The position numbers and the translations under genes were made by a program. From NCBI GenBank assembly GCA_902799015.1, contig CADBZI010000017.1, forward strand, positions 1 to 61,960: DNA of 61,960 nt. Direction: 5' to 3'. The notes beneath the pieces are model-generated. The model saw only the letters and a program-made list of their open reading frames with translations. It was not told the DNA's origin and did not search any database. This document shows, in pieces, positions 1-61,960 of the stretch; positions within the stretch are counted from its first letter, which is position 1, and every line of letters begins with the position of its first letter. This DNA comes from an uncultured Lachnospiraceae bacterium. GTDB taxonomy: Bacteria > Bacillota > Clostridia > Lachnospirales > Lachnospiraceae.

Positions 1-95
1 GCTATCCTGATGACGAATATTTCTTTCTGAAGATCTTCGACATCAGCCGGCGGGACTACGACCGCAACCCTGCATCACACAGAAAATGTGACTGA
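1..95 (+). CDS. 3' end of an unidentified gene (partial)
   Basis: One frame is open from the window edge (TAT at 3-5) to TGA at 93-95 and encodes about 30 residues ending in HRKCD. It is followed by an AT-rich gap, which suits the end of a coding region. The tail is rich in charged and aromatic residues and shows no motif I recognise. It could also be a chance open frame, so no function is assigned. Confidence 0.35.
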   Translation, partial: YPDDEYFFLKIFDISRRDYDRNPASHRKCD

Positions 96-295
96 GCCAA
101 ATAAAACCCAAATAAAATAGGAAATGATACCTGCAGCAGCGGAAATCAACATTCCCTGGTAAAATTATGCTATGATGAAACAGCGAAGCGATCCGTACAG
201 CATGACAGAAGGAAGCAGGAAAGCGACTCGTGCAGCAGAGCAAGGGCAAAGAGCCCCGGATCCGAGTCAGGAAAGAGCAATGGGAGGATACGATT

Positions 296-1873
296 ATGAG
301 AAAACGATGGATCAGTACACTTGCCGCAGGCGCGGCAGCGGTTTTGATGCTTTCGGGGTTTGACTCCGCGATGACAGTGGATCAGCTGCAGGAGAATGCA
401 AAGGATGCGCTCGCGCAGGTGACCTCTCTCTCCGTCAGCATGAGCGTGGTGGCGGATGCCGGCCTGAACATGAAGCAGAATACGGAGAACGGCGCATCGA
501 TGGATGTTCCGATCAACGGGACGGGCGATGTGACACTGCAGCTGAACATGGAACCGCTCCAGCTGGGCATGACGGTCAATTATGACTGGAGTGCCATGGG
601 ACAGGGCATGAACGGCAGTATGGAAATGTACGTGATCGAGAATGAGGATGGTACAGGAGCCGGCTATATGGGAAACACTGTGAACGGGCAGACACAGTGG
701 AGTGCCGGGACTGCCGGAACTGAGGAGGTCTCGCAGATGAAGGAAGCAGTGCAGGCCGTGCTTCGCGGAGACATGTCCGCGGTGAGCACCCTGTCCCCTG
801 ACGCGAATGTGGATGCTGCCGCCATGAATGAGATACTGCAGCAATATCAGGATGTCATTCTGGACATGACCCAGATCGCGCCGCAGAGTGCAACCGTCTC
901 AGGAAAGGAATGCTATCAGCTTACAGCGGATATCACAGGGGATTCTCTGTATCCGTTCATGGCAGATGCACTGTCGGCATCCGGAGCGCCGGTGGATGAC
1001 AGCTCTCTTCCGATGGTGCAGGCGGTCATGAGTTCCATGCGCATAAAGGCGGATTCCCTGTTCGATGTTCAGACCTGTCTGCCTGTTTCCGCCAGCATCG
1101 ATCTGGGAGAAAGTGATTTCTCCGCGATTGGTGATATGATCGTGAGCTCCATGGCGGGAACGGCCGGGGATATGACGGCAGCCTTTGATGTCAATGCCTT
1201 AAAGATGACAGCGGATTTCGCGTTCAATGAGCCGGTTACGATCACGGTTCCGGAGGAGGCCTTGAATGCGGCATCGGAGCCTGACAGCACCGGGACAGAC
1301 ACGGATGTGAATCCGGAGGATCTGATCGGAGGCCTTCTCGGGTCAGATACCGGAACGTCTGACGGCGGAACAGGTGTGGAGGAAGATGCTCCGGTACAGA
1401 ACGCAGACGGATCCTACCGGATCGAGTATGAAGATTATCTCGGCAATCTTGACGCGGCAGATGTTGCTGTTCCGGATGGGCTGGCGCTTACCTACGGCTC
1501 CGGCGCGTACCTCACCTTCTCAAACGATGACTATTCCCGTCAGGTCAGCTACTCCCTGTTCTCCCGGGAGACCCCTCAGGAGACGGTGGAGAGTGATCTG
1601 GATACGAGTTATTACGAGAGCGACAGCAGCTATTCCGATATTACCCGCACCGAAGTCATGCAGACGGCACTGGCGGACGGAACACCGGTGTATTATGGAT
1701 TCCGGGGGTATACGTACAATGGCTACAGTATGGGCGGAACGGTCTGTGCGCTCCAGGTCGGAGATGTGGTTGTAAAGTTTGAAATTGAGCTGGAGGATCA
1801 GTCCCGCAATACAGTTCCGGCTTCCGAGCAGGAAGTTCAGACTTATGCGGCGGTGGTGAAGCCGGCGGCCTGA
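296..1873 (+). CDS. exported protein of unknown function, LolA/LppX-like fold suspected
   Basis: This 525-residue protein starts at ATG 296, preceded by GGGAGG at 282-287; the longer frame upstream lacks a comparable site. An N-terminal signal segment (MRKRWISTLAAG..., hydrophobic to about residue 20) precedes a long polar extracellular region. Residues 40-340 are rich in alternating hydrophobic positions and in phrases such as 'YQLTADITG' and 'KADSLFDVQTCLPV', reminiscent of LolA/LppX-like or DUF6612-type proteins; this is a guess from pattern. An acidic Gly/Thr/Asp linker at roughly 345-385 separates a second, C-terminal domain of about 140 residues. The signal ends in LSGF where a lipoprotein would have LSGC, so the lipid-anchor cysteine is missing. 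It stands 27 bases upstream of the rhomboid gene and probably shares its transcript. Confidence 0.7.
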   Translation: MRKRWISTLAAGAAAVLMLSGFDSAMTVDQLQENAKDALAQVTSLSVSMSVVADAGLNMKQNTENGASMDVPINGTGDVTLQLNMEPLQLGMTVNYDWSAMGQGMNGSMEMYVIENEDGTGAGYMGNTVNGQTQWSAGTAGTEEVSQMKEAVQAVLRGDMSAVSTLSPDANVDAAAMNEILQQYQDVILDMTQIAPQSATVSGKECYQLTADITGDSLYPFMADALSASGAPVDDSSLPMVQAVMSSMRIKADSLFDVQTCLPVSASIDLGESDFSAIGDMIVSSMAGTAGDMTAAFDVNALKMTADFAFNEPVTITVPEEALNAASEPDSTGTDTDVNPEDLIGGLLGSDTGTSDGGTGVEEDAPVQNADGSYRIEYEDYLGNLDAADVAVPDGLALTYGSGAYLTFSNDDYSRQVSYSLFSRETPQETVESDLDTSYYESDSSYSDITRTEVMQTALADGTPVYYGFRGYTYNGYSMGGTVCALQVGDVVVKFEIELEDQSRNTVPASEQEVQTYAAVVKPAA

Positions 1874-1900
1874 TTCCTGCGAGTAAGACGACAGAACAGT

Positions 1901-2509
1901 ATGGATAGTTTGATTGAATTTTTCAAGGCCAGGCGCAAGGTAACCCTTGCCCTGGTGCTGATCAATATTGTGATCTACGCAGTGCTGGAAGCATTGGGGG
2001 ATACGGAGAATTCCCGGTTTATGGTGGAGCACGGAGCGATGGCGACGTCTCTGGTTCTGGAAGGGCAGTACTGGCGGCTGTTTACCTCGATGTTTTTGCA
2101 CTTCGGGTTTGAACACCTGGCGTACAATATGTTCAGCCTTTTCTTCCTGGGAGATATCCTGGAGCGCATCGTGGGACCGGTACGTTTTCTGGTCATCTAC
2201 CTGCTTGGCGGACTCGGGGGAAGTCTGGTATCCTTCTTTATGAGCAGCCGCAGCGGCTTATACAGGGTCAGTGCGGGAGCGTCTGGAGCGATCTTTGCCG
2301 TGATGGGTGCCTTCTTTTATATCGCGATCCGGAACAGAAAACGCTTCGGCAAGGACGGTATGCAGCGGCTCCTTTTGATGGTTGTCCTCATGGTGATGCA
2401 GGGGCTGGTCGACCGCGGTGTGGACCAGAGTGCGCATATGGGAGGTCTGGCAGCAGGCTTCTTGCTGGGGATGATTCTGTATCACCCGAAGACCGAAGCT
2501 GCATGTTGA
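1901..2509 (+). CDS. rhomboid-family intramembrane serine protease
   Basis: This 202-residue protein has six hydrophobic segments. The rhomboid catalytic pair is visible: Ser128 in the motif GASGAIF (GxSG) and His179 in AHMGGLAAG. The upstream HxxxN element is FEHLAYNM, in the segment after WRLFTSMFLH. These proteases cleave membrane-spanning substrates within the bilayer. Length matches minimal six-helix bacterial rhomboids with no extra cytosolic domain. It lies between an exported protein and a HIT-family hydrolase; no substrate can be assigned from the context. The 3' end overlaps the longest possible frame of the HIT gene, but that gene's likely start lies after the stop. Confidence 0.92.
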   Translation: MDSLIEFFKARRKVTLALVLINIVIYAVLEALGDTENSRFMVEHGAMATSLVLEGQYWRLFTSMFLHFGFEHLAYNMFSLFFLGDILERIVGPVRFLVIYLLGGLGGSLVSFFMSSRSGLYRVSAGASGAIFAVMGAFFYIAIRNRKRFGKDGMQRLLLMVVLMVMQGLVDRGVDQSAHMGGLAAGFLLGMILYHPKTEAAC

Positions 2510-2577
2510 CGATCCGGATGTATCCGAAAGCAGAAAGTCAGCTTCAAAAACTGCGTTGTTATGGAAGGAGAATGGAT

Positions 2578-2991
2578 ATGAAAGACTGCAATTGTATCTT
2601 CTGTAAAATAGCAAACGGCGAGATTCCGTCCGCGACACTCTATGAGGATGATGAGTTTCGCGTCATCCTGGATCTGAATCCGGCGTCAAAAGGACATGCG
2701 CTGGTACTGCCGAAGGAGCATTTTGCGAATCTGTTTGAGATCCCTGCGGATGTGCTCGGCCGTGCGGCGGGCGTTGCGAAGAAGGTATCGGAGAAGCTGT
2801 TCAACGGACTTCACGCGGATGGCTTCAATCTTCTGCAGAACAATGGAGAGAGCGCCGGGCAGACGGTGTTTCATTTCCATATGCATCTGATCCCGCGTTA
2901 TAAGGGAGATACCGTGGGCGTCGGCTGGAAGCCGGGCACGCTGACCGATGAGGACAGAGAGGAGATTCTGGCGCTGAGCAGACAAGAGTGA
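2578..2991 (+). CDS. HIT family nucleotide hydrolase/transferase
   Basis: This 137-residue protein is a typical single-domain Hint-like member of the histidine triad superfamily. The N-terminus carries CNCIFCKI, a zinc-site-like cysteine pattern common in bacterial HIT proteins. The catalytic triad sits in FHFHMHLIPR near residues 95-105. Such proteins hydrolyse nucleoside phosphoramidates or other AMP-linked substrates in the cytoplasm. I chose ATG 2578 because GGAAGGAG at 2563-2570 sits 7 bases upstream; ATG 2572, in the same frame, is too close to that site. A strong terminator-like hairpin follows at 3071-3119. Confidence 0.93.
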   Translation: MKDCNCIFCKIANGEIPSATLYEDDEFRVILDLNPASKGHALVLPKEHFANLFEIPADVLGRAAGVAKKVSEKLFNGLHADGFNLLQNNGESAGQTVFHFHMHLIPRYKGDTVGVGWKPGTLTDEDREEILALSRQE

Positions 2992-3070
2992 GAGCGTTTT
3001 CAAAGTCTGCAGCTGGCAGATTGATCGATGAAAATCGATTGGATCAGAACAAAGAAACCGATTATGAACG

Positions 3071-3123
3071 GATACCGGCAGCCCAAGAACACCAACGGCG
3101 TTCTTGGGCTGCCGGTATCTTTT
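3071..3123. terminator. bidirectional intrinsic terminator between HIT and alpha-galactosidase genes
   Basis: A perfect 20-bp inverted repeat has arms at 3071-3090 and 3100-3119 around a 9-base loop and is followed by TCTTTT. It lies between two convergent genes (HIT on +, alpha-galactosidase on -), so it probably stops transcription from both sides. Confidence 0.85.
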
Positions 3124-3139
3124 CCGGTCTGCCTGCGTA

Positions 3140-5263
3140 TCACGCAAATGTCAGCAGGAACAGTCTTGCGGCCTTGGCCTGCGGCATCTGTACATGGAGC
3201 TTCTCCTCTTCCAGCCGGAAGGTACAGCATCCTTCTGACGGATACAGAACCTGGACCTTTGTGATCTGCTTTTTTCCAAAGTCAAGCGGGATCACAGCGT
3301 GGTCCGATCCGGGCGTAAAGACACTCAGATAAGCCTTATCCTCGAGCTGCAGTCCGTAAGAGAGGACATCGTCCTTGATCGTATTGAAGCCGAGCGGGAA
3401 GAACGGAAGCGCCTTCCGGATATCCGCCCGGATTTTTTTGTAGAGAGAAACACCCTCTGAGAGCAGCTGCATGCTTTCTTCCCCAAGCTTCCAGACCATA
3501 CCGCTCATGTAGGGCCTCAGCAGGAGACCGTTTACCATATTGTATATGACATGCTCCTTCTCGTCTTCGTAAGGATACACCCACATACCGCCCTGCTCCG
3601 GCGTAACGGCACTGGCGACGCTGGAAGCGATGTAGGAGTTGTAGAGATAGTCGGTCTGGTCACTGGTTGACTGCAGACTCAAAAGCCGCAGCATGCCGTA
3701 ATCCATACGCTGTGCGCCGGAGCCGCAGTTTTCGATGACAAGATCCGGATAATCCTTGAAAATGTCCTCATACCATTGATGCAGCGCGCGGTAGTGTTCG
3801 AGAATCGCGCCGCTGCAGCTGTCCGTGTCCAGGTCACTTCCGTATCCCATCGTGACGTTGTAATCAATCTTGAAGTATCCGACGCCGTAGTCCGCGATCA
3901 GACGGTCTATGACGCCTCTGCAGTATGCCCGGACCTGAGGATTGCGGAAGTCCAGAAGATATCGTCCGTGATCGATGTGTCTTTTTCCGTGTCGGCAGAT
4001 GAACCAGCTGTCAGGCAGTGTTTTTGCCAGGCTGCATTCGGTGCCCATGACTTCGATCTCTACCCACAGCCCCATGACCATGCCCTTTTTCCTGGCATAG
4101 TCGCAGACTGCTTTCAGTCCGTTCGGGAACCGCTCTCGGGATTCCTTCCATTCTCCAACCTTATCCCACCAGAAGCCCTTGTCGTACCAGCCTGCATCGA
4201 GGCAGAAGTATTCACACCCGATCGCGGCGGCTTTGTCGATGATCGCCTTTTCCTTTTCCTCGGTCGGATCGCCCATCAGACAGTTCATATAGTCATTGAA
4301 GACGACGTTCAGCTTCTCATCGTCCGCATTTGGTCTCCGGATCGCTCTGCGGTAACGTGTCAGTGCGCCGATGGCTTCATCGACGCCGCCCTGCACAACG
4401 CCGAAGGCGGCGGGCACGGTGGTAAAGGACTGCCCGGGCTTCAGACTGATCCACCAGCCATGCTCCTGCTCGGTTGGTCCGCTGAGGGCTATGGCAAGAC
4501 GCTGTCCGGGTTCGGTATCATATTCAATCAGCCATTGTCCGGAGCTTTCCACCTGGAATATGCTGGTTTCTCCGGTCTCTGTGTCGCGGGCAATCCCCAT
4601 GGGAAGATATTCCACGGTAGACCAGGAGCTGACGCCGGAGTAGGCAAACCGGTTGTTTCCGAAGCCGGGGGTATTGAATCCATCCACCATCATCCGGGAC
4701 AGGTTCAAAAGTTCAATGTCTTCTTCCTGCCAGCGTGTCTCACAGTCCCAGCTGTTGCGGGGAATGTAAACGGTTGTCTTATCATAATATGGGCGCTTTC
4801 CGTTTCCGCACAGGTTCTGATAGACAAAAGAGGAGACATACTCTACCGGGACGGGCTCATTCCCGGTATTCTCGAGCTCGGTCAGAACCTGTACAACAGG
4901 AATGTTTTTGAAAAGCCGCATGTGGTAGCGCGCCTGCAGGCCATACTCACTTTCCAGCGTGATGACCAGCTCCCTGCCGGCAGAGGTATCCCTGCATTCA
5001 TGCCGCACATAGTGAAGATCCAGGGAGGCGCTGGAGGCATTGTGCTTGTAGCCGTGCATTTCCCTGGTGGACCGGCCGGTCACCTGAAGCTCAATGAGAG
5101 GGGAGACCGTGCGGGAAGCAGGACCGGACGAAGCGCCGTCAGCCGCAGTGTCAGCCGGTGCAGCACCGTCAGGCGCAATGCGGGATAATTCAACGACTCC
5201 GATCTCCCATATGGTAAATTCGATTGACAGACCATTTTCATTGAGACTGATATGCTGTGCCAT
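3140..5263 (-). CDS. alpha-galactosidase, GH36 family
   Basis: This 707-residue cytoplasmic enzyme has no signal peptide. GH36 (clan GH-D) hallmarks are clear: an N-terminal beta-sandwich with WQEEDIEL..., the barrel strand CLDAGWYDKGFWW, the nucleophile Asp467 in YFKIDYN, NCGSGAQRMDYGM after it, and the acid/base Asp535 in SDQTD. The 68-residue gap between the two acids fits the family. It hydrolyses terminal alpha-galactosides such as raffinose or melibiose taken up by the cell. The start is ATG at 5261-5263 on the reverse strand, with AAAGGA about 9 bases upstream. It is transcribed divergently from the GH9 gene across a 213-base gap. An insertion rich in Ala/Ser/Gly at residues 30-50 looks like a low-complexity loop. 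Confidence 0.95.
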   Translation of the reverse strand: MAQHISLNENGLSIEFTIWEIGVVELSRIAPDGAAPADTAADGASSGPASRTVSPLIELQVTGRSTREMHGYKHNASSASLDLHYVRHECRDTSAGRELVITLESEYGLQARYHMRLFKNIPVVQVLTELENTGNEPVPVEYVSSFVYQNLCGNGKRPYYDKTTVYIPRNSWDCETRWQEEDIELLNLSRMMVDGFNTPGFGNNRFAYSGVSSWSTVEYLPMGIARDTETGETSIFQVESSGQWLIEYDTEPGQRLAIALSGPTEQEHGWWISLKPGQSFTTVPAAFGVVQGGVDEAIGALTRYRRAIRRPNADDEKLNVVFNDYMNCLMGDPTEEKEKAIIDKAAAIGCEYFCLDAGWYDKGFWWDKVGEWKESRERFPNGLKAVCDYARKKGMVMGLWVEIEVMGTECSLAKTLPDSWFICRHGKRHIDHGRYLLDFRNPQVRAYCRGVIDRLIADYGVGYFKIDYNVTMGYGSDLDTDSCSGAILEHYRALHQWYEDIFKDYPDLVIENCGSGAQRMDYGMLRLLSLQSTSDQTDYLYNSYIASSVASAVTPEQGGMWVYPYEDEKEHVIYNMVNGLLLRPYMSGMVWKLGEESMQLLSEGVSLYKKIRADIRKALPFFPLGFNTIKDDVLSYGLQLEDKAYLSVFTPGSDHAVIPLDFGKKQITKVQVLYPSEGCCTFRLEEEKLHVQMPQAKAARLFLLTFA

Positions 5264-5395
5264 AGCGAAACATCCTTTCTTTCATGCCATTCTTCATGCC
5301 ATTTCTTTCCGTCACCCGGGAACGCTGTTTGTCCCTGCCTGCAGTTTAGGTTAATTTCAAAGAGATGTCGAGAGCAATGAGAAAACAGTGCTTTC

Positions 5396-5424
5396 TTGTT
5401 CCGTATGCGGATCATTGCTATACT
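5396..5424 (+). promoter_or_regulatory. sigma-A-type promoter of the GH9 gene
   Basis: TTGTTC at 5396-5401 and TATACT at 5419-5424 are separated by 17 bases, upstream of the GH9 start at 5477. The leader would be about 45 bases long. Confidence 0.6.
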
Positions 5425-5476
5425 CAAAGATACAGACTGCGTGCACACAGATCAGAAGAACATGCGGAGGTGTCGG

Positions 5477-7762
5477 ATGAATCGATGGAAGCACAGGATC
5501 CCCGGAGGAATCTTGGCAGTCCTTTTGGCGGCTGTCTTTGCGCTCCCGGCCTACCCGAAGGCGGGAGATGAGGTGGTAAAGATTGACTTCGACGATGGGA
5601 CGGTATGCGGGTTTGAGACCTACACAGAGGGCGGTGCCTGCAGCCTTGAGAATGACAATGGTGCCCTGGCGGTGAAGATCACCAGCTGCGGACATCTTGA
5701 CTATGCGAATCAGGCTTACTGGGACGGTTTCTCTCTGGAACAGAACTGCCAATACCGCTACAGCTTTGACATTTCCTGCAGCATTGACCGGCAGGTGGAG
5801 TACCGGCTTCAGCTGAATGGAGGGGACTATCACGCGTACCTGGGCGAGCGGATCCGGGTCGGCCAGGAGCCTTCGCACATCAGTGTTGACTGGACGATGA
5901 CGGAGGAGAGCGACCCGGCGCCGAGGCTTTGCTTCAATATGGGATTTGAGGAGGACATGGCACAGGATCCAGGAGCGCACACTGTATGGATCGATCATAT
6001 CAGCCTGACGGTGCTGGATGATTCCGGCGTGTCCGAAGACGCCGGGGACGCGGCCGGAGAAAGCAGCCAAGACGGACGGGATGCAATGTTTCTATCCGTG
6101 AACCAGGCGGGATACCGGCCGGAGGACGTGAAGACGGCTTTCCTCCGTCTGGGGGACGAAGAGGCTCTCGGACCGGACGCAGTGCTCTGTGTCAAGGCGG
6201 AAGACGGCAGCAGCGTCATGGAGCTTAAGGCAGAGCCTGCCTTCTATGACGCGCCTTCCGGAGCGTTTTTGTGCAGGGCGGACTTTTCTGCGCTGACACA
6301 GCTCGGAACGTACCGGATCCATGCCGGCGCACAGGGGGAGGAAGTATACTCCCAGCCCTTTGAGATCGGTGAAGATCGATATGAAGATTTGCTCAGAAGT
6401 ACCTTTCAGATGCTGTATCTGCAGCGGTGCGGGGCCAAGACCTCGCCGCCGGCCGGATCACAGGCGGAAGCATTTGCGCACGGCGCCTGCCACAATACGC
6501 CTGCGGTGATATACGGGACTGACCAGACAAAGGATGTCTCCGGCGGATGGCATGACGCGGGAGATTACGGAAGATATGTCGTATCCGGCGCAAAGGCTGC
6601 TGCGGATCTGTTTCTTGCTTGCGAGCAGTACGGGCTTGTTTCGGATGATCTCGGGATTGCGCAGAGCGGGAACGGGATTCCGGATGTGCTTGATGAAGCC
6701 AGATGGGAGCTTGACTGGATGCTGAAGATGCAGGACGGGCAAAGCGGCGGAGTCTGGCATAAGGTGACCTGCCGCAGCTTTCCGGGCGAGGTTCGGCCGG
6801 AAGAGGAGACGGATGAACTGGTTATCAGCCCGGTCTCCCTTGCCGCAACGCTGGACTTTGCCGCGGTGATGGCGAAGGCGGGAATTCTGTATGAGCCCTA
6901 TGATGCGGATTTCGCCCGGAGGGCAGCGGAAGCGGCACACAGTGCCTGGAAGTACGCAAAGAGCCACAAAGGGGAGGCAGGATTCCATAATCCGCCGGAG
7001 ATCAGTACCGGTGAGTATCCGGATGAAAATGTGCAGGATGAGCTTTTGTGGGCTGCGGCGGAGCTGTATCTGGCAGCGATGCCGGGCGTGAAAGCGTCCG
7101 CGGAGGACGGCAGTGAGAAAACGCAGGCGGGAATGGGGCAGTCCGGACCGGATCTTCCGGATGAGCAGGAGATTATGGACCTTCTTTCCGCCTGCCAGGA
7201 GCATGGACTTGGCTGGCAGTGTGTGGCGGACTATGCACTGCTGGATCTCGCGCTGTCAGATCGCAGCGCAGGGGCTCCATCGGAAACAGCGAAGGAGCGC
7301 CTGACGCAGTATGGACAGCAGCTCCTGGAACAGGCAGACGGCTACGGCCTGACGCTGGGAGAGGACTATCCGTGGGGCTCCAATATGACAGTGGCTGACC
7401 ATGGGAACCTTCTGCTTCTGGTTTGTGCCCTGACAGGGGAGGACGCCTATGCCGGGTGCGCAAAGCAGCATCTGGACTATCTGCTCGGGGCAAATCCCAC
7501 AGGATACTGCTATGTGACAGGATGCGGCACGCTTTCCCCGGAGCACCCCCATCACAGACCGTCCCAGGCAGCAGGACGTGCGATGAAGGGGATGCTGGTG
7601 GGCGGCCCCAACAGCCACTTGGAGGATCCGTATGCGCAGAACGTCCTGGCAGACGCGGCGCCTGCCCTGTGCTATGCAGACAACGCGCAGAGCTATTCCA
7701 CCAATGAGGTGGCGGTGTACTGGAATGCTCCGCTGATCGCATTGCTGGCGGGATGCCTGTGA
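5477..7762 (+). CDS. GH9 family endoglucanase with N-terminal binding and Ig-like domains
   Basis: This 761-residue protein starts at ATG 5477, with GGAGG at 5466-5470. The N-terminal segment MNRWKHRIPGGILAVLLAAV is a signal peptide for secretion. Residues about 30-190 resemble a carbohydrate-binding module of the CBM4/9 type. A CelD-type Ig-like domain follows, beginning at FLSVNQAGYRP. The catalytic (alpha/alpha)6 domain starts near residue 310 and shows the GH9 signatures: GGWHDAGDYGRYV with the catalytic-base aspartates 360 and 363, HPHHRPS, and NEVAVYWNAPL with the general acid Glu744. It should cleave beta-1,4-glucans outside the cell. There is no dockerin or sorting motif, and the protein ends at the catalytic domain. 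With the divergent alpha-galactosidase it suggests use of plant fibre. Confidence 0.93.
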   Translation: MNRWKHRIPGGILAVLLAAVFALPAYPKAGDEVVKIDFDDGTVCGFETYTEGGACSLENDNGALAVKITSCGHLDYANQAYWDGFSLEQNCQYRYSFDISCSIDRQVEYRLQLNGGDYHAYLGERIRVGQEPSHISVDWTMTEESDPAPRLCFNMGFEEDMAQDPGAHTVWIDHISLTVLDDSGVSEDAGDAAGESSQDGRDAMFLSVNQAGYRPEDVKTAFLRLGDEEALGPDAVLCVKAEDGSSVMELKAEPAFYDAPSGAFLCRADFSALTQLGTYRIHAGAQGEEVYSQPFEIGEDRYEDLLRSTFQMLYLQRCGAKTSPPAGSQAEAFAHGACHNTPAVIYGTDQTKDVSGGWHDAGDYGRYVVSGAKAAADLFLACEQYGLVSDDLGIAQSGNGIPDVLDEARWELDWMLKMQDGQSGGVWHKVTCRSFPGEVRPEEETDELVISPVSLAATLDFAAVMAKAGILYEPYDADFARRAAEAAHSAWKYAKSHKGEAGFHNPPEISTGEYPDENVQDELLWAAAELYLAAMPGVKASAEDGSEKTQAGMGQSGPDLPDEQEIMDLLSACQEHGLGWQCVADYALLDLALSDRSAGAPSETAKERLTQYGQQLLEQADGYGLTLGEDYPWGSNMTVADHGNLLLLVCALTGEDAYAGCAKQHLDYLLGANPTGYCYVTGCGTLSPEHPHHRPSQAAGRAMKGMLVGGPNSHLEDPYAQNVLADAAPALCYADNAQSYSTNEVAVYWNAPLIALLAGCL

Positions 7763-7767
7763 TGCAG

Positions 7768-8568
7768 TCAGACGAGGTACCGGCTTTTTAAGGAAGAGAT
7801 CTCTTCCTCCGTAAGCTTCAGACCATCCCGGATCAACCGGTCGACGGAGCCATAGGTTTCCTCCACCGCACTGTAAAAACTGTTGATGTATTCCTCCTGG
7901 GCGCCAAGCAGGTACCGCAGCGATTCGTCTGCCGGATCCCCGGCTGCACCAAAGTCCAGGCCGGCCTGCTTCTTGATGAAATCCGTCAGAAACAGGATAT
8001 CATCCTTCAGATACTCGTTTGTCTTCATGTAGTCCGCGACGATGTCTTCCCGGTCTGCGCCAAGGACTTCTTCGACCAGGACAGAAGCGATGCCGGCGCG
8101 GTCTTTCCCGGCGGTGCAGTGCCACAGAACGGTTTTCTGCCCGCTCTCCAGCAGGTACCTCAGAAATCCGGCAAAGCCCGAGACGGCCTTTTCTTTCGCA
8201 AAAGAGCGGTACAGTCTGCACATATACTGCTTTGCTTCGGAGGGCTTTGTCAGATATCTGGAGAACACATTGTGGTCGGCTTCCTCTTCCCGCGTGATGC
8301 CTTCCGTCAGCTGGTCGAAGATCGGGATTCTCACAGAAACAACCCCGTCCATGACCACATCGGGATTCTCCAGGCATTCGCGGTCTGTTCTGAAATCTAT
8401 GACGAGATCGACAAGATCCTGCAAGGCATTCAGGTCAGAGGGATCCAGCTTCGACAGATGACCGGAGCGGATCAGCAGTCCGGACCGTATGGATCTGCCG
8501 TCAGTCGTTTTCATGCCGCCGAGGTCTCTGATGTTCCGGAGTTTCTTAAAGGGTAATAATGTGCTCAT
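7768..8568 (-). CDS. tyrosine-protein phosphatase, DSP/IphP-like
   Basis: This 266-residue protein begins LPFKKLRNIRDLGG, the typical N-terminus of the bacterial Y_phosphatase3 group. It carries the CX5R P-loop signature HCTAGKDRAG near residue 150, with the catalytic Cys and Arg both present. The general acid probably lies in the preceding loop. These enzymes dephosphorylate phosphotyrosine or related phosphoesters, including lipids, in the cytoplasm. It is convergent with the GH9 gene, whose stop lies only 5 bases from this gene's stop, and appears to be a single-gene unit. The substrate is unknown. Confidence 0.9.
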   Translation of the reverse strand: MSTLLPFKKLRNIRDLGGMKTTDGRSIRSGLLIRSGHLSKLDPSDLNALQDLVDLVIDFRTDRECLENPDVVMDGVVSVRIPIFDQLTEGITREEEADHNVFSRYLTKPSEAKQYMCRLYRSFAKEKAVSGFAGFLRYLLESGQKTVLWHCTAGKDRAGIASVLVEEVLGADREDIVADYMKTNEYLKDDILFLTDFIKKQAGLDFGAAGDPADESLRYLLGAQEEYINSFYSAVEETYGSVDRLIRDGLKLTEEEISSLKSRYLV

Positions 8569-8787
8569 AATGGGATTCTTTCCAAAAGAAGAATGACAGG
8601 ATGCTGTAGGGGGCGCTCCCCTTCGCCTCGCCTTCAGGGCGCTTGGCGTTCACATCATCATAACATGTGTAAAATGAGCCGACAACTTGGCCGGGGCATC
8701 TTGGGCAGCTGCATTGAGATTCGTGTGAAGGATACTCTTTCATGACGATATGAGCCGCCGGATGATGGCGGCGGAATGGAGATGAAT

Positions 8788-9261
8788 ATGAAAAAAGAAG
8801 AAAAGACAAATGTTATGCGTGTTCTGGAGGGGAAGAAGACTCCCTATATCAGTCATTCCTACGAGCCGGATGCGTCCATGAGCGGAGAGGAGATCGCACA
8901 GATTCTCGGCGAGGAGGCCGGGAAGGTGTTCAAGACACTTGTGACGCGCGGAAAGAGCGGAGCGTACTATGTATTTGTGATTCCGGTAAAGGAAGAACTC
9001 GATCTGAAGAAAGCAGCGAAAGCATCCGGAGAAAAGGCAGTCAGCATGATCAGGCAGAAGGAGCTGCTTCCGCTGACCGGGTATGTACACGGGGGCTGTT
9101 CTCCGATCGGCATGAAGAAGCATTTCCCGACCTTTATCCATGAGACGGCACCTGCGCTGGAGAAGATCTTTGTAAGCGCAGGAAAAGTCGGATACCAGAT
9201 TGAGCTGGATGCAAAAGACCTGATCAGCATTGCGCAATGTACTGCCGCAGACCTCTGTTAA
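8788..9261 (+). CDS. ybaK: YbaK/EbsC-type aminoacyl-tRNA deacylase (Cys-tRNA(Pro))
   Basis: This protein of about 157 residues belongs to the YbaK family of the INS superfamily, which hydrolyses Cys mischarged on tRNA(Pro). Recognisable elements are EIAQILGEEAGKVFKTLV, YYVFVIPV, and the glycine-rich GGCSPIGMKK that shapes the active site. The N-terminus is ambiguous: in-frame ATGs lie at 8776, 8782 and 8788. I prefer 8788 because TGGAG lies 6 bases before it. Its stop (TAA 9259-9261) overlaps the stop of the convergent phosphatase gene by 4 bases. Confidence 0.92.
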   Translation: MKKEEKTNVMRVLEGKKTPYISHSYEPDASMSGEEIAQILGEEAGKVFKTLVTRGKSGAYYVFVIPVKEELDLKKAAKASGEKAVSMIRQKELLPLTGYVHGGCSPIGMKKHFPTFIHETAPALEKIFVSAGKVGYQIELDAKDLISIAQCTAADLC

Positions 9262-10976
9262 TCCTGCCTGCCATGGAAGGAGACGCTCAGCATCGTCATG
9301 TCGTCAAACTGCGGTGCTTCTCCGACGAACTTGTCTACAGCGCAGGCCACTTCATTCAGCAGCGCTTCGGGCGCTGCACCGGCATGCGCGTTCAGGGCTG
9401 ACAGCGTTCGCTCCGTTCCGAACATATTGTTTTGAAGATCTGTCGCTTCCGCGATCCCGTCCGTGTATACAAAGAGTGTGCTGCCCGGCTCCATCTTCAT
9501 CTCATATTCCTTGTAATGGAGGTCTTCCATCCCGCCGATCACCAGACCATGAGGATCCCTGACCAGCTCAAATTCTCCGTCCGGCTGCTTCAGCATCGGG
9601 TATTCATGTCCCGCGTTTGCCGCGGTAATCATACCGCTGGAAAGATCCAGTACCCCGAGCCAGACGGTGACAAACATTTCTTCCTTGTTGCTGCGGCAGA
9701 TCTGGTTGTTGACTTTTTCCAGCACCTCTCCCGGCTTCATGCCGGTCAGCGTGTAATTCTGCAGCATGATCTTTGACATCATCATGAAGAGTGCGGCAGG
9801 AATTCCCTTCCCGGACACATCGGCGATTACCAGAGCCAGGTGATCCTCATCAATCAGGAAGAAATCGTAGAAGTCTCCGCCGACCTCCTTGGCCGGCTTC
9901 ATGCTGGCATAGATGTCGAACTGCTTCTTATCAGGCAATGCAGGGAACTCGGAGGGGAGCATGTCTGCCTGAATGCGTCTTGCCAGGTCCAGCTCCGTCT
10001 TCAGACGCTCTCTTTCGGCGGTGATCGCCGCATTCTCAAGAAGGTAATGCTTCAGCCTGACATCCATCTCCTCAAAGGAATGCGCCAGTGCTTCGATCTC
10101 ATCGTTCGTATGGATGTCTGCCTGGAACGAGTTTCCTTTCTCCAGAGAATCCACCAGGCCTGTGACAGCCTTTTTCAAAGATACGATGGGGCGGATGATT
10201 CTGTGCTGGATGAGGAAATAGTAGATGATCATACAGACGAACAGAATCAGGAAGATTGCACCGATCACATTCAGGCACATCCGGATGATGGCGCCTCTCA
10301 TATCGGACAGATTCAGATCTACGCCGACAACTGCAACGATATTGTTGTCACTGTCAAAAACAGGGGAAAATGCGGTGGCGAGCGGATGGCCAAGGTATCC
10401 GTGGTCCAGGAACAGGGAATCGTCCCAGGTAAGGTTCATGACGGCCATCATGGCCTCTTTTTCTCCTTTCGTGTAGGTGTCATGCTCAAGGAACTCCGCC
10501 TGCTGCTCCAGGTCTTTCGCTTCCTGTTCTGAGAGCTCGATCGTAGTGACATCCAGATGGAACACATCCCAGAGATATACCATATCCTCTTCCCGGGGAA
10601 CCACGACATAGATGTACCGCAGATTGGCATAACTGACGGAGGTTTCCAGCAGTGTATAAATCCTTTTGTAATCGTCGCTGTTGACAGCATCTGCTTTTTT
10701 GTCTTCCAGCACCAGGGCTTTTTCGCCGGAAGCCGACGGATCGTCCAGCTGCAGATATTTCTCCACCAGATCTCCGTCAATGTTGGTGGAAGCCATTTTT
10801 GCATAGGAATACGCATAATCCTGATAGATTTCAAGCATCCGGTCATAAAGCTGGAGACTGGCGGCGGCGCTGGTGCCGATGATCATCAGGACTGCCATCA
10901 GCAGCATGCTGAGCAGACTTCTTCTGGCAATGGAGCGCTGCACTGGTTTTTTGGAGACATCGGTGTTTTCAGTCAT
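9258..10976 (-). CDS. membrane sensor with HAMP and SpoIIE-type PP2C phosphatase domain
   Basis: This 572-residue protein starts at ATG 10974-10976 (reverse), preceded by GAGGAGA; the longer frame upstream lacks such a site. Order of parts: TM1 near residues 22-44; an extracytoplasmic sensor of about 190 residues; TM2 near 245-265; HAMP; a short coiled coil (ENAAITAERERLKTELDLARR); then a PP2C/SpoIIE catalytic domain with VGGDFYDFF, IADVSGKGIPAALFM, and DDMTML near the end. The metal-binding aspartates are present, so it is probably active on a phosphoserine anti-anti-sigma protein in partner-switching control. No such partner is seen nearby. It overlaps the upstream YihY gene by 8 bases (ATGACTGA), so translation is probably coupled. 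Confidence 0.93.
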   Translation of the reverse strand: MTENTDVSKKPVQRSIARRSLLSMLLMAVLMIIGTSAAASLQLYDRMLEIYQDYAYSYAKMASTNIDGDLVEKYLQLDDPSASGEKALVLEDKKADAVNSDDYKRIYTLLETSVSYANLRYIYVVVPREEDMVYLWDVFHLDVTTIELSEQEAKDLEQQAEFLEHDTYTKGEKEAMMAVMNLTWDDSLFLDHGYLGHPLATAFSPVFDSDNNIVAVVGVDLNLSDMRGAIIRMCLNVIGAIFLILFVCMIIYYFLIQHRIIRPIVSLKKAVTGLVDSLEKGNSFQADIHTNDEIEALAHSFEEMDVRLKHYLLENAAITAERERLKTELDLARRIQADMLPSEFPALPDKKQFDIYASMKPAKEVGGDFYDFFLIDEDHLALVIADVSGKGIPAALFMMMSKIMLQNYTLTGMKPGEVLEKVNNQICRSNKEEMFVTVWLGVLDLSSGMITAANAGHEYPMLKQPDGEFELVRDPHGLVIGGMEDLHYKEYEMKMEPGSTLFVYTDGIAEATDLQNNMFGTERTLSALNAHAGAAPEALLNEVACAVDKFVGEAPQFDDMTMLSVSFHGRQD

Positions 10977-12177
10977 GCAATTTCTCCTCAGTCTTTCCCT
11001 CTGTGCCAAGCAGAATCTGTCCGCAGGCGAATAGAATCACAATGTTCCAGAGAGTCAGGATAATCAGGTATACAAACAGATTCGAAAAAAGGGACCGCCG
11101 CAAAAGAATGCAGCTGCCGGCCATCATGAGACACAGAATCAGGATCCGCTTTCGCGGGATGGGTCTTTTCATTCCTTTCAGACAAAGGAGCGTGGCAGTC
11201 AGCCAGGCAGCCATTGTCAGGAACCGGAACACAATGATCAGGTACCTGAGGGACGGAAACACATACAGCCTGCAGTTCATGTAACACTCGGAAAGATAGG
11301 AGAGAACGCCAAGAAGAAAAAGGCTGAAAACCATCAGACTGAACCTTTTGTCCGAATGATAGAAGGCCAGATATTCTTCCGGGATCAGCTGCGTCATATG
11401 CGCATTGACATACCCTCCCAGGAGCAGGATGAAGAAGATCCAGTAGAACCAGAACAGGAGAAGGATGACAGCTGCCAGGCTTCCGTAAAGATGCGTGAAG
11501 CTGTTGAACAGACTGACATAGACCCGGATCCCCATGGAGAAAAATACCCATCCGGCGGATGCGAGAAAAGCCCCGGGAAACTGCCGGGCAAAAGACCGCC
11601 TGCCGGAGGGCAGGGACGTATAGACATAGCCAAACAGGGCGAAGCCGGCCAGAAACAGGGCAAGGTACTCTATGAGGGTTGAGACCCCCGCCTTCCAATG
11701 AATCTGCGGGAGGGCGCTTTTGAGAAGCTCGCTGATGCGGCCGCTGAAAATCAGATAGATTGCAGCGCACAGAAAAACCATGAGCACAAGGGTATAGCCG
11801 AAGGAACGCACCGTCAGCTTCAGAAACCCTCTTGTTTCCTTTTCTTCATACATCGAATTGAGACCTTCTATGAGAGCCGCAACTCCGCGGGATGCAGTCC
11901 ACAGAAGAAGGAGAATGGAGACGGAAAAAGCCGCGGCGGAATGATCAAAAGCCTCTCGGACAATACTTCTTGTAATCGGCACAGCACCGGGGGGAAGAAT
12001 CTCCTGAAAGAACTGCATGACATTGTCGGCGCTGATTCCGAAAAACGGAACGACGGAAGCAAGCAGAATCAGAAGCGGAATCAAGGCCATGAAAAAGAAG
12101 AACGCAATGCTGGACGCATGCGTCCGGATATTCCGGCCCATGATTCCGCGGATCAGTTTTGAGAGAATCTCTTTCAT
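10969..12177 (-). CDS. YihY/BrkB family membrane protein
   Basis: This 402-residue protein has about six strong membrane segments in residues 20-290. It has the family's N-terminal pattern RTHASSIAFFFFMALIPLLI and the central PSGRRSFARQFPGAFLASAGW. A C-terminal extension of about 100 residues adds three or four more hydrophobic segments, making it longer than minimal YihY proteins of about 300 residues. The family was once called ribonuclease BN, but that assignment was withdrawn, and the function remains unknown. AAAGGTGAT lies just before the start. It forms an operon with the downstream PP2C sensor. Confidence 0.88.
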   Translation of the reverse strand: MKEILSKLIRGIMGRNIRTHASSIAFFFFMALIPLLILLASVVPFFGISADNVMQFFQEILPPGAVPITRSIVREAFDHSAAAFSVSILLLLWTASRGVAALIEGLNSMYEEKETRGFLKLTVRSFGYTLVLMVFLCAAIYLIFSGRISELLKSALPQIHWKAGVSTLIEYLALFLAGFALFGYVYTSLPSGRRSFARQFPGAFLASAGWVFFSMGIRVYVSLFNSFTHLYGSLAAVILLLFWFYWIFFILLLGGYVNAHMTQLIPEEYLAFYHSDKRFSLMVFSLFLLGVLSYLSECYMNCRLYVFPSLRYLIIVFRFLTMAAWLTATLLCLKGMKRPIPRKRILILCLMMAGSCILLRRSLFSNLFVYLIILTLWNIVILFACGQILLGTEGKTEEKLHD

Positions 12178-12387
12178 ATCACCTTTTATCTGCCTGAACG
12201 GCTCTCCTCTGTGCGAAAGCAGCGATGCCGCTATGTCTGCGGCTATTATACCACAAAGGAACTACCGCTCATGAAACGATGTTCCATGACAAAAAGAAAA
12301 CAATATGCTAACATGAAAGATACAGGAAAGAGCACAGTGCTCTTATATTCAGATACCATTGTTATCACAACGGACAGGAGGAATAAG

Positions 12388-13161
12388 ATGAAGGATTATT
12401 TTGATCTGAAGGGTCAGGTTGCGATTGTGACGGGCTGCTCTACCGGACTTGGCGTGCAGATGGCCAAGGCGCTGGCCAATCAGGGTGCCGCGATTGTAGC
12501 CGTTGCCCGCCGCCAGAACATGATCGACGCTGTCGCGAAGGAGATCGCGGATGAATTCGGCGTGAAGACGCTTGCGGTCCGCTGCGACATCACGGACACA
12601 GCGGCGGTGGAAGACATGGTCGATACCGTACTGAAGGAGTTCGGAAGAATTGATATCCTGATCAACAACGCCGGTACGGGCGCTGTGGCTCCGGCCGAGG
12701 ATATTACGGACGAGCAGTTTGGAAATGAGATGAATATTGATCTGTTCGGTTCCTTCCGCGTTGCCCGCGCAGCTGCGAAGAAAGCGATGATCCCTGCGAA
12801 GTACGGACGCATCATCAATATCGCATCCATGTATGGCCTGGTCGGCAACAAGATCGCCGGTTCCGCGCCTTATCACGCGGCAAAGGGCGGTGTGGTGAAC
12901 ATGACCCGCGCGCTTGCTGCGGAATGGGGAAAATACGGCATCACGGTCAACTCCATCTGCCCGGGCTACTTCTACACCGATCTGACCCGTGACACGCTGA
13001 ATTCCGACTTCTTCCAGCAGAATGCGAAGACGATGATTCCGGAAGAGCGTTATGGCGAGACCGGAGAGCTGGATTCGGCTGCGATCTTCCTTGCATCCCC
13101 GTGCTCCAGCTATGTCACCGGCGTGAACCTTCCGGTGGACGGCGGATATACAGCCATGTAA
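12388..13161 (+). CDS. SDR family oxidoreductase, KduD/gluconate 5-dehydrogenase-like
   Basis: This 257-residue protein starts at ATG 12388, with AGGAGG at 12376-12381. It has classical short-chain dehydrogenase motifs: TGCSTGLG for NAD(P) binding, NNAG at about residue 90, a catalytic Ser in NIASMYG, and YHAAKGG supplying Tyr and Lys. The opening DYFDLKGQVAIVTG resembles the KduD (2-deoxy-gluconate 3-dehydrogenase) and gluconate 5-dehydrogenase group, so a sugar-acid substrate is likely but unproven. It stands alone, with its own terminator, between the YihY operon and the inositol locus. It may feed the same catabolism but is not co-transcribed with it. Confidence 0.88.
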   Translation: MKDYFDLKGQVAIVTGCSTGLGVQMAKALANQGAAIVAVARRQNMIDAVAKEIADEFGVKTLAVRCDITDTAAVEDMVDTVLKEFGRIDILINNAGTGAVAPAEDITDEQFGNEMNIDLFGSFRVARAAAKKAMIPAKYGRIINIASMYGLVGNKIAGSAPYHAAKGGVVNMTRALAAEWGKYGITVNSICPGYFYTDLTRDTLNSDFFQQNAKTMIPEERYGETGELDSAAIFLASPCSSYVTGVNLPVDGGYTAM

Positions 13162-13196
13162 TATCCGGCAGACCTGCCTGAAGCAGGTTCGTGAAA

Positions 13197-13267
13197 AGGA
13201 ACTGCCGCATTTGCCAAGAAGATGCTGTTTCTGCATCGAGGGCAAAGTGCGGCAGTTCCTTTTTTTA
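13197..13267 (+). terminator. intrinsic terminator of the SDR gene
   Basis: Arms at 13197-13215 (AGGAACTGCCGCATTTGCC) and 13241-13260 pair nearly perfectly and are followed by a T-run at 13259-13267. This separates the SDR gene from the inositol locus. Just downstream, TTATTATCG is repeated three times at 13265, 13276 and 13292. Confidence 0.85.
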
Positions 13268-13327
13268 TTATCGCGTTATTATCGTATCGCGTTATTATCG
13301 CGGAAATGTACCATACGGGAGTGTTGG

Positions 13328-13420
13328 TGCGTGCATTTTATGAGAATGAACGCAAGCAGCAAAAAAACATGTTCATTTTGTAAAAAAGACTATTTACAAA
13401 TGCGTGCATTATGCTATCCT
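13328..13420 (+). promoter_or_regulatory. inositol operon promoter with operator dyad
   Basis: The promoter TTTACA (13393-13398) and TATCCT (13415-13420) has a 16-base spacer. A dyad lies upstream at 13328-13354, with TGCGTGCATT facing AATGAACGCA over 7 bases. A further TGCGTGCAT half-site (13401-13409) lies inside the promoter spacer. The same half-site recurs before iolH (16623-16648, 16766-16792). The likely binder is the LacI-type protein encoded at 15579, which would repress by blocking the promoter. Confidence 0.65.
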
Positions 13421-13479
13421 TTAAACAAGTGAGCTTCACTTGCGATATTGTATAGAGATTACAGCAGGAGGATGAATGG

Positions 13480-14382
13480 ATGTTTGATGAGAGCAAAGTG
13501 TTTCTTGGAATTGCCCCGATCGGCTGGTGCAACGATGATATGCCGGAACTGGGAGCGGAAAATACCTTCAAGCAGATTGTCAGTGAGATGGCCCTGGCGG
13601 GATTTACGGGCTGTGAGATCGGAAACAAATATCCTTCCGATCCGGTTGAATTGAAGAAGGCGTTGGATCTGCGCGGGATGAGAATTGCCAGCCGCTGGTA
13701 TTCTTCCTTCCTTCTGACCCGTCCGATCGAAGAAGAGGAGAAGGATTTCATCGCCAACCTGGACTTCCTTGCGGCAGTCGGAGCGAACCGAATCAATGTC
13801 AGCGAGCAGAGCTATTCCATTCAGGGGAAGCAGGATGTGCCGATCCTGACCGGCGGACATAAGCATGTCATGAATGATGAGGAATGGGACCGGTTCACAA
13901 AGGGACTGAACCATCTCGGAAAGATCGCGAAGGACCGCGGCTTTAAGCTGTGCTTCCATCATCACATGGGAACGGTCGTGCAGACGAGCGAAGAGACCGA
14001 CCGCATGATGAAGAACACGGATCCGGAACTGGTCTTTTTGTGCTATGACACTGGACATTTTACATTTGCCGGAGAGGATCCGCTGACCATGCTGAAGAAG
14101 TACGTGGACAGAGTCGGACATGTTCATCTGAAGGATATGAGGCTGGATGTTGTGGAAGAAGCGCGCAGGAACAACTGGAGCTTCCTGCAGGCGGTCAGAA
14201 ACGGAGCCTTCACGGTTCCCGGCGACGGCGGCGTGGACTTTGACCCGATCTTCCAGCTGCTCGCACAGGGCGGATATACCGGCTGGCTGCTGGTGGAAGC
14301 CGAGCAGGATCCCGCGAAGGCGGAGCCGCTGGAGTATGCGATCAAGGGAAGAAAGTATATCAAAGAGCATACAGGACTTTGA
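13480..14382 (+). CDS. iolE: myo-inosose-2 dehydratase IolE
   Basis: This 300-residue protein matches the IolE family along its whole length: LGIAPIGWCNDDMPELG at the N-terminus, SEQSYSIQG, FHHHMGTVVQT, CYDTGHFTFAG, FTVPGDGGVDFD and EAEQDPA near the end. It has a TIM-barrel xylose-isomerase-like fold with a metal site. It removes water from scyllo-inosose (2-keto-myo-inositol) to give the trihydroxycyclohexane-dione used by IolD. The start is ATG 13480, with AGGAGG about 8 bases upstream. It is the first gene of the locus, and iolG follows 57 bases downstream. Confidence 0.95.
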   Translation: MFDESKVFLGIAPIGWCNDDMPELGAENTFKQIVSEMALAGFTGCEIGNKYPSDPVELKKALDLRGMRIASRWYSSFLLTRPIEEEEKDFIANLDFLAAVGANRINVSEQSYSIQGKQDVPILTGGHKHVMNDEEWDRFTKGLNHLGKIAKDRGFKLCFHHHMGTVVQTSEETDRMMKNTDPELVFLCYDTGHFTFAGEDPLTMLKKYVDRVGHVHLKDMRLDVVEEARRNNWSFLQAVRNGAFTVPGDGGVDFDPIFQLLAQGGYTGWLLVEAEQDPAKAEPLEYAIKGRKYIKEHTGL

Positions 14383-14439
14383 AACCCAGGTCCTTTGAGG
14401 CAAGAGCAATCTACGGATGAATTATCAGGAGGGAAGAAA

Positions 14440-15471
14440 ATGGCAAAAGATCTTAAGATAGGTATCATCGGATGCGGCGCAATCGGAAAGGATCACTGCA
14501 GAAGAATCATTCAGACGGTTCCGGGCGCAACGGTTGTGGCGGTCAGTGATTATGTAGCGGCAGCCGCGGATGAGACAGCGGAAATGTACGGCATTCGTTC
14601 CTTTGGAAACAACTGTGACGAAATGATCAAAGACCCTGAGGTAGAGGCGGTTGTCATCACCTCGATCGATCCCACCCACCATGATTATGTCATGAAGGTT
14701 CTTGCCGAGAAGAAGTGGTGCTTCTGTGAGAAGCCGCTTTCTCAGAACGCGAAGGACTGTGAGGAGATCATTGCAAAAGAACTGGAGATCGGCAAGAAGA
14801 TGGTACAGGTTGGCTTCATGCGCCGGTACGACAGAGGCTACGCGGAGATGAAGCGCATCATTGACTCCGGAGAACTCGGACGCCCGATCCTGATCAAGGC
14901 AGCACACCGCAATGTTTCACAGGGTCCCGGATTCAAGACGGAAAACGGTGTCACCAACGTGGCGATCCATGAGCTGGATATCTGCCGCTGGCTGCTTGGC
15001 GAGGAGTATAAGGACGTACAGTGTGTGCGTGTGCGCCAGAGCGCAAACTCCAACAAGGGCTATGACAACCCGCAGGTCATGCTGATGCGCACGAAGAATG
15101 ACTGCTTCATCGATGTGGAAGTACAGGTTGCCGACGGGTATGGCTACGATATCCAGTGTGAGGTGGTATGTGAGAATGGTACCGTGAAGCTGCCGGATCC
15201 CTATGCGGTTGTAAGACGTTCGCGTCCGGACATCACGAAGGATCCGGGTGAGACGATGCCGATCATGACAGACTGGAAGGAGCGCTTTATCGAAGCATAT
15301 GATATTGAAATGTGCGAATGGGTAAAGTCCGTGCACGAAGGAACCCTGAAAGGCCCGTCTTCCTGGGACGGATATGTAGCATGCGTGGCCGGCGATGCGC
15401 TGAACGCTTCCAGAGGAACCTCGCAGTTCCTGCCGGTGAAGACCATCGAGAAGCCGGATCTGTATAAGTAA
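14440..15471 (+). CDS. iolG: inositol 2-dehydrogenase IolG (Gfo/Idh/MocA family)
   Basis: This 343-residue protein starts at ATG 14440, with AGGAGGG at 14428-14433. An N-terminal Rossmann fold shows GIIGCGAIGKDHCRR. CEKPLS carries the family lysine, followed by QVGFMRRYDRGYAEMK and HELDICRWLLGEE with the catalytic His/Asp pattern. It oxidises myo-inositol (or a stereoisomer) to the inosose with NAD+. Together with IolE, IolD and IolB it gives the upper inositol pathway. Related cyclitol dehydrogenases share these motifs, so the exact isomer is not settled. Confidence 0.93.
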   Translation: MAKDLKIGIIGCGAIGKDHCRRIIQTVPGATVVAVSDYVAAAADETAEMYGIRSFGNNCDEMIKDPEVEAVVITSIDPTHHDYVMKVLAEKKWCFCEKPLSQNAKDCEEIIAKELEIGKKMVQVGFMRRYDRGYAEMKRIIDSGELGRPILIKAAHRNVSQGPGFKTENGVTNVAIHELDICRWLLGEEYKDVQCVRVRQSANSNKGYDNPQVMLMRTKNDCFIDVEVQVADGYGYDIQCEVVCENGTVKLPDPYAVVRRSRPDITKDPGETMPIMTDWKERFIEAYDIEMCEWVKSVHEGTLKGPSSWDGYVACVAGDALNASRGTSQFLPVKTIEKPDLYK

Positions 15472-15578
15472 AAAACGCTTCTTGGTTTTGCGTCCAGCAC
15501 CTTTGCTGCCGGAGCTGCTTCGTGCTGCCAGGGTGCTGGTTATGGCAAAACAAAAACAGCGAAAAGAGGCCAGAAGGC

Positions 15579-16610
15579 ATGAAAGTAACAATGCAAAAGA
15601 TCGCAGATGCGGTCGGAGTTTCCCGCGGAACAGTAGACCGTGCACTCCATCACAGAGGAAGAATCTCCCCGGAGGTGGAAGCACGTATCTTTGATGCTGC
15701 GCGGACCATGGGGTATGCGCTTCCTGAGACGGATCAGGAGGATCCGGCAGCAGGCGGCTCAAAAGAGATTCGAATCGGCGTGGTGACCTATCTTTGCAAT
15801 GCGGGATTCATGCGTGAGATCAACAGAGGAATTGCGCAGGCGTCGGAAGAGCTTGCGGAGAGAGGCGTCCGGGTGATCCTCAAGGAAAGCCGGGCGGTAG
15901 ATGAGAAGGAGCAGCTGAAATTTCTGGAGGAACTGGATCAGATGAACCTGGACGGACTGGCTGTTATGCCGATCGACACAGGGGCGATCCGGAAGAAGCT
16001 CTATGAACTGTCGGAAGAGCCGCTGCCTCTGGTGATGTTTAACTCCAAGCTGTCCGGCATTCCCAGGCTTTGCTACGTCGGAATGGACAATTTCCAGAGC
16101 GGCAGGGCTGCGGCAGGACTGATGAACATGCTGACCGGAGGGAAAGGCCGGATCCTGGTGATTACGGGCAGCTTCGGAAACCAGCTGAACAATGCACGTG
16201 TGGAGGGATTTGCAAAGGAGATCAAGGACTCTTTTCCATCCCTTTCGATTGCGGCGGTTCAAAGCTCCTATGACAGTGAGGAAGAAGTGAAGAAGATCAT
16301 CGAGGATGCCATGCAGAATCTCCCGGAGATCAGCGGGATCCTTGTGGTCTCCAGCGGGCAGACGGGGATTCGGGATGCGCTGGACGCGCTGCCGCCTGAC
16401 AGGCGCCCCGCTATTGTGATCTACGACCAGACTCCGAAGAATGAGAAGCTGCTCAAAGATGACATGGCAGACTTTCTGATCGATCAGAGTGGATTTGAAC
16501 AGGGATACAGACCGTTGCATATCCTGACAAATGCGATCAGCCGGGGCATTCTTCCGGAAAAGCCGGAGGAATATACGGAGATCAGTATCCGGACGAAATA
16601 CAATTTATAA
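15579..16610 (+). CDS. LacI family transcriptional regulator of the inositol locus
   Basis: This 343-residue protein has an N-terminal helix-turn-helix plus hinge (MQKIADAVGVSRGTVDRALH, then VEARIFDAARTMGY) and a periplasmic-binding-protein-like sensor domain (residues about 65-340). I take ATG 15579 as the start; ATG 15591 is possible. The gene lies inside the locus between iolG and iolH. The repeated TGCGTKCA half-sites before iolE and iolH are its likely operators, and an inositol-pathway compound its likely inducer. Upstream, CCAGCACC (15494-15501) and GGTGCTGG (15532-15539) can form a hairpin that may lower read-through from iolG. Confidence 0.9.
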   Translation: MKVTMQKIADAVGVSRGTVDRALHHRGRISPEVEARIFDAARTMGYALPETDQEDPAAGGSKEIRIGVVTYLCNAGFMREINRGIAQASEELAERGVRVILKESRAVDEKEQLKFLEELDQMNLDGLAVMPIDTGAIRKKLYELSEEPLPLVMFNSKLSGIPRLCYVGMDNFQSGRAAAGLMNMLTGGKGRILVITGSFGNQLNNARVEGFAKEIKDSFPSLSIAAVQSSYDSEEEVKKIIEDAMQNLPEISGILVVSSGQTGIRDALDALPPDRRPAIVIYDQTPKNEKLLKDDMADFLIDQSGFEQGYRPLHILTNAISRGILPEKPEEYTEISIRTKYNL

Positions 16611-16611
16611 A

Positions 16612-16792
16612 GGCACGCAAAATGCGTTCATTTCATATGAAGAACGCAATATAATACAAAATGCACGAATATGAACGCACTGAATTGGAGATTCTGCCAA
16701 TAGACAGGGGCGTAAATATACCGTATATTTTAGGAAAGAATATACGAGAGCATAGGAGAGACTAGTTGCGTGCAACAAAAAGATGCACGCAA
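16612..16792 (+). promoter_or_regulatory. operator cluster upstream of iolH
   Basis: The 276-base gap between the regulator gene and iolH holds two dyads with the half-sites seen before iolE. TGCGTTCATT faces GAACGCA at 16623-16648. TTGCGTGCA faces TGCACGCAA at 16766-16792, with perfect 9-base arms and a 9-base spacer. Lone half-sites GCACGCA (16613-16619) and TGAACGCA (16672-16679) lie nearby. No confident promoter hexamers were found, though the stretch at 16710-16745 is AT-rich. Confidence 0.6.
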
Positions 16793-16886
16793 ACCGGAAC
16801 AGACGGAACAGGCAGATCCCTGCTAAGCTGCAGGACAGGAAAAACGCAGGAAACAGGAATTCTGAATAAAACAAGGAGGAAGGTAC

Positions 16887-17807
16887 ATGAAGATCGCATT
16901 TGATGTGGATGTACTTGCGAAGCAGATGAGCATCACGGATATGGTTCACAAGGTCGCAGGCTGGGGCTACAAGTATATCGAGCAGTCCCCCCATCCGAGG
17001 ATCAATCCTTTCTATAAGCATCCGCTGTTTTCGAAGGAGTGCGAGGCGGAGTACAGGAATGCTCTGAAAGAGACCGGCGTGGAGATCTCATCGTTTATTG
17101 TTGTCTACCGCTGGTCAGGTCCGACCGAGGAACAGCGCCAGCATGCGGTTGCCAACTGGAAGAGAATGATCGAGATCGCGGTGAACATGGGAGTGCCGGT
17201 CATCAATACGGAGTTCTCCGGAGACCCCAACCAGCAGGAGATCTGCAACGGGATGTTCTTCCGTTCCATGGAAGAACTGCTTCCGATCATTGAGAAAGAG
17301 GGACTCAGGGTTGAGATTCAGTCTCATCCGTATGATTTCTGCGAGCTCAACGATGAAGCCTGCGATATCGTCAAGTCCTTCCGCTCCAAAAACCTCGGTT
17401 ATGTTTACAGCGCATCCCATGGTTTCTTCTATGACCAGGGCAAGGGCGATGTCCGTCATATGCTGAAGTATGCGGGAGACGAGCTGACCCACGTGCTGTT
17501 CGCCGACACCTACAATCAGACAAAGGACTGCCGTTATATCCTGAATCCGCCGTGGCTCAATCAGAGAGGCAGAGCGGATGTGACCATCCACCAGCATACG
17601 GCGATGGGCGAAGGAGAGGTTGACTTCGACGGCATCTTTGAAACGCTGCGTGAGATGGATTTTGCGAACCGGCAGCTGAAGAGTGACGCGCCGAAGGCTG
17701 GCGGTGACTCGATCGCCTGCGTGTCCTATTTCGGATTCCCGGAGAAGATGGACGTTCAGGCGCCTGAGGCAAGAGAGCGGATCGAGCGGGAACTGCTGGG
17801 ATCCTGA
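16887..17807 (+). CDS. iolH: IolH-like sugar phosphate isomerase/epimerase
   Basis: This 306-residue TIM-barrel protein starts at ATG 16887 with AAGGAGGA upstream. It closely resembles Bacillus IolH: MKIAFDVDVL, GYKYIEQSPHPRINPFYKHP, SSFIVVYRWSGP, NTEFSGDPNQ, VEIQSHPYDFCE, HQHTAMGEGEVDFD. IolH belongs to the AP-endonuclease-2/xylose-isomerase-like superfamily and is widely kept in inositol operons, but its reaction is not firmly known. Here it opens the second transcription block behind the operator cluster and is followed by iolD after 35 bases. Confidence 0.9.
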   Translation: MKIAFDVDVLAKQMSITDMVHKVAGWGYKYIEQSPHPRINPFYKHPLFSKECEAEYRNALKETGVEISSFIVVYRWSGPTEEQRQHAVANWKRMIEIAVNMGVPVINTEFSGDPNQQEICNGMFFRSMEELLPIIEKEGLRVEIQSHPYDFCELNDEACDIVKSFRSKNLGYVYSASHGFFYDQGKGDVRHMLKYAGDELTHVLFADTYNQTKDCRYILNPPWLNQRGRADVTIHQHTAMGEGEVDFDGIFETLREMDFANRQLKSDAPKAGGDSIACVSYFGFPEKMDVQAPEARERIERELLGS

Positions 17808-17842
17808 ACAACGCGTGAACCCAATGAGAAAGGAGACAGTTG

Positions 17843-19755
17843 ATGGAGAAAACAATCAGACTGACAACGGCACAGGCGATCGTAAAGTTTCTGGATCAGC
17901 AATATGTGTCGAGAGACGGAGAAGAAACAAAGTTCGTGGAGGCATTCTTCACACTGTTTGGCCATGGAATCGCGGTCGGACTCGGCGAAGCGCTTGACAC
18001 GAATCCCGGAAGCATCAAGGTGATGCAGGGAAGAAACGAACAGGGCATGTGCCACTGCGCAATCGCGTATGCGAAGCAGAATGACCGGAAGAAGATCATC
18101 CCCTGCGCATCCTCGATCGGCCCCGGCGCGGCCAACATGGTCACCGCCTGCGGTACCGCGACGGTCAACAACATTCCGCTGCTGGTATTCCCTTCGGATA
18201 CCTATGCGTCCAGACAGCCGGACCCTGTGCTGCAGCAGATTGAGCAGAGCAACTCCCTTGCAATTACGACGAACGATGCGTTCAAGCCGGTCTGCAAGTA
18301 TTGGGACCGGATTCAGCGTCCCGAGCAGCTGATGAGCGCGCTGATCAATGCGATGCGCGTGCTGACTGACCCGGCTGAGACCGGCGCGGTGGCGATTGCC
18401 CTTCCGCAGGATGTGGAAGGAGAAGCGTATGACTATCCGGAAAGCTTCTTCGTAAAGCGGGTACACCGGATCACCCGGCCCTGGAAGATGTCGCTGAAGT
18501 CATCAAGGCTTCCAAAAAGCCGATCGTCATCATCGGCGGCGGCGTGCGCTATTCCGAGGCGGGCGAAGAGGTTGAGAAGTTCTGTGAAGAGTTCGGCCTT
18601 CCGTTCGGTGAATCGCAGGGAGGAAAGAGCGCCCTGAGGTCCAGCCATCCTTACTGCCTGGGCGGCATCGGTGTTACCGGAACCTCCGCGTCCAACAAGA
18701 TCGCAAAGGAAGCGGACTGCGTAATCGGAATCGGCACCCGCATGACAGACTTCACCACCAGCTCCAAGTGGCTGTTCCGCAATGAGAATGTAACGTTTGC
18801 GGCCATCAATATCAGCCGCTTCCATGCATATAAGTTTGATGCCGTCAAGGCTGTGGGCGATGCCAGGGAGACGGTGAAGGCGCTGAGCGTCCTTCTGAGG
18901 GAAGCAGGCTATCATTCCGCATACACCACGGAAATTGAGGAAGCAAAGAAGGAGTGGGACGATGAGCTGGAGCGCCTTGGCGGCATTGTCTGCGAAGGTC
19001 CCGATTTCGAGCCGATCATCAAGGCAAGAGATGCACGCACCATTCCGGAGTTTGTGAAGCTGTACGGCACTTCTCTGACACAGACCGCCGCGCTCGCGAC
19101 GCTGCGTGCGATCATGGAGCCGGGAGACAATGTCGTCTGCGCAGGCGGATCTCTTCCCAGCGACCTGCAGAGAGTCTGGAAGACAGACAAGATCGGCGGA
19201 TACCATGTGGAATACGGCTATTCCTGCATGGGATATGAGATCGGCGCTTCGATGGGTGTGAAGATGGCGCAGCCTGAGGTCGAAGAATACACGGTAGTCG
19301 GAGATGCCGGATTCCAGATGCTCAGCAGTGAGCTCGGAACCATTATGCAGGAGAGAGTCAAGACGAATATTCTTGTTTTCGATAACTGCGGATTCGGCTG
19401 CATCAACAACCTTGAGATGACACACGGCATCGGCTCCATTGCGACGGAATTCCGTTATACCGACGGAAAGAAGCCCTGCGGAGATCTGATCCCGATGGAC
19501 TACGCGAAGATCGGCGAAGCCTATGGCATGAAGTCCTACACCTGCCGCAGCGTGGAAGAACTGGCGGAAGCTTTGAAGGATTCCAAAAAGCAGACCGTTG
19601 CCTGCCTGTTTGACCTGAAGGTTCTGCCGAAGAGCATGACAGACGGCTACGGATCCTGGTGGAATGTCGGTATTGCCGCCACCTCGGAGAAGGAGAGCGT
19701 CAGGGCGGCTGCCGCTGAGGTCATGGAATACAGAGAGCAGGCAAGAAAGTATTAA
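17843..19755 (+). pseudogene. iolD: IolD, THcHDO hydrolase (thiamine-diphosphate enzyme), frameshifted
   Basis: The gene encodes IolD, which opens the ring of 3D-trihydroxycyclohexane-dione to give 5-deoxy-glucuronate. It starts at ATG 17843 (AGGAG 7 bases upstream) with [45 protein letters not shown] and [10 protein letters not shown]. The first frame runs to 18637, but after about 18476 its product no longer resembles IolD ([12 protein letters not shown]). The correct sequence resumes from 18481 in another frame ([21 protein letters not shown]) and continues to 19755. It includes the cofactor motif GDAGFQMLSSELGT with FDNCGFGCINN. One lost base near 18474-18481 in a C/G-rich run would explain this. 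It may be a true mutation or an assembly error, since all other domains are intact. Confidence 0.85.
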
Positions 19756-19769
19756 GCGAGGAAGCGCAG

Positions 19770-20561
19770 ATGGAGAAAAAAGTGTTTGGTTACCCCTCCT
19801 TCAATGAGCAGGGGGAAAAGATTCTGACAACCTATGACAATGAATACGCGGACATGCTGATGGACATCCGGGTATACCGGATGAAGAGCGGCGAAAAGAG
19901 AACCTTCCGGCGCGAAGGCGAAGAGATTGCCGTACTGCTTCTGTCCGGAAAGATCGCATTTTCCTGGGAAGGGAATACTGCTGAGGTTTCCAGAAAAGAT
20001 GTCTGGACCGAAGGACCCTACGCATTGCATGTTTCTTCCGGCGTTCAGGCGGACGTGGAAGCGGTGGAAGACAGCGAGATTCTGGTGCAGTGCACGCACA
20101 ACGACAAAGCATTTGCCGCCAGACTGTATGAGCCGAAGGATGCCCCGTGGGGATATTCCAGTGTCGGGAAGTTCGGCAACGTCGCGAAGAGAAGAGTCAA
20201 TACGATCTTTGACCACGACATCCAGCCGGCATCCAATATGGTTCTGGGAGAGGTGCTGAATGACCGCGGCAACTGGTCGGGCTATCTCCCGCACAGACAT
20301 CCCCAGCCGGAGACATACTACTTTATGTTTGACAGGCCGGAAGGATTCGGCGCAAGCTTTGTCGGAGATCAGGTCTTCAAGAGTACGGACGGAAGCTTTT
20401 CCGCGATTCCGGGCGGAGAACTTCATCCGCAGGCGGTTGCTCCCGGTTTCCAGATGTATACCTGCTGGATGATCCGGCACCTGGACGGGAACCCCTGGCT
20501 GCAGACAGACCGCTGCGAGGATGAGCGGTACGTCTGGATGCATGACGCAAAGTTTGAGTAA
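19770..20561 (+). CDS. iolB: 5-deoxy-glucuronate isomerase IolB
   Basis: This 263-residue protein has a double cupin fold. The metal-site motif GNWSGYLPHRH, followed by PETYYFMFDRPEGFG and LHPQAVAPG, is diagnostic for IolB. It isomerises 5-deoxy-D-glucuronate, the IolD product, to 2-deoxy-5-keto-gluconate. It starts 14 bases after iolD, so the two are co-transcribed. The next steps in known pathways are the kinase IolC and aldolase IolJ, which are not found in this window. Confidence 0.94.
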   Translation: MEKKVFGYPSFNEQGEKILTTYDNEYADMLMDIRVYRMKSGEKRTFRREGEEIAVLLLSGKIAFSWEGNTAEVSRKDVWTEGPYALHVSSGVQADVEAVEDSEILVQCTHNDKAFAARLYEPKDAPWGYSSVGKFGNVAKRRVNTIFDHDIQPASNMVLGEVLNDRGNWSGYLPHRHPQPETYYFMFDRPEGFGASFVGDQVFKSTDGSFSAIPGGELHPQAVAPGFQMYTCWMIRHLDGNPWLQTDRCEDERYVWMHDAKFE

Positions 20562-20663
20562 ATGACAGAATCGGTGCCCCCTGGCAGATGAGAGGCTGAA
20601 CGGGCATGGAAAAGAACAATCGATTCATTTCACATAGAGCCAATGCAAAAAAAGGAGGACATT

Positions 20664-21722
20664 ATGGCGAAAATCAAAGTTGGTGTTGCAGGTTACGGAA
20701 CCATCGGACAGCGTCTGGCAGACGGCGTTGCAATGCAGGGAGACATGGAGCTGGTCGGAATTGCGGATCTTGCCCCGACTCTTTCCCTTCAGGCGCTGCG
20801 TGAGAGAGACATGATCGGCGCAAACGGCGTGAAGTATAACCTGTATCTGGTTGACGGCGCCGATGAGGCGGCATTCCAGGCAAAGGATATTCCGGTGGCG
20901 GGCAGCTTCGCGGATCTGTGCCAGAAGGTTGATATCATGCTGGATTCCGCACCGGGCGGCGTCGGCGCGAAGAACAAGGAAAACTACTATGACAAATATG
21001 GCGTGAAGGCGATCTTCCAGGGCGGCGAGAAGAATTCCGTCGCGGACGTCTTCTTCCACGGCTATGCCAACTATGAGAAGGGACTCGGCCAGAATTATCT
21101 GAAGCTGACCAGCTGCAATACCACCGGACTGATTCGCTCCGTTGACTGCCTGGATCGTGCGTTCGGCATCGAGAAGGTTGCCATCACCATCATTCGCCGT
21201 GTCGCGGATCCGGGTGATTATCACCGCGGACTGACCAACGCGCTGCAGATGGACAAGGCTCCGTCCCATCAGGCCGTCGACCTGATGACAATTATGCCGC
21301 ATGTCCATGCAACGGGCATCCTGGTCCATACGCCGGTTACCCACGGACACATCATCACCGTGCTCGCGACTGCGAAGGATGGCCGCAAGATCACGAAGGA
21401 AGAGGCGCTGGCAGCGTTCCAGAAGCATCCGCGTATCCGCGTCGTCTCCATCGACGAGGGATTCAAGGGCAATGCTTCCCTGTTCAAGTATGCAAGAGAC
21501 CTGGGCAACCGCCGCGGCGATATGTATGAGATCGGCCTCTGGGAGGATTCGATTGTTGAGTCCGGAAATGACATCATGTACGCGATCAACATTCCGCAGG
21601 AGAGCGTAACGATTCCGGAGACCATGGATGCGATCCGTGCTTCCATGAAGATGCAGCTCACCCGCGAAGAGGGTACCGCTGAGACCAACAAGTATCTGGG
21701 AATCGGCAAGTTCAAAAAGTAA
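20664..21722 (+). CDS. gap: type II (archaeal-type) glyceraldehyde-3-phosphate dehydrogenase homologue
   Basis: This 352-residue protein starts at ATG 20664, with AAGGAGG upstream. The N-terminus KVGVAGYGTIGQRLADGV and the active-site block TSCNTTGLIRSVD (catalytic Cys151) match the archaeal type II GAPDH family rather than the bacterial type I enzyme (which has SNASCTTNCL). DLMTIMPHVHATGILVHTPVTHGH is also typical of type II. Family members oxidise an aldehyde phosphate to an acyl phosphate with NAD(P). Its place between iolB and an archaeal-type PGK suggests a pathway-specific role. The substrate could be glyceraldehyde 3-phosphate or another aldehyde made in this locus. Confidence 0.88.
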   Translation: MAKIKVGVAGYGTIGQRLADGVAMQGDMELVGIADLAPTLSLQALRERDMIGANGVKYNLYLVDGADEAAFQAKDIPVAGSFADLCQKVDIMLDSAPGGVGAKNKENYYDKYGVKAIFQGGEKNSVADVFFHGYANYEKGLGQNYLKLTSCNTTGLIRSVDCLDRAFGIEKVAITIIRRVADPGDYHRGLTNALQMDKAPSHQAVDLMTIMPHVHATGILVHTPVTHGHIITVLATAKDGRKITKEEALAAFQKHPRIRVVSIDEGFKGNASLFKYARDLGNRRGDMYEIGLWEDSIVESGNDIMYAINIPQESVTIPETMDAIRASMKMQLTREEGTAETNKYLGIGKFKK

Positions 21723-21729
21723 TATACTT

Positions 21730-21759
21730 GCCCGGGGCAAAAGATCTTTTGTCCCGGGC
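21730..21759 (+). repeat. 30-base intercistronic palindrome between gap and pgk
   Basis: The 30 bases form a near-perfect dyad: GCCCGGG at the left end pairs with CCCGGGC at the right, and CAAAAG with CTTTTG around the centre, with one G-T pair. No T-run follows, so it looks more like an mRNA stability or processing hairpin, or a weak attenuator, than a full terminator. Confidence 0.6.
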
Positions 21760-21797
21760 AGCATCCACATTTTCATACACAAGACCGGGAGAGAATC

Positions 21798-23063
21798 ATG
21801 AGATTTGGTATTAATACGATTGACGAATTTGAACTGAGCGGAAAGACGGTTCTTTGCAGAGTTGACATGAATCAGCCTGTAGACAGAGCCACAGACAGCC
21901 TCAGGAGCACGCAGAGAATCGAGGCCTGTGCGCCGACTCTGAAGGAGCTTTCGGACAAAGGAGCGAAGGTTGTCGTGATGGCCCATCAGGGCAGCGATAT
22001 CGAATACCAGAATTTCTACTGCACCAGACCGCACGCGAAGGTTCTTTCTTCTCTGATCGGGAAGGAAGTGAAATGGGTCGAGGATGTATGCGGCCCCACA
22101 GCCCGCGAAGCGATTGCCGGCATGAAGGACGGAGAGATTCTGCTGCTGGATAATGTACGTTTCTGTTCAGAGGAACAGACTTTGTTCGAGCTGAAACTGA
22201 AGCTGACCCATGAGGAGCAGGCAAAGACACAGGTCGTGAGCAAGCTTGCCCCGCTGGGAGATCTCTATGTCTGTGATGCCTTTGCCGCGGCTCACAGAGA
22301 TCAGCCGACGCTGTGCGGATTTGAACAGGTGCTTCCGTCCGCGATGGGCAGACTGTTTGAGAAGGAGTACTGCGTGATCTCCGAGCTGATGGAGAATCCC
22401 CAGAAACCCTGTGTGTTTGTGCTGGGCGGATCGAAGATCAGCGATGCGTTCATCATGATGGAGACGGTCTTGAAGAGCGGCAGCGCGGATAAGGTTCTGA
22501 CGGGCGGCCTGGCAGGCAATATTCTGCTCCATGCCGTCGGAAAGAAGATCGGACAGAAGAGCGTTGACTTTATCTACGCAAAGAATTACGAGGATTATAT
22601 TCCGAAGGCAGCCGCGCTCTATGAGAAGTACGGGGACAGAATTGTCCTTCCGGTGGATCTGGGCGGCGTTGAGGAAGGAAAGCGCGTCGAGTATACGCCG
22701 GAGAATGTGCCGGATGATTTCTCGGCCATCGACATCGGCGCAGAAACGATCCGCCTGTACTGCGATGCCATAGCGAATGCGAAAACCGTGTTCGTCAATG
22801 GCCCCATGGGCGTTTTCGAGGAAAGTCTGAGCGAAGCCGGAACAAAGAAGATCTTCGAGGCACTGGGCGATACGAAGGCCTACACGGTTGTGGGCGGCGG
22901 TGATTCCGTGACGGCTGCGAAGAAGTATAAAGTCACGGATCAGCTTGGCTATGTCTGCACGGGCGGCGGAGCGCTGATCCGCTTCCTGACGGGCGAGGAG
23001 CTGCCGGTTGTGAAAGCGCTTCGGCATGCGGCGAAGGCATTTCCGGTTTCTCTCAGTGAGTAA
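21798..23063 (+). CDS. pgk: archaeal-type phosphoglycerate kinase homologue
   Basis: This 421-residue protein has the PGK features LCRVDMNQPVD (substrate site), MAHQGSD, LLDNVRFCSEE, DAFAAAHRDQPT, GGSKISDAF, VNGPMGVFEE and GGGDSVTAAKKY, plus TGGGALIRFL near the end. MAHQGSD in place of the bacterial HLGRP-type motif, and the overall spacing, point to the archaeal-type branch. PGK transfers phosphate from an acyl phosphate to ADP. Paired with the type II GAPDH just upstream, it would oxidise an aldehyde with ATP gain. A second bacterial-type PGK for glycolysis would be expected elsewhere in the genome. Confidence 0.87.
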   Translation: MRFGINTIDEFELSGKTVLCRVDMNQPVDRATDSLRSTQRIEACAPTLKELSDKGAKVVVMAHQGSDIEYQNFYCTRPHAKVLSSLIGKEVKWVEDVCGPTAREAIAGMKDGEILLLDNVRFCSEEQTLFELKLKLTHEEQAKTQVVSKLAPLGDLYVCDAFAAAHRDQPTLCGFEQVLPSAMGRLFEKEYCVISELMENPQKPCVFVLGGSKISDAFIMMETVLKSGSADKVLTGGLAGNILLHAVGKKIGQKSVDFIYAKNYEDYIPKAAALYEKYGDRIVLPVDLGGVEEGKRVEYTPENVPDDFSAIDIGAETIRLYCDAIANAKTVFVNGPMGVFEESLSEAGTKKIFEALGDTKAYTVVGGGDSVTAAKKYKVTDQLGYVCTGGGALIRFLTGEELPVVKALRHAAKAFPVSLSE

Positions 23064-23105
23064 GGTGCCGCCTCTGCCGGCGGTGAGTAAAGGAGACAGA
23101 ATCCT

Positions 23106-24356
23106 ATGCGAATGGAATTCGGCTACGGAAAAGGAACACAGACGGTAGAGATTCCGGATCAGAACCTGATCGCGGTTCTGACCGCCAATGAGATGGAGCA
23201 TGCCAGAAGAGGCGCGGACGCGATTGATTATGCGCTGGAGCATCCGATCGGCGCCGGGAAGCTTCGTGAGGTGGCGAAGAAGGGACAGAAGGTCGCGGTG
23301 ATTACCAGTGATATCTCCAGACCTCTTCCAAGCTATGAGGTTCTTCCTTCTGTGATCAGAGAATTGAATGAGGCAGGGATTCCGGATGAGGACATCACGG
23401 TGGTGTTCGCGCTGGGATCTCACAGGCATCATACGGAGGAAGAGAGACGGCATCTGGCCGGCGACGCCATCTTCGAGAGAGTGCGCTGCATCGATTCGGA
23501 TCCGGAGGATTGCATCCATACAGGGACTTCCTCCAACGGAACCCCCTTTGACTTTTCACGGAGCGTTGTGGAGGCGGATTTCCGCGTTGCGCTCGGCAAC
23601 ATTGAGTTTCATTATTTTGCCGGCTACTCCGGCGGCGTGAAGGCACTGATGCCGGGCGTATCGACGCCTGCGGCGATCCAGGCGAACCATTCCCTGATGG
23701 TATCGGAGAATGCATGCGCGGGGAAGCTGGAAGGCAATCCTGTCCGGCAGGATCTGGAAGAGGCCCTTGCCTTCTGCCCGATTCACTACATTGTGAACGC
23801 GGTTCTGGATGAGCATAAGCACATCGTATATGCAGTGGCCGGGGACGTGATCGAAGCACACCGGGCAGGCTGCCGGTATCTGGATCAGATGTACCGCAAG
23901 CCGATCCCCGCAAGAGCGGATATCGTTCTGGTCTCACAGGGCGGAGCGCCGAAGGATGCCAACCTGTATCAGACACAGAAGGCACTCGATAACGCCAAGC
24001 ATGCCGTGAAAAAAGGCGGAACCATGATTGTGATCGGTGCCTGCAACGAGGGCCTGGGAAGCGCGCGCTTTGAAGAATGGCTGACAGGCGCGCCGACCGC
24101 ACACTCCATGGTGGAACGGATCGGAAAGGACTTTCAGCTGGGCGGACATAAGGCTGCCGCGATCGCGATGGTTCTGGAGAACGCACGGATTGATCTGGTC
24201 AGTGAGATGGAGGATGACTTTGTCAGAAGCATTTTCCTGAATCCGCAGCCGGATGCGCAGACTGCGTTTGATGAAGCGATGGCACGTTACGGCGATCAGG
24301 CAACGGTGATCGCGATGCCGTTCGGAGGCGCTACTTTGCCGATGCCTCCGGCATGA
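23106..24356 (+). CDS. larA: LarA-family nickel-dependent 2-hydroxyacid racemase/epimerase
   Basis: This 416-residue protein belongs to the LarA (DUF2088) superfamily. LGSHRHHTEEE supplies His106/108/109. EFHYFAGYSGGVKALMPG supplies His169 and Lys179, and QANHSLM supplies His195. The spacing of 169, 179 and 195 equals that of His174, Lys184 and His200 in lactate racemase of Lactiplantibacillus, where the lysine holds the nickel-pincer cofactor. The family includes lactate, malate and other hydroxyacid racemases. Directly next to a malic enzyme, a malate-type or related substrate is plausible. LarE, needed to build the cofactor, is encoded at 42357. Confidence 0.9.
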   Translation: MRMEFGYGKGTQTVEIPDQNLIAVLTANEMEHARRGADAIDYALEHPIGAGKLREVAKKGQKVAVITSDISRPLPSYEVLPSVIRELNEAGIPDEDITVVFALGSHRHHTEEERRHLAGDAIFERVRCIDSDPEDCIHTGTSSNGTPFDFSRSVVEADFRVALGNIEFHYFAGYSGGVKALMPGVSTPAAIQANHSLMVSENACAGKLEGNPVRQDLEEALAFCPIHYIVNAVLDEHKHIVYAVAGDVIEAHRAGCRYLDQMYRKPIPARADIVLVSQGGAPKDANLYQTQKALDNAKHAVKKGGTMIVIGACNEGLGSARFEEWLTGAPTAHSMVERIGKDFQLGGHKAAAIAMVLENARIDLVSEMEDDFVRSIFLNPQPDAQTAFDEAMARYGDQATVIAMPFGGATLPMPPA

Positions 24357-24437
24357 CGAGAATATGATCCGGCATGACGGAACATACCGGATGCCGGAAG
24401 GAACGCTGCAGGAAAAAAGGAAGGAGAAAACAGCGAT

Positions 24438-25610
24438 ATGGATTACGCAAAAGAGTCACTGCGCCTGCATGAGGAATGGAAGGGCAAGATTGAGGTTGTG
24501 GCAACCGTGCCGGTCGCGACAAAGGACGATCTGTCTCTGGCCTATACGCCGGGCGTCGCACAGCCCTGCCTTGAGATTCAGAAGGATCCGCTGAAGTCTT
24601 ATGAGCTGACAAGGCGGCACAATATGTGCGCTGTCATCACGGACGGCACGGCAGTTCTGGGACTGGGCGATATCGGGCCGGAAGCCGGCATGCCTGTTAT
24701 GGAAGGAAAATGTGTGCTGTTCAAGTCTTTCGGCGATGTGGACGCATTTCCGCTATGCGTAAAGACGAAGGACGTGGATGAGTTTGTTGAGACCGTTTAC
24801 AACATCTCCGGCTCGTTCGGCGGCATCAACCTTGAGGACATTGCCGCACCGCGCTGCTTTGAGATCGAGCGGAAGCTGAAAGAAAAATGTGACATCCCGA
24901 TCTTCCATGATGACCAGCACGGAACTGCCGTCATCACCCTGGCGGGACTTCTCAATGCGCTGAAGGTCGTAGGCAAGAAGAAGGAAGGGGTTAAGATCGT
25001 CACGTCCGGCGCGGGAGCCGCTGCGATTGCGATCGTGAAGCTTCTTCTTTCCGCCGGCTTTAAGGATGTCATCATGTGTGACAGAAAGGGCGCGATCTAC
25101 GAGGGCAGAGATGGCCTGAACTGGATCAAGGAAGAGATGGCACTGGTTACAAACAAAGAGAAGAAGAGCGGAAGTCTGGCGGATGTGCTCGCCGGTGCGG
25201 ATGTCTTCATCGGCGTCTCTGCTCCGGGCACGGTCACAACGGAGATGGTCAAGACGATGAACAAAGACGCCATCGTATTTGCCTGCGCGAATCCGACGCC
25301 GGAGATCTTCCCGGATGACGCGAAGGCCGGCGGAGCAGCCGTGATCTCTACGGGACGAAGCGATTTTCCGAACCAGATCAACAACGTGCTGGCATTTCCG
25401 GGCATCTTCCGCGGAACCTTCGATGTGCGCGCCAGCGATATCAACGAGGAGATGAAGATGGCAGCGGCTATGGCGCTCGCGAATCTGATCTCCGACGAGG
25501 AACTGAATGCGGATTATATTATTCCGAAGGCATTCGATCCGAGAGTCGGCCCGGCAGTTGCGAAGGCGGTCGCCGAAGCGGCAAGGAAGTCCGGCGTCGC
25601 AAGGATCTGA
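24438..25610 (+). CDS. NAD(P)-dependent malic enzyme
   Basis: This 390-residue protein is a short bacterial malic enzyme with no phosphotransacetylase tail. YTPGVAQPCLEI, GLGDIGPEAGMPVMEGK with the catalytic Lys, INLEDIAAPRCFEIE, FHDDQHGTA and TSGAGAAAIAIVKLL (nucleotide binding) are all present. FACANPTPE and STGRSDFPNQINN complete the active site. It decarboxylates malate to pyruvate in the cytoplasm. The gene lies 81 bases after larA and before the transketolase pair; its substrate in this setting could be malate formed or racemised by the preceding enzymes. Confidence 0.94.
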   Translation: MDYAKESLRLHEEWKGKIEVVATVPVATKDDLSLAYTPGVAQPCLEIQKDPLKSYELTRRHNMCAVITDGTAVLGLGDIGPEAGMPVMEGKCVLFKSFGDVDAFPLCVKTKDVDEFVETVYNISGSFGGINLEDIAAPRCFEIERKLKEKCDIPIFHDDQHGTAVITLAGLLNALKVVGKKKEGVKIVTSGAGAAAIAIVKLLLSAGFKDVIMCDRKGAIYEGRDGLNWIKEEMALVTNKEKKSGSLADVLAGADVFIGVSAPGTVTTEMVKTMNKDAIVFACANPTPEIFPDDAKAGGAAVISTGRSDFPNQINNVLAFPGIFRGTFDVRASDINEEMKMAAAMALANLISDEELNADYIIPKAFDPRVGPAVAKAVAEAARKSGVARI

Positions 25611-25851
25611 CGAAGGGCCCAAAGCCCTGAAAGCAAGGCATGCAGGAGGCGCCCTGCGCGCCGCGCGGGATATGCCGGCATCTGCAGTTTGATAGCCAGA
25701 TACCGTTCGAAAGTGCGAGTCCGAAGGACGAGGCAGTATCGGCATCATGATGAGCGACTTGGGAGCTTGCTCCTGAGACGCTCATATACAGTGGAGACTG
25801 GACAGAATCAGATATAAGCATAGGTTTATAGATGAGAACAGGAGGAAAAAG
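25611..25851 (+). other. 240-base structured intergenic region before transketolase
   Basis: No coding frame is convincing here. Several hairpins can be drawn. TGAGCG (25751-25756) pairs with CGCTCA (25779-25784), enclosing GGAGC-TT-GCTCC. GTCC-GAA-GGAC is nested between GATAC and GTATC at roughly 25698-25741. AGGAGG for the next gene lies at 25840-25845. It may be a leader, an attenuator or a processed spacer. Confidence 0.4.
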
Positions 25852-26668
25852 ATGACACAGGAACAGGTCAAAAAGCTCCAGGAATTTGCCCTGGAGATCA
25901 GGATCGGTACGGTGGAGTGCATCAAGTCCAGAGGCTTTGGCCATATCGGAGGCTCTCTCTCCGTAGCGGATCTTCTTGCAGTACTCTACGGCAGCGTGAT
26001 GAATGTGGATCCTGCGGATCCGAAGAAGGCAGACCGCGACAAGCTGGTTTGCTCCAAGGGACATGCAGGCCCGGCGGTGTATTCGACACTGGCTCTGAAA
26101 GCTGTACACCCTCAACCAGCCGGGAACAGACCTTCCGTCCCACTGCGACAGAAAGAAGACCCCTGGCGTCGACATGACAACAGGTTCTTTGGGACAGGGC
26201 ACATCAACGGCAGTAGGGCTTGCGCTTGGTGACCGTCTGCAGGGCAGAGACTGCCGGACTTTCCTGATCGTTGGTGACGGCGAGGCAGAGGAAGGCCAGG
26301 TATGGGAGGCTGCCATGTTTACCGCGGCCAAGAAGCTGACCAATCTGGTGTGGATCATCGACTGGAATAAGAAGCAGCTGGATGGTTATGTCAAGGATAT
26401 CAATGACCCGGGTGATTTTCAGGCGAAGTTCGAAGCCTTTGGATTTGACGCTGTGACAGTGGACGGACACGATGTTGAGAAGCTGTATGAAGCGCTGACA
26501 AAAAAGGCAGAGGAGAAGCCCATCGCCATCATTCTTGATTCGGTGAAGGGCAAGGGCGTGACCGCTGTCGAGGAGACGATGGCGAATCATTCCATGAAAG
26601 TGGGACCGGAAGTATTTGACGGATGGCTGGCTGAGCTTCGCGAGAAGCAGGCTGCCATGAAGGCGTAA
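25852..26668 (+). pseudogene. tkt: transketolase N-terminal subunit, broken by a small deletion
   Basis: This is the thiamine-diphosphate half of a split transketolase. From ATG 25852 the product reads through GFGHIGGSLSVADLLAVLY and CSKGHAGPAVYSTLALK, then leaves the family at about 26101. From 26102 a different frame continues correctly (LYTLNQPGTDLPSHCDRKK, TTGSLGQGTSTAVGLALG, GDGEAEEGQVWEA) to 26668. Split transketolases normally carry about seven residues (GYFPxxW) between ALK and LYTLN. The gap therefore corresponds to a loss of about 20 bases, which shifts the frame. Unless the sequence is wrong, no full N-terminal subunit is made from this copy. The first frame ends at 26232. Confidence 0.83.
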
Positions 26669-26680
26669 GGAGGTGCCGGA

Positions 26681-27622
26681 ATGGATATCGTTTATAACGG
26701 GGATAAGGATTCAAGATTATTCAAGGTTGTGATCGGTGAAACCATCGACGCACTGATGAAAGAAGATGAGAAGGTTGTCTGGCTGGATGCGGACCTGAGA
26801 GGCTGCAGCGGCACAGCCGGAAAGCAGGGTGACCGCTACATCAACTGCGGTATCGCTGAGGCGAATATGATCGGCATCGCGGCAGGTCTTTCTGCCTCCG
26901 GCATGAAGCCCTATGCGCACTCATTTGGTCCCTTTGCCTCCAGAAGAGCTTATGACCAGGCCTTCCTGGCAGCGGGGTATGCAGGCAACCCGGTTACCAT
27001 CGTCGGAACAGACCCGGGAATCACAGCTGCATTCAACGGCGGAACCCATATGCCTTTTGAGGATATGGCGCTGTACCGTGCCATGCCGGAAGCAACCGTC
27101 TACGACATTACCGATGTCCCGATGCTGGTGGATACCCTCCGGAAGTCGAAGGATATGCCGGGTGTGAAGTACATCCGTGTTCCGAGAGCCGCGTCGTATC
27201 AGATCTATGCGGACGGCACCTCCTTTACTCCCGGAAAGGGCATGGTCCTGAGGGAAGGAAAAGACGTCCTGATCGTAGCGAGCGGAATTATGGTCCGGGA
27301 AGCACTGGAAGCAGCGAAGAAGCTGGAAGCGGAAGGAATCGAAGCTGCGGTAATCGATCCGGTAACGGTCAAGCCGCTGGATGTGGATCTGATCCGTTCG
27401 TGGGCGGAAAAGACCGGTGCCGTTGTGACTTGCGAGAATCACAACAGAATCGGCGGACTGACCAGCGCGGTGGAAGATGCCCTGATCGGCATGCCGCTGA
27501 AGTTTGGCCATGTTGCAGTAGAGGATACCTTCGGCGAAGTCGGACCGCAGGATTATCTGCGCGAACGCTTTGACCTCACAGACGAGCATATCTGCCGCCT
27601 GGTCCGCGAATGGAAGGCTTAA
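26681..27622 (+). CDS. tkt: transketolase C-terminal subunit
   Basis: This 313-residue protein contains the pyrimidine-binding and C-terminal transketolase domains: WLDADLRGCSGTAG, INCGIAEANMIGIAAGLSASG, YAHSFGPFASRRAYDQ, and YIRVPRAA. The last domain ends with CENHNRIGGLTSAVEDAL and LRERFDL. It would work with the N-terminal subunit encoded 12 bases upstream to move two-carbon units between sugars, but that partner is frameshifted here. AAGGAGGT precedes the start. A truncated second copy of its last 62 codons lies at 31693-31882. Confidence 0.93.
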   Translation: MDIVYNGDKDSRLFKVVIGETIDALMKEDEKVVWLDADLRGCSGTAGKQGDRYINCGIAEANMIGIAAGLSASGMKPYAHSFGPFASRRAYDQAFLAAGYAGNPVTIVGTDPGITAAFNGGTHMPFEDMALYRAMPEATVYDITDVPMLVDTLRKSKDMPGVKYIRVPRAASYQIYADGTSFTPGKGMVLREGKDVLIVASGIMVREALEAAKKLEAEGIEAAVIDPVTVKPLDVDLIRSWAEKTGAVVTCENHNRIGGLTSAVEDALIGMPLKFGHVAVEDTFGEVGPQDYLRERFDLTDEHICRLVREWKA

Positions 27623-27662
27623 CGCAGCTACCGCGGAGTGCTTTACAGAAAGGAAAGAAAGA

Positions 27663-29156
27663 ATGGAATACATACTTGATATGCAGAATATCAGTAAAAC
27701 TTTCCCCGGCGTTAAGGCATTGGACAATGTACAGCTGCAGGTAAGGCCAGGAGAGGTTCATGCGCTCATGGGAGAAAACGGGGCCGGAAAGTCGACCCTG
27801 ATGAAGATCCTCATGGGAATCTATACCATGGACGAGGGTGGTTCCATAACCTTTAACGGACAGCCTTATAAAGTGCATAACCCCAAGGAGGCGATGGATA
27901 CGGGCATTGCCATGATCCATCAGGAACTCAACCCGATTCTGGACATGACCGTCTATGAAAACATTTTTGTCGGCCGTGAGATCCGGAAAAACGGATTGGT
28001 CGATAAAAAGGCGGAGATCGAGGAGGCAAAGAAGCTGATCGCGGAATGCGGCCTGCATGTGTCTCCGACGGAGATCCTGCGCCATCTGACGGTGGCCCAG
28101 TGCCAGCTGATCGAGATCATCAAGGCAATCTCGGTCAATGCCAAGGTCATCATCATGGATGAGCCTACAGCGGCGATTACGGACAGGGAAGTTGAGCTTT
28201 TGTTCGGGCATATCAGACGGCTGAAGGAAAAGGGTGTGTCAATCATCTATATTTCCCACCGAATGGATGAAATATTCGCAATCTGTGACAGCATCACGGT
28301 ATATCGTGACGGAACTTTCATCGGAAGAGGCGAGACCTCTGAACTGGATGAAGCGGCCCTGATCCGGATGATGGTTGGCCGGGAAATCACAGACGTGTTT
28401 CCGAAGCTTGAGGCAAAGATCGGAGAAACGCTGCTTGAGGCGAATCATATCACCAGAGAAGACGGAAGAGTCAAAGATGTCAGCATTAACGTCAGACGCG
28501 GCGAGATCCTGGGCATCGGAGGACTGGTCGGCGCGGGGCGCAGTGAGCTGGTGGAAGGAATCTTCGGTATGCACAGGCTTTCCGGCGGTGAGATCATCGT
28601 AAAAGGAAAGAAGGTGACGGTGCATGCGCCGAAAGACATCATCAAGGAGGGCGTTGCGCTGGTTACGGAGGACCGGAAGGTAACCGGCCTGAATCTGACC
28701 GGCAGCGTCAATGACAATATTTCAATGGTTGCGATCCGCAAGACACTGGTGAATGGTCTGTACAGCAAAGTGAAGGCAAGAAAGCTGTCGAAGGAATACA
28801 TCGACATGCTGAAGATCAAGACACCGTCCGGAGACCAGATTGTCGGCAATCTGTCCGGCGGCAACCAGCAGAAGGTTGTAATCTCCAAATGGCTGCTCAA
28901 CGATCCGGATGTCATCATCATGGATGAGCCGACGAGAGGTATTGATGTCGGAGCAAAGAGAGACATCTATCTGCTGATCGGAAGCCTGGTACAGCAGGGA
29001 AAAGCAGTGATCATTATCTCCTCGGAGATCCCGGAACTGATGGGAGTCTGCGACCGGATTGTGGTCATGGCAGAAGGCCATCTGTCCGGAGAGCTCTCAA
29101 GAGAGGAGTTTTCTCAGGAGAGCATCATGAGGCTTGCTTCGGATATCGCAGTTTAA
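27663..29156 (+). CDS. ribose-type sugar ABC transporter, ATP-binding protein (importer 1)
   Basis: This 497-residue protein starts at ATG 27663. Two ABC domains are fused, as in RbsA/MglA. The first has GENGAGKSTLMK, IHQELNPI and MDEPTAAIT. The second has GLVGAGRSELVEG as a degenerate Walker A, then LSGGNQQKVVISKWL and MDEPTRGIDVGAK. It powers uptake through the permease at 29178. Its place after the transketolase genes suggests a cyclitol or sugar substrate such as inositol. The operon order is ATPase, permease, binding protein. Confidence 0.94.
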   Translation: MEYILDMQNISKTFPGVKALDNVQLQVRPGEVHALMGENGAGKSTLMKILMGIYTMDEGGSITFNGQPYKVHNPKEAMDTGIAMIHQELNPILDMTVYENIFVGREIRKNGLVDKKAEIEEAKKLIAECGLHVSPTEILRHLTVAQCQLIEIIKAISVNAKVIIMDEPTAAITDREVELLFGHIRRLKEKGVSIIYISHRMDEIFAICDSITVYRDGTFIGRGETSELDEAALIRMMVGREITDVFPKLEAKIGETLLEANHITREDGRVKDVSINVRRGEILGIGGLVGAGRSELVEGIFGMHRLSGGEIIVKGKKVTVHAPKDIIKEGVALVTEDRKVTGLNLTGSVNDNISMVAIRKTLVNGLYSKVKARKLSKEYIDMLKIKTPSGDQIVGNLSGGNQQKVVISKWLLNDPDVIIMDEPTRGIDVGAKRDIYLLIGSLVQQGKAVIIISSEIPELMGVCDRIVVMAEGHLSGELSREEFSQESIMRLASDIAV

Positions 29157-29177
29157 CCACCGGTGGAGGATAGAACC

Positions 29178-30128
29178 ATGAATAATAATAAAAAGAGCGC
29201 AGCTGCCCTGATCAGCGAATACTTTATCTTTGTCATATTTCTTGTACTTGTAATCGTATTGACCATTCTGAAGCCCAGCTTCATCACACCGAGAAACCTG
29301 GCCAATATTCTGAAGCAGGCGTCGATCAACGGCATCCTTGCTTTCGGCATGATGTTCGTCATCATCTCCGGCGGGTTTGATATGTCAGTCGGATCTACCG
29401 TCGCATTTACCGGTATTCTGGCTGCATTGCTCGGCAGAGGGCAGTATCCGCTCATTGTCCCGCTTCTCGTGGCGATGGCCGCCGGACTGGGCGTAGGAAT
29501 CCTGAATGGCGTCGGAATCGCGATCGGCGATCTGCCTCCGTTCATCATGACACTCGGAACACAGACGGCGGTCAGGGGTCTGGCACTTCTGATCTCAAAC
29601 GGAAAGCCGATCACCGGCATCAGTGAAGAATACCGGATGGTCGCGGCAAGCGACATCTTCGGAATTCCGAGCCTGGCAGTGTTTTTGCTGATTGTCATTC
29701 TGATCAGCTCTTTCGTGGCAATCAAAACCGTATACGGCAGAAGGGTATATGCCTGCGGAGGAAATGTGCAGGCGGCGAAGGTGGCCGGCATCAACACAAC
29801 CTTTATCCGGATCTCGACCTTTGCCATCGCGGGCTTCCTTTCCGGACTGTGCGGCTTCCTGATGACCTCCCGTGTCACAATCGGCCAGCCGACCGCGGCG
29901 GAGAGCTATGAGCTGGACGCGATTACGGCCTGCGTCGTGGGCGGCGTATCGATGTCCGGCGGCGTCGGAAAGCCCTGGGGTGTTGTAGTAGGTACACTCC
30001 TGATCACAGTCATCGGCAACGGACTGGACATTCTGGGCGTTTCTTCCCACTGGCAGAAGATCGTCAAGGGCCTGATCATTGTCCTGGCGGTTTTGATGGA
30101 TGTCAAGGGAAAGAGCAAAAAGGATTGA
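29178..30128 (+). CDS. ribose-type sugar ABC transporter permease (importer 1)
   Basis: This 316-residue membrane protein of the RbsC family starts at ATG 29178; GGTGGAGGA lies before it. It has about nine hydrophobic segments. Typical family motifs are SFITPRNLANILKQASINGIL, ISGGFDMSVGSTVA, PPFIMTLGTQTAVRGLALLIS, GNVQAAKVAGI, and the cytoplasmic EAA-like loop ELDAITACVVGGVSMSGGVG. It forms the channel of importer 1. Confidence 0.94.
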   Translation: MNNNKKSAAALISEYFIFVIFLVLVIVLTILKPSFITPRNLANILKQASINGILAFGMMFVIISGGFDMSVGSTVAFTGILAALLGRGQYPLIVPLLVAMAAGLGVGILNGVGIAIGDLPPFIMTLGTQTAVRGLALLISNGKPITGISEEYRMVAASDIFGIPSLAVFLLIVILISSFVAIKTVYGRRVYACGGNVQAAKVAGINTTFIRISTFAIAGFLSGLCGFLMTSRVTIGQPTAAESYELDAITACVVGGVSMSGGVGKPWGVVVGTLLITVIGNGLDILGVSSHWQKIVKGLIIVLAVLMDVKGKSKKD

Positions 30129-30190
30129 AAGTAACTGGCAACACGCTGTAACTCAATTATTTTCACATTTCAGTAAGGAGGATTTGTAAC

Positions 30191-31153
30191 ATGAAGAAAA
30201 TGTTCCGTGTAATGGCAGCCGGCGCTCTGGCGGCAGCTCTTATGGCAGGTTCCGTTTCCGCCGCACAGATGGAGAACGGCGTTCTTAAGGCTGGCGAAGG
30301 CGCCGGAGAGGGCTATAAGATTGCTCTGCTGCAGCAGCATCAGACCAACGCGTTCCAGATCGCGGTTTCCGAGGCTGCGGAGGCGGCTGCGGAGGAGCTT
30401 GGCGTAGAACTGACCATGCTCAGTGCGGACCAGGATGCAGCTACCCAGATCAGCCAGATCGAGCAGTGCGTATCGGAAGGATATGACGCGATTCTCTTTG
30501 AGCCGGTAGACCCGGATGGACTTGGCTATGCTGCCAAGGCAGCGGCGGATGAAGGTGTGATTGTCATCAATATCATTTCCGCCTGCACCGATTGGGAAGA
30601 TTACGGCATCGCGGCTCTGTCCTGCGGCGACAATGTAACAGCAGGTGAGACGGAGATGAAGGAAGTTGCCGAGCTGATCGGCGGCAAGGGCAACATCGCG
30701 ATCCTGACCGGCCCCTCCGGAGACTCCGGCGGACTGCAGAGACTGGAAGGCTATGAGAATGTCCTGAAGGATTATCCGGACATCAAGCAGGTTGTCGAGC
30801 CGGCTGACTGCCAGTGGGATACCGCAAGCGCACAGGCGACCGTCGAGAGCTGGCTGTCTGCATACGATCTGGATGCGATCGTCTGCGAGAACGATGGCAT
30901 GGCAGTAGGCGCCGGCAACGCAGCCGGAGCTGACAGCGGCATCGTGATCACCGGCGTTGACGGAACACCTGATGGCTTTGAGGCGATCAAGGACGGACGT
31001 ATCACCGGTACCGTTTCCCAGAACGGCGGCGAGATGGCGGCAAACGGCCTGAATGCAGCAGTCCTTCTGCTCAAGGGTGAAGAGCTTGAGTCCAATACGC
31101 TGATCACCATGAATACCTGGATCGACGCGGAGAACGTTGCGGATTACGAGTAA
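30191..31153 (+). CDS. sugar ABC transporter substrate-binding protein (importer 1)
   Basis: This 320-residue periplasmic-binding-protein-like protein of the ribose/galactose (peripla_BP_4) type carries a signal peptide ending near VSAAQ. It has QQHQTNAFQIAVSEAAEAAAEE, ILFEPVDPDGLGYAAKAAADEG, and GVDGTPDGFEAIKDGRITGTVSQN. No lipobox cysteine is present: the signal reads LMAGSVSAA. Mature protein would be released or held by other means. AAGGAGG lies 8 bases upstream. A strong terminator follows, so it closes the long transcript. Confidence 0.92.
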   Translation: MKKMFRVMAAGALAAALMAGSVSAAQMENGVLKAGEGAGEGYKIALLQQHQTNAFQIAVSEAAEAAAEELGVELTMLSADQDAATQISQIEQCVSEGYDAILFEPVDPDGLGYAAKAAADEGVIVINIISACTDWEDYGIAALSCGDNVTAGETEMKEVAELIGGKGNIAILTGPSGDSGGLQRLEGYENVLKDYPDIKQVVEPADCQWDTASAQATVESWLSAYDLDAIVCENDGMAVGAGNAAGADSGIVITGVDGTPDGFEAIKDGRITGTVSQNGGEMAANGLNAAVLLLKGEELESNTLITMNTWIDAENVADYE

Positions 31154-31167
31154 ATGAATTGAAGAAA

Positions 31168-31209
31168 GGGCCGCTCTGTTTCTGATGGGAAACAGGGCGG
31201 CTCTTTTTC
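31168..31209. terminator. intrinsic terminator after importer 1
   Basis: GGCCGCTCTGTTT and AAACAGGGCGGCTC form a stem around TCTGATGGG and are followed by TTTTTCT at about 31203-31209. The AraC fragment on the opposite strand ends just past it, so it may serve both directions. Confidence 0.8.
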
Positions 31210-31213
31210 TGCT

Positions 31214-31692
31214 TCAGGAGCTGATGTTTTTGCTCTTGCCGATCACATAGTTGTCCCGGTACCGCTTGGGGGAAACGCCCACGTGCTTCGTGAACTGCGC
31301 GTTGAAGTAGTTCTGCGTATCGAAGCCGGTCATCAATGTGATGTCGATAATGGGAAGGTCTGTGGAGATCAGAAGAGTCTGTGCTTCTCCCAGCCTGCGC
31401 CGCAGCAGATACTGGATCGGGGAATAGCCGCTCATGCCCTTAAAGACATGGGAGAGGTAGTAGGGACTGATGTTCAGCGCGTTCCCGATCTCCTGCAGAG
31501 AGAGCGGCTCGTGATAATGCCTGTCGATGTATTCTTTGATCCGGTTTCCCAGGACGTGCTCTTCCGCCACCTTTTCCCGGGAGATGCCGCGGTTCTCTTT
31601 CACAACCGTGAGGGATCTGACCAGGAAGGCGTGCATCAGGCTCCGGCAGAAGGTTTCGGCGTCGCCGTCCTCTCTGGACAGACTCTCAAACC
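31214..31692 (-). pseudogene. AraC family regulator, 5' end lost (C-terminal DNA-binding part only)
   Basis: The reverse-strand frame encodes the C-terminal AraC DNA-binding domain: EYIDRHYHEPLSLQEIGNAL, ISPYYLSHVFKGMSGYSPIQYL, IIDITLMTGFDTQNYFNAQFTKHVGVSPKRY. Upstream of about 31692 the frame no longer resembles a regulator; it is the antisense of a transketolase fragment (31693-31882). The sensor domain and normal start are missing, so this is a truncated gene fused to foreign sequence. Some short product could still start inside the frame (at codon 67-68 or later), but the natural start is lost. Confidence 0.78.
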
Positions 31693-31882
31693 CGAGAATT
31701 ACAACAGGATCGGTGGTCTGACCAGCGCGGTTGAGGATGCACTGATCGGCATGCCGCTGAAGTTCGGCCATGTCGCGGTGGAAGATACCTGGGGCGAGGT
31801 CGGCCCGCTGGATTATCTGCGAGAGAGGTTTGACCTGACCTGTGATCATATTGCACGGGTGGTCCGGGAATTAAGAGCCTGA
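31693..31882 (+). pseudogene. tkt: second transketolase C-terminal subunit, 3' fragment
   Basis: The last 62 residues of a transketolase C-terminal subunit (ENYNRIGGLTSAVEDALIGM ... RERFDL ... ELRA) differ from the intact copy at 27437-27619 at 9 positions by eye. The frame is open to TGA at 31880-31882, but everything upstream of the ENYN codons is gone. Most base changes against the other copy are synonymous, so the fragment was under selection until the loss. It is followed by a promoter and importer 2. Confidence 0.85.
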
Positions 31883-31895
31883 CAGGAAAAAACAA

Positions 31896-31965
31896 TTTAC
31901 AAATATTCAAAATATGGTATCATTTAAACAAGTAGGATGTTTGAATGAGTTTGAAGAATCATTCA
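31896..31965 (+). promoter_or_regulatory. promoter and dyad of importer 2
   Basis: TTTACA (31896-31901) and TATCAT (31918-31923) have a 16-base spacer. The bases after -10 (TTTAAACAAGT) and the -35 block repeat those of the iolE promoter at 13393-13430. A dyad follows with TGAATGA (31942-31948) facing TCATTCA (31959-31965). The half-site differs from TGCGTKCA, so a different operator may be used. Confidence 0.6.
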
Positions 31966-32044
31966 GAGATAACACTGTGATTCATCCGGAGAAGGTTCCG
32001 GAATGATTGGGCGTCAGCCCGGATAAGAAAAGGAGGATTTTAGA

Positions 32045-32968
32045 ATGAAAAGGAAATTGGCAGCATTGTTTGCAGGAGTTTTTCTGGCAGGAGCCCTGAG
32101 CATTCCGGCAATGGCAGAAGACGACTACACCATCGTGGTAAATCTGAAGACTCTGTCCAGTGAGTACTGGCAGAACGTGAAGTCCGGTATTGACAAGGCG
32201 GCGGAAGAGCTCGGCCTGACAATTGACGTACAGGGCGCGGCAGCCGAGACAGAGATTGCGGAGCAGGTACAGCAGCTTGAAACCATGCTGGCTGCGAACC
32301 CGGATGCAATCATCATTGCTCCGTTGGATGGCGATGCGGTAATCGGTGCGATCGAGAGTTCCGGATATACCGGAAAGGTTATTTTCTGCGATACAAACTG
32401 CGATTATGAGAATAAGGTTTCCTTTGTCGGAACTTCCAACGAGGATGCGGCTTACAGCGGCGGCGTCTACGGCGCGAAGATCAACGGCGATGATACCAAG
32501 GCTCTGATTATCTATGGCCAGGAAGGTGACAATACTTCCAACCTTCGTAAGAGCGGATATGAGAAGGCTCTGAAGGAAGCAGGCCTGGAGCCGGTTGCTG
32601 AGATGTCCGGACAGAATACGACGGATGGCGCGACCAAGACGATGGAAGATATGCTGAACGCATATCCGGATGGCATCAACCTGGTACTCTGCCACAATGA
32701 TGATACTGCAATCGGCGCCCTGAACGCGATTCAGGCGGCAGGAGCAGAAGGCATCTCCATCATCGGCTTCGACGGCAATCAGTCCGCGATCGAGCTGATC
32801 GATGCCGGCGACATCACTGCGACAATCGCTCAGCAGCCGGAACTGATGGGATATGAGTCAGTCATGACCGCTGTTGCTGCGCTCAAGGGCGAGGAAGTCG
32901 AAGAGAATGTGTCTGTTGACACCGTCATCATCGATGCCGAGAACTGCAAGGATTATCTTGCGGAGTAA
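32045..32968 (+). CDS. sugar ABC transporter substrate-binding protein (importer 2)
   Basis: This 307-residue peripla_BP_4-type binding protein starts at ATG 32045, with AGGAGG upstream. A signal peptide precedes AMAEDDYT. The family pattern includes VNLKTLSSEYWQNVKSGIDKA, ANPDAIIIAPLDGDAVIGAI, CHNDDTAIGALNAIQAAG and IGFDGNQSAIELIDAGDITAT. There is no lipobox cysteine (FLAGALSI). It stands first in importer 2, unlike importer 1 where the binding protein is last. A hairpin terminator separates it from the ATPase gene and may give it the higher dose that binding proteins usually need. Confidence 0.92.
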   Translation: MKRKLAALFAGVFLAGALSIPAMAEDDYTIVVNLKTLSSEYWQNVKSGIDKAAEELGLTIDVQGAAAETEIAEQVQQLETMLAANPDAIIIAPLDGDAVIGAIESSGYTGKVIFCDTNCDYENKVSFVGTSNEDAAYSGGVYGAKINGDDTKALIIYGQEGDNTSNLRKSGYEKALKEAGLEPVAEMSGQNTTDGATKTMEDMLNAYPDGINLVLCHNDDTAIGALNAIQAAGAEGISIIGFDGNQSAIELIDAGDITATIAQQPELMGYESVMTAVAALKGEEVEENVSVDTVIIDAENCKDYLAE

Positions 32969-33024
32969 TTGTGAAAGCGGCCTGGAGATTCAATATAATC
33001 ATCATACATAAGTAATTATTACCG

Positions 33025-33064
33025 GTTGGACGGTCTGGGTCTTTCCTGGACCGTCCAACTTTTC
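33025..33064 (+). terminator. hairpin between importer 2 binding protein and ATPase
   Basis: Arms GTTGGACGGTC (33025-33035) and GACCGTCCAAC (33049-33059) pair perfectly and are followed by TTTTC. This is probably a partial terminator that lets some transcripts continue. Confidence 0.75.
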
Positions 33065-33128
33065 AGGACTGGTGATTCAGTCATCTGAGCACAGCCCTCA
33101 GACATAATGAAAGGAGCGTGATGCACCA

Positions 33129-34634
33129 GTGGCCGATTATGTGGTGGAGCTGAAGAATGTTACAAAACGGTTCCCGGGTGTCATAGCCATGCACGACATG
33201 CATATTCAGATCCGGCCCGGAGAAATCCATGGCCTGATCGGAGAGAACGGAGCCGGGAAGTCGACTCTGATCAAGGTACTGACCGGTGTTCATATCCCGG
33301 AAGAAGGCGAGATCTTTGTAGACGGGCAGAAGGTGTCTTTTTCAAATCCGGTTCATGCCCGTGAGGCGGGAATTGCGTGTGTTTACCAGGAACTGAATAT
33401 TGTTCCGATGCTTCCGGTCGTGGACAATGTATTTATGGGAAGAAAAGTCACAAAGTCTTCCGGACTTCTGGATTATCCCCGTATGCATAAGGAAGCGCAT
33501 GAGGCGCTGACTCTCCTGGGACATCCTGAGGTCGATACCCATATAGAATGCGGCAAACTTGGTATGGGTCTTCAGCAGATGGTTGAGATTGCAAAGGCAG
33601 TTTCCGTGAAGGCAAAGCTGCTGATCATGGATGAGCCGACTTCTTCTCTGGGTGAGCAGGAAGTAAAGCAGCTGATGTTGACTGTCCGCAAGCTGAAAGC
33701 TGAGGGAATCGCGATTTTGTTTGTCTCTCATAAACTGGAAGAACTGTTTGAACTGTGTGACCGTGTCACGGTCATGCGTGACGGAGAACATATCCTGACA
33801 GAGGATATGTCGAATATGACAAACGACAAGCTGATCCAGGCAATGGTCGGCAGATCTCTGGAAAATCAGTTCCCGAAAGAATTCGGAACCAGAGGAGAAT
33901 GTATGCTGGAGGTGAAGAACCTCAATGAACTGGGTGTGCTCAAGAATGTCAGCTTCAAGGCTTACGGCGGTGAGATCCTTGCGTTCGCGGGCCTTGTCGG
34001 TGCAGGACGAACGGAGACGATGAGAGCGCTGTTCGGCGCGGATAAGATCGATTCCGGAGAGATATATATCCAGGGTAAAAAAGTAAAGAACGGGTCTCCC
34101 GGACAGGCGATCAGGAACGGAATCGCATTTCTGACAGAAGACAGAAAGGGGCAGGGCCTGGTTCTTTCCGAGAGTATAAAGATGAACCTGATCCTGGCAA
34201 ACATGAAAAAGTTTACCCGCAGTTTCCTTCTGGATCATGGAAAGATCGCGGAAAACAGTCAGGAAATGATTGAAACGCTACGGATTAAAACACCGAGTGC
34301 CGATGAGATAACGGCCCAGCTTTCCGGCGGAAACCAGCAGAAGGTAGTTATCGGAAAGTGGATCAACTGTGACGCCCAGATCTATATCTTTGATGAACCA
34401 ACCAGAGGAATCGACGTTGGTGCCAAAGTTGAAGTGTATAACGTTATGAACAAGCTGGTGAAGGAAGGAAAATGCGTGATCATGGTGTCCTCCGAACTGC
34501 CCGAGGTACTGGGAATGGCTGACCGCGTCATCGTAATGCGGGAAGGCGAGATTATGGGTGAACTGGAGCGGAGCAGTGATCAGTTCAATCAGGAAGATAT
34601 CATGAGAGCAGCATGGGGAGGAAGAATCGCATGA
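33129..34634 (+). CDS. ribose-type sugar ABC transporter, ATP-binding protein (importer 2)
   Basis: This 501-residue protein with two fused ABC domains starts at GTG 33129, preceded by AAAGGAG about 12 bases away. The nearer ATG at 33121 is out of frame, so GTG is preferred. It has GENGAGKSTLIK, VYQELNIVPML, MDEPTSSLGEQE in domain one and GLVGAGRTETMRALF, LSGGNQQKVVIGKWI, FDEPTRGIDVGAK in domain two. It overlaps the permease gene by 4 bases (ATGA), so the two are translationally coupled. Confidence 0.93.
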   Translation: MADYVVELKNVTKRFPGVIAMHDMHIQIRPGEIHGLIGENGAGKSTLIKVLTGVHIPEEGEIFVDGQKVSFSNPVHAREAGIACVYQELNIVPMLPVVDNVFMGRKVTKSSGLLDYPRMHKEAHEALTLLGHPEVDTHIECGKLGMGLQQMVEIAKAVSVKAKLLIMDEPTSSLGEQEVKQLMLTVRKLKAEGIAILFVSHKLEELFELCDRVTVMRDGEHILTEDMSNMTNDKLIQAMVGRSLENQFPKEFGTRGECMLEVKNLNELGVLKNVSFKAYGGEILAFAGLVGAGRTETMRALFGADKIDSGEIYIQGKKVKNGSPGQAIRNGIAFLTEDRKGQGLVLSESIKMNLILANMKKFTRSFLLDHGKIAENSQEMIETLRIKTPSADEITAQLSGGNQQKVVIGKWINCDAQIYIFDEPTRGIDVGAKVEVYNVMNKLVKEGKCVIMVSSELPEVLGMADRVIVMREGEIMGELERSSDQFNQEDIMRAAWGGRIA

Positions 34635-35641
34635 AGAGCAATGAGAAGAAAACAGGCATTGGCGATATTCTAATGAAGCTTGGACCGCTGCTGGTTCTGG
34701 CGTTGCTATTTATCATTTTCACGATTACCCTGCCGGGCAGGTTCCTGCAGATTCCGAATCTGATGAACATTCTGAAGCAGACGAGTGTGAACTGTCTGAT
34801 CGCGTCAGGTATGCTGCTTGCGTTGATCACAGCCGGTATTGATCTGTCTGTGGGGTACAATGCGATTCTGGCAACCTGCCTGATCGGCGTTATGATGCAG
34901 TCAGGCATCACGAATCCGTTCCTCCTGATTATCTGCGCGATCCTGGTCTCGACGTTCTGCGGGTTCATGAACGGTACTCTGCTTACGAGACTGGACCTTC
35001 CCCATCCGTTTGTTTCAACGCTGGGCATGAAGTTCGTCCTCTGGGGTCTTGCGCTTCTGATCACGCATTCCCAGACGATCGGATTTGCCAATAAGGGAAT
35101 TGACGCGGTTCTTTGGATCGGCAAGGCGACGATTTTCCCGATCGGATTCCCGGTCTGCTTTATTCTGGTTGTCATATTCTACATCCTGTTCCATATCTTC
35201 CTGAACCACACTCCGCTTGGACGCCAGATCTACTGCGTCGGCGGCAATCCGGAAGCGGCCAGGATGTCCGGTATCCGTTCCAAGGATGTGCTGACGATCG
35301 TATATACGATCTCCGGTTTCATGTGTGGTGTCTCAGGCATCGTGCTTGCCGGCCGTCTGAATACGGCAAATACCGCATCTGCCGGTACATTTGATACAGA
35401 CGCCATTGCCGCCTGCATCATCGGCGGCGCGTCGTTCCGCGGCGGCAAAGGAACGATCTGGGGCTGCATGATCGGAGCAATGCTGATCGCAACGATCCGT
35501 AACGGACTGAACCTGTTCAGCGCCGGCAACGATATCCAGTATATCGTCATCGGTCTGGTCATCATTGGTGCGGTTACAATCGACGTGTTCCGTGGAAAGA
35601 TGGAAGCAAATGCCCGCAAGATGGCAAATGCGAAGAAGTGA
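34631..35641 (+). CDS. ribose-type sugar ABC transporter permease (importer 2)
   Basis: This 336-residue RbsC-family protein starts at ATG 34631, inside the ATGA overlap with the ATPase gene. It has about nine membrane segments, including LMNILKQTSVNCLIASGMLLAL, TAGIDLSVGYNAIL, HPFVSTLGMKFVLWGLALL and DTDAIAACIIGGASFRGGKGT. It completes importer 2. The downstream gap (35642-35778) contains only weak hairpins and no obvious strong terminator. Confidence 0.93.
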   Translation: MKSNEKKTGIGDILMKLGPLLVLALLFIIFTITLPGRFLQIPNLMNILKQTSVNCLIASGMLLALITAGIDLSVGYNAILATCLIGVMMQSGITNPFLLIICAILVSTFCGFMNGTLLTRLDLPHPFVSTLGMKFVLWGLALLITHSQTIGFANKGIDAVLWIGKATIFPIGFPVCFILVVIFYILFHIFLNHTPLGRQIYCVGGNPEAARMSGIRSKDVLTIVYTISGFMCGVSGIVLAGRLNTANTASAGTFDTDAIAACIIGGASFRGGKGTIWGCMIGAMLIATIRNGLNLFSAGNDIQYIVIGLVIIGAVTIDVFRGKMEANARKMANAKK

Positions 35642-35778
35642 TTTCCGAGGGGTCATGTACCCTGGATGAATGGAATAAGAAGAGCAGTTTTGATTGGGCA
35701 GGGGAGAATGACATCTTCTCTGCTCTGTTGTTTTGGCAGGAAGGCTGTGATGGAACATGGCAGGAAAGGAAATGTTAT

Positions 35779-37227
35779 ATGGTACGCGACAGGCAATTCT
35801 ACCGTGACTTTTTCGTCATGTGGATCGTGCTGGTGCTGCAGAATGTGATCACGCTGAGTGTCAACCTGGCTGACAACATGATGCTGGGTGCCTACAGCGA
35901 GACGGCTCTTGCAGGCGTGGCGGCTGTCAACCAGATTCAGTTTGTCTACCAGCAGCTGCTGATCTCCTTCGGGGAAGCCGCGGTCATCCTGGGGACCCAG
36001 TACTATGGGAAGCGGCAGATGGGGCCGGTCCGGGAACTGGCGCGCGGGGCCATGTACTGCGGTGTCGCGTTGTCTGCTGTGCTGTTTCTGGCGGCGAGTG
36101 TGATTCCGCGGCAGCTGATGCTGATCTTTACCACGGACGAGGAGATCATCCTTCAGGGAATGGCCTACCTCAGGGTGATCCGGTTTACCTATCTGGTTTT
36201 TGCCGTCGCGCAGATTCTGCTGTACACGCTGCGTATTGTCGGGACTGTGAGAATTTCCTTGTATCTTTCCGTTACGGCGCTGCTATTAAACTGCTTCTGG
36301 AACTATGCGCTGATTTATGGAAGATTCGGCTTTCCCTCCTATGGTGTGGCGGGCGCGGCTGCGGCGACTTTGATCTCGCGTCTGGTGGAGCTGGGAATTC
36401 TTATAGGATATCTTGCGCTGCGGGAGGATAAGCTTCGCCTGACCTGGAGGTTGTATCTGCTCCCGTTAAGAGATGCGCGGCAGCGGACTGCAGCGCCGGA
36501 GGATCGGGCTCCTGCGTCATCCGCAGCGTTGGAGCAGACGAAGGATGCTCCAACGGCGCGCAGGGCGCATGTGAGTCTGCTTATGGCGGATTATATCAGG
36601 ATGATGCTGCCGCTGATGGTTGTAAATGCGCTGTGGGGATTGAATAACGCGGCGCAGAATGCCATTCTTGGGCATATGACGGCCAGGGCGATTGCCGCGA
36701 ATTCCGTGGCCTCCACGCTGTTTCTGCTTGTGAAGTCCACGGCGCAGGGCTCTGCCGCTACGGCATCCTTCTTTACCGGAAAGACGATCGGAGAGGGGGA
36801 CTACGACAGATTGAAGCTCTATGCCCGGACCTGGCAGGTGCTCTTTGTCATCATCGGCATTCTTTCCGGGATCCTGCTGTTCTTTCTTCGCGTCCCGATT
36901 CTCTCTCTGTACCGGCTTGCGCCGGAAACCAGTCAGATGGCAGATACGTTTCTGATCATTCTCTCGGTGATCATCGTGACCATGTCGTACCAGATGCCGG
37001 TGAACGCCGGGATCATCAAGGGGGGCGGGGACATCCGGTACGCGGTTACACTGGATCTGGTGAGTATCTGGTGCATTGTGATTCCCGTTTCCTGGGTGGC
37101 TGCATTTGTGCTTCATGCCTCCCCCGTCGTGGTTGTCTGGTGCCTGAACGCAGACCAGATCTTCAAGGCCGTTCCCGCCTTTATCAAATGCAATTTTGGC
37201 CATTGGGCCAAAAAGCTGACCAGATGA
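35779..37227 (+). CDS. MATE family efflux transporter
   Basis: This 482-residue protein starts at ATG 35779, with GGAAAGGA 8 bases upstream. About twelve hydrophobic segments form the two six-helix halves of a MATE/MatE carrier. Signature parts include LVLQNVITLSVNLADNMMLG, a GVAAVNQIQF segment and a polar linker of about 45 residues rich in Ala/Arg/Glu between the halves. Such proteins export drugs or metabolites using Na+ or H+. It sits between importer 2 and the nucleoside importer with no clear functional tie to either. Confidence 0.9.
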   Translation: MVRDRQFYRDFFVMWIVLVLQNVITLSVNLADNMMLGAYSETALAGVAAVNQIQFVYQQLLISFGEAAVILGTQYYGKRQMGPVRELARGAMYCGVALSAVLFLAASVIPRQLMLIFTTDEEIILQGMAYLRVIRFTYLVFAVAQILLYTLRIVGTVRISLYLSVTALLLNCFWNYALIYGRFGFPSYGVAGAAAATLISRLVELGILIGYLALREDKLRLTWRLYLLPLRDARQRTAAPEDRAPASSAALEQTKDAPTARRAHVSLLMADYIRMMLPLMVVNALWGLNNAAQNAILGHMTARAIAANSVASTLFLLVKSTAQGSAATASFFTGKTIGEGDYDRLKLYARTWQVLFVIIGILSGILLFFLRVPILSLYRLAPETSQMADTFLIILSVIIVTMSYQMPVNAGIIKGGGDIRYAVTLDLVSIWCIVIPVSWVAAFVLHASPVVVVWCLNADQIFKAVPAFIKCNFGHWAKKLTR

Positions 37228-37329
37228 CAGGACGACTCTGCGCTGCCAGGAGGCGGTGCGAACCGGAGGCGGGAGCTGAATAGTAACAAAGATTTTGCCT
37301 TAAAAAATGGAAATAGTGGCTTATAAACC

Positions 37330-37515
37330 TTGTTGGAACGTCAATGATTTTGTATAATATTTACGAATTCAGTAGTTCTCGCCTGAGGCCGGTCCGTGAG
37401 GAATCCTGCCTGGTGACGGGACTGAATCATATCCTGTAGGAACCGCAGTGAGATACCTTGAGCCGGTCGGAGGGATGTGCCGGGGCAGGGGGTAAAAGAG
37501 AGGAGAGCAGCAAGT
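37330..37515 (+). promoter_or_regulatory. promoter and 150-base leader of the BMP-type importer
   Basis: TTGTTG (37330-37335) and TATAAT (37353-37358) are 17 bases apart. The transcript would start near 37365 and carry about 150 GC-rich bases before the first gene. Pairings such as ATTCAGT near the 5' end with ACTGAAT at about 37423-37429 suggest a folded leader. It does not match the purine, TPP, cobalamin or glycine riboswitch patterns that I know. The rest of the 288-base gap (37228-37329) holds nothing recognisable. Confidence 0.5.
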
Positions 37516-38613
37516 ATGAAGTTAACGAAATTTGCAGGATTTCTGGCAGCGGCAGCTTCCGTGGCGATGATCGGAACCGGCGCGGCAATGGCGGATGAGG
37601 GCGGAAACCCGATCTCTGTCTGCATCATTACTTCATCGGGAATTGATGACGGAAGCTTCAACCAGGACTGCTACAACGGAATTCTGGAATTCATCGATGC
37701 ACACGATGACTGTACCGTAACGGACATCAAGGAGTCGGATTACAATGAGCTGATCCCGACTGTTGAGAAGTCTGTGGGTGATTATGACGTTTTTGTCCTT
37801 CCGGGCTTCAACTTTGCGGGAATCGGCGATATTGCCCAGAATAACCCGGACAAGAAGTTCCTTGTGGTTGACTCTACCATCACGGACAGCGAAGGAAACG
37901 CTGTAACGCTGGACAATGTGTATACCATGACCTTCAAGGAGCAGGAGGGCGGCTTCCTGGCAGGTGTTGCCGCGGCTCTTTCCACCCAGACAGACAAGGT
38001 TGCCGTTGTAAACGGTATGCCGTTCCCGTCCAACGTCAACTATGAGCTTGGCTTCATGAGCGGCGTGAACTACGCGAACGAGAATTACGGCACCAGCGCA
38101 GAGTGCGTTGAGCTTCCGTCCTATGCGGGAACCGACCTGTTCGGAAATGAAGTCGGCGGTAACTATACCGGGGACTTCACCGATGAGGCACAGGGCAAGG
38201 TCGTAGGCGAAGCGCTGATCGACGAAGGCTGCGACGTCCTCTTTGTTGCGGCAGGCGCATCCGGAAATGGTGTATTCACGGCCGCGAAGGAAGCGGATGG
38301 CGTATATGTCATCGGCTGTGACGTGGATCAGTTTGACGACGGCGTGAACGGAAGCGGAAACATTATCCTGACCTCTTCCCTGAAGGTCATGCATTCCAAT
38401 GTTGCCCTTCAGCTGGAGAATATCTATAACGGCACCTTCGAAGGACAGGATGCGCTTCTTGGCGCTGACACCGACTCTACCGGCATTGTAACCGAGGAAG
38501 GCCGTCAGCAGCTTGACGATGGCGCGATTGAGAAGCTGAATGAGTGCTATGAGAAGATCAAGTCCGGTGACATTGTTCCGGCATCCCAGGAGGATTTCCA
38601 GGGACTGAAGTAA
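37516..38613 (+). CDS. BMP family nucleoside-binding protein
   Basis: This 365-residue solute-binding protein of the BMP/PnrA/Med family has a signal peptide ending GAAMADEGG. It starts at ATG 37516, with GAGGAG about 10 bases upstream. Typical features are ITSSGIDDGSFNQDCYNGI, VLPGFNFAGIGDIAQNNPDKKF, FKEQEGGFLAGVAAAL, AAGASGNGVFTAAKEADGVY and IGCDVDQ. Members bind purine nucleosides. It lacks a lipobox cysteine. It heads an operon with one ATPase and two permeases, the standard BMP importer set. Confidence 0.93.
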   Translation: MKLTKFAGFLAAAASVAMIGTGAAMADEGGNPISVCIITSSGIDDGSFNQDCYNGILEFIDAHDDCTVTDIKESDYNELIPTVEKSVGDYDVFVLPGFNFAGIGDIAQNNPDKKFLVVDSTITDSEGNAVTLDNVYTMTFKEQEGGFLAGVAAALSTQTDKVAVVNGMPFPSNVNYELGFMSGVNYANENYGTSAECVELPSYAGTDLFGNEVGGNYTGDFTDEAQGKVVGEALIDEGCDVLFVAAGASGNGVFTAAKEADGVYVIGCDVDQFDDGVNGSGNIILTSSLKVMHSNVALQLENIYNGTFEGQDALLGADTDSTGIVTEEGRQQLDDGAIEKLNECYEKIKSGDIVPASQEDFQGLK

Positions 38614-38631
38614 GATCGTAAGGATACAAGC

Positions 38632-38663
38632 AGCCTCTCTGGCTTCTGCCAGGGAGGCTTTTT
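38632..38663 (+). terminator. partial terminator after the BMP binding-protein gene
   Basis: AGCCTCTCTGGC (38632-38643) and GCCAGGGAGGCT (38648-38659) pair with one G-U and are followed by TTTT. The ATPase gene starts 17 bases later, so read-through must occur; it likely lowers ATPase and permease levels relative to the binding protein. Confidence 0.7.
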
Positions 38664-38679
38664 GAAACAGGGAGCTGCC

Positions 38680-40212
38680 ATGGAAGAGTATATTGTCGAG
38701 ATGCGCCACATCACCAAGAGATTTCCGGGTATTATCGCGAATGATGATGTTTCCTTCGGAGTCCGGAAGGGTGAGGTGTTCGCGCTGCTTGGGGAGAACG
38801 GCGCCGGAAAGTCCACGCTGATGAGTATGCTGTTTGGCATGTACCGGCCGGACCTGGGGGAGATCTATGTAAAGGGAGAGAAGGTGGACTTTCATTCCGC
38901 CAATGATGCGACCGCTCGGAACATCGGGATGGTCCATCAGCATTTTAAATTGGTAGATAACTATACGATTGCAGAGAATATTGTGCTGGGTGTGGAGCCG
39001 ATGAAAAAGAAGCTCGGTTTCCTCCCGGCTGTGAATATGAAGCAGGCGAACCGCGAGATCGCACAGCTGTCGAAGGAGTACGGCCTGGAGGTGAATCCGA
39101 CGGATCTGATCCAGGATGTGCAGGTTTCCGTGCGCCAGAGGGTTGAGATCCTGAAGATGCTCTACCGAAAGGCAGAGATCATGATCTTCGATGAGCCGAC
39201 GGCTGTCCTGACTCCTTCGGAGATTGATTTCCTGCTGAAGATCATCGATAACCTGCGTGCGTCCGGCAAGACGATCATCCTGATCACGCATAAGATTGAA
39301 GAGATCAAACAGATTGCGGACCGCTGCGCGATCCTCTGCCGCGGCCGGCTGATCGACATCATGGATGTGAAGACTGCTTCCGTACAGGAGATGGCAAACA
39401 TGATGGTCGGACGGGAAGTGGATTTCCATCGCCATAAGAGTGAGGCACACTTCGGGAAAGAGGTACTGTCGGTCCGGAATCTTACCGTACACAATGAGAA
39501 CCATTTCCCGGTCGTGAAGAATGTATCCTTCACCATCCATGCCGGAGAGATCTTCGCGATTGCCGGCGTTTCCGGAAACGGACAGACGGAGGTGGCCGAT
39601 GCCGTCACCGGCCTTGCCGCTGCCGCTGAGGGACAGATCATGCTCAACGGGAAACAGATCACGCAGGATTCGATCCGCAGCCGGGCGGAGGCAGGAATCT
39701 CCTATATTCCGGAGGACCGGCAGAGCACGGGAACCGTGATGGATTTTTCACTGTCCGACAATCTTGCCCTGCGGCGGTACACCAAAGAGCCTTATTCCAA
39801 AAATGGCATCCTGCATTTCGGAGAGTTCCGGAAGAATGCGGAGGAGCTGATTGAAAGGTATGACATCCGATCCGGACAGGGACCGAAGACCATCGTCCGT
39901 TCCATGAGCGGAGGCAATCAGCAGAAGGCAATCATCGGGCGGGAGATCGAAGAGCATTCGGATCTGATTATCTTCGTGCAGCCGACCCGGGGCCTGGACA
40001 TCGGAGCAATCGAGAACGTCCATAAACAGATTCTTGCCGAGCGTGAGCGGGGAGCGGCTATTTTGCTGATCTCCCTGGAGCTGAGCGAGGTCATGGAGCT
40101 TGCGGATACCATCGGGGTCATTTTCAGCGGAGAACTTCTGAAGGTCGCTCCGGCCGGCTCGATGACGCGGAATGAAGTCGGACGCTATATGATGGGGGTA
40201 AAGGAAGCATGA
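38680..40212 (+). CDS. BMP-type nucleoside ABC transporter, ATP-binding protein
   Basis: This 510-residue protein starts at ATG 38680 with a nearby AGGGAG. Two ABC domains are present: GENGAGKSTLMSMLFG, MVHQHFKLVDNYTIAENIVLG and FDEPTAVLTPSEID in the first, and GVSGNGQTEVADAVTG, MSGGNQQKAIIGREIE and VQPTRGLDIGAIE in the second. The second domain has VQPTRG where most paralogues have DEPTRG, so its Walker B acids are lost. That change is common in the NupO/YufO group. It shares a 4-base overlap with the next permease gene. Confidence 0.93.
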   Translation: MEEYIVEMRHITKRFPGIIANDDVSFGVRKGEVFALLGENGAGKSTLMSMLFGMYRPDLGEIYVKGEKVDFHSANDATARNIGMVHQHFKLVDNYTIAENIVLGVEPMKKKLGFLPAVNMKQANREIAQLSKEYGLEVNPTDLIQDVQVSVRQRVEILKMLYRKAEIMIFDEPTAVLTPSEIDFLLKIIDNLRASGKTIILITHKIEEIKQIADRCAILCRGRLIDIMDVKTASVQEMANMMVGREVDFHRHKSEAHFGKEVLSVRNLTVHNENHFPVVKNVSFTIHAGEIFAIAGVSGNGQTEVADAVTGLAAAAEGQIMLNGKQITQDSIRSRAEAGISYIPEDRQSTGTVMDFSLSDNLALRRYTKEPYSKNGILHFGEFRKNAEELIERYDIRSGQGPKTIVRSMSGGNQQKAIIGREIEEHSDLIIFVQPTRGLDIGAIENVHKQILAERERGAAILLISLELSEVMELADTIGVIFSGELLKVAPAGSMTRNEVGRYMMGVKEA

Positions 40213-41396
40213 ATGAGAAGAAGAAAGGAGGGCTCGCCGGGCTTCTTACGAGTGACAGATGGGCAAATGTAACCGTATCCGTGCTGGCAGTGGTGCTGAT
40301 GCTCCTGACATCAAGCGTGATTCTGCTCCTGATGGGGAAGAATCCGCTCGTTGCATTTCGAAGCTTCCTGCAGGGCTGCGGCTTCTGGCCGAAGGCAAAT
40401 TACGGCGGCGGAGTCGGAATGCTGTCAGACTTTTTTGATTACCTGAATATTCTGGCACCGATGCTGCTGGCAGCGCTCGCTTTTATCGTAGCCTTTAAGA
40501 CAGGGCTGTTTAACATCGGAATCTCCGGACAGATGCTGCTTTCCGGATTCCTCGCGACCGCTTTGGTCGGTTATCTGAAAGATCTGTCCCCATGGCTCGC
40601 GAAGCCGCTTGTGCTTGTGATCGGTGTGGCTGCGGGCGGCCTGCTGGGAGCGCTGATCGGGTGGCTGAAGTACCGCTTCAACATTCATGAGGTCGTCTCT
40701 ACGATCATGGTGAATTACATCATCAGTTATACGACAGGCTTCTTCATCAATACCCGCTATGTGGATATGCTGACCCGTTCCAGCCGCATCTGTACGCCGG
40801 CTTCACGTCTGACCTTTACAAAGGTCGAGATCGGCGGCGTGAGATGCAATGTTCCGCTCGGTATCCTGATCGCTCTGGCAGCAGCGTTTCTCGTAAAGTT
40901 TATCTTTGACAAAACGGTCTTCGGGTTTGAACTGAAGGCGGTCGGCACCAGCCGGAAATGCGCCAGGTACATTGGAATCAATGTGCGCAGAAGTATCGTC
41001 CTGTCGATGGCGCTGTCCGGCGTTTTCGCAGGGCTTGCGGGCGTGACCTATTATCTGGGGTACACGAACACCATGGTTCCGAAGACGCTGCCCGGAATGG
41101 GATATGATTCCATCGCGGTGGCGCTGTTGGGCAATTCCTCCCCGCTCGGTGCCATTTTCGCATCCATGATCGTAACCATTTTCCAGAGCGGCGCGAACTA
41201 TATGAGCTCCTCCGTCGGTGTGGCGAAGGAGATCGCCTCCCTGATCACGGGAATCCTTCTTCTGTTTGCGGCATGCGGCGAGTTCATGAAGATCCTCGGA
41301 CAAAGGAAGATCGAGAAGGAGGAGGACAAGAAGATTGCTGCCCTGCAGGCAGCGCGCTCCAGGGAGCATTCCGGGAAAGGAGGCGGCCTCTCATGA
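40209..41396 (+). CDS. BMP-type nucleoside ABC transporter permease (first)
   Basis: This 395-residue permease of the NupP/BmpB type overlaps the ATPase gene by ATGA. It has nine or ten hydrophobic segments, with FKTGLFNIGISGQMLLSGF, KYRFNIHEVVSTIMVNYI, GTSRKCARYIGINVRRSIV and GYDSIAVALLGNSSPLGAIFAS. The C-terminal tail is charged (QRKIEKEEDKKIAAL) and probably cytoplasmic. It forms one half of the translocation channel. Confidence 0.92.
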   Translation: MNEKKKGGLAGLLTSDRWANVTVSVLAVVLMLLTSSVILLLMGKNPLVAFRSFLQGCGFWPKANYGGGVGMLSDFFDYLNILAPMLLAALAFIVAFKTGLFNIGISGQMLLSGFLATALVGYLKDLSPWLAKPLVLVIGVAAGGLLGALIGWLKYRFNIHEVVSTIMVNYIISYTTGFFINTRYVDMLTRSSRICTPASRLTFTKVEIGGVRCNVPLGILIALAAAFLVKFIFDKTVFGFELKAVGTSRKCARYIGINVRRSIVLSMALSGVFAGLAGVTYYLGYTNTMVPKTLPGMGYDSIAVALLGNSSPLGAIFASMIVTIFQSGANYMSSSVGVAKEIASLITGILLLFAACGEFMKILGQRKIEKEEDKKIAALQAARSREHSGKGGGLS

Positions 41397-42352
41397 CAAA
41401 GGTATTCACGGACGGTCTTTCATTTGCTCTGCCTCTTCTGATTATGGCAGTCGGCGCGATCTATTCCGAAAAGAGTGGTGTGACCAACCTGGCGATTGAA
41501 GGTTTTCAGGGCTTCGGCGCATTCTTCGGCGCACTCGCGGCAATCCTTCTGATGCCGCATCTTCCGAAGAGTTCGCAGGTGCCGATCTATGCCGCGATGC
41601 TCTTCGCTGCAGTCGGCGGAGCCATCTATGCCTGCCTGCATGCACTGCTGTGCATTAATTTCAAGGCGAATCAGGTCATCAGCGGCGTTGTCGTCAACAT
41701 TCTGGCAGTCGCTCTAACGACCTTTTTTACCAGCACGGCCAATACCGCGATGCTGGGAACCGCTTCCAATAAGTTTATCCTTGGGGTATCCAACCGCTAT
41801 TCGATTCCGCTTCTTTCCAGGATCCCGTGGATCGGCGGCCTGTTCCGGAAGATGTATCCTTTCGAGTGGATTATTATCGGTCTGGTGGTGGTGTTCTGGT
41901 ACCTGATGTATCGGACCAGATATGGCATGCGGCTGCGCGCATGCGGCGAGAATCCGCAGGCACTGGACGCGGCAGGCGGCGATGTGGTGAAGACACGCTG
42001 GATCGCCGTGATCATATCCGGCGCACTGTCCGGAATCGGCGGGATCTGTTTCGCCTATTCCATCATGGCGAACTTTTCCCCGAGCATCTATATGGGGTAC
42101 GGGTATCTTGCCATCGCGGCCATGATCTTCGGCAACTGGGATATTCCGGCGACGGTGGTGGTGTGCCTGATCTTCGGAATCGCAAAGGCAGGCGGACAGC
42201 AGCTGTGCATCGCGATGAAGCTGTCCGGCAACTACACTGACCTGTTCAATATGCTGCCGTATGTGCTCACCATGCTTTTGCTGATCTTCTTCTCCAAGCG
42301 GAATCACCCGCCGCAGGCCTGCGGACAGCCGTGGGATCACAGCAGGAGATAA
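41393..42352 (+). CDS. BMP-type nucleoside ABC transporter permease (second)
   Basis: This 319-residue permease of the NupQ type starts at ATG 41393 within an ATGA overlap; AAAGGAGG lies 9 bases before. It has about nine membrane segments with SEKSGVTNLAIEGFQGFGAFFG, CINFKANQVISGVVVNILAVAL, LRACGENPQALDAAGGDV and GYLAIAAMIFGNWDIPATVV. With the first permease and the double ATPase it completes a nucleoside importer. larE follows 4 bases later, so larE may be co-transcribed. Confidence 0.92.
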   Translation: MTKVFTDGLSFALPLLIMAVGAIYSEKSGVTNLAIEGFQGFGAFFGALAAILLMPHLPKSSQVPIYAAMLFAAVGGAIYACLHALLCINFKANQVISGVVVNILAVALTTFFTSTANTAMLGTASNKFILGVSNRYSIPLLSRIPWIGGLFRKMYPFEWIIIGLVVVFWYLMYRTRYGMRLRACGENPQALDAAGGDVVKTRWIAVIISGALSGIGGICFAYSIMANFSPSIYMGYGYLAIAAMIFGNWDIPATVVVCLIFGIAKAGGQQLCIAMKLSGNYTDLFNMLPYVLTMLLLIFFSKRNHPPQACGQPWDHSRR

Positions 42353-42356
42353 CAGG

Positions 42357-43178
42357 ATGGATGTGAAGGAGAAATACCAGCATCTTCTGGAGCTTCTGAA
42401 AAAGCGGGAGCGTCTGGCGGTGGCCTTCTCGTCGGGGGTAGATTCCACCTTTCTTCTGTATGCCGCCAGACAGGCACTTGGCGAAAACGTCCTGGCGCTG
42501 ACAGCGCAGTCCGTTTTCTTTCCGGAAAACGAGGGGGAGGAGGCTTCCTCCTTCTGCCGGGAGAATGGCATCCGGCACAGGATCGTTCCGTTCGATGTGC
42601 TGCGTACACCGGGGGTTTTGCGCAATCCAGAAGACCGCTGCTATCTGTGCAAGAGGGCTTTGTTTGAGAGATTTCTGACCATTGCCCGCGGCCAGGGGAT
42701 CGAATCTGTCGCGGAGGGATCCAATCTGGATGACCTTGGGGATTATCGTCCGGGACTTCGGGCGATCTCGGAGCTGGGAATCCTGAGCCCGCTGAGGGAA
42801 GCGGAGCTGACGAAAGCCGAGATCCGGCTTTTGTCCAGGCAGTTCGGTCTGTCCACCTGGAATAAGCCATCCTTTGCATGCCTGGCTTCCCGCTTCGTGT
42901 ATGGGGAGTCCCTTACAGAGAACAAACTGCATATGGTGGAGGAGGCGGAGAAACTGCTGCGCTCTCTCGGATTTGTCCAGTTCCGGGTGCGGATCCACGG
43001 CACCATGGCACGGATTGAGGTGTTGCCGGAGCAGTTTAAACGGATGCTCGGGAAGGAGATCCTCCAAAATGTGACAGACCGGCTGCATGCGCTTGGCTTT
43101 ACCTACGTGTCGATGGATCTGGACGGCTACCGGACCGGGAGCATGAATCTGCTGCGGGAAGACGACGGAGGAGAATGA
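42357..43178 (+). CDS. larE: LarE, ATP-dependent sulfur-donating enzyme for the nickel-pincer cofactor
   Basis: This 273-residue PP-loop protein has FSSGVDSTFLLYAA (the SGGVDS-type loop with Ser for Gly) and RCYLCKRALF, SVAEGSNLDDLGDYRPG and KPSFACLASRF. Cys175 lies where the sacrificial cysteine of Lactiplantibacillus LarE (Cys176) is found, so this is likely the single-turnover type that gives up its own sulfur. It converts the LarB-made precursor to the dithiocarboxylate used by LarA-family racemases. A LarA-family enzyme is encoded at 23106. larB and larC are not in the window. Confidence 0.92.
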   Translation: MDVKEKYQHLLELLKKRERLAVAFSSGVDSTFLLYAARQALGENVLALTAQSVFFPENEGEEASSFCRENGIRHRIVPFDVLRTPGVLRNPEDRCYLCKRALFERFLTIARGQGIESVAEGSNLDDLGDYRPGLRAISELGILSPLREAELTKAEIRLLSRQFGLSTWNKPSFACLASRFVYGESLTENKLHMVEEAEKLLRSLGFVQFRVRIHGTMARIEVLPEQFKRMLGKEILQNVTDRLHALGFTYVSMDLDGYRTGSMNLLREDDGGE

Positions 43179-43179
43179 A

Positions 43180-44733
43180 GTGATACAAATTCTGATCTAC
43201 GCGATGGTATACCTCGGCAGTGCGCTGATGGTGTACAATATCTTCTGCTTCATCCAGTTTGTCCGGTATATCAGAGAGATGAAAGTGTGGGACGGAAAGT
43301 CCTCTTTTCTCTATGTTCCGATCTTTCTGCTGGTGTTCTTTCTGCTGGGCTATCTGTCCATCGGCCTGTTTGGCCATCCGAGTCCGATCATGGCAGGCGT
43401 TCTGTTCGGGGGCAGTATCTTTGTACAGATCATGTACTGCCTTCTGAACTACATCGTCCATAAGGTGATAGAGAGTGAGCAGCTGAAGACAGAGTTGCTG
43501 GCGGCAGAAGCAAGCAGCCGGGCGAAGTCGAGCTTCCTGGCAAGCATCAGCCATGAGATGAGAACGCCGGTCAATGTCATCCTCGGGATGGATGCCCTGG
43601 TGCTGAAGAACCCGGGGGTTCCCGCGGAAGTACGGGAACAGCTGGAGAAGATCGGGTTCAGCGCCCGTCATCTGTCTGAATTGATCGATAACCTGCTGGA
43701 TCTGCAGGAGTCGGCGCAGGGCAGCTCCTCAGCCAAAGGAGAGCCGGTTCCTCTGCAGGAAGCAATCGGGCAGATCAATGCAGTCTACTCTTTCAGCTGC
43801 GGGGAGAAAGGGCTGATCTACCAGAGCTCTCTCGACGACGAACTGATTCGTTCCTATACCGGTGATGCCGCGCAGCTCAAGCGCGCACTGATGAACATTC
43901 TTGACAATGCCGTGAAGTTTACCGATGCGCCCGGGACGGTGCAGTTCACTGTGGAAGGAGATGAGGCAGGATCGGAAAGTGCGGTTGTGAGGTTTGTCAT
44001 CTCAGACACCGGGATCGGAATGGAAGAGGACTTTTTGCCGAAGGTTTTCGAGGCATTTATCAAGGAGGACGACAGCACGACAAGCCGGTTCGGCGGAAGC
44101 GGTGTCGGTCTGACTGCCGCCTTCCATATCATCAGCGCCATGGGAGGGCGGATTGAAGCCCAAAGCAGGAAAAACGAAGGCTCCACCTTCACGGTTACCA
44201 TTCCGATGATTACATCTCCGATGCAGGAATGGGCACAGGCTCCCGAAGCGCAGGCGGATCCGACCGATGATCTGGAAGGGCGCAGGATTCTCATTGTAGA
44301 TGATATCGAGGAAAACGCGGAGATTGTCGCGGATCTGCTGGAGATCGCGGGTGCCGAAAGCGACTGTGCGCAGAACGGGCAGATTGCGCTGGACCTGTTT
44401 GCGCAATCCGGGGTAGGAGAATATGATGCGATTCTGATGGATCTTCGTATGCCGGTGATGGACGGACTGGAGGCGACCCGCCGGATTCGTGCGCTGGAAC
44501 GTGCGGACGCAAAGAGTGTTCCGATCATTGCCCTGTCCGCGAATGCGTATGACAGCGATGTCCAGAATTCTTTGAAGGCAGGCATGAATTCCCATCTTGC
44601 CAAGCCGGCGGCTTCGGATCTGCTCTATCGGGAACTGAGCAAATGGATTCGCCGCAGTATCAGGGAGGAGGCTGCAGACAGACATGATAGAGACAAAACA
44701 GATAGAACGGCCGAAGCTGATTCTGATTGCTGA
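43180..44733 (+). CDS. hybrid histidine kinase with receiver domain
   Basis: This 517-residue protein starts at GTG 43180, with GGAGGAG at 43167-43173. An N-terminal part of about 100 residues holds three membrane segments and no recognised sensor domain. HisKA follows with His125 in SISHEMRTPVN, then a HATPase with ILDNAVKFTD, ISDTGIGMEEDF and FGGSGVGLTAA. A receiver domain at about residues 365-490 has LIVDDIEENAEIV and phospho-acceptor Asp421 in LMDLRMPVMDG. It sits at the head of a phosphorelay cluster, and its 3' end overlaps the next gene by 50 bases. One base separates it from larE. Confidence 0.92.
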   Translation: MIQILIYAMVYLGSALMVYNIFCFIQFVRYIREMKVWDGKSSFLYVPIFLLVFFLLGYLSIGLFGHPSPIMAGVLFGGSIFVQIMYCLLNYIVHKVIESEQLKTELLAAEASSRAKSSFLASISHEMRTPVNVILGMDALVLKNPGVPAEVREQLEKIGFSARHLSELIDNLLDLQESAQGSSSAKGEPVPLQEAIGQINAVYSFSCGEKGLIYQSSLDDELIRSYTGDAAQLKRALMNILDNAVKFTDAPGTVQFTVEGDEAGSESAVVRFVISDTGIGMEEDFLPKVFEAFIKEDDSTTSRFGGSGVGLTAAFHIISAMGGRIEAQSRKNEGSTFTVTIPMITSPMQEWAQAPEAQADPTDDLEGRRILIVDDIEENAEIVADLLEIAGAESDCAQNGQIALDLFAQSGVGEYDAILMDLRMPVMDGLEATRRIRALERADAKSVPIIALSANAYDSDVQNSLKAGMNSHLAKPAASDLLYRELSKWIRRSIREEAADRHDRDKTDRTAEADSDC

Positions 44734-46378
44734 TGATATTGAACTGAACAGGGATGCGCTGGAGGTTGTCCTGGATGGACAATATGACCTTCTGTTTGCC
44801 GAGAACGGCAAAGAAGCGCTGGAGATCATGCGCATGCACAGGGAAGACCTGTCTATGCTGATTCTGGATCTCAACATGCCGGTCATGAATGGCTATGAGG
44901 TAATGGAGAGGCTCCGGGAAGATGAGCTGCTTCAGCATATTCCCGTGATTGTGCTGACTGCCGACAAGAGCGCAGAACTGCAGGCTCTGCAGATGGGTGC
45001 TGCAGACTTTATCACGAAGCCATTTGACATCCCGGAGATCATCCAGACGCGTGTCAGCAGGATTCTGGAGCTCAGTGAAGGGAAAAAGCTGATCTCTGCC
45101 GCGGAGCGCGACCGGATTACGGGGTTGTATTCGAGAAACTTCTTCTATGAATATGCCAGCAGACTGTTTCAGTATCACACAGAGATGCATATGGATGCGG
45201 CGGTGCTGAACATTGAACAGTTTCACTCTGTCAACGCCGTGAACGGACGCGAGTTCGGAGACAGTGTGCTGAAACGAATCGGAGAAGAGATCCGTGCATT
45301 TATCTCCGGCACACAGGGAATTGCCAGCCGTGTGGAGGCAGATCGCTTTGACCTGTACTGTCTGCATCAGCCGGACTACCGCGCTGTGCTGAACCGGATC
45401 CAGGAGGCGGTCAATCGCCATTCTCCCAATGTCAGCATTCACCTGCGTATGGGTGTCATGCCCTGGCGGGAGGGCGTCGAGCCGGTTCTGATGCTTGACA
45501 GAGCGCAGGCGGCCTGCAACATGGTGCGCGGCAATTATCAGAATCCGCTGATGATCTATAACGAGGAGATGCAGGCACAGGAGCTTATGAACCGGCGCCT
45601 TTTGAATGATCTGAAAAGCGCGGTTTCAGAGCATCAGCTCCAGGTTTACTATCAGCCGAAGTATGATATTCAGTGCGATCCGCCCAGGCTGAGCAGCGCG
45701 GAGGCATTGATCCGCTGGAAGCATCCAGAGCTGGGCATGGTTTCCCCGGGGCAGTTTGTTCCGCTGTTTGAGGGCAACGGGCTGATCAGCAGGGTAGATC
45801 ATTATGTGTGGGAAGAGGCAGCCAGACAGGTACGGGAGTGGAAGGATCGCTACGGATTTGTTTTTCCGGTATCCGTGAATCTGTCCCGGGCGGATGTATT
45901 TGACCCGGCGTTGGTGGACCGCCTTATCCGGCTGATCGAAGAGAACCACCTGGATTACAAGGATATCAAGCTGGAGGTGACGGAGTCCGCCTACACGGAT
46001 AAAGCAAGTACGGTTCTGGAGACGATTCATCGTCTGCGGGAGCTGGGGTTTGAGATTGAGATGGATGATTTCGGATCCGGGTATTCCTCGCTGAACATGC
46101 TGTCTGACATGCCGATTGATGTGCTGAAGATGGATATGAAGTTTGTCCGGAATATTGAGACCAGCGATACGGATATGCGTCTGGTGAAGCTGATCCTGGA
46201 TATCGCGAGGTATCTCGGGGTGAAAGTGGTCGCGGAGGGCGTTGAGACCGAAGGGCAGCTTCGCCTTCTGAAGGATGTGGGCTGTGATCTGATACAGGGC
46301 TTTTATTTTTCCCGACCGGTCCCGCCGGAGGAATTTGAGAAACTGATCGAAAAGGAAATTGCAACGGAAAGGAGCTGA
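44684..46378 (+). CDS. response regulator with degenerate GGDEF and intact EAL domain
   Basis: This 564-residue protein begins in the end of the preceding kinase gene. It has a receiver (ADDIELNRDALEVV, Asp in LILDLNMPVMNG near residue 65), a GGDEF-like domain (about 140-290) and an EAL domain (about 305-555). In the GGDEF part the signature is EADRF instead of GG[DE]EF, so cyclase activity is unlikely. The EAL part keeps EALIRW, KLEVTES, DDFGSGYSSL and AEGVET, so it should degrade cyclic di-GMP. KMDMKF stands where KIDxxF is usual. Output is probably cyclic di-GMP breakdown controlled by the neighbouring kinases. Confidence 0.92.
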   Translation: MIETKQIERPKLILIADDIELNRDALEVVLDGQYDLLFAENGKEALEIMRMHREDLSMLILDLNMPVMNGYEVMERLREDELLQHIPVIVLTADKSAELQALQMGAADFITKPFDIPEIIQTRVSRILELSEGKKLISAAERDRITGLYSRNFFYEYASRLFQYHTEMHMDAAVLNIEQFHSVNAVNGREFGDSVLKRIGEEIRAFISGTQGIASRVEADRFDLYCLHQPDYRAVLNRIQEAVNRHSPNVSIHLRMGVMPWREGVEPVLMLDRAQAACNMVRGNYQNPLMIYNEEMQAQELMNRRLLNDLKSAVSEHQLQVYYQPKYDIQCDPPRLSSAEALIRWKHPELGMVSPGQFVPLFEGNGLISRVDHYVWEEAARQVREWKDRYGFVFPVSVNLSRADVFDPALVDRLIRLIEENHLDYKDIKLEVTESAYTDKASTVLETIHRLRELGFEIEMDDFGSGYSSLNMLSDMPIDVLKMDMKFVRNIETSDTDMRLVKLILDIARYLGVKVVAEGVETEGQLRLLKDVGCDLIQGFYFSRPVPPEEFEKLIEKEIATERS

Positions 46379-46382
46379 TACA

Positions 46383-46757
46383 ATGACGCTGCAGGAACTA
46401 TATGAGAGCATCGGCGGAGATTACAGTCAGGTAATGCGTATCCTCAGAATGGAGAAGCTGGTGGACAAGCATATCCGGAAGTTTTCCCAGAATGGTGTCG
46501 TGGAGCGGCTTCTGGAAGCAGGACAGAGGAAGGATCCGACTGAGCTGTTCGAGGCGTCCCATGCGATGAAGGGGGTCTGCGGCAATCTTGGGCTGAAGGC
46601 TCTGTGTGATCTGGCTTCAGAGATTTCCGAGGAATTTCGTCCCGGCAGTGCGCGGCGGATGAGCGACGAAGAAGTGGACCAGAAGCTTGAGGAAATTGCC
46701 GCATCTTATCAGAAAGTGAAGGAAGGGATTCTTCAGTACGCAGAAGCACTTCAGTGA
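46383..46757 (+). CDS. Hpt domain phosphotransfer protein
   Basis: This 124-residue single-domain protein starts at ATG 46383, with AAAGGAG 8 bases upstream. The phospho-acceptor His60 lies in ASHAMKGVCGNLGL, the HPt core. Helical sequence before and after fits a four-helix bundle. It would shuttle phosphate between receivers of the hybrid kinases here and the receiver of the EAL protein. It lies 4 bases after the EAL gene and 37 bases before the permease-kinase fusion. Confidence 0.9.
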   Translation: MTLQELYESIGGDYSQVMRILRMEKLVDKHIRKFSQNGVVERLLEAGQRKDPTELFEASHAMKGVCGNLGLKALCDLASEISEEFRPGSARRMSDEEVDQKLEEIAASYQKVKEGILQYAEALQ

Positions 46758-46794
46758 GTATGAGCAGTGGGGATGAGGAGAAGGAAAAGAACGA

Positions 46795-49700
46795 ATGGGT
46801 GAGGAGTCATTGATCGAGCGCAATCAGAGGACAGTTCCGTATCTGTCTGTGCCCGGAGCCTGGGCACTGGCGTTTGGAAGCAGTGTCGGGTGGGGTGCTT
46901 TTGTGATGCCCGGAAATACCTTTCTTCCGATTGCGGGACCGGCAGGCGCAGCACTGGGAATTGGCATCGGCGCGCTTGTCATGCTGCTTTTGGGAGCCAA
47001 CTATCACTATCTGATGAACCGGTTCCCGGACGCGGGCGGCACCTATACCTATACCAAGAAGTGCTTTGGCTATGATCATGGCTTTCTGAGCGCCTGGTTT
47101 CTGATTCTGACTTACATTGCCATTATCTGGGCAAATGCGACTGCCCTTCCGCTGATCGCAAGGACTCTTTTGGGAAGCACCTTCCAGTTTGGCTTTGATT
47201 ATGAAATTGCAGGATACCATATCTATATGGGAGAGATTCTGCTGGCCGGAGGCTCTCTGCTGGCCACAGCACTGGCATGCCTTCGGAGGCGTCTGGCGGA
47301 ATCGATTCAGATTATCACGGCTGTACTGTTGCTGATTGCAGTGTTGATCTGCTTTGCTGCGGTCTGGATGAAGTTTTCCGGCGGCGAAGCCTTTCTCAAA
47401 CCGGCGTTTTCCCCGGACCACAGTGCCGTCGGAGGTACTTTCACGATCTTTGCGCTGGCGCCCTGGGCGTATGTGGGGTTTGAGTCAATCTCTCATTCGA
47501 GCGGAGAGATGCGGTTTTCCAGAAAACGTGTCTTTGGGATCCTGACCGCTGCCCTCCTCGCCGCAGCTGCGGCGTACATAGCACTGGCACTTCTGGCCGG
47601 GATGGTACAACCCGAGGGCAATGCTTCCTGGACAGAATACGTGGCGAATCTGGACAGCTATACGGGGCCTGCTTCCCAGCCAACCTTTTTTGCGGCGGAT
47701 GCCGCAATGGGACAGGCTGGCCGGACACTGCTCGGCATCGCTGCGCTTTGCGGCATCGTGACAGGCCTGATCGGCCACTATACGGCGCTCAGCCGTCTGC
47801 TTTCCAATCTGTCCGAGGATAAGATGCTCTCCGCTCAGATCGGAAAGCGGAACCAAAACCAGGTTCCCTCCCGCGCAATCTGGATGATTTTCGGTATTTC
47901 CGTGATCCTTCCGTTTTTCGGAAGGACTGCGATCAGCTGGATTGTCGATGTCACGACGGTAGGCGCGACCATCGCATATGCATTTGCGTCGGCATCGGCA
48001 TGGCGGACAGCGCGCCGTGAAAAGAACCGTCTCATGGAGTTTACGGGGATGGCCGGGTTGATCCTGTCGGCACTGTTCGCGCTGGAATTCCTGATTCCGA
48101 ATATCACCTCCGTGAAAACGCTGGCTACGGAGTCCTATCTGATTCTCGCCGCGTGGGGCATACTGGGCTTCGTGGTCTTTCGGATTGTCCTTGCCAGGGA
48201 TCAGGAGCGAAGACTGGGCCGTTCCATCGTTGCGTGGGTCGTACTTCTTGGATTGATCATTTTTACCTCCAGTGTCTGGGTGCGGCAGACAACGACAGTC
48301 GCTGTCCAGCAGTCGGTTTCCCGGATTGAGGCTGCAGGGGAGGATGTCGCGGTAGGAGAATCCGACCGGAGCCTGACCGAGCAGGAAAAGGAGGACCTGA
48401 GGGAGGCTGTTCTCGAGAAGGAACTGGACAGAGTAGACTTCTCCGTTCATATCAACGGTCTGATTCAGGCTGCGCTGGTGATTGCCGCCCTGATGATCCT
48501 TCTGGACATTTACTCGATTATGCAGAAGCGTGAGAAGCGAACAGAGATCGAGAAGGCACTGGCAGAGGAGAGCAGCCGGGCGAAGACCAGTTTCCTTTCG
48601 AACATGAGCCATGAGATCCGCACGCCGATGAACGCGATCATCGGCTTGGACAATATCGCGCTGCGCGATCCGGATCTTACGCCGAGAACCCGGGAGCATC
48701 TTGAAAAGATCGGATCGAGCGCGAAACACCTCCTTGGGCTGATCAATGATATTCTGGACATGAGCCGGATTGAGTCGGGACGAATGGTCCTGAAGACAGA
48801 GGAATTCTCTTTCCGGGAGTTTTTGGATCAGGTCAATATCATGATCAACGGGCAGTGCCAGGATAAGGGACTGACGTATGAGTGCAGGATTATCGGGCAG
48901 GTTGGTGACTACTATGTGGGAGATGACCTGAAACTGAAGCAGGTGCTGATCAATATTCTGGGAAACTCTGTGAAGTTTACACACTCGCCCGGAGAGGTGA
49001 CACTGTCTGTCGAGGAGATCAGCCGGTCTGAGGGAAGCTGTGTGATGCGCTTCACCATGGCGGACACCGGAATCGGAATGGATGAAGCGTATATCCCCAA
49101 GATCTTTGAAGCATTTTCTCAGGAGGATGCGACCGCTACCAACCGTTATGGAGGAAGCGGTCTTGGCATGTCCATCACCAGGAATTTTGTTGAGATGATG
49201 GGCGGCGGGATCGAGGTAAAGAGCAAGAAGGGGGCCGGATCCACGTTCCTTGTCACGGTTACGCTGGGAACCTCGGACAGACAAGCCTGGACAGGGGAAA
49301 CGATCACATTGCCGCAGGGACTCAGAGCGCTGGTTGCGGATGACGATGAGATCGTTCTGGAGTATGCCCGGATGGTGCTTGCCTCCACCGGGATCCGGAC
49401 AGACACGGTGCAGGATCCGGTCATGGCGCTGGCGCGCCTGAAGGAAGAGATCGAAAAGGGTACGCCATATGACATTCTGATTGTGGATTATAAGATGCCG
49501 CAGATGAATGGACTTGAGCTTGTACGCGGTCTGCGTGCCTTTGACGAAGGAAAGACCGCAGTGATCATGCTGACCGGCTATAACTGGGACATCATCGACG
49601 AGGAGATCAGGGAAAACGGCGTGAGCGGCATCCTGTCGAAGCCGCTGTTTAAGGAGAGCCTGCTTCGGGAGCTGCATCTTGTGCTGGGCGTAAAAGAAAC

Positions 49701-50190
49701 AGACGGAGCACAGGATGCGGATGCAGCGGAAGCAATCACACTGCCGCTTTCCGGGCACAGAGTACTGATGGCGGAGGATGTCGATCAGAATGCAGAGATT
49801 CTTGCCGATCTTCTGGAGCTGGAGGATATGCTCTGTGACCGGGCAGAGAATGGCGAGGTCGCTGTGAAGATGTTCGAAAACAGTGAGAAAGGATTCTATG
49901 ACCTGATCCTGATGGATGTGCGCATGCCGGTGATGGATGGCCTGAGCGCGACGCGTGTGATCCGGGCTCTGGACCGACCGGATGCGAAGACAATCCCGAT
50001 TATCGCCATGACGGCAAATGTATTCGATGAGGATGTAGAGCAGTCGCTGCGCGCAGGCATGAACGCCCATCTTGCCAAGCCGGTGGAGCCGGATAAGCTG
50101 TATGAAACCATAGGCAGGCTGATCGCAGAGGAGCAGTCAAAGCAGAGTCCGGAGGAAAATGCAGGAATACCGGTGAATGTCGGAGCATAA
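46795..50190 (+). CDS. APC-type amino-acid permease fused to a hybrid histidine kinase with two receivers
   Basis: This is one open frame of 1131 residues. Residues about 10-480 are an APC-superfamily transporter ([45 protein letters not shown], about twelve membrane segments). A loop and one more membrane segment follow (about 480-580). Next come HisKA with His606 in [11 protein letters not shown] and a HATPase with [22 protein letters not shown] and [11 protein letters not shown]. Receiver 1 has Asp898 in [12 protein letters not shown]; receiver 2 has Asp1041 in [11 protein letters not shown]. All catalytic and phospho-acceptor residues are present, so it should be an active sensor. The transporter part may act as receptor for an amino acid or may also transport it. 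It ends the phosphorelay cluster with the HPt and EAL proteins. Confidence 0.93.
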
Positions 50191-50219
50191 GAATCAGGAA
50201 TTTAGAATCCTGAACCAGG

Positions 50220-50255
50220 AAGCCGCTTCCCGTCTCAAAGACAAAGAAGCGGCTT
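50220..50255. terminator. inverted repeat between convergent genes
   Basis: AAGCCGCTTC (50220-50229) and GAAGCGGCTT (50246-50255) pair perfectly between the fusion-kinase gene and the convergent trpB-like gene. No T-run follows on either strand, so terminator function is only likely from position. Confidence 0.5.
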
Positions 50256-50288
50256 CTGTGCTGCTTATGACTGCTTCGTCAGGCGGGA

Positions 50289-51659
50289 TCAGACTTTCGG
50301 AAGCTTTGCAATGGATGCTGCCAGCTGTTCATCGGTCGGGATCTCGTCGGTCATCTCGCCGTTATGGAACTTCTCGTATGCCACCAGATCGAAGTAGCCG
50401 GTGCCGGTCAGACCGAATACGATGGTCTTTTCTTCTCCGGTTTCTTTGCACTTCATGGCTTCATCAATGGCAACGCGGATTGCATGAGAACTCTCCGGTG
50501 CGGGAAGGATTCCTTCTACGCGGGCGAACTGCTCGGCCGCTTCAAAGACAGAGGTCTGCTCGACGCTTCGAGCCTCCATGAATCCATCGTGATAGAGCTG
50601 TGACAGTGTGGTGCTCATACCGTGGAAGCGCAGGCCGCCTGCGTGGTTCGGCGAAGGAATAAAGCCGCTGCCCAGCGTATACATCTTTGCGAGCGGGCAG
50701 ATCATGCCGGTATCGCAGAAGTCATAGGCGAACGTTCCTCTCGTAAAGCTCGGGCAGGATGCCGGTTCTACGGCGATAATCTGATAATCGGCTTCCCCGC
50801 GGAGCTTTTCGCCCATAAACGGTGCAATCAGGCCGCCAAGGTTGGAACCGCCGCCGGCACAGCCGATGATCATATCCGGCTTGATTCCGTATTTATCCAG
50901 AGCGGTCTTTGTCTCAAGTCCGATGACGGACTGATGCAGCAGAACCTGATTCAGAACACTGCCGAGCACATAGCGGTATCCGGGATTCTTTGTCGCGACT
51001 TCCACTGCCTCGGAGATCGCGCAGCCCAGGCTGCCGGTGGTTCCGGGATGCTCCGCAAGGATCTTCCTTCCGACTTCGGTTGTCTCCGATGGGGAGGGAA
51101 CGACGGAGGCACCATAGGTACGCATGACTTCCCTGCGGAAGGGCTTCTGCTCATAGGAGACCTTGACCATGTACACTTTGCAGTCGAGATCGAAGTAGGA
51201 GCAGGCCATGGACAGGGCGGTTCCCCACTGCCCGGCGCCGGTTTCGGTCGTGACACCCTTCAGCCCCTGCTTCTTCGCGTAGTAAGCCTGGGCAATTGCA
51301 GAATTCAGCTTATGGCTGCCGCTCGTATTATTTCCCTCGAACTTATAGTAGATCTTAGCCGGCGTCTGCAGCTTTTCCTCGAGACAATACGCCCTGACAA
51401 GGGGGGACGGGCGGTACATTTTGTAAAAATCCCGAATCTCAGCCGGAATGTCAATATAGGGCGTTGTTTCATCCAGCTCCTGCTGCACCAGCTCTTCGCA
51501 GAAAATGGGAGACAGCTCCTGTGCGGTAAGCGGCTGCCCGGTTCCCGGATTCAGGAGGGGGGCAGGTTTGTTCTTCATATCAGCCCGCAGGTTGTACCAT
51601 GTTTTCGGCATCTCATCTTCCGTCAGGTAAATCTTGTAGGGGACCTTGTTCTCAGACAT
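50289..51659 (-). CDS. trpB: TrpB-like tryptophan synthase beta chain
   Basis: This 456-residue PLP enzyme starts at ATG 51657-51659 (reverse), with AAGGAG upstream. It resembles the longer TrpB2-type branch. It has RPSPLVRAYCLEEKL, NNTSGSHKLNSAIAQAYYAK with the PLP lysine, TTETGAGQWGTALSMAC, CAGGGSNLGGLIAPF for the phosphate loop, and LTGTGYFDLVAYEKF. It joins indole and serine to form tryptophan, or salvages indole. No trpA or other trp gene is beside it. A tryptophan-type T-box leader controls it, supporting a tryptophan role. Confidence 0.93.
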   Translation of the reverse strand: MSENKVPYKIYLTEDEMPKTWYNLRADMKNKPAPLLNPGTGQPLTAQELSPIFCEELVQQELDETTPYIDIPAEIRDFYKMYRPSPLVRAYCLEEKLQTPAKIYYKFEGNNTSGSHKLNSAIAQAYYAKKQGLKGVTTETGAGQWGTALSMACSYFDLDCKVYMVKVSYEQKPFRREVMRTYGASVVPSPSETTEVGRKILAEHPGTTGSLGCAISEAVEVATKNPGYRYVLGSVLNQVLLHQSVIGLETKTALDKYGIKPDMIIGCAGGGSNLGGLIAPFMGEKLRGEADYQIIAVEPASCPSFTRGTFAYDFCDTGMICPLAKMYTLGSGFIPSPNHAGGLRFHGMSTTLSQLYHDGFMEARSVEQTSVFEAAEQFARVEGILPAPESSHAIRVAIDEAMKCKETGEEKTIVFGLTGTGYFDLVAYEKFHNGEMTDEIPTDEQLAASIAKLPKV

Positions 51660-51716
51660 CGTGTATCTCCTTTCTTGTCGGGAAGGCTTCCTCCTTCCCG
51701 GTGACGGTTTGGGGAC

Positions 51717-52031
51717 AAAAAAAACCTGTCCCCACAGTTGCTGCTGGGACAGGTATGAACACTCATCCTGCGGTGCCACCCGGCTTGGTGCTGTAAAACA
51801 CCCACTTAACGCATACTATCATATGCTGAACTTTGATAACGGAGGTTCCGCTCCGTCTCCCATACTCCGGATCATCCATCCCCGTTTCTGGTCGCCCTCA
51901 GAAGTCCATTCGGCCAAAACACTTTCACTGCAATTCCACCGCCTGCAGCTCTCTGTAGAAAGGAGGTCTTCGCTTACTCACTCTTCCTCAACGGTTTTCA
52001 ACACTTTAACACGCCAAAGAACCCGTGTCAA
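51717..52031 (-). promoter_or_regulatory. tryptophan T-box riboswitch with promoter
   Basis: On the reverse strand a promoter TTGACA (52026-52031) and TAAAGT (52003-52008) with 17-base spacing starts a leader of roughly 280 bases. The T-box sequence GGGTGGCACCGC lies at about 51773-51784. The specifier loop reads GAATGGACTTC, with the UGG (Trp) codon at 51906-51908. A terminator hairpin (51725-51754, arms CCTGTCCC and GGGACAGG) with an eight-base T-run at 51717-51724 ends the leader. Uncharged tRNA(Trp) should favour read-through into the trpB-like gene. Confidence 0.88.
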
Positions 52032-52452
52032 TCACTTTTTCAAAAAAAATAGTATCCCAACAAAAGAATAGCGCGGCACAGGCGATTATGATAATCTATA
52101 TTTTAGAAAAGCAAACTGCTCTGCGCCGGATATGGAGCGGAAAGACTGCAGGGGCATTCTTGATGAGCGGAGGTTTTGGGGTTGTGGAGAGCATCTGGGA
52201 ACCGGATATAAGCCGGCGCAGACATGACCTTTCAAAGACAGTGCAGGTGCTTTTTGCAAGTTTGCTTCCCGTTCCGGGGCCGGTGTTTGACCGGAAGGAA
52301 TGATTAAAAACTTCTTAACACGTTAGCCCACGGGGGATACGATGCGTATAACCCAGTGTCGCAGGAAAAGAGTACAAGACTTCCGGAGAATTCCGGCAGC
52401 GATCAGAATAAAAACGGAAGTATGAAAAAAAGAATCACAAGGAGGAGTCAAA
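52032..52452. other. intergenic region, no gene recognised
   Basis: These 421 bases lie between the T-box promoter and an exported-protein gene. A 92-codon open frame at 52025-52303 shows no recognised domain and no ribosome site, so I leave it out. TATAAC near 52350 may be a -10 element for the next gene. Confidence 0.4.
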
Positions 52453-53382
52453 ATGATTAAGAAATGGATGACAGGTACCGTACTTGCAGCAGCCGTCACA
52501 GCGTTTGGCGCATTCTCCGCAATGGCCGGAGAAACGGCAGTTGACAAACAGGGAATCAAGTTTGAGATTCCGGAAACGATCAGCGACCTTGTAACCGTGG
52601 AAGATGGAGTGGATGAGAACACGATCCTCGCCGTCTATGAGAATGCTTCCGTGGAAGCGGCACAGGCGTTGGGCGAAGAAAACGAAGGGGCCGGCTTCAT
52701 TTTCAGTATCTCGACAATCTCGGAAGAGGAACTGAAGAAATTCCGCTGCGGCGATATGAGCGGCATGGAAGTGTTCGCTGAGGACGAAGATGTCTACTAT
52801 GTGTTTAACCACCCGACGGATGTGCGATTTGTCCGCGAAAGCTATGATGGCGAAGGCATAGAGGAGGAGCAGGAGCATTGGAGCATGATCAACGAGTGGG
52901 CTAATCAGGAGGTTCGCAAGGAGATCCTCGCGAACAATCCGGAACTGGATCCGGAATCCTACACCAACACCTACCTTGATATGCTGCTGGCGCGTGCGGC
53001 TTATGAGCCGGGAACCAAGTATGAGCTGAGATCTCTTGCATATGGCCCTGATCCGCTGGATCCGGCAACGCTTTCTGACAATGACTTTGCCGAAGAGCTT
53101 GCGGAAGACTTCACCTATGAAGAGCTTCCTGACGCGCAGGCACCGGATGGGGAATATGAAGTTCTTGCGTTTGACGTTGACGGGGAAGAGGTGAGATATG
53201 ATTTCTTCCATGCTTCGGACAGCAAGAACCTGATTCGCGAGGTTCGGAAAGTCGGCGAGGAGGAATACGAGACCCTCTACCAGGCAACTGCGAAGGACGC
53301 GGATGATGTCGATGAGACAACGACCGACATTATGGAAGAATGGTGCGCGGCAATCGCAAACGGCGGAGAAGTGGATGACTGA
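52453..53382 (+). CDS. exported acidic protein of unknown function
   Basis: This 309-residue protein starts at ATG 52453, with GGAGGAG 7 bases upstream. A signal peptide ends at AMAGETA. The mature part is highly acidic (many Glu/Asp) with no lipobox cysteine. Patterns such as GIKFEIPETISDLVTVEDG and ILAVYENASVEAAQALG suggest a small alpha/beta domain repeated once, but no family is recognised. It is followed by 440 bases with a peptidase remnant, so it is probably a single-gene unit. Confidence 0.7.
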   Translation: MIKKWMTGTVLAAAVTAFGAFSAMAGETAVDKQGIKFEIPETISDLVTVEDGVDENTILAVYENASVEAAQALGEENEGAGFIFSISTISEEELKKFRCGDMSGMEVFAEDEDVYYVFNHPTDVRFVRESYDGEGIEEEQEHWSMINEWANQEVRKEILANNPELDPESYTNTYLDMLLARAAYEPGTKYELRSLAYGPDPLDPATLSDNDFAEELAEDFTYEELPDAQAPDGEYEVLAFDVDGEEVRYDFFHASDSKNLIREVRKVGEEEYETLYQATAKDADDVDETTTDIMEEWCAAIANGGEVDD

Positions 53383-53451
53383 TCTTTCCTCTTCCGCCAT
53401 GTGGTGAGGCAGCCCGGCAGGGCAGCATAAAAAAAGACAGAATGAAGCGGG

Positions 53452-53473
53452 GGGCAATCACATGTGATTGCCC
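53452..53473. repeat. 22-base perfect palindrome
   Basis: GGGCAATCACA and TGTGATTGCCC form an uninterrupted 22-base palindrome just downstream of the exported-protein gene. It could be a regulator site or act as a weak terminator; no long T-run follows. Confidence 0.55.
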
Positions 53474-53479
53474 TCTAAT

Positions 53480-53722
53480 ACTAGAGGCTTACAGTGCGGA
53501 ACGGATCTTGAGTCAGACTCCGGTGCGGGAACATTTAATCTGAAGGGCATAGCAGATACGATACCGAATGACTGTGTGAACCTGCTGGTACAGACCGGAG
53601 GAACGAGACAATGGGATCCGGGAGATGATCTGGGCTTTGAGATTGCAAATGACAAGCTGCAGCGCTGATACTATGGCGAGGACGGATTTGTCCTGGCGGA
53701 TGAGACGGAGGCTGCACCCCAC
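53480..53722 (+). pseudogene. remnant of a clostripain-like (peptidase C11) gene
   Basis: One frame reads GTDLESDSGAGTFNLKGIAD, then VNLLVQTGGTRQWD, which resembles the start of the clostripain family (DLES..GAAT.DL.E and QTGG..W). A TGA at 53666-53668 interrupts the frame, where the family would have QRW-Y; it continues YYGEDGFVLADETEAA to a stop at 53720-53722. There is no start codon with a ribosome site, and the catalytic region is missing. It is probably a decayed fragment. The match is by eye only. Confidence 0.5.
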
Positions 53723-53825
53723 TGAGGTTGTAAATCACGGTGGAAAGACCTATACTGAAAAGAACGAGGTGTGTACCCGATTGGTGTAGCAAATGTAAAA
53801 TACGATCAACAAAGGAGGAGCTGTT

Positions 53826-54638
53826 ATGAAAAAGGGAATGGTATGGGTGGTTGCTGCGGCCATGACTTGTGCGGTGAGCATGAATGTATCGGCGGCAGAT
53901 GGATACACGATTGCGACAGACACGGTATTCAAGCCTTTTGAATACACAGATGTGGAAGGAAACTTTGTCGGGATCGATGTGGATCTCCTTGCCGCAATCG
54001 CGGAGGACCAGGGATTTGAATATGAGCTGAAGAGTTTAGGCTGGGATGCCTCGATCGCGGCCTGCCAGGCCGGACAGGCTGACGGCATGATCGCAGGCGC
54101 TTCGATTACGGATGAGCGTAAGGAAAGCGGGTGGACGTTCTCCGACGGCTACTATTTTGCGACGCAGTGTATGGCAGCCCGTGTGGATGAGGAAATCAAG
54201 GGATTCGAAGACCTGAAGGGAGAAACCGTTGGTGTCAAGACGGGAACCCAGGGCGCTTCCTACGCAGAAAGCCTTAAGGATGAGTATGGATTCGAGATCA
54301 CATACTTTGAAGACTCTCCGACCATGTATCTGGCTGTTGAGGGAAGACAGGTTGAGGCATGCTTTGAGGATACGCCGATCATGCTGACGCAGATTCAGGA
54401 TCTGGACCTGAGCCTTGAGGTTGTCCAGGGGACGGAGAACGAGGGATCCCCGTATGGCTTTGCGATCTTCAGCGACAAGAGTCAGGAGCTGCTGGATAAG
54501 TTTAACGCCGGATTGAAGAATATCATCGCAGATGGCACCTATCAGGAGATTGTAGCCAAATATCTGGGCGAAGCTGCGGCAGAAAGTGCAGTCGAAAACC
54601 TGGAACGTGGGTTCACGAACGAGACGGAAGCAGAATGA
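53826..54638 (+). CDS. amino-acid ABC transporter substrate-binding protein
   Basis: This 270-residue family 3 binding protein (GlnH type) starts at ATG 53826, with AAAGGAGGA upstream. The signal peptide ends VSAADGY; the cysteine in the signal (AMTC) does not form a good lipobox. It has ATDTVFKPFEYTDVEGNFVGIDVDLL, GMIAGASITDERK and GVKTGTQGASYAESL, typical of polar amino-acid binders. The permease gene follows after 46 bases. No ATPase gene is nearby. Confidence 0.92.
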   Translation: MKKGMVWVVAAAMTCAVSMNVSAADGYTIATDTVFKPFEYTDVEGNFVGIDVDLLAAIAEDQGFEYELKSLGWDASIAACQAGQADGMIAGASITDERKESGWTFSDGYYFATQCMAARVDEEIKGFEDLKGETVGVKTGTQGASYAESLKDEYGFEITYFEDSPTMYLAVEGRQVEACFEDTPIMLTQIQDLDLSLEVVQGTENEGSPYGFAIFSDKSQELLDKFNAGLKNIIADGTYQEIVAKYLGEAAAESAVENLERGFTNETEAE

Positions 54639-54684
54639 CGGGTAAGCATCTGCCCGGGCAGGAAACAGTTGGAAAGAGGTTTTC

Positions 54685-55368
54685 ATGCAGCTCATCATCA
54701 GTAAATATGGACATCTGCTGCTCACGGCGATGGGGCAGACGTTGCTTCTGGCACTCCTGAGCCTGTTTTTCGCAAGTATCATCGGTATGATTTTTGGCCT
54801 GATGAGTGTACTGCACAATCGTGCGTGCAGGATTATCGCCAGAATCTTCGTGGACGTCATCCGCGGCGTACCGATGATCGTGCTGGCGTATTTTATCTAT
54901 TTCGGATTTCCGTATCTGATGAACAATATGCTTGGCTTTGACTTCACACTGACAGCCCTGCAGGCAGGAACGATCTGCCTGGCTCTGAACTGCGGTGCGT
55001 ACATGGCGGAGATCATCCGCGGCGGCATCCAGTCGGTGGATCCCGGACAGATGGAAGCCGCGCGCAGCCTGGGACTTACGTATGGGATGTCCATGCGCAA
55101 GGTTGTGCTGCCGCAGGCGATCCGGAATATGGTTCCGAGCATCATCAATCAGTTTATTATCACGCTCAAGGATACCTCGATCCTGTCGGTCATCGGTTTT
55201 CCTGAGCTGGTCAACCAGGCGAAAAATGTCGTGGCGAATACCTTCATGTCTTTCCAGACATGGGGGATCGTCGCGATCATGTATCTGGTGATCATCCTGG
55301 CCCTTTCCAGAAGTGCGAAGGTTCTGGAGAAACGGCTGAACCGCGGACGCGGACATATGCCGGCATAA
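54685..55368 (+). CDS. amino-acid ABC transporter permease
   Basis: This 227-residue permease of the HisM/GlnP type has about five membrane segments and the EAA loop with ARSLGLTYGMSMRKVVLPQAIR. FVDVIRGVPMIVLAYFIYFG and LKDTSILSVIGFPEL are typical of the family. It is followed by a clear terminator and then by a threonine aldolase gene. The ATP-binding subunit must come from elsewhere in the genome. Confidence 0.93.
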   Translation: MQLIISKYGHLLLTAMGQTLLLALLSLFFASIIGMIFGLMSVLHNRACRIIARIFVDVIRGVPMIVLAYFIYFGFPYLMNNMLGFDFTLTALQAGTICLALNCGAYMAEIIRGGIQSVDPGQMEAARSLGLTYGMSMRKVVLPQAIRNMVPSIINQFIITLKDTSILSVIGFPELVNQAKNVVANTFMSFQTWGIVAIMYLVIILALSRSAKVLEKRLNRGRGHMPA

Positions 55369-55391
55369 TCATCAAAACAGTAAAATGTTGG

Positions 55392-55423
55392 CCGTCGGGC
55401 AGATTATCCCCGACGGTATTTTG
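55392..55423 (+). terminator. intrinsic terminator of the amino-acid transporter pair
   Basis: CCGTCGGG (55392-55399) and CCCGACGG (55409-55416) form a stem, followed by TATTTTGTT. It closes the binding-protein/permease operon. Confidence 0.75.
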
Positions 55424-55557
55424 TTGTCAGTCCGGCACGGAAGAAATCCGAGGGGATTTAAATTCCGCCTGTCAGGATATCAGGAAGCAAATGACAAAGC
55501 GGATCGGATGACTTTATAATGTGGATCAGGATCAGTCAATGAGGAGGAAAGGCGGAC

Positions 55558-56592
55558 ATGAACGAAAAACTCAGCTTTGCAAGTGACTATGAGAAGGGGG
55601 CTCATCCGAATATCCTGGCGCGCATGGTAGAAACAAACATATGGAAGAGCGCCGGATATGGTCTGGATGATATTTCGGAATCAGCCAGAAACAGAATCCG
55701 GAAAGCCTGCGGAAAAGAAAATGCTGCTGTTGCGTTTCTCGTAGGCGGAACGCAGACAAATGCCGTGATGATCGATGCATTGCTGAAATCCTATCAGGGT
55801 GTGATAGCTGCTGAAACAGGTCACATCAGCGTCCATGAAGCGGGTGCGATCGAGGCGAACGGACATAAGGTTCTTGCACTGCCGCACCATTACGGTAAGC
55901 TGTCAGCAGCTGCGGTGGAAAAATATCTGGATGATTATTATCAGGATGCGAATCATGAACATATGGTGATGCCAGGAATGGTTTATCTGTCCCACCCGAC
56001 GGAATATGGAACATTGTACGCGAAGGCGGAGCTTCAGGCGTTCCGGGAAGTCTGCGATCGATATGGAATCAGTCTGTATGTGGACGGAGCGCGGCTTGCG
56101 TATGCGCTTTCGTGTCCGGAGAATGATGTCAGTCTGGAGGATCTGGCACAGCTGTGTGATGCATTTTATATCGGCGGAACGAAATGTGGTGCCATGTTTG
56201 GCGAGGCAGTAGTTGTCCCTGACCCGGAGAAACTCCCTCACCTGTTTACGATCATAAAACAGCATGGAGCGCTTTTGGCAAAGGGAAGATTGCTGGGAAT
56301 CCAGTTTGACGAATTGTTCCGCGACGATCTGTATATGAGAATCGGAGAACCGGCGATGAGAGCCGCAGACAGAATAAGAACAGCCTTAAAGGAGAAAGGA
56401 TATCGGCTGTGCTTTGAATCGCCAACCAATCAGATCTTTGTCATCGTAGAAGACAATGTATTAAAGCAGCTTGGAGAAAAAGTGGAATATGGATTCTGGG
56501 AAAAATATGATGACGAACATACGGTTATCCGGCTTGCGACAGACTGGGGAACCACGGAATCTGAAACAAATGCGCTGATTGACGTGCTCTGA
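55558..56592 (+). CDS. ltaE: low-specificity L-threonine aldolase (beta-eliminating lyase family)
   Basis: This 344-residue PLP enzyme starts at ATG 55558, with GAGGAAAGG upstream. FASDYEKGAHPNILARMVETN, FLVGGTQTNAVMIDALL, TGHISVHEAGAIEANGHKV, YVDGARLAYAL and the PLP lysine motif IGGTKCGAMFGEA are typical of the aldolase group. It cleaves threonine or allo-threonine to glycine and acetaldehyde. The related tyrosine phenol-lyase class differs in the last domain. It is a single-gene unit with a terminator downstream. Confidence 0.9.
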   Translation: MNEKLSFASDYEKGAHPNILARMVETNIWKSAGYGLDDISESARNRIRKACGKENAAVAFLVGGTQTNAVMIDALLKSYQGVIAAETGHISVHEAGAIEANGHKVLALPHHYGKLSAAAVEKYLDDYYQDANHEHMVMPGMVYLSHPTEYGTLYAKAELQAFREVCDRYGISLYVDGARLAYALSCPENDVSLEDLAQLCDAFYIGGTKCGAMFGEAVVVPDPEKLPHLFTIIKQHGALLAKGRLLGIQFDELFRDDLYMRIGEPAMRAADRIRTALKEKGYRLCFESPTNQIFVIVEDNVLKQLGEKVEYGFWEKYDDEHTVIRLATDWGTTESETNALIDVL

Positions 56593-56703
56593 ACAAAAGC
56601 GGTGCTTTGACCCCCAATCAATCATGTCAGTGTTGGGCGGCAGTTTAACTGGCGTATGCATCGGTAGTTATCTGTTGTGGTCGTAGTCGTAGTAAAGGGA
56701 TGT

Positions 56704-56740
56704 GGGCTCATCACCTGCGGGTGGTGGGCTTCTTTTTGTT
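56704..56740 (+). terminator. intrinsic terminator of the threonine aldolase gene
   Basis: GGGCTCATCACC and GGTGGTGGGCTT pair with some G-U pairs around GCGG and are followed by CTTTTTG. It lies about 110 bases after the stop. Confidence 0.6.
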
Positions 56741-56808
56741 TTGGTGGAAAAACGGACAGGGATATGGTATTGTAATTAAGTCATAGGTTAACCAAGAGAG
56801 GGGAACTA

Positions 56809-57024
56809 ATGCTGCTCAATAATGTCGAATCGGATCTGAAAACACGCCTTGAGAAAGAAGGCATCACACAGAAGGAGCTCGCCGGGCAAATTGGTGTGTC
56901 TCTTCCCTATGTGAACCGTATTACTAAGGGGCGGGAGCAGCTTGTCAATAAGACATTCTTGAAGATGATGGACGAGCTCGGCTATGATGTGGAGCTGACA
57001 TATAAGAAAAAGTGTGTCGAGTGA
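56809..57024 (+). CDS. XRE-type helix-turn-helix regulator, small
   Basis: This 71-residue protein is mostly one Cro/CI-type helix-turn-helix: LEKEGITQKELAGQIGVSLPYVNRITKG. The C-terminal part (LVNKTFLKMMDELGYDVELTYKKK) could carry a short helix for dimerisation. A GAGAGGGG site precedes the start. It lies 59 bases before a two-gene MATE unit and probably controls it. Codon use looks lower in GC than upstream genes, which may hint at later acquisition. Confidence 0.8.
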   Translation: MLLNNVESDLKTRLEKEGITQKELAGQIGVSLPYVNRITKGREQLVNKTFLKMMDELGYDVELTYKKKCVE

Positions 57025-57083
57025 TGTTCCGACTCGGGATTTGTCGCAATAGTAGTTTGGGTTTGTACAAAGTAGGAGAGAAA

Positions 57084-58535
57084 ATGAGTTCTCTGAAAAG
57101 TGGGAATGAGCATACGTGGCTCAGTGAAGCAAAAACAGTCTTGTTTGCCATGATCGCGGAGATGGATTTGGTGGTGAAAAACCTGATCAACATCTTCTTC
57201 GTCAGTCGTTTCCTCGGTGCGGAAGGTGCGGCGGCCTATGAGGTCGTGATGCCCTGTATCATGCTTGTCTCAGCGTTTGTTGCGCTGGGCTATAACGGGG
57301 TGCAGGCTGTCTGCGCCAAGGATTATGGCGCAGGGGATCTCGCGGCGTTTGAACGCCATAAGAATGCCGGTTATACCTGGTTGATCACGGTTATGACCGC
57401 ATTTACGTTCCTGCTTACCCTGTTCAAGGAGCCTATGCTTGATCTGCTCGGGGCAAACGACGGGAGCACAGCCTTGGCGCTGTTAAGCAGCGATTGTTAC
57501 TCCATCTTCCTTTTTTGCTTTATCCCCCAAGGCATATTCAGCCTGGCCGTCTGCTTCATGTATTTGGAGGAGCGGCGCCAACTGCTGATTACAAATTTTG
57601 TACTTTATGGATGTATTCTTGCGGGCAATATCGTCGTTACGGTTTCCTGGCCATCCATGACAGGCTATATGCTGATGAATGTGATTGGCATCACCGCAGC
57701 GGACCTTTACATCATACTGTCCTGCTTTATCATCCGGCGCAAAAGATCAAAGGCGGCGTTTACAGCCTGGAACATGCGACTTGCGGATATACGGGAATCT
57801 TTTTTCACAGGCTTACCGGATTTTATGGAATATGGCTTTGTGGGCGTGTTGTATCTGGTGGAGAACCTGTATCTGCTGACTCGTTTTTCTGAATCGGTGG
57901 TGGCCGGAGTGGGTGTCTTTGAAGCCATCGACAATCTGCCAGAGGTGATTTGCGTGGGTTTTAGTTTCCTTGTGACTGCAATGCTGGGCACAAGGGTTGG
58001 AAAAGTGTGCGGCGCACCCTCCGACAGAGATCGGGATGCCGCGATGGAGGAGCTTGGCAAGACCGCAAGGCGGATCACTAAGGGAGGCATCGTCGGATCG
58101 CTGTTTGTGGCGGCAGCCTTGCTGCTGCTGGCGCGTCCGTTCACAGGACTTTTCTTGTCGCCCGGCGATGCCGTCGCAACGCAGAGCGCGATCCTGCTCA
58201 CGGTATCCTGCGCCATCGGCTTTGTGTTCTATATGCTCAATTCGGAACTGGTTTGCTACTACAAGGTCGTTGGCGCGTATATTCCGGCGCATGTCCTCTT
58301 CCTTGCGGAGGCGCTTCTGTTCCCGCTGGGCTTCAAGCTCATGTTAGGCGAGTTGTTCGGTGTGACAGGTTTTTGCCTGGGTGGCGCGGCCGGAGAGATC
58401 GCGGCTTTTCTGCTGAATCTTTGCATCGCCTGGCGGATGGCGGGGCGCTTTCCCCGAAGAATCTCAGATTTCCGCATGGAGAAATACCTTCATAGGACGG
58501 CACAAAGGCTTGCAAAGAGCGAGGTGGAGATATGA
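57084..58535 (+). CDS. MATE-type multidrug/metabolite exporter
   Basis: This 483-residue protein starts at ATG 57084, with TAGGAGAG just upstream. About twelve membrane segments form a MATE-like carrier; the pattern LINIFFVSRFLGAEGAAAYEVVMPC and KDYGAGDLAAFERHKNAGYTWL fits. It lies in the operon XRE-MATE-MATE. The final bases overlap the second exporter gene by ATGA, so the pair may work as a heterodimer or be produced in equal amounts. Confidence 0.87.
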   Translation: MSSLKSGNEHTWLSEAKTVLFAMIAEMDLVVKNLINIFFVSRFLGAEGAAAYEVVMPCIMLVSAFVALGYNGVQAVCAKDYGAGDLAAFERHKNAGYTWLITVMTAFTFLLTLFKEPMLDLLGANDGSTALALLSSDCYSIFLFCFIPQGIFSLAVCFMYLEERRQLLITNFVLYGCILAGNIVVTVSWPSMTGYMLMNVIGITAADLYIILSCFIIRRKRSKAAFTAWNMRLADIRESFFTGLPDFMEYGFVGVLYLVENLYLLTRFSESVVAGVGVFEAIDNLPEVICVGFSFLVTAMLGTRVGKVCGAPSDRDRDAAMEELGKTARRITKGGIVGSLFVAAALLLLARPFTGLFLSPGDAVATQSAILLTVSCAIGFVFYMLNSELVCYYKVVGAYIPAHVLFLAEALLFPLGFKLMLGELFGVTGFCLGGAAGEIAAFLLNLCIAWRMAGRFPRRISDFRMEKYLHRTAQRLAKSEVEI

Positions 58536-60253
58536 AAAAGGCGGTCTTTTGTGAGAGAAAATTTTGCTCCATGCTCCTCACGGGGACGCTCACAATGGCG
58601 GTTCTCTACGTCATGTTGCTTTGCGACAACATCATCGCGGGCTTTTTCATCGGGGAGATGGGCGTTGCCGCGATCAACGCTGTCACGCCGGTAACAGGCC
58701 TCGTGACGTTCTTTTCGACCGTCATCGCCATCGGCGCCGGCATCCTCTACAGCCGGGAGATCGGCGCGATGAACAAGCGCCGCGCTGACGAAATCTTCGG
58801 GCAGGGTCTGATCCTGAGCATCGCCATCGCTGTATTCAGCGCGCTGGCGCTGGCGCTTGGTCGGGAAACCTATTTCCGGGCAAACGGCGTCACGGGCGAG
58901 ATCTTCGAGCTTGCCAGCGCTTACTATCGCTGGACGCCGCTGAACGCAGCGCTGAGCGTCATGGTAAACTATCTCACGCAGATGGTGTACACAGACGGGG
59001 ATGAAACCTGCAACAACATCTCTTACGGGCTTCAGATCGGCGGGAATATCGTTCTGTCGGTGATCCTGGCGCGGCCACTTGGCATGGCCGGCATCATTCT
59101 CGGCACGATCTTCGGAAATATCCTCGGTCTTCTGGCAATCAGCTGGCACTTTTTCAAAAGGAGTAACACGCTTCATTTTGTCTGGCATCTTTCCTGGAAG
59201 GACCTGACGCAATGCGTGCGGTTCAGTATCGTGGACGCGGCGATCTATCTGTGCTGGTCTGTAATGGATTATGTGCTGATCGGCCATATTTCCGCCCGGT
59301 ACGGCGAGACAGGGTTGATCACCCTGGCCGTTGTCGTCAGCGTCATAGAGTTCAGCGTCGTGATGGATGGTGTGGGAATGGCGGTCCAGCCGCTCCTGGG
59401 AACCTATCTGGGGGAGAAAAACCATGTGCTGATCCGGCGGCTCATGCGTGCTGCGGCGAAAGCGGCGCTTGTGGAGGGGCTGATTGCGAACGCGCTGATA
59501 TTTATCTTTGCGAAACAATTCTGCGGCCTGTTTGGCATCGCTGAGGGAGCAGCCCTGCTGCCATCTATCCACGCGGTGCGTATCGTTTCGCTTGGCATGG
59601 TCTTTTGCAGCGCGTTTTCTCTCACGACCTCTTACTACATGCTGGTGGACCATGTGGGGCTGTCTGTCGGGATCACGGTGCTCAAGGATGGCCTTCTGTA
59701 TTCTATCCTGCCTCTTATCGCTTCGGTGCTTTTTGGGGAAACCGGCATGTGGGCAGCCTTTGCTGTCACGCCCGCCCTGGCGCTGGCGTTGTCCTTCCTG
59801 TTTATCCGGCTTCGTTACGGCGCGGCAAGGTTCCCGTATCTTCTGGAGAAGACGGATACGGAAATCCTTGTGATGGAGGACGTGCTGACCAAGGAAGGCT
59901 GCGCGCAGTTCTCGGAGCGAGTGCAGGCGGTCATGCAGGAGCATGGCTATCCAGCACGCTCGGCGGGGCGCGCGGCGCTGTTTACGGAAGAAATTGGCTT
60001 GACCATCCTTGAAAAGAACGCCACGAAGAAAAAGCCGATCCTGACAGAAATATCGCTGCTCTTTGAAAAAGACTCTGTACTGCTGATCGAACGGGATTCC
60101 GGTGAAATATTTGATCTTACTGACCCGGACCAGGTAGTTTCCGGTCTCAGCAGTTTCATTCTCAGCGGCTTAATGGAAGCACACAAGGAGAAAGCGTACC
60201 TTACGACTACAGGCTATAACCGGAATATGATGCGGTTTGCGAGGGTTGAATAA
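58532..60253 (+). CDS. MATE-type exporter with C-terminal ATPase-like domain
   Basis: This 573-residue protein starts at ATG 58532 inside the ATGA overlap. Residues about 1-435 are a MATE carrier (CDNIIAGFFIGEMGVAAINAVTPV, TQMVYTDGDETCNN, MDGVGMAVQPLLGTYLGEKN). The last 120 or so residues form a cytosolic domain with EEIGLTILEKN (N-box-like) and LIERDSGEIFDL (G1-box-like, cf. RDDGxPFD), then a degenerate end. This resembles the RsbW/anti-sigma kinase type of HATPase. Key Asp and Asn residues are only partly kept, so ATP binding is uncertain. Its partner is the MATE encoded just upstream. Confidence 0.86.
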   Translation: MKKAVFCERKFCSMLLTGTLTMAVLYVMLLCDNIIAGFFIGEMGVAAINAVTPVTGLVTFFSTVIAIGAGILYSREIGAMNKRRADEIFGQGLILSIAIAVFSALALALGRETYFRANGVTGEIFELASAYYRWTPLNAALSVMVNYLTQMVYTDGDETCNNISYGLQIGGNIVLSVILARPLGMAGIILGTIFGNILGLLAISWHFFKRSNTLHFVWHLSWKDLTQCVRFSIVDAAIYLCWSVMDYVLIGHISARYGETGLITLAVVVSVIEFSVVMDGVGMAVQPLLGTYLGEKNHVLIRRLMRAAAKAALVEGLIANALIFIFAKQFCGLFGIAEGAALLPSIHAVRIVSLGMVFCSAFSLTTSYYMLVDHVGLSVGITVLKDGLLYSILPLIASVLFGETGMWAAFAVTPALALALSFLFIRLRYGAARFPYLLEKTDTEILVMEDVLTKEGCAQFSERVQAVMQEHGYPARSAGRAALFTEEIGLTILEKNATKKKPILTEISLLFEKDSVLLIERDSGEIFDLTDPDQVVSGLSSFILSGLMEAHKEKAYLTTTGYNRNMMRFARVE

Positions 60254-60775
60254 AAACTGGATGGGGTATTGTCAAATTCCAGTTTGCATGGGTGACGCAA
60301 CAGCCGTCAAAGCAGCATCCGGCCACCTTTTGCAGCCGCCTGTTCATCTGGCATGGCGGAGCAGCTTTTCACGAAAGTAAAACGTCGGTTTTTCAGATCG
60401 CTATGACCATGGTTTGCCGCGATTTGCCGCGGCTTGCCAACGGTAGTAAAACTACCCGATTTTTACTACGTTTTGACTACGAATCGTTGCCGCAACTTGC
60501 CGCATTTTGCCCCGTTTTGCCATTTCGACCATTTTTCTTGGCAGAATGAAGCTGCGGAAAGCCTCCGGATTACCGAGGCAAATCGAGGCATTTCGCGGCA
60601 AATCGGTGCACCTGAAAGGAGATTTTCGTATTGATTAAGATTTTGTTTATCTGTCACGGCAGTATGCGAATTCATATGCCTTAAACCCCGATAGATGCTG
60701 GATTTTTCAAAATGCGGTAAGCCGATTTTATAGCACTTTTATAGCAAATGAAAAAATGAGGGAAAACACGGGATT
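60254..60775. repeat. gene-free region with 10-bp-phased TTGCC / GGCA repeats
   Basis: About 520 bases hold no gene. TTGCC begins at 60414, 60424 and 60434 and again at 60487, 60497, 60507 and 60517, exactly 10 bases apart within each set. On the other strand the inverse GGCA begins at 60577, 60587 and 60597. GGTAG/CTACC form a small hairpin at 60442-60456. AAACTGGA and TCCAGTTT near 60256-60287 form a stem after the exporter gene. TATAGCA is repeated near 60732-60748. The helical phasing suggests a protein-binding array. Confidence 0.6.
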
Positions 60776-60834
60776 AAGGCCGTGAGATATGGAAATTACA
60801 GACGTATTTTCCGTATCTTGCGGCCTTATTTTTT
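60776..60834. terminator. terminator-like hairpin at the end of the XRE gene
   Basis: AAGGCCGTGAGATATGGAAA (60776-60795) and TTTTCCGTATCTTGCGGCCTT (60807-60827) pair with few mismatches and are followed by ATTTTTT. It overlaps the stop of the reverse-strand XRE gene and can act in both directions. Confidence 0.7.
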
Positions 60835-61203
60835 AGCAGGATCCTGACGATGGCGGAGATCCTGGAGCAGTCTCTGCTTGTCCTCTATGGAGAGTTTACT
60901 GATCTCTGTCATGAGAGCATGGTCCAGCGCGGTACTGTAGTAAGACTTGTCTGTTAGTCCTGCAAGTTCGTCCAGTGAGCAGTGCATCAGCCTGGCATAG
61001 TAAGTCATCATTCTCATCGACATAGAGACCCTGCCGTTTTCCACATTACTGATAAAGCCTCTGGTCACATTCAACGCTTTGGCAACATCACTTTGTGATA
61101 GGCCGAGCTGTGTCCGGATCTCCCGGGAACGGTCTGCAAGATTAACCACGGCTGGCGTACCTTCTTTCTGCACTGTGTTCTGGTTCTCATCTCTTTCAGC
61201 CAT
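60826..61203 (-). CDS. XRE family transcriptional regulator
   Basis: This 125-residue protein has a central helix-turn-helix: SREIRTQLGLSQSDVAKALN and VTRGFISNVENGRVSMSMRMMTYY. The C-terminal 40 residues (TEISKLSIEDKQRLLQDLRHRQ) are helical and may dimerise. AAGGAG lies about 9 bases before the start. It is divergent from a small membrane protein and a coupling-protein-like gene, a layout often seen in integrative elements where such a repressor controls transfer genes. The operator is probably in the 211-base divergent gap. Confidence 0.85.
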   Translation of the reverse strand: MAERDENQNTVQKEGTPAVVNLADRSREIRTQLGLSQSDVAKALNVTRGFISNVENGRVSMSMRMMTYYARLMHCSLDELAGLTDKSYYSTALDHALMTEISKLSIEDKQRLLQDLRHRQDPAKK

Positions 61204-61414
61204 ATTGAAATACTCCTTATTCTGAATGCAAATCTATATTCTTCCATGCATCTCTACCCTAAGTATATCAAAAAATCTGAAATTGTATATTTACAGTATC
61301 CCCCTTCGAGAATAATATGTAATTGGAGAGATACTAATAATATACATCATATCTGGAGATTGTACCGCAGATAAATGGCTAGTCTCCGGAATATCCAGAA
61401 GGGGGACTGAGGAT

Positions 61415-61885
61415 ATGGCAGCTGCATTGGTAGCATTATTCCTGGGAGGAATCTTTGTCACAATATGCGTGATCATCAGCGTGATTGGAATAGGGGCCTA
61501 TGTGGCACCGTATGCAGGAGGGGCACTGGCGAGCGTCATGGTCTGCGAGACCATTCCGGGAGCAAAAGGCTTGGTACCGGGACATACATTTCTCAACTAC
61601 CTGGTCATTCTTGCAATTGTAGAGACGATCATCATCCTGCTGATGCATGTTCCGTCTGTCAGCAGGGCAGTCAATGTCCTGGCGACTTCTTTCTTTCTGT
61701 GTGTTGTAGGATTCCCAATCATGGACCATGCGGATGCGCTGACGGCGGCCTTTAAGGAATACTCTGCCGCAGTCATGAAAAAGAAAGACCGGCCCAGTGT
61801 CCTGAAAGTCCTGAAGAAGATGAAGGAGCTTGTGGCATCCATCCCGGACAAGGTGAGGAATAAAGATAAGGAGCACACGTTATGA
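61415..61885 (+). CDS. small membrane protein of unknown function, possible conjugative element gene
   Basis: This 156-residue protein has two hydrophobic segments at its N-terminus (residues 2-45) and two more between residues 60 and 105, then a basic C-terminal tail of about 45 residues (KKKDRPSVLKVLKKMKELV). No family is recognised. Its stop overlaps the ATG of the next gene, which begins like a VirD4/TraG-type coupling protein. Small membrane proteins are common just before such genes in Firmicute conjugative elements. Confidence 0.7.
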   Translation: MAAALVALFLGGIFVTICVIISVIGIGAYVAPYAGGALASVMVCETIPGAKGLVPGHTFLNYLVILAIVETIIILLMHVPSVSRAVNVLATSFFLCVVGFPIMDHADALTAAFKEYSAAVMKKKDRPSVLKVLKKMKELVASIPDKVRNKDKEHTL

Positions 61886-61960
61886 GGATCGATACAAAGA
61901 AACTGAAACGGCTGCTCCTTTTGAATTTCCCCTATATCTTTGTCGGGCTGATTGCTACGA
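61882..61960 (+). CDS. start of a VirD4/TraG-like conjugation coupling protein (partial)
   Basis: ATG at 61882 overlaps the preceding stop by 4 bases and begins MRIDTKKLKRLLLLNFPYIF, then VGLIAT to the window edge. A charged start, then LLLLNxPYxF and a membrane segment, resembles the start of coupling proteins of Firmicute conjugative elements (for example KKLLLLNLPY). Only 26 residues are seen, so the identification is tentative. Confidence 0.45.
   Translation, partial: MRIDTKKLKRLLLLNFPYIFVGLIAT

Follow-up and report, generated by a model that had tools for sequence, protein, structure and literature searches.

An inositol locus of an uncultured Lachnospiraceae bacterium carrying a type II GAPDH, a diverged PGK and a malate racemase: a candidate transketolase branch of inositol catabolism

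Results

The window analysed here, a stretch of 61,960 nucleotides from an uncultured Lachnospiraceae bacterium, carries on one strand iolE, iolG, iolD and iolB followed by genes for a type II glyceraldehyde-3-phosphate dehydrogenase (GAPDH-II), a phosphoglycerate kinase (PGK), a LarAH6 racemase, a malic enzyme and a split transketolase (Table 1). A sequence-only reading had described the series from iolB to transketolase, and profile matches bear it out, the transketolase genes at 25852-27622 lying beyond the coordinates then given. IolD and IolE of the classical inositol pathway are both present by profile match; iolD is frame-broken in the present draft and a single open ORF in the related loci L039, L041, L045 and L046. 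The transketolase N subunit is a single ORF of 287-309 aa in L039, L040, L045 and L046. The ORF at 16887 was considered as a sugar kinase concealed in the block and is of the TIM-barrel isomerase type instead, presumably IolI/inosose isomerase. The ABC transporter region gave a weak match to a rhizopine-binding protein (59.2 vs a cut-off of 420). Chance assembly or contamination was rejected, since many genomes carry the block.

Table 1. Positions of the inositol genes, the block and associated features in the window, with the profile scores (bits) on which they are named.
Feature	Position	Strand	Basis
iolE, inosose dehydratase	13480..14382	+	TIGR04379 414.1 vs cut-off 290
iolG-like inositol dehydrogenase	14395..15471	+	NF052679 360.6 (cut-off 540), TIGR04380 193.5 (cut-off 355); both below
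LacI/GntR-type regulator	15522..16610	+	regulator models, scores under cut-offs
Xylose-isomerase-like TIM barrel	16887..17807	+	PF01261 132.4 vs 31.1
iolD, ring-opening hydrolase, two overlapping ORFs	17840..19755 (17840-18637, 18544-19755)	+	TIGR04377 380.2 + 450.9, each <715
iolB-like 5-deoxy-glucuronate isomerase	19770..20561	+	PF04962 171 vs 23.9; TIGR04378 IolB equivalog 96.4, below 205
Type II GAPDH; proposed phosphorylating (R)-malate-semialdehyde dehydrogenase	20643..21722	+	NF003251 396.1 vs 185; TIGR01546 290 vs 232.9
Diverged PGK; proposed D-malyl-phosphate kinase (ATP-forming)	21798..23063	+	PF00162 382.3 vs 27
Nickel-dependent malate racemase, LarAH6/Mar2 family	23106..24356	+	NF052593 545.9 vs 500; closest solved chain Mar2 6d6z, 402
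Malic enzyme	24438..25610	+	PF00390 112.7, PF03949 83.7, both above cut-offs
Transketolase N subunit, two overlapping ORFs	25852..26668	+	NF004559 67.1 + 158.7, below cut-off for whole transketolases
Transketolase C subunit	26681..27622	+	PF02779, PF02780; closest solved chain split transketolase 6yaj; altered pocket motif
Two sugar-type ABC transporters, putative inositol uptake	27660..35641	+	PF00005, PF02653, PF13407; NCBIfam relatives under cut-offs
LarE, for racemase nickel-pincer cofactor	42357..43178	+	TIGR00268 323.2 vs 150

The GAPDH passes the curated type II cut-offs and has Cys158 and His234 in conserved alignment columns; H219 of 1cf2 is taken to be the catalytic His. Its likely start is the in-frame ATG at 20664, which agrees with the Cys151 numbering used previously (Cys158 if counted from 20643). 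The closest solved chains are the archaeal GAPDHs 2czc, 1cf2, 1b7g and 2yyy. Archaeal and plasmid-borne bacterial proteins are of the same family and keep the catalytic Cys and His, but a 100/100 branch separates four archaeal and six plasmid proteins from the 94 block GAPDH-II rows, which group together. Four of the six plasmid genes adjoin sugar-metabolism genes, and the block itself was not found on plasmids, where 37 records match the block GAPDH, each at <60% identity. Changes next to the catalytic His are weak evidence, as plasmid type II GAPDHs also vary there.

The PGK belongs to its fold family by the PF00162 score and had been called archaeal-type, a label that is moderately supported by sequence comparison: Pyrococcus 2cun is the best solved relative (287.6 bits, against 238.4 bits with Thermotoga 1vpe) and the block PGK splits off with it in a tree holding this one archaeal reference (support 0.977), but in percent identity the two structures are level (38.9% to 2cun, 39.5% to 1vpe). 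Ser66-Asp67 of the window PGK stand where ordinary PGKs carry Lys/Arg and then Pro or Val. The basic residue of the substrate-phosphate patch is lost in 87 of 87 block PGK rows (S 84, D 2, G 1; some rows are two records of one genome), and K/R is found at this position in 13 of 13 ordinary copies of the same genomes, R in 1vpe and K in 2cun. We take it to be Arg65 in classical numbering, part of the 3-phosphoglycerate phosphate patch. Conserved catalytic-type residues are retained in both block PGK and GAPDH-II. A housekeeping role for the block PGK was rejected because 13 of the 16 block-bearing genomes examined have an ordinary PGK besides it; none was seen in the drafts G000, G016 and G028 (85, 72 and 93% complete). 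The source genome also has a separate GAPDH-family match at the edge of contig C61. With the recurrent iol linkage described below, these copies support the earlier proposal that the GAPDH/PGK pair looks pathway-specific.

The window LarA passes the LarAH6 equivalog cut-off. Of 75 block LarA proteins, 71 reach E<=1e-150 against the malate racemase model. In three Spirochaete loci the LarA is a distant one, at 34-35% identity. Both cofactor genes sought are present, LarE in the window and LarC (PF01969, 429 bits) on this genome's contig C24. Locus L124, which has no larA, holds after gap2-pgk a match to the tartrate dehydrogenase model TIGR02089 (503.8 vs 470.4), a family that we take to include D-malate dehydrogenase; this protein passes the 3-isopropylmalate dehydrogenase model too (412.6 vs 393).

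In the transketolase, a His is replaced by Asp in the window and in 56 of 57 block rows, while the other split transketolase of the same genome retains it. This is presumably the phosphate-site His. The block transketolase of L200 lacks the Asp motif, which also occurs outside the block, in two of seven other transketolases fetched from block-bearing genomes. Phosphoketolase was rejected as a partner recycling xylulose-5-phosphate, since strong matches (>500 bits) were confined to G150 and G398 among 16 genomes and other listed matches reached <=30 bits.

Recurrence of the block beside iolB, for which a survey had been suggested, was assessed in 80 named loci, chosen as the best 80 among 431 confirmed loci, which biases them toward close relatives; 29 of them have at least 8 kb on each side. 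Among these 29, pgk is found in 28, larA in 25, both transketolase subunits in 19 and malic enzyme in 16, and iolD, iolE and iolB occur together in 25. Two remote lineages also have the block, their PGK sharing about 45% identity (G463, 99% complete; G646, 75%).

No iolC or iolJ match was obtained in any of 102 loci (tblastn, E<=1e-15; many loci ended by contig ends), the IolJ query being the class II aldolase adjoining iolC in L211 and its search covering the loci beside the cluster. At the level of 56 distinct iolD-positive genomes, GAPDH-II without IolC was found in 11, both in 1, IolC only in 39 and neither in 5, a near-exclusion with Fisher p ~3e-7, kinship uncorrected. From this table G540 was left out (iolD match of 339 bits, below cut-off), six of 37 IolC family genomes fall outside for want of an iolD match at E<=1e-90, and G228 was retained though below cut-off, its GAPDH-II lying in two pieces at contig ends. 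The five genomes with neither marker are varied: CoA-transferase/acyl-CoA dehydrogenase genes adjoin iol in G097 and an aldehyde dehydrogenase in G312 and G341, the iol region of G126 ends at a contig end, and G216 has a 244.8-bit IolC fragment on the contig shared with iolD. IolC was not found at E<=1e-75 in G463 (99% complete) or, among the best candidates scored, in the source genome (draft about 85% complete; best match E 1.2e-48).

Discussion

Gene content, linkage, the near-exclusion with IolC, the separate PGK copy and the residue changes make it probable, in our judgement, that the block encodes a transketolase branch for inositol breakdown, in place of the 2-deoxy-5-keto-D-gluconate (DKG) kinase IolC and the DKG-phosphate aldolase IolJ. 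We infer each reaction from DKG to D-malate, as well as the acceptor sugar and the cofactor. IolG, IolE, IolD and IolB lead to DKG, which read from its ketol end is HOCH2-CO-CHOH-CHOH-CH2-COO- and presents the D-threo ketose skeleton of xylulose-5-phosphate with -CH2COO- replacing -CH2OPO3. The split transketolase may then move the C5-C6 ketol to an aldose phosphate (glyceraldehyde-3-phosphate giving xylulose-5-phosphate) and leave (R)-malate semialdehyde, a mimic of glyceraldehyde-3-phosphate. GAPDH-II is predicted to oxidise this to D-malyl phosphate using phosphate and NAD, PGK to form D-malate and ATP, the racemase to yield L-malate, and malic enzyme to give pyruvate, CO2 and NAD(P)H. By established chemistry, cleavage of D-threo DKG by transketolase would have to yield the (R)-semialdehyde and so D-malate, which would explain a racemase ahead of an L-malate malic enzyme. 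The malate racemase matches of block LarA and the dehydrogenase of L124, where larA is lacking, also speak for malate. The sequence-only reading had outlined a semialdehyde going by way of an acyl phosphate to an acid and ATP, then through LarA and malic enzyme to pyruvate; this fits, but the transketolase origin of the aldehyde from DKG, D-malate as the acid and the absence of iolC/iolJ had gone unnoticed. A literature search, with subscription papers and preprints mostly outside its scope, gave no description of such a route among the matches listed.

Several observations count against the transketolase branch. Linked transketolase is missing from 10 and linked malic enzyme from 13 of the 29 full-flank loci. 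Of 19 GAPDH-II genomes in two surveys, seven are without iolD; an IolN-like gene lies near the block in three of these, and none was found in the fetched loci of G357, G488, G524 and G184. The Asp motif in transketolases outside the block, the second model passed by the L124 dehydrogenase, the distant Spirochaete LarA and the five iolD-positive genomes with neither marker weigh in the same direction. In 24 of 102 loci an iPGM gene lies upstream of the block, which suits ordinary triose-phosphate metabolism. Furthermore, scoring in the genome searches covered the top first-look candidates of each genome (5 or 8 for IolC), and PfkB-kinase matches of low strength are frequent (312 of 397), so a DKG kinase may have been missed or have diverged.

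These last points, together with the retained catalytic-type residues, would suit an account in which GAPDH-II and PGK, in some loci with iPGM, are extra lower-glycolysis enzymes for inositol-derived triose phosphate, LarA and malic enzyme handle malate of other origin, and unlinked enzymes phosphorylate and cleave DKG. We consider this unlikely in view of the 102 loci without an iolC or iolJ match, the whole-genome near-exclusion, the loss of the PGK basic residue in 87 of 87 block rows, the malate racemase as a steady companion of the block and the ordinary PGK that 13 of 16 genomes already own. It is also improbable that the transketolase split of DKG is correct while GAPDH-II and PGK serve malate semialdehyde and glyceraldehyde-3-phosphate alike; the xylulose-5-phosphate formed would itself need burning via triose phosphate and iPGM is part of some operons, but PGK and transketolase are altered at positions that we take to be phosphate contacts. 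The earlier candidates for oxidation to an acyl phosphate by GAPDH-II, erythrose-4-phosphate and malonate semialdehyde (the classical product of IolJ), are very improbable, since no IolJ or IolC match adjoins the block and malonate semialdehyde lacks a hydroxyl on which a racemase could act, which would leave LarA and malic enzyme unexplained.

The proposed transketolase branch shares with the classical IolG-E-D-B-C-J-A pathway of the Bacillus subtilis type the early activities to DKG and the iolG, iolE, iolD and iolB families. It departs from it at IolC and IolJ, in that transketolase would split DKG into a C2 ketol and malate semialdehyde, with ATP made instead of spent at that stage. A parallel is the sulfo-TK pathway of sulfoquinovose breakdown (SqvD, SqwGH), where the transketolase SqwGH takes a C2 ketol from a ketose that is anionic and carries no phosphate, and passes it to glyceraldehyde-3-phosphate to form xylulose-5-phosphate (PMC11659671). 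For the split transketolase subunits of the block, action on such a ketose is proposed, with a carboxylate rather than a sulfonate; in sulfo-TK the leftover aldehyde is isomerised, cleaved again and ends in sulfoacetaldehyde, whereas here it would pass through GAPDH/PGK to D-malate and pyruvate. The Mar2/LarAH6 racemase of Thermoanaerobacterium thermosaccharolyticum, of the same family as the window LarA, has an activity that its authors find consistent with genomic context, and they leave its in vivo role open (PMC7583248); the window LarA is proposed to sit downstream of inositol.

If true, the branch would add a way of breaking down, in gut and rumen, a very widespread compound of plant origin (inositol from phytate), with pyruvate, CO2 and pentose phosphate as products in place of acetyl-CoA and triose phosphate. 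GAPDH and PGK would earn ATP on a non-phosphorylated mimic, and malate racemase would gain a natural source of D-malate. Annotators would then not have to count an iol cluster without iolC as broken. Incomplete sequence, assembly errors and frameshifts are given in a large survey as possible reasons why a fourth core gene is missing (PMC9430895).

More tentatively, and with rather less expectation of being right, we suggest that transketolase, GAPDH and PGK form a general 'carboxylate glycolysis' cassette, re-tuned to carboxylates that imitate sugar phosphates and placed behind varied ring-opening routes, which would have spread among Bacillota, Spirochaetota and Synergistota. Behind IolD/IolB it would lead to D-malate; behind IolN-IolO-UxaE it might split D-fructuronate and lead via erythruronate to meso-tartrate, as the two epimerases of that route would set exactly the D-threo (3S,4R) centres needed by transketolase. 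The Thermotoga inositol pathway (IolN, IolO, UxaE) proceeds through uronate reduction. Its genes are represented in the 102 GAPDH-II loci by seven IolN-like (weak in L117), six IolO-like and two UxaE matches, and, unlike in that pathway, the IolN-like matches adjoin GAPDH-II and PGK, with transketolase in six of the seven.

Gene order and the proposed route

The gene block beside the inositol (iol) genes of this contig quite probably encodes a specific route of inositol breakdown through transketolase, type II GAPDH (GAPDH-II) and PGK, in which every reaction after 2-deoxy-5-keto-D-gluconate (DKG) is predicted. The sequence-only reading had reported GAPDH-II, an archaeal-type PGK, a LarA-family racemase, malic enzyme and transketolase at an inositol locus, and this arrangement was confirmed on one strand (see table); the label "archaeal-type" is based on one archaeal reference. 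The source draft genome comprises 2.64 Mb in 168 contigs and is about 85% complete. Its closest named relative among the best 80 of 431 GAPDH relatives is the uncultured Lachnospiraceae MAG RUG12671 (GAPDH 98% identical), presumably a member of a rumen MAG series. Since iolD and transketolase N are each one unbroken ORF in the close relatives L039, L045 and L046, their breaks in the window are likely draft errors.

Coordinates of features in the window and in related loci
Location	Position	Strand	Feature
Window	13480-27622	+	iolE, iolG-like, regulator, TIM-barrel isomerase, iolD, iolB-like, type II GAPDH, PGK, LarA, malic enzyme, transketolase N, transketolase C
Window	17840-19755		iolD, two overlapping ORFs
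Window	25852-26668		Transketolase N, two overlapping ORFs
Window	downstream of 27622		Two sugar-type ABC transporters, after transketolase C
Window	37477-42352	+	ABC transporter genes, putative vitamin B6 transporter family-like; every score below curated cut-offs
Window	46795-50190	+	1131-aa ORF, AA_permease_2 amino-acid permease fused to histidine kinase and response-regulator domains (transporter-sensor fusion)
L079 and 23 other loci	7386-8966 (L079)		BPG-independent phosphoglycerate mutase (iPGM)
L088 and 21 other loci	5894-7330 (L088)		72 similar ORFs, median 4 kb upstream of GAPDH
L032 (genome G357)	10640-16714	-	Aldehyde dehydrogenase, pyruvate-formate-lyase-like glycyl-radical enzyme and radical-SAM protein beside the block

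In the proposed route DKG, the product of IolB, would be the input to transketolase, and this branch would replace DKG kinase (IolC) and DKG-phosphate aldolase (IolJ). Written from its ketol end, DKG is HOCH2-CO-CHOH-CHOH-CH2-COO-, and its D-threo centres match those of fructose-6-P and xylulose-5-P, since by established chemistry a classical FBA-type aldolase cleaves DKG phosphate; a class II aldolase adjoins iolC in locus L211. Transketolase would leave OHC-CHOH-CH2-COO-, which is (R)-malate semialdehyde, a carboxylate mimic of glyceraldehyde-3-P, and GAPDH and PGK chemistry on this compound would give an acyl phosphate and then ATP and (R)-malate (D-malate). Because malic enzymes use L-malate, the route needs a racemase that converts the D-malate from PGK before malic enzyme can act. 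A malate racemase model was matched at E<=1e-150 by 71 of 75 block LarA proteins, and the LarA of the window scores above the curated LarAH6 malate racemase cut-off (545.9 vs 500), with the solved malate racemase Mar2 (6d6z) as its closest solved chain. A LarE gene lies inside the window and a LarC gene elsewhere in the same genome. Locus L124, a single case with other unexplained neighbours, is without larA and carries after gap2-pgk a dehydrogenase of TIGR02089 (503.8 vs 470.4), a family that we take to include D-malate dehydrogenase; the protein also exceeds the 3-isopropylmalate dehydrogenase model cut-off (412.6 vs 393).

No account of a DKG-transketolase-malate route was found among the matches listed from an open literature of 5.39 million papers. 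The nearest mechanism is the sulfo-TK pathway (PMC11659671), and among the papers listed malate semialdehyde appears in carnitine breakdown and synthetic pathways. The discoverers of Mar2 left the role of the racemase open (PMC7583248). The earlier idea of a candidate pathway branch agrees in its outline with the present reading, which narrows it to a specific, testable transketolase/D-malate route.

Distribution and linkage

Within the genus of the source organism, block-type GAPDH occurs in 3 of 19 genomes (G000, G009, G016), next to four weak matches at 38-40% across some 48 residues. A single scan of a named collection of genomes confirmed 431 GAPDH relatives, the best 80 of which were kept; these are titled Bacillota, Spirochaetes and Synergistaceae, and almost all are MAGs. 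Adding 22 loci from the family and phylum surveys brought the set to 102, many of which end at contig ends. Of the 80 named loci, 29 have at least 8 kb on both sides, and 25 of these hold iolD, iolE and iolB together, so that the linkage to iol genes recurs, a point that the sequence-only reading had proposed to survey. These full-flank loci carry pgk (28/29), larA (25/29), both transketolase subunits (19/29; linked transketolase absent in 10) and malic enzyme (16/29; absent in 13), and none of the 29 has malic enzyme without larA. The loci without linked transketolase or malic enzyme count against the proposed route. Two distant lineages (PGK about 45% identical) also carry the block: genome G463 (two contigs, 99% complete) in the order transporter-gap2-pgk-tktN-tktC-iolB-iolD-iolE-iolG-larA, and G646 with a similar set plus malic enzyme.

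In the GAPDH tree, for which the tool warned of long reference branches, all 94 block rows fall together beyond a 100/100 branch, vs four archaeal and six plasmid-borne type II GAPDHs. Spirochaetota and Synergistota rows are interspersed with Bacillota. The simplest reading is transfer of the block between phyla, mis-binned MAGs aside. The plasmids (L185-L190) represent a separate bacterial type II GAPDH group, adjoined by alpha-glucan phosphorylase in two of the six, pfkA in one and aldolase in one. Three spirochaete blocks (L061, L063, L070) are without linked transketolase or malic enzyme, and the LarA that follows iolD in them is distant (34-35% identity). One scanned ORF of the 72-ORF upstream cluster is a HAD-family hydrolase, perhaps a candidate inositol-phosphate phosphatase.

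Substrate pocket residues

Arg65 of PGK is presumably a contact of the 3-phosphoglycerate phosphate. Ordinary PGKs from the same genomes have K or R here in 13/13 copies (R in the Thermotoga enzyme 1vpe, K in the Pyrococcus enzyme 2cun); the 87 block rows, some of them two records of one genome, have S (84), D (2) or G (1). These rows comprise 81 locus ORFs (a single ORF for each locus, selected on length and score), the window and five distant members. The remaining contacts of the pocket (Asp, Asn, His, three Arg) are unchanged in block PGKs. The transketolase His that we take to be a phosphate-site residue is Asp in the window and in 56/57 block rows, the exception being a badly aligned row, and is retained in the other split transketolase of the source genome (L215). 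Other rows count against this residue evidence: the block transketolase of L200 is without the Asp motif, and one transketolase row away from any block also carries Asp. Of seven further transketolases taken from block genomes, two (L220 and L221) have the Asp as well, and in three (L216-L218) the motif is unreadable. L220 and L221 are split enzymes encoded outside the block of G255 and G357, and since both show the changed Asp...NGGTHM motif, a wider transketolase family for unusual ketoses may exist.

GAPDH is altered beside the catalytic His in 94/94 block rows, which is weak evidence because plasmid type II GAPDHs also vary there. Asp instead of Lys at position 42 is an argument for NAD rather than NADP; block GAPDHs, like the plasmid enzymes, have Asp42 in place of the archaeal Lys, which suggests that their cofactor may be NAD.

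Near-exclusion with IolC and search for IolJ

No match to iolC or iolJ was obtained in the 102 loci (tblastn, E<=1e-15), many of them truncated at contig edges. As a positive control, iolC was detected in four other loci (36-71% identity) by the same IolC query; the IolJ query is without such a control. Genome surveys scored the best first-look candidates only per genome (5 or 8 for IolC). Among 397 family genomes, 14 have GAPDH-II (13 above the cut-off, the other being G228, where the gene is split in two), 37 IolC over cut-off and 45 IolD. The 45 divide into GAPDH-II without IolC (9), both (1, G218), IolC only (30) and neither (5, among them a genome that has a fragment of IolC), and IolD was unseen in 6 of the 37 IolC genomes. 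In 249 phylum-drawn genomes the counts are 6 for GAPDH-II, 10 for IolC and 14 for IolD; excluding G540, whose IolD match is below cut-off, each of the 10 IolC genomes carries IolD and is without GAPDH-II, and all three IolD genomes without IolC carry GAPDH-II. Pooled, the 56 distinct IolD genomes fall into both (1), GAPDH-II alone (11), IolC alone (39) and neither (5), with a Fisher p of about 3e-7 that makes no correction for kinship. The authors of PMC9430895 surveyed 193,757 genomes and admitted inositol clusters with one of the four core genes missing; of 1,024 clusters with three genes, 810 had the fourth at another place in the genome, and incomplete sequence, assembly errors or frameshifts were given as possible reasons for an absent gene.

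Some observations weigh against the proposed route. A diverged DKG kinase hidden in these genomes is possible because PfkB kinases abound in those surveyed. It is also possible that block GAPDH and PGK carry ordinary triose-phosphate traffic, as iPGM lies upstream of the block in 24/102 loci, all in one group of relatives; a second, ordinary PGK (>500 bits) occurs in 13/16 block genomes, in agreement with the earlier proposal that the GAPDH/PGK pair is pathway-specific.

IolN-like loci and genomes without IolD

Thermotoga-type IolN-like matches occur in 7/102 GAPDH-II loci (L066, L062, L029, L027, L200, L028 and, weakly, L117), over cut-off in L066 and L029. IolO-like matches occur in six of the 102, five of them among these seven (that of L066 slightly below its own cut-off), and UxaE in two. 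IolO and UxaE epimerise C3 and C4. Together they would yield D-fructuronate, whose C3/C4 centres would suit transketolase, which suggests that the IolN loci may represent another entry point into this cassette, with tartrate as the end product. Also counting against the proposed inositol route, IolD is absent from 7 of the 19 GAPDH-II genomes of the two surveys; IolN-like genes lie near the block in three of these seven, and none was seen in the fetched loci of G357, G488, G524 and G184. The neighbours of the block in G357 form an unexplained third context, and pyruvate-dehydrogenase-type genes are present in G524 and G488.
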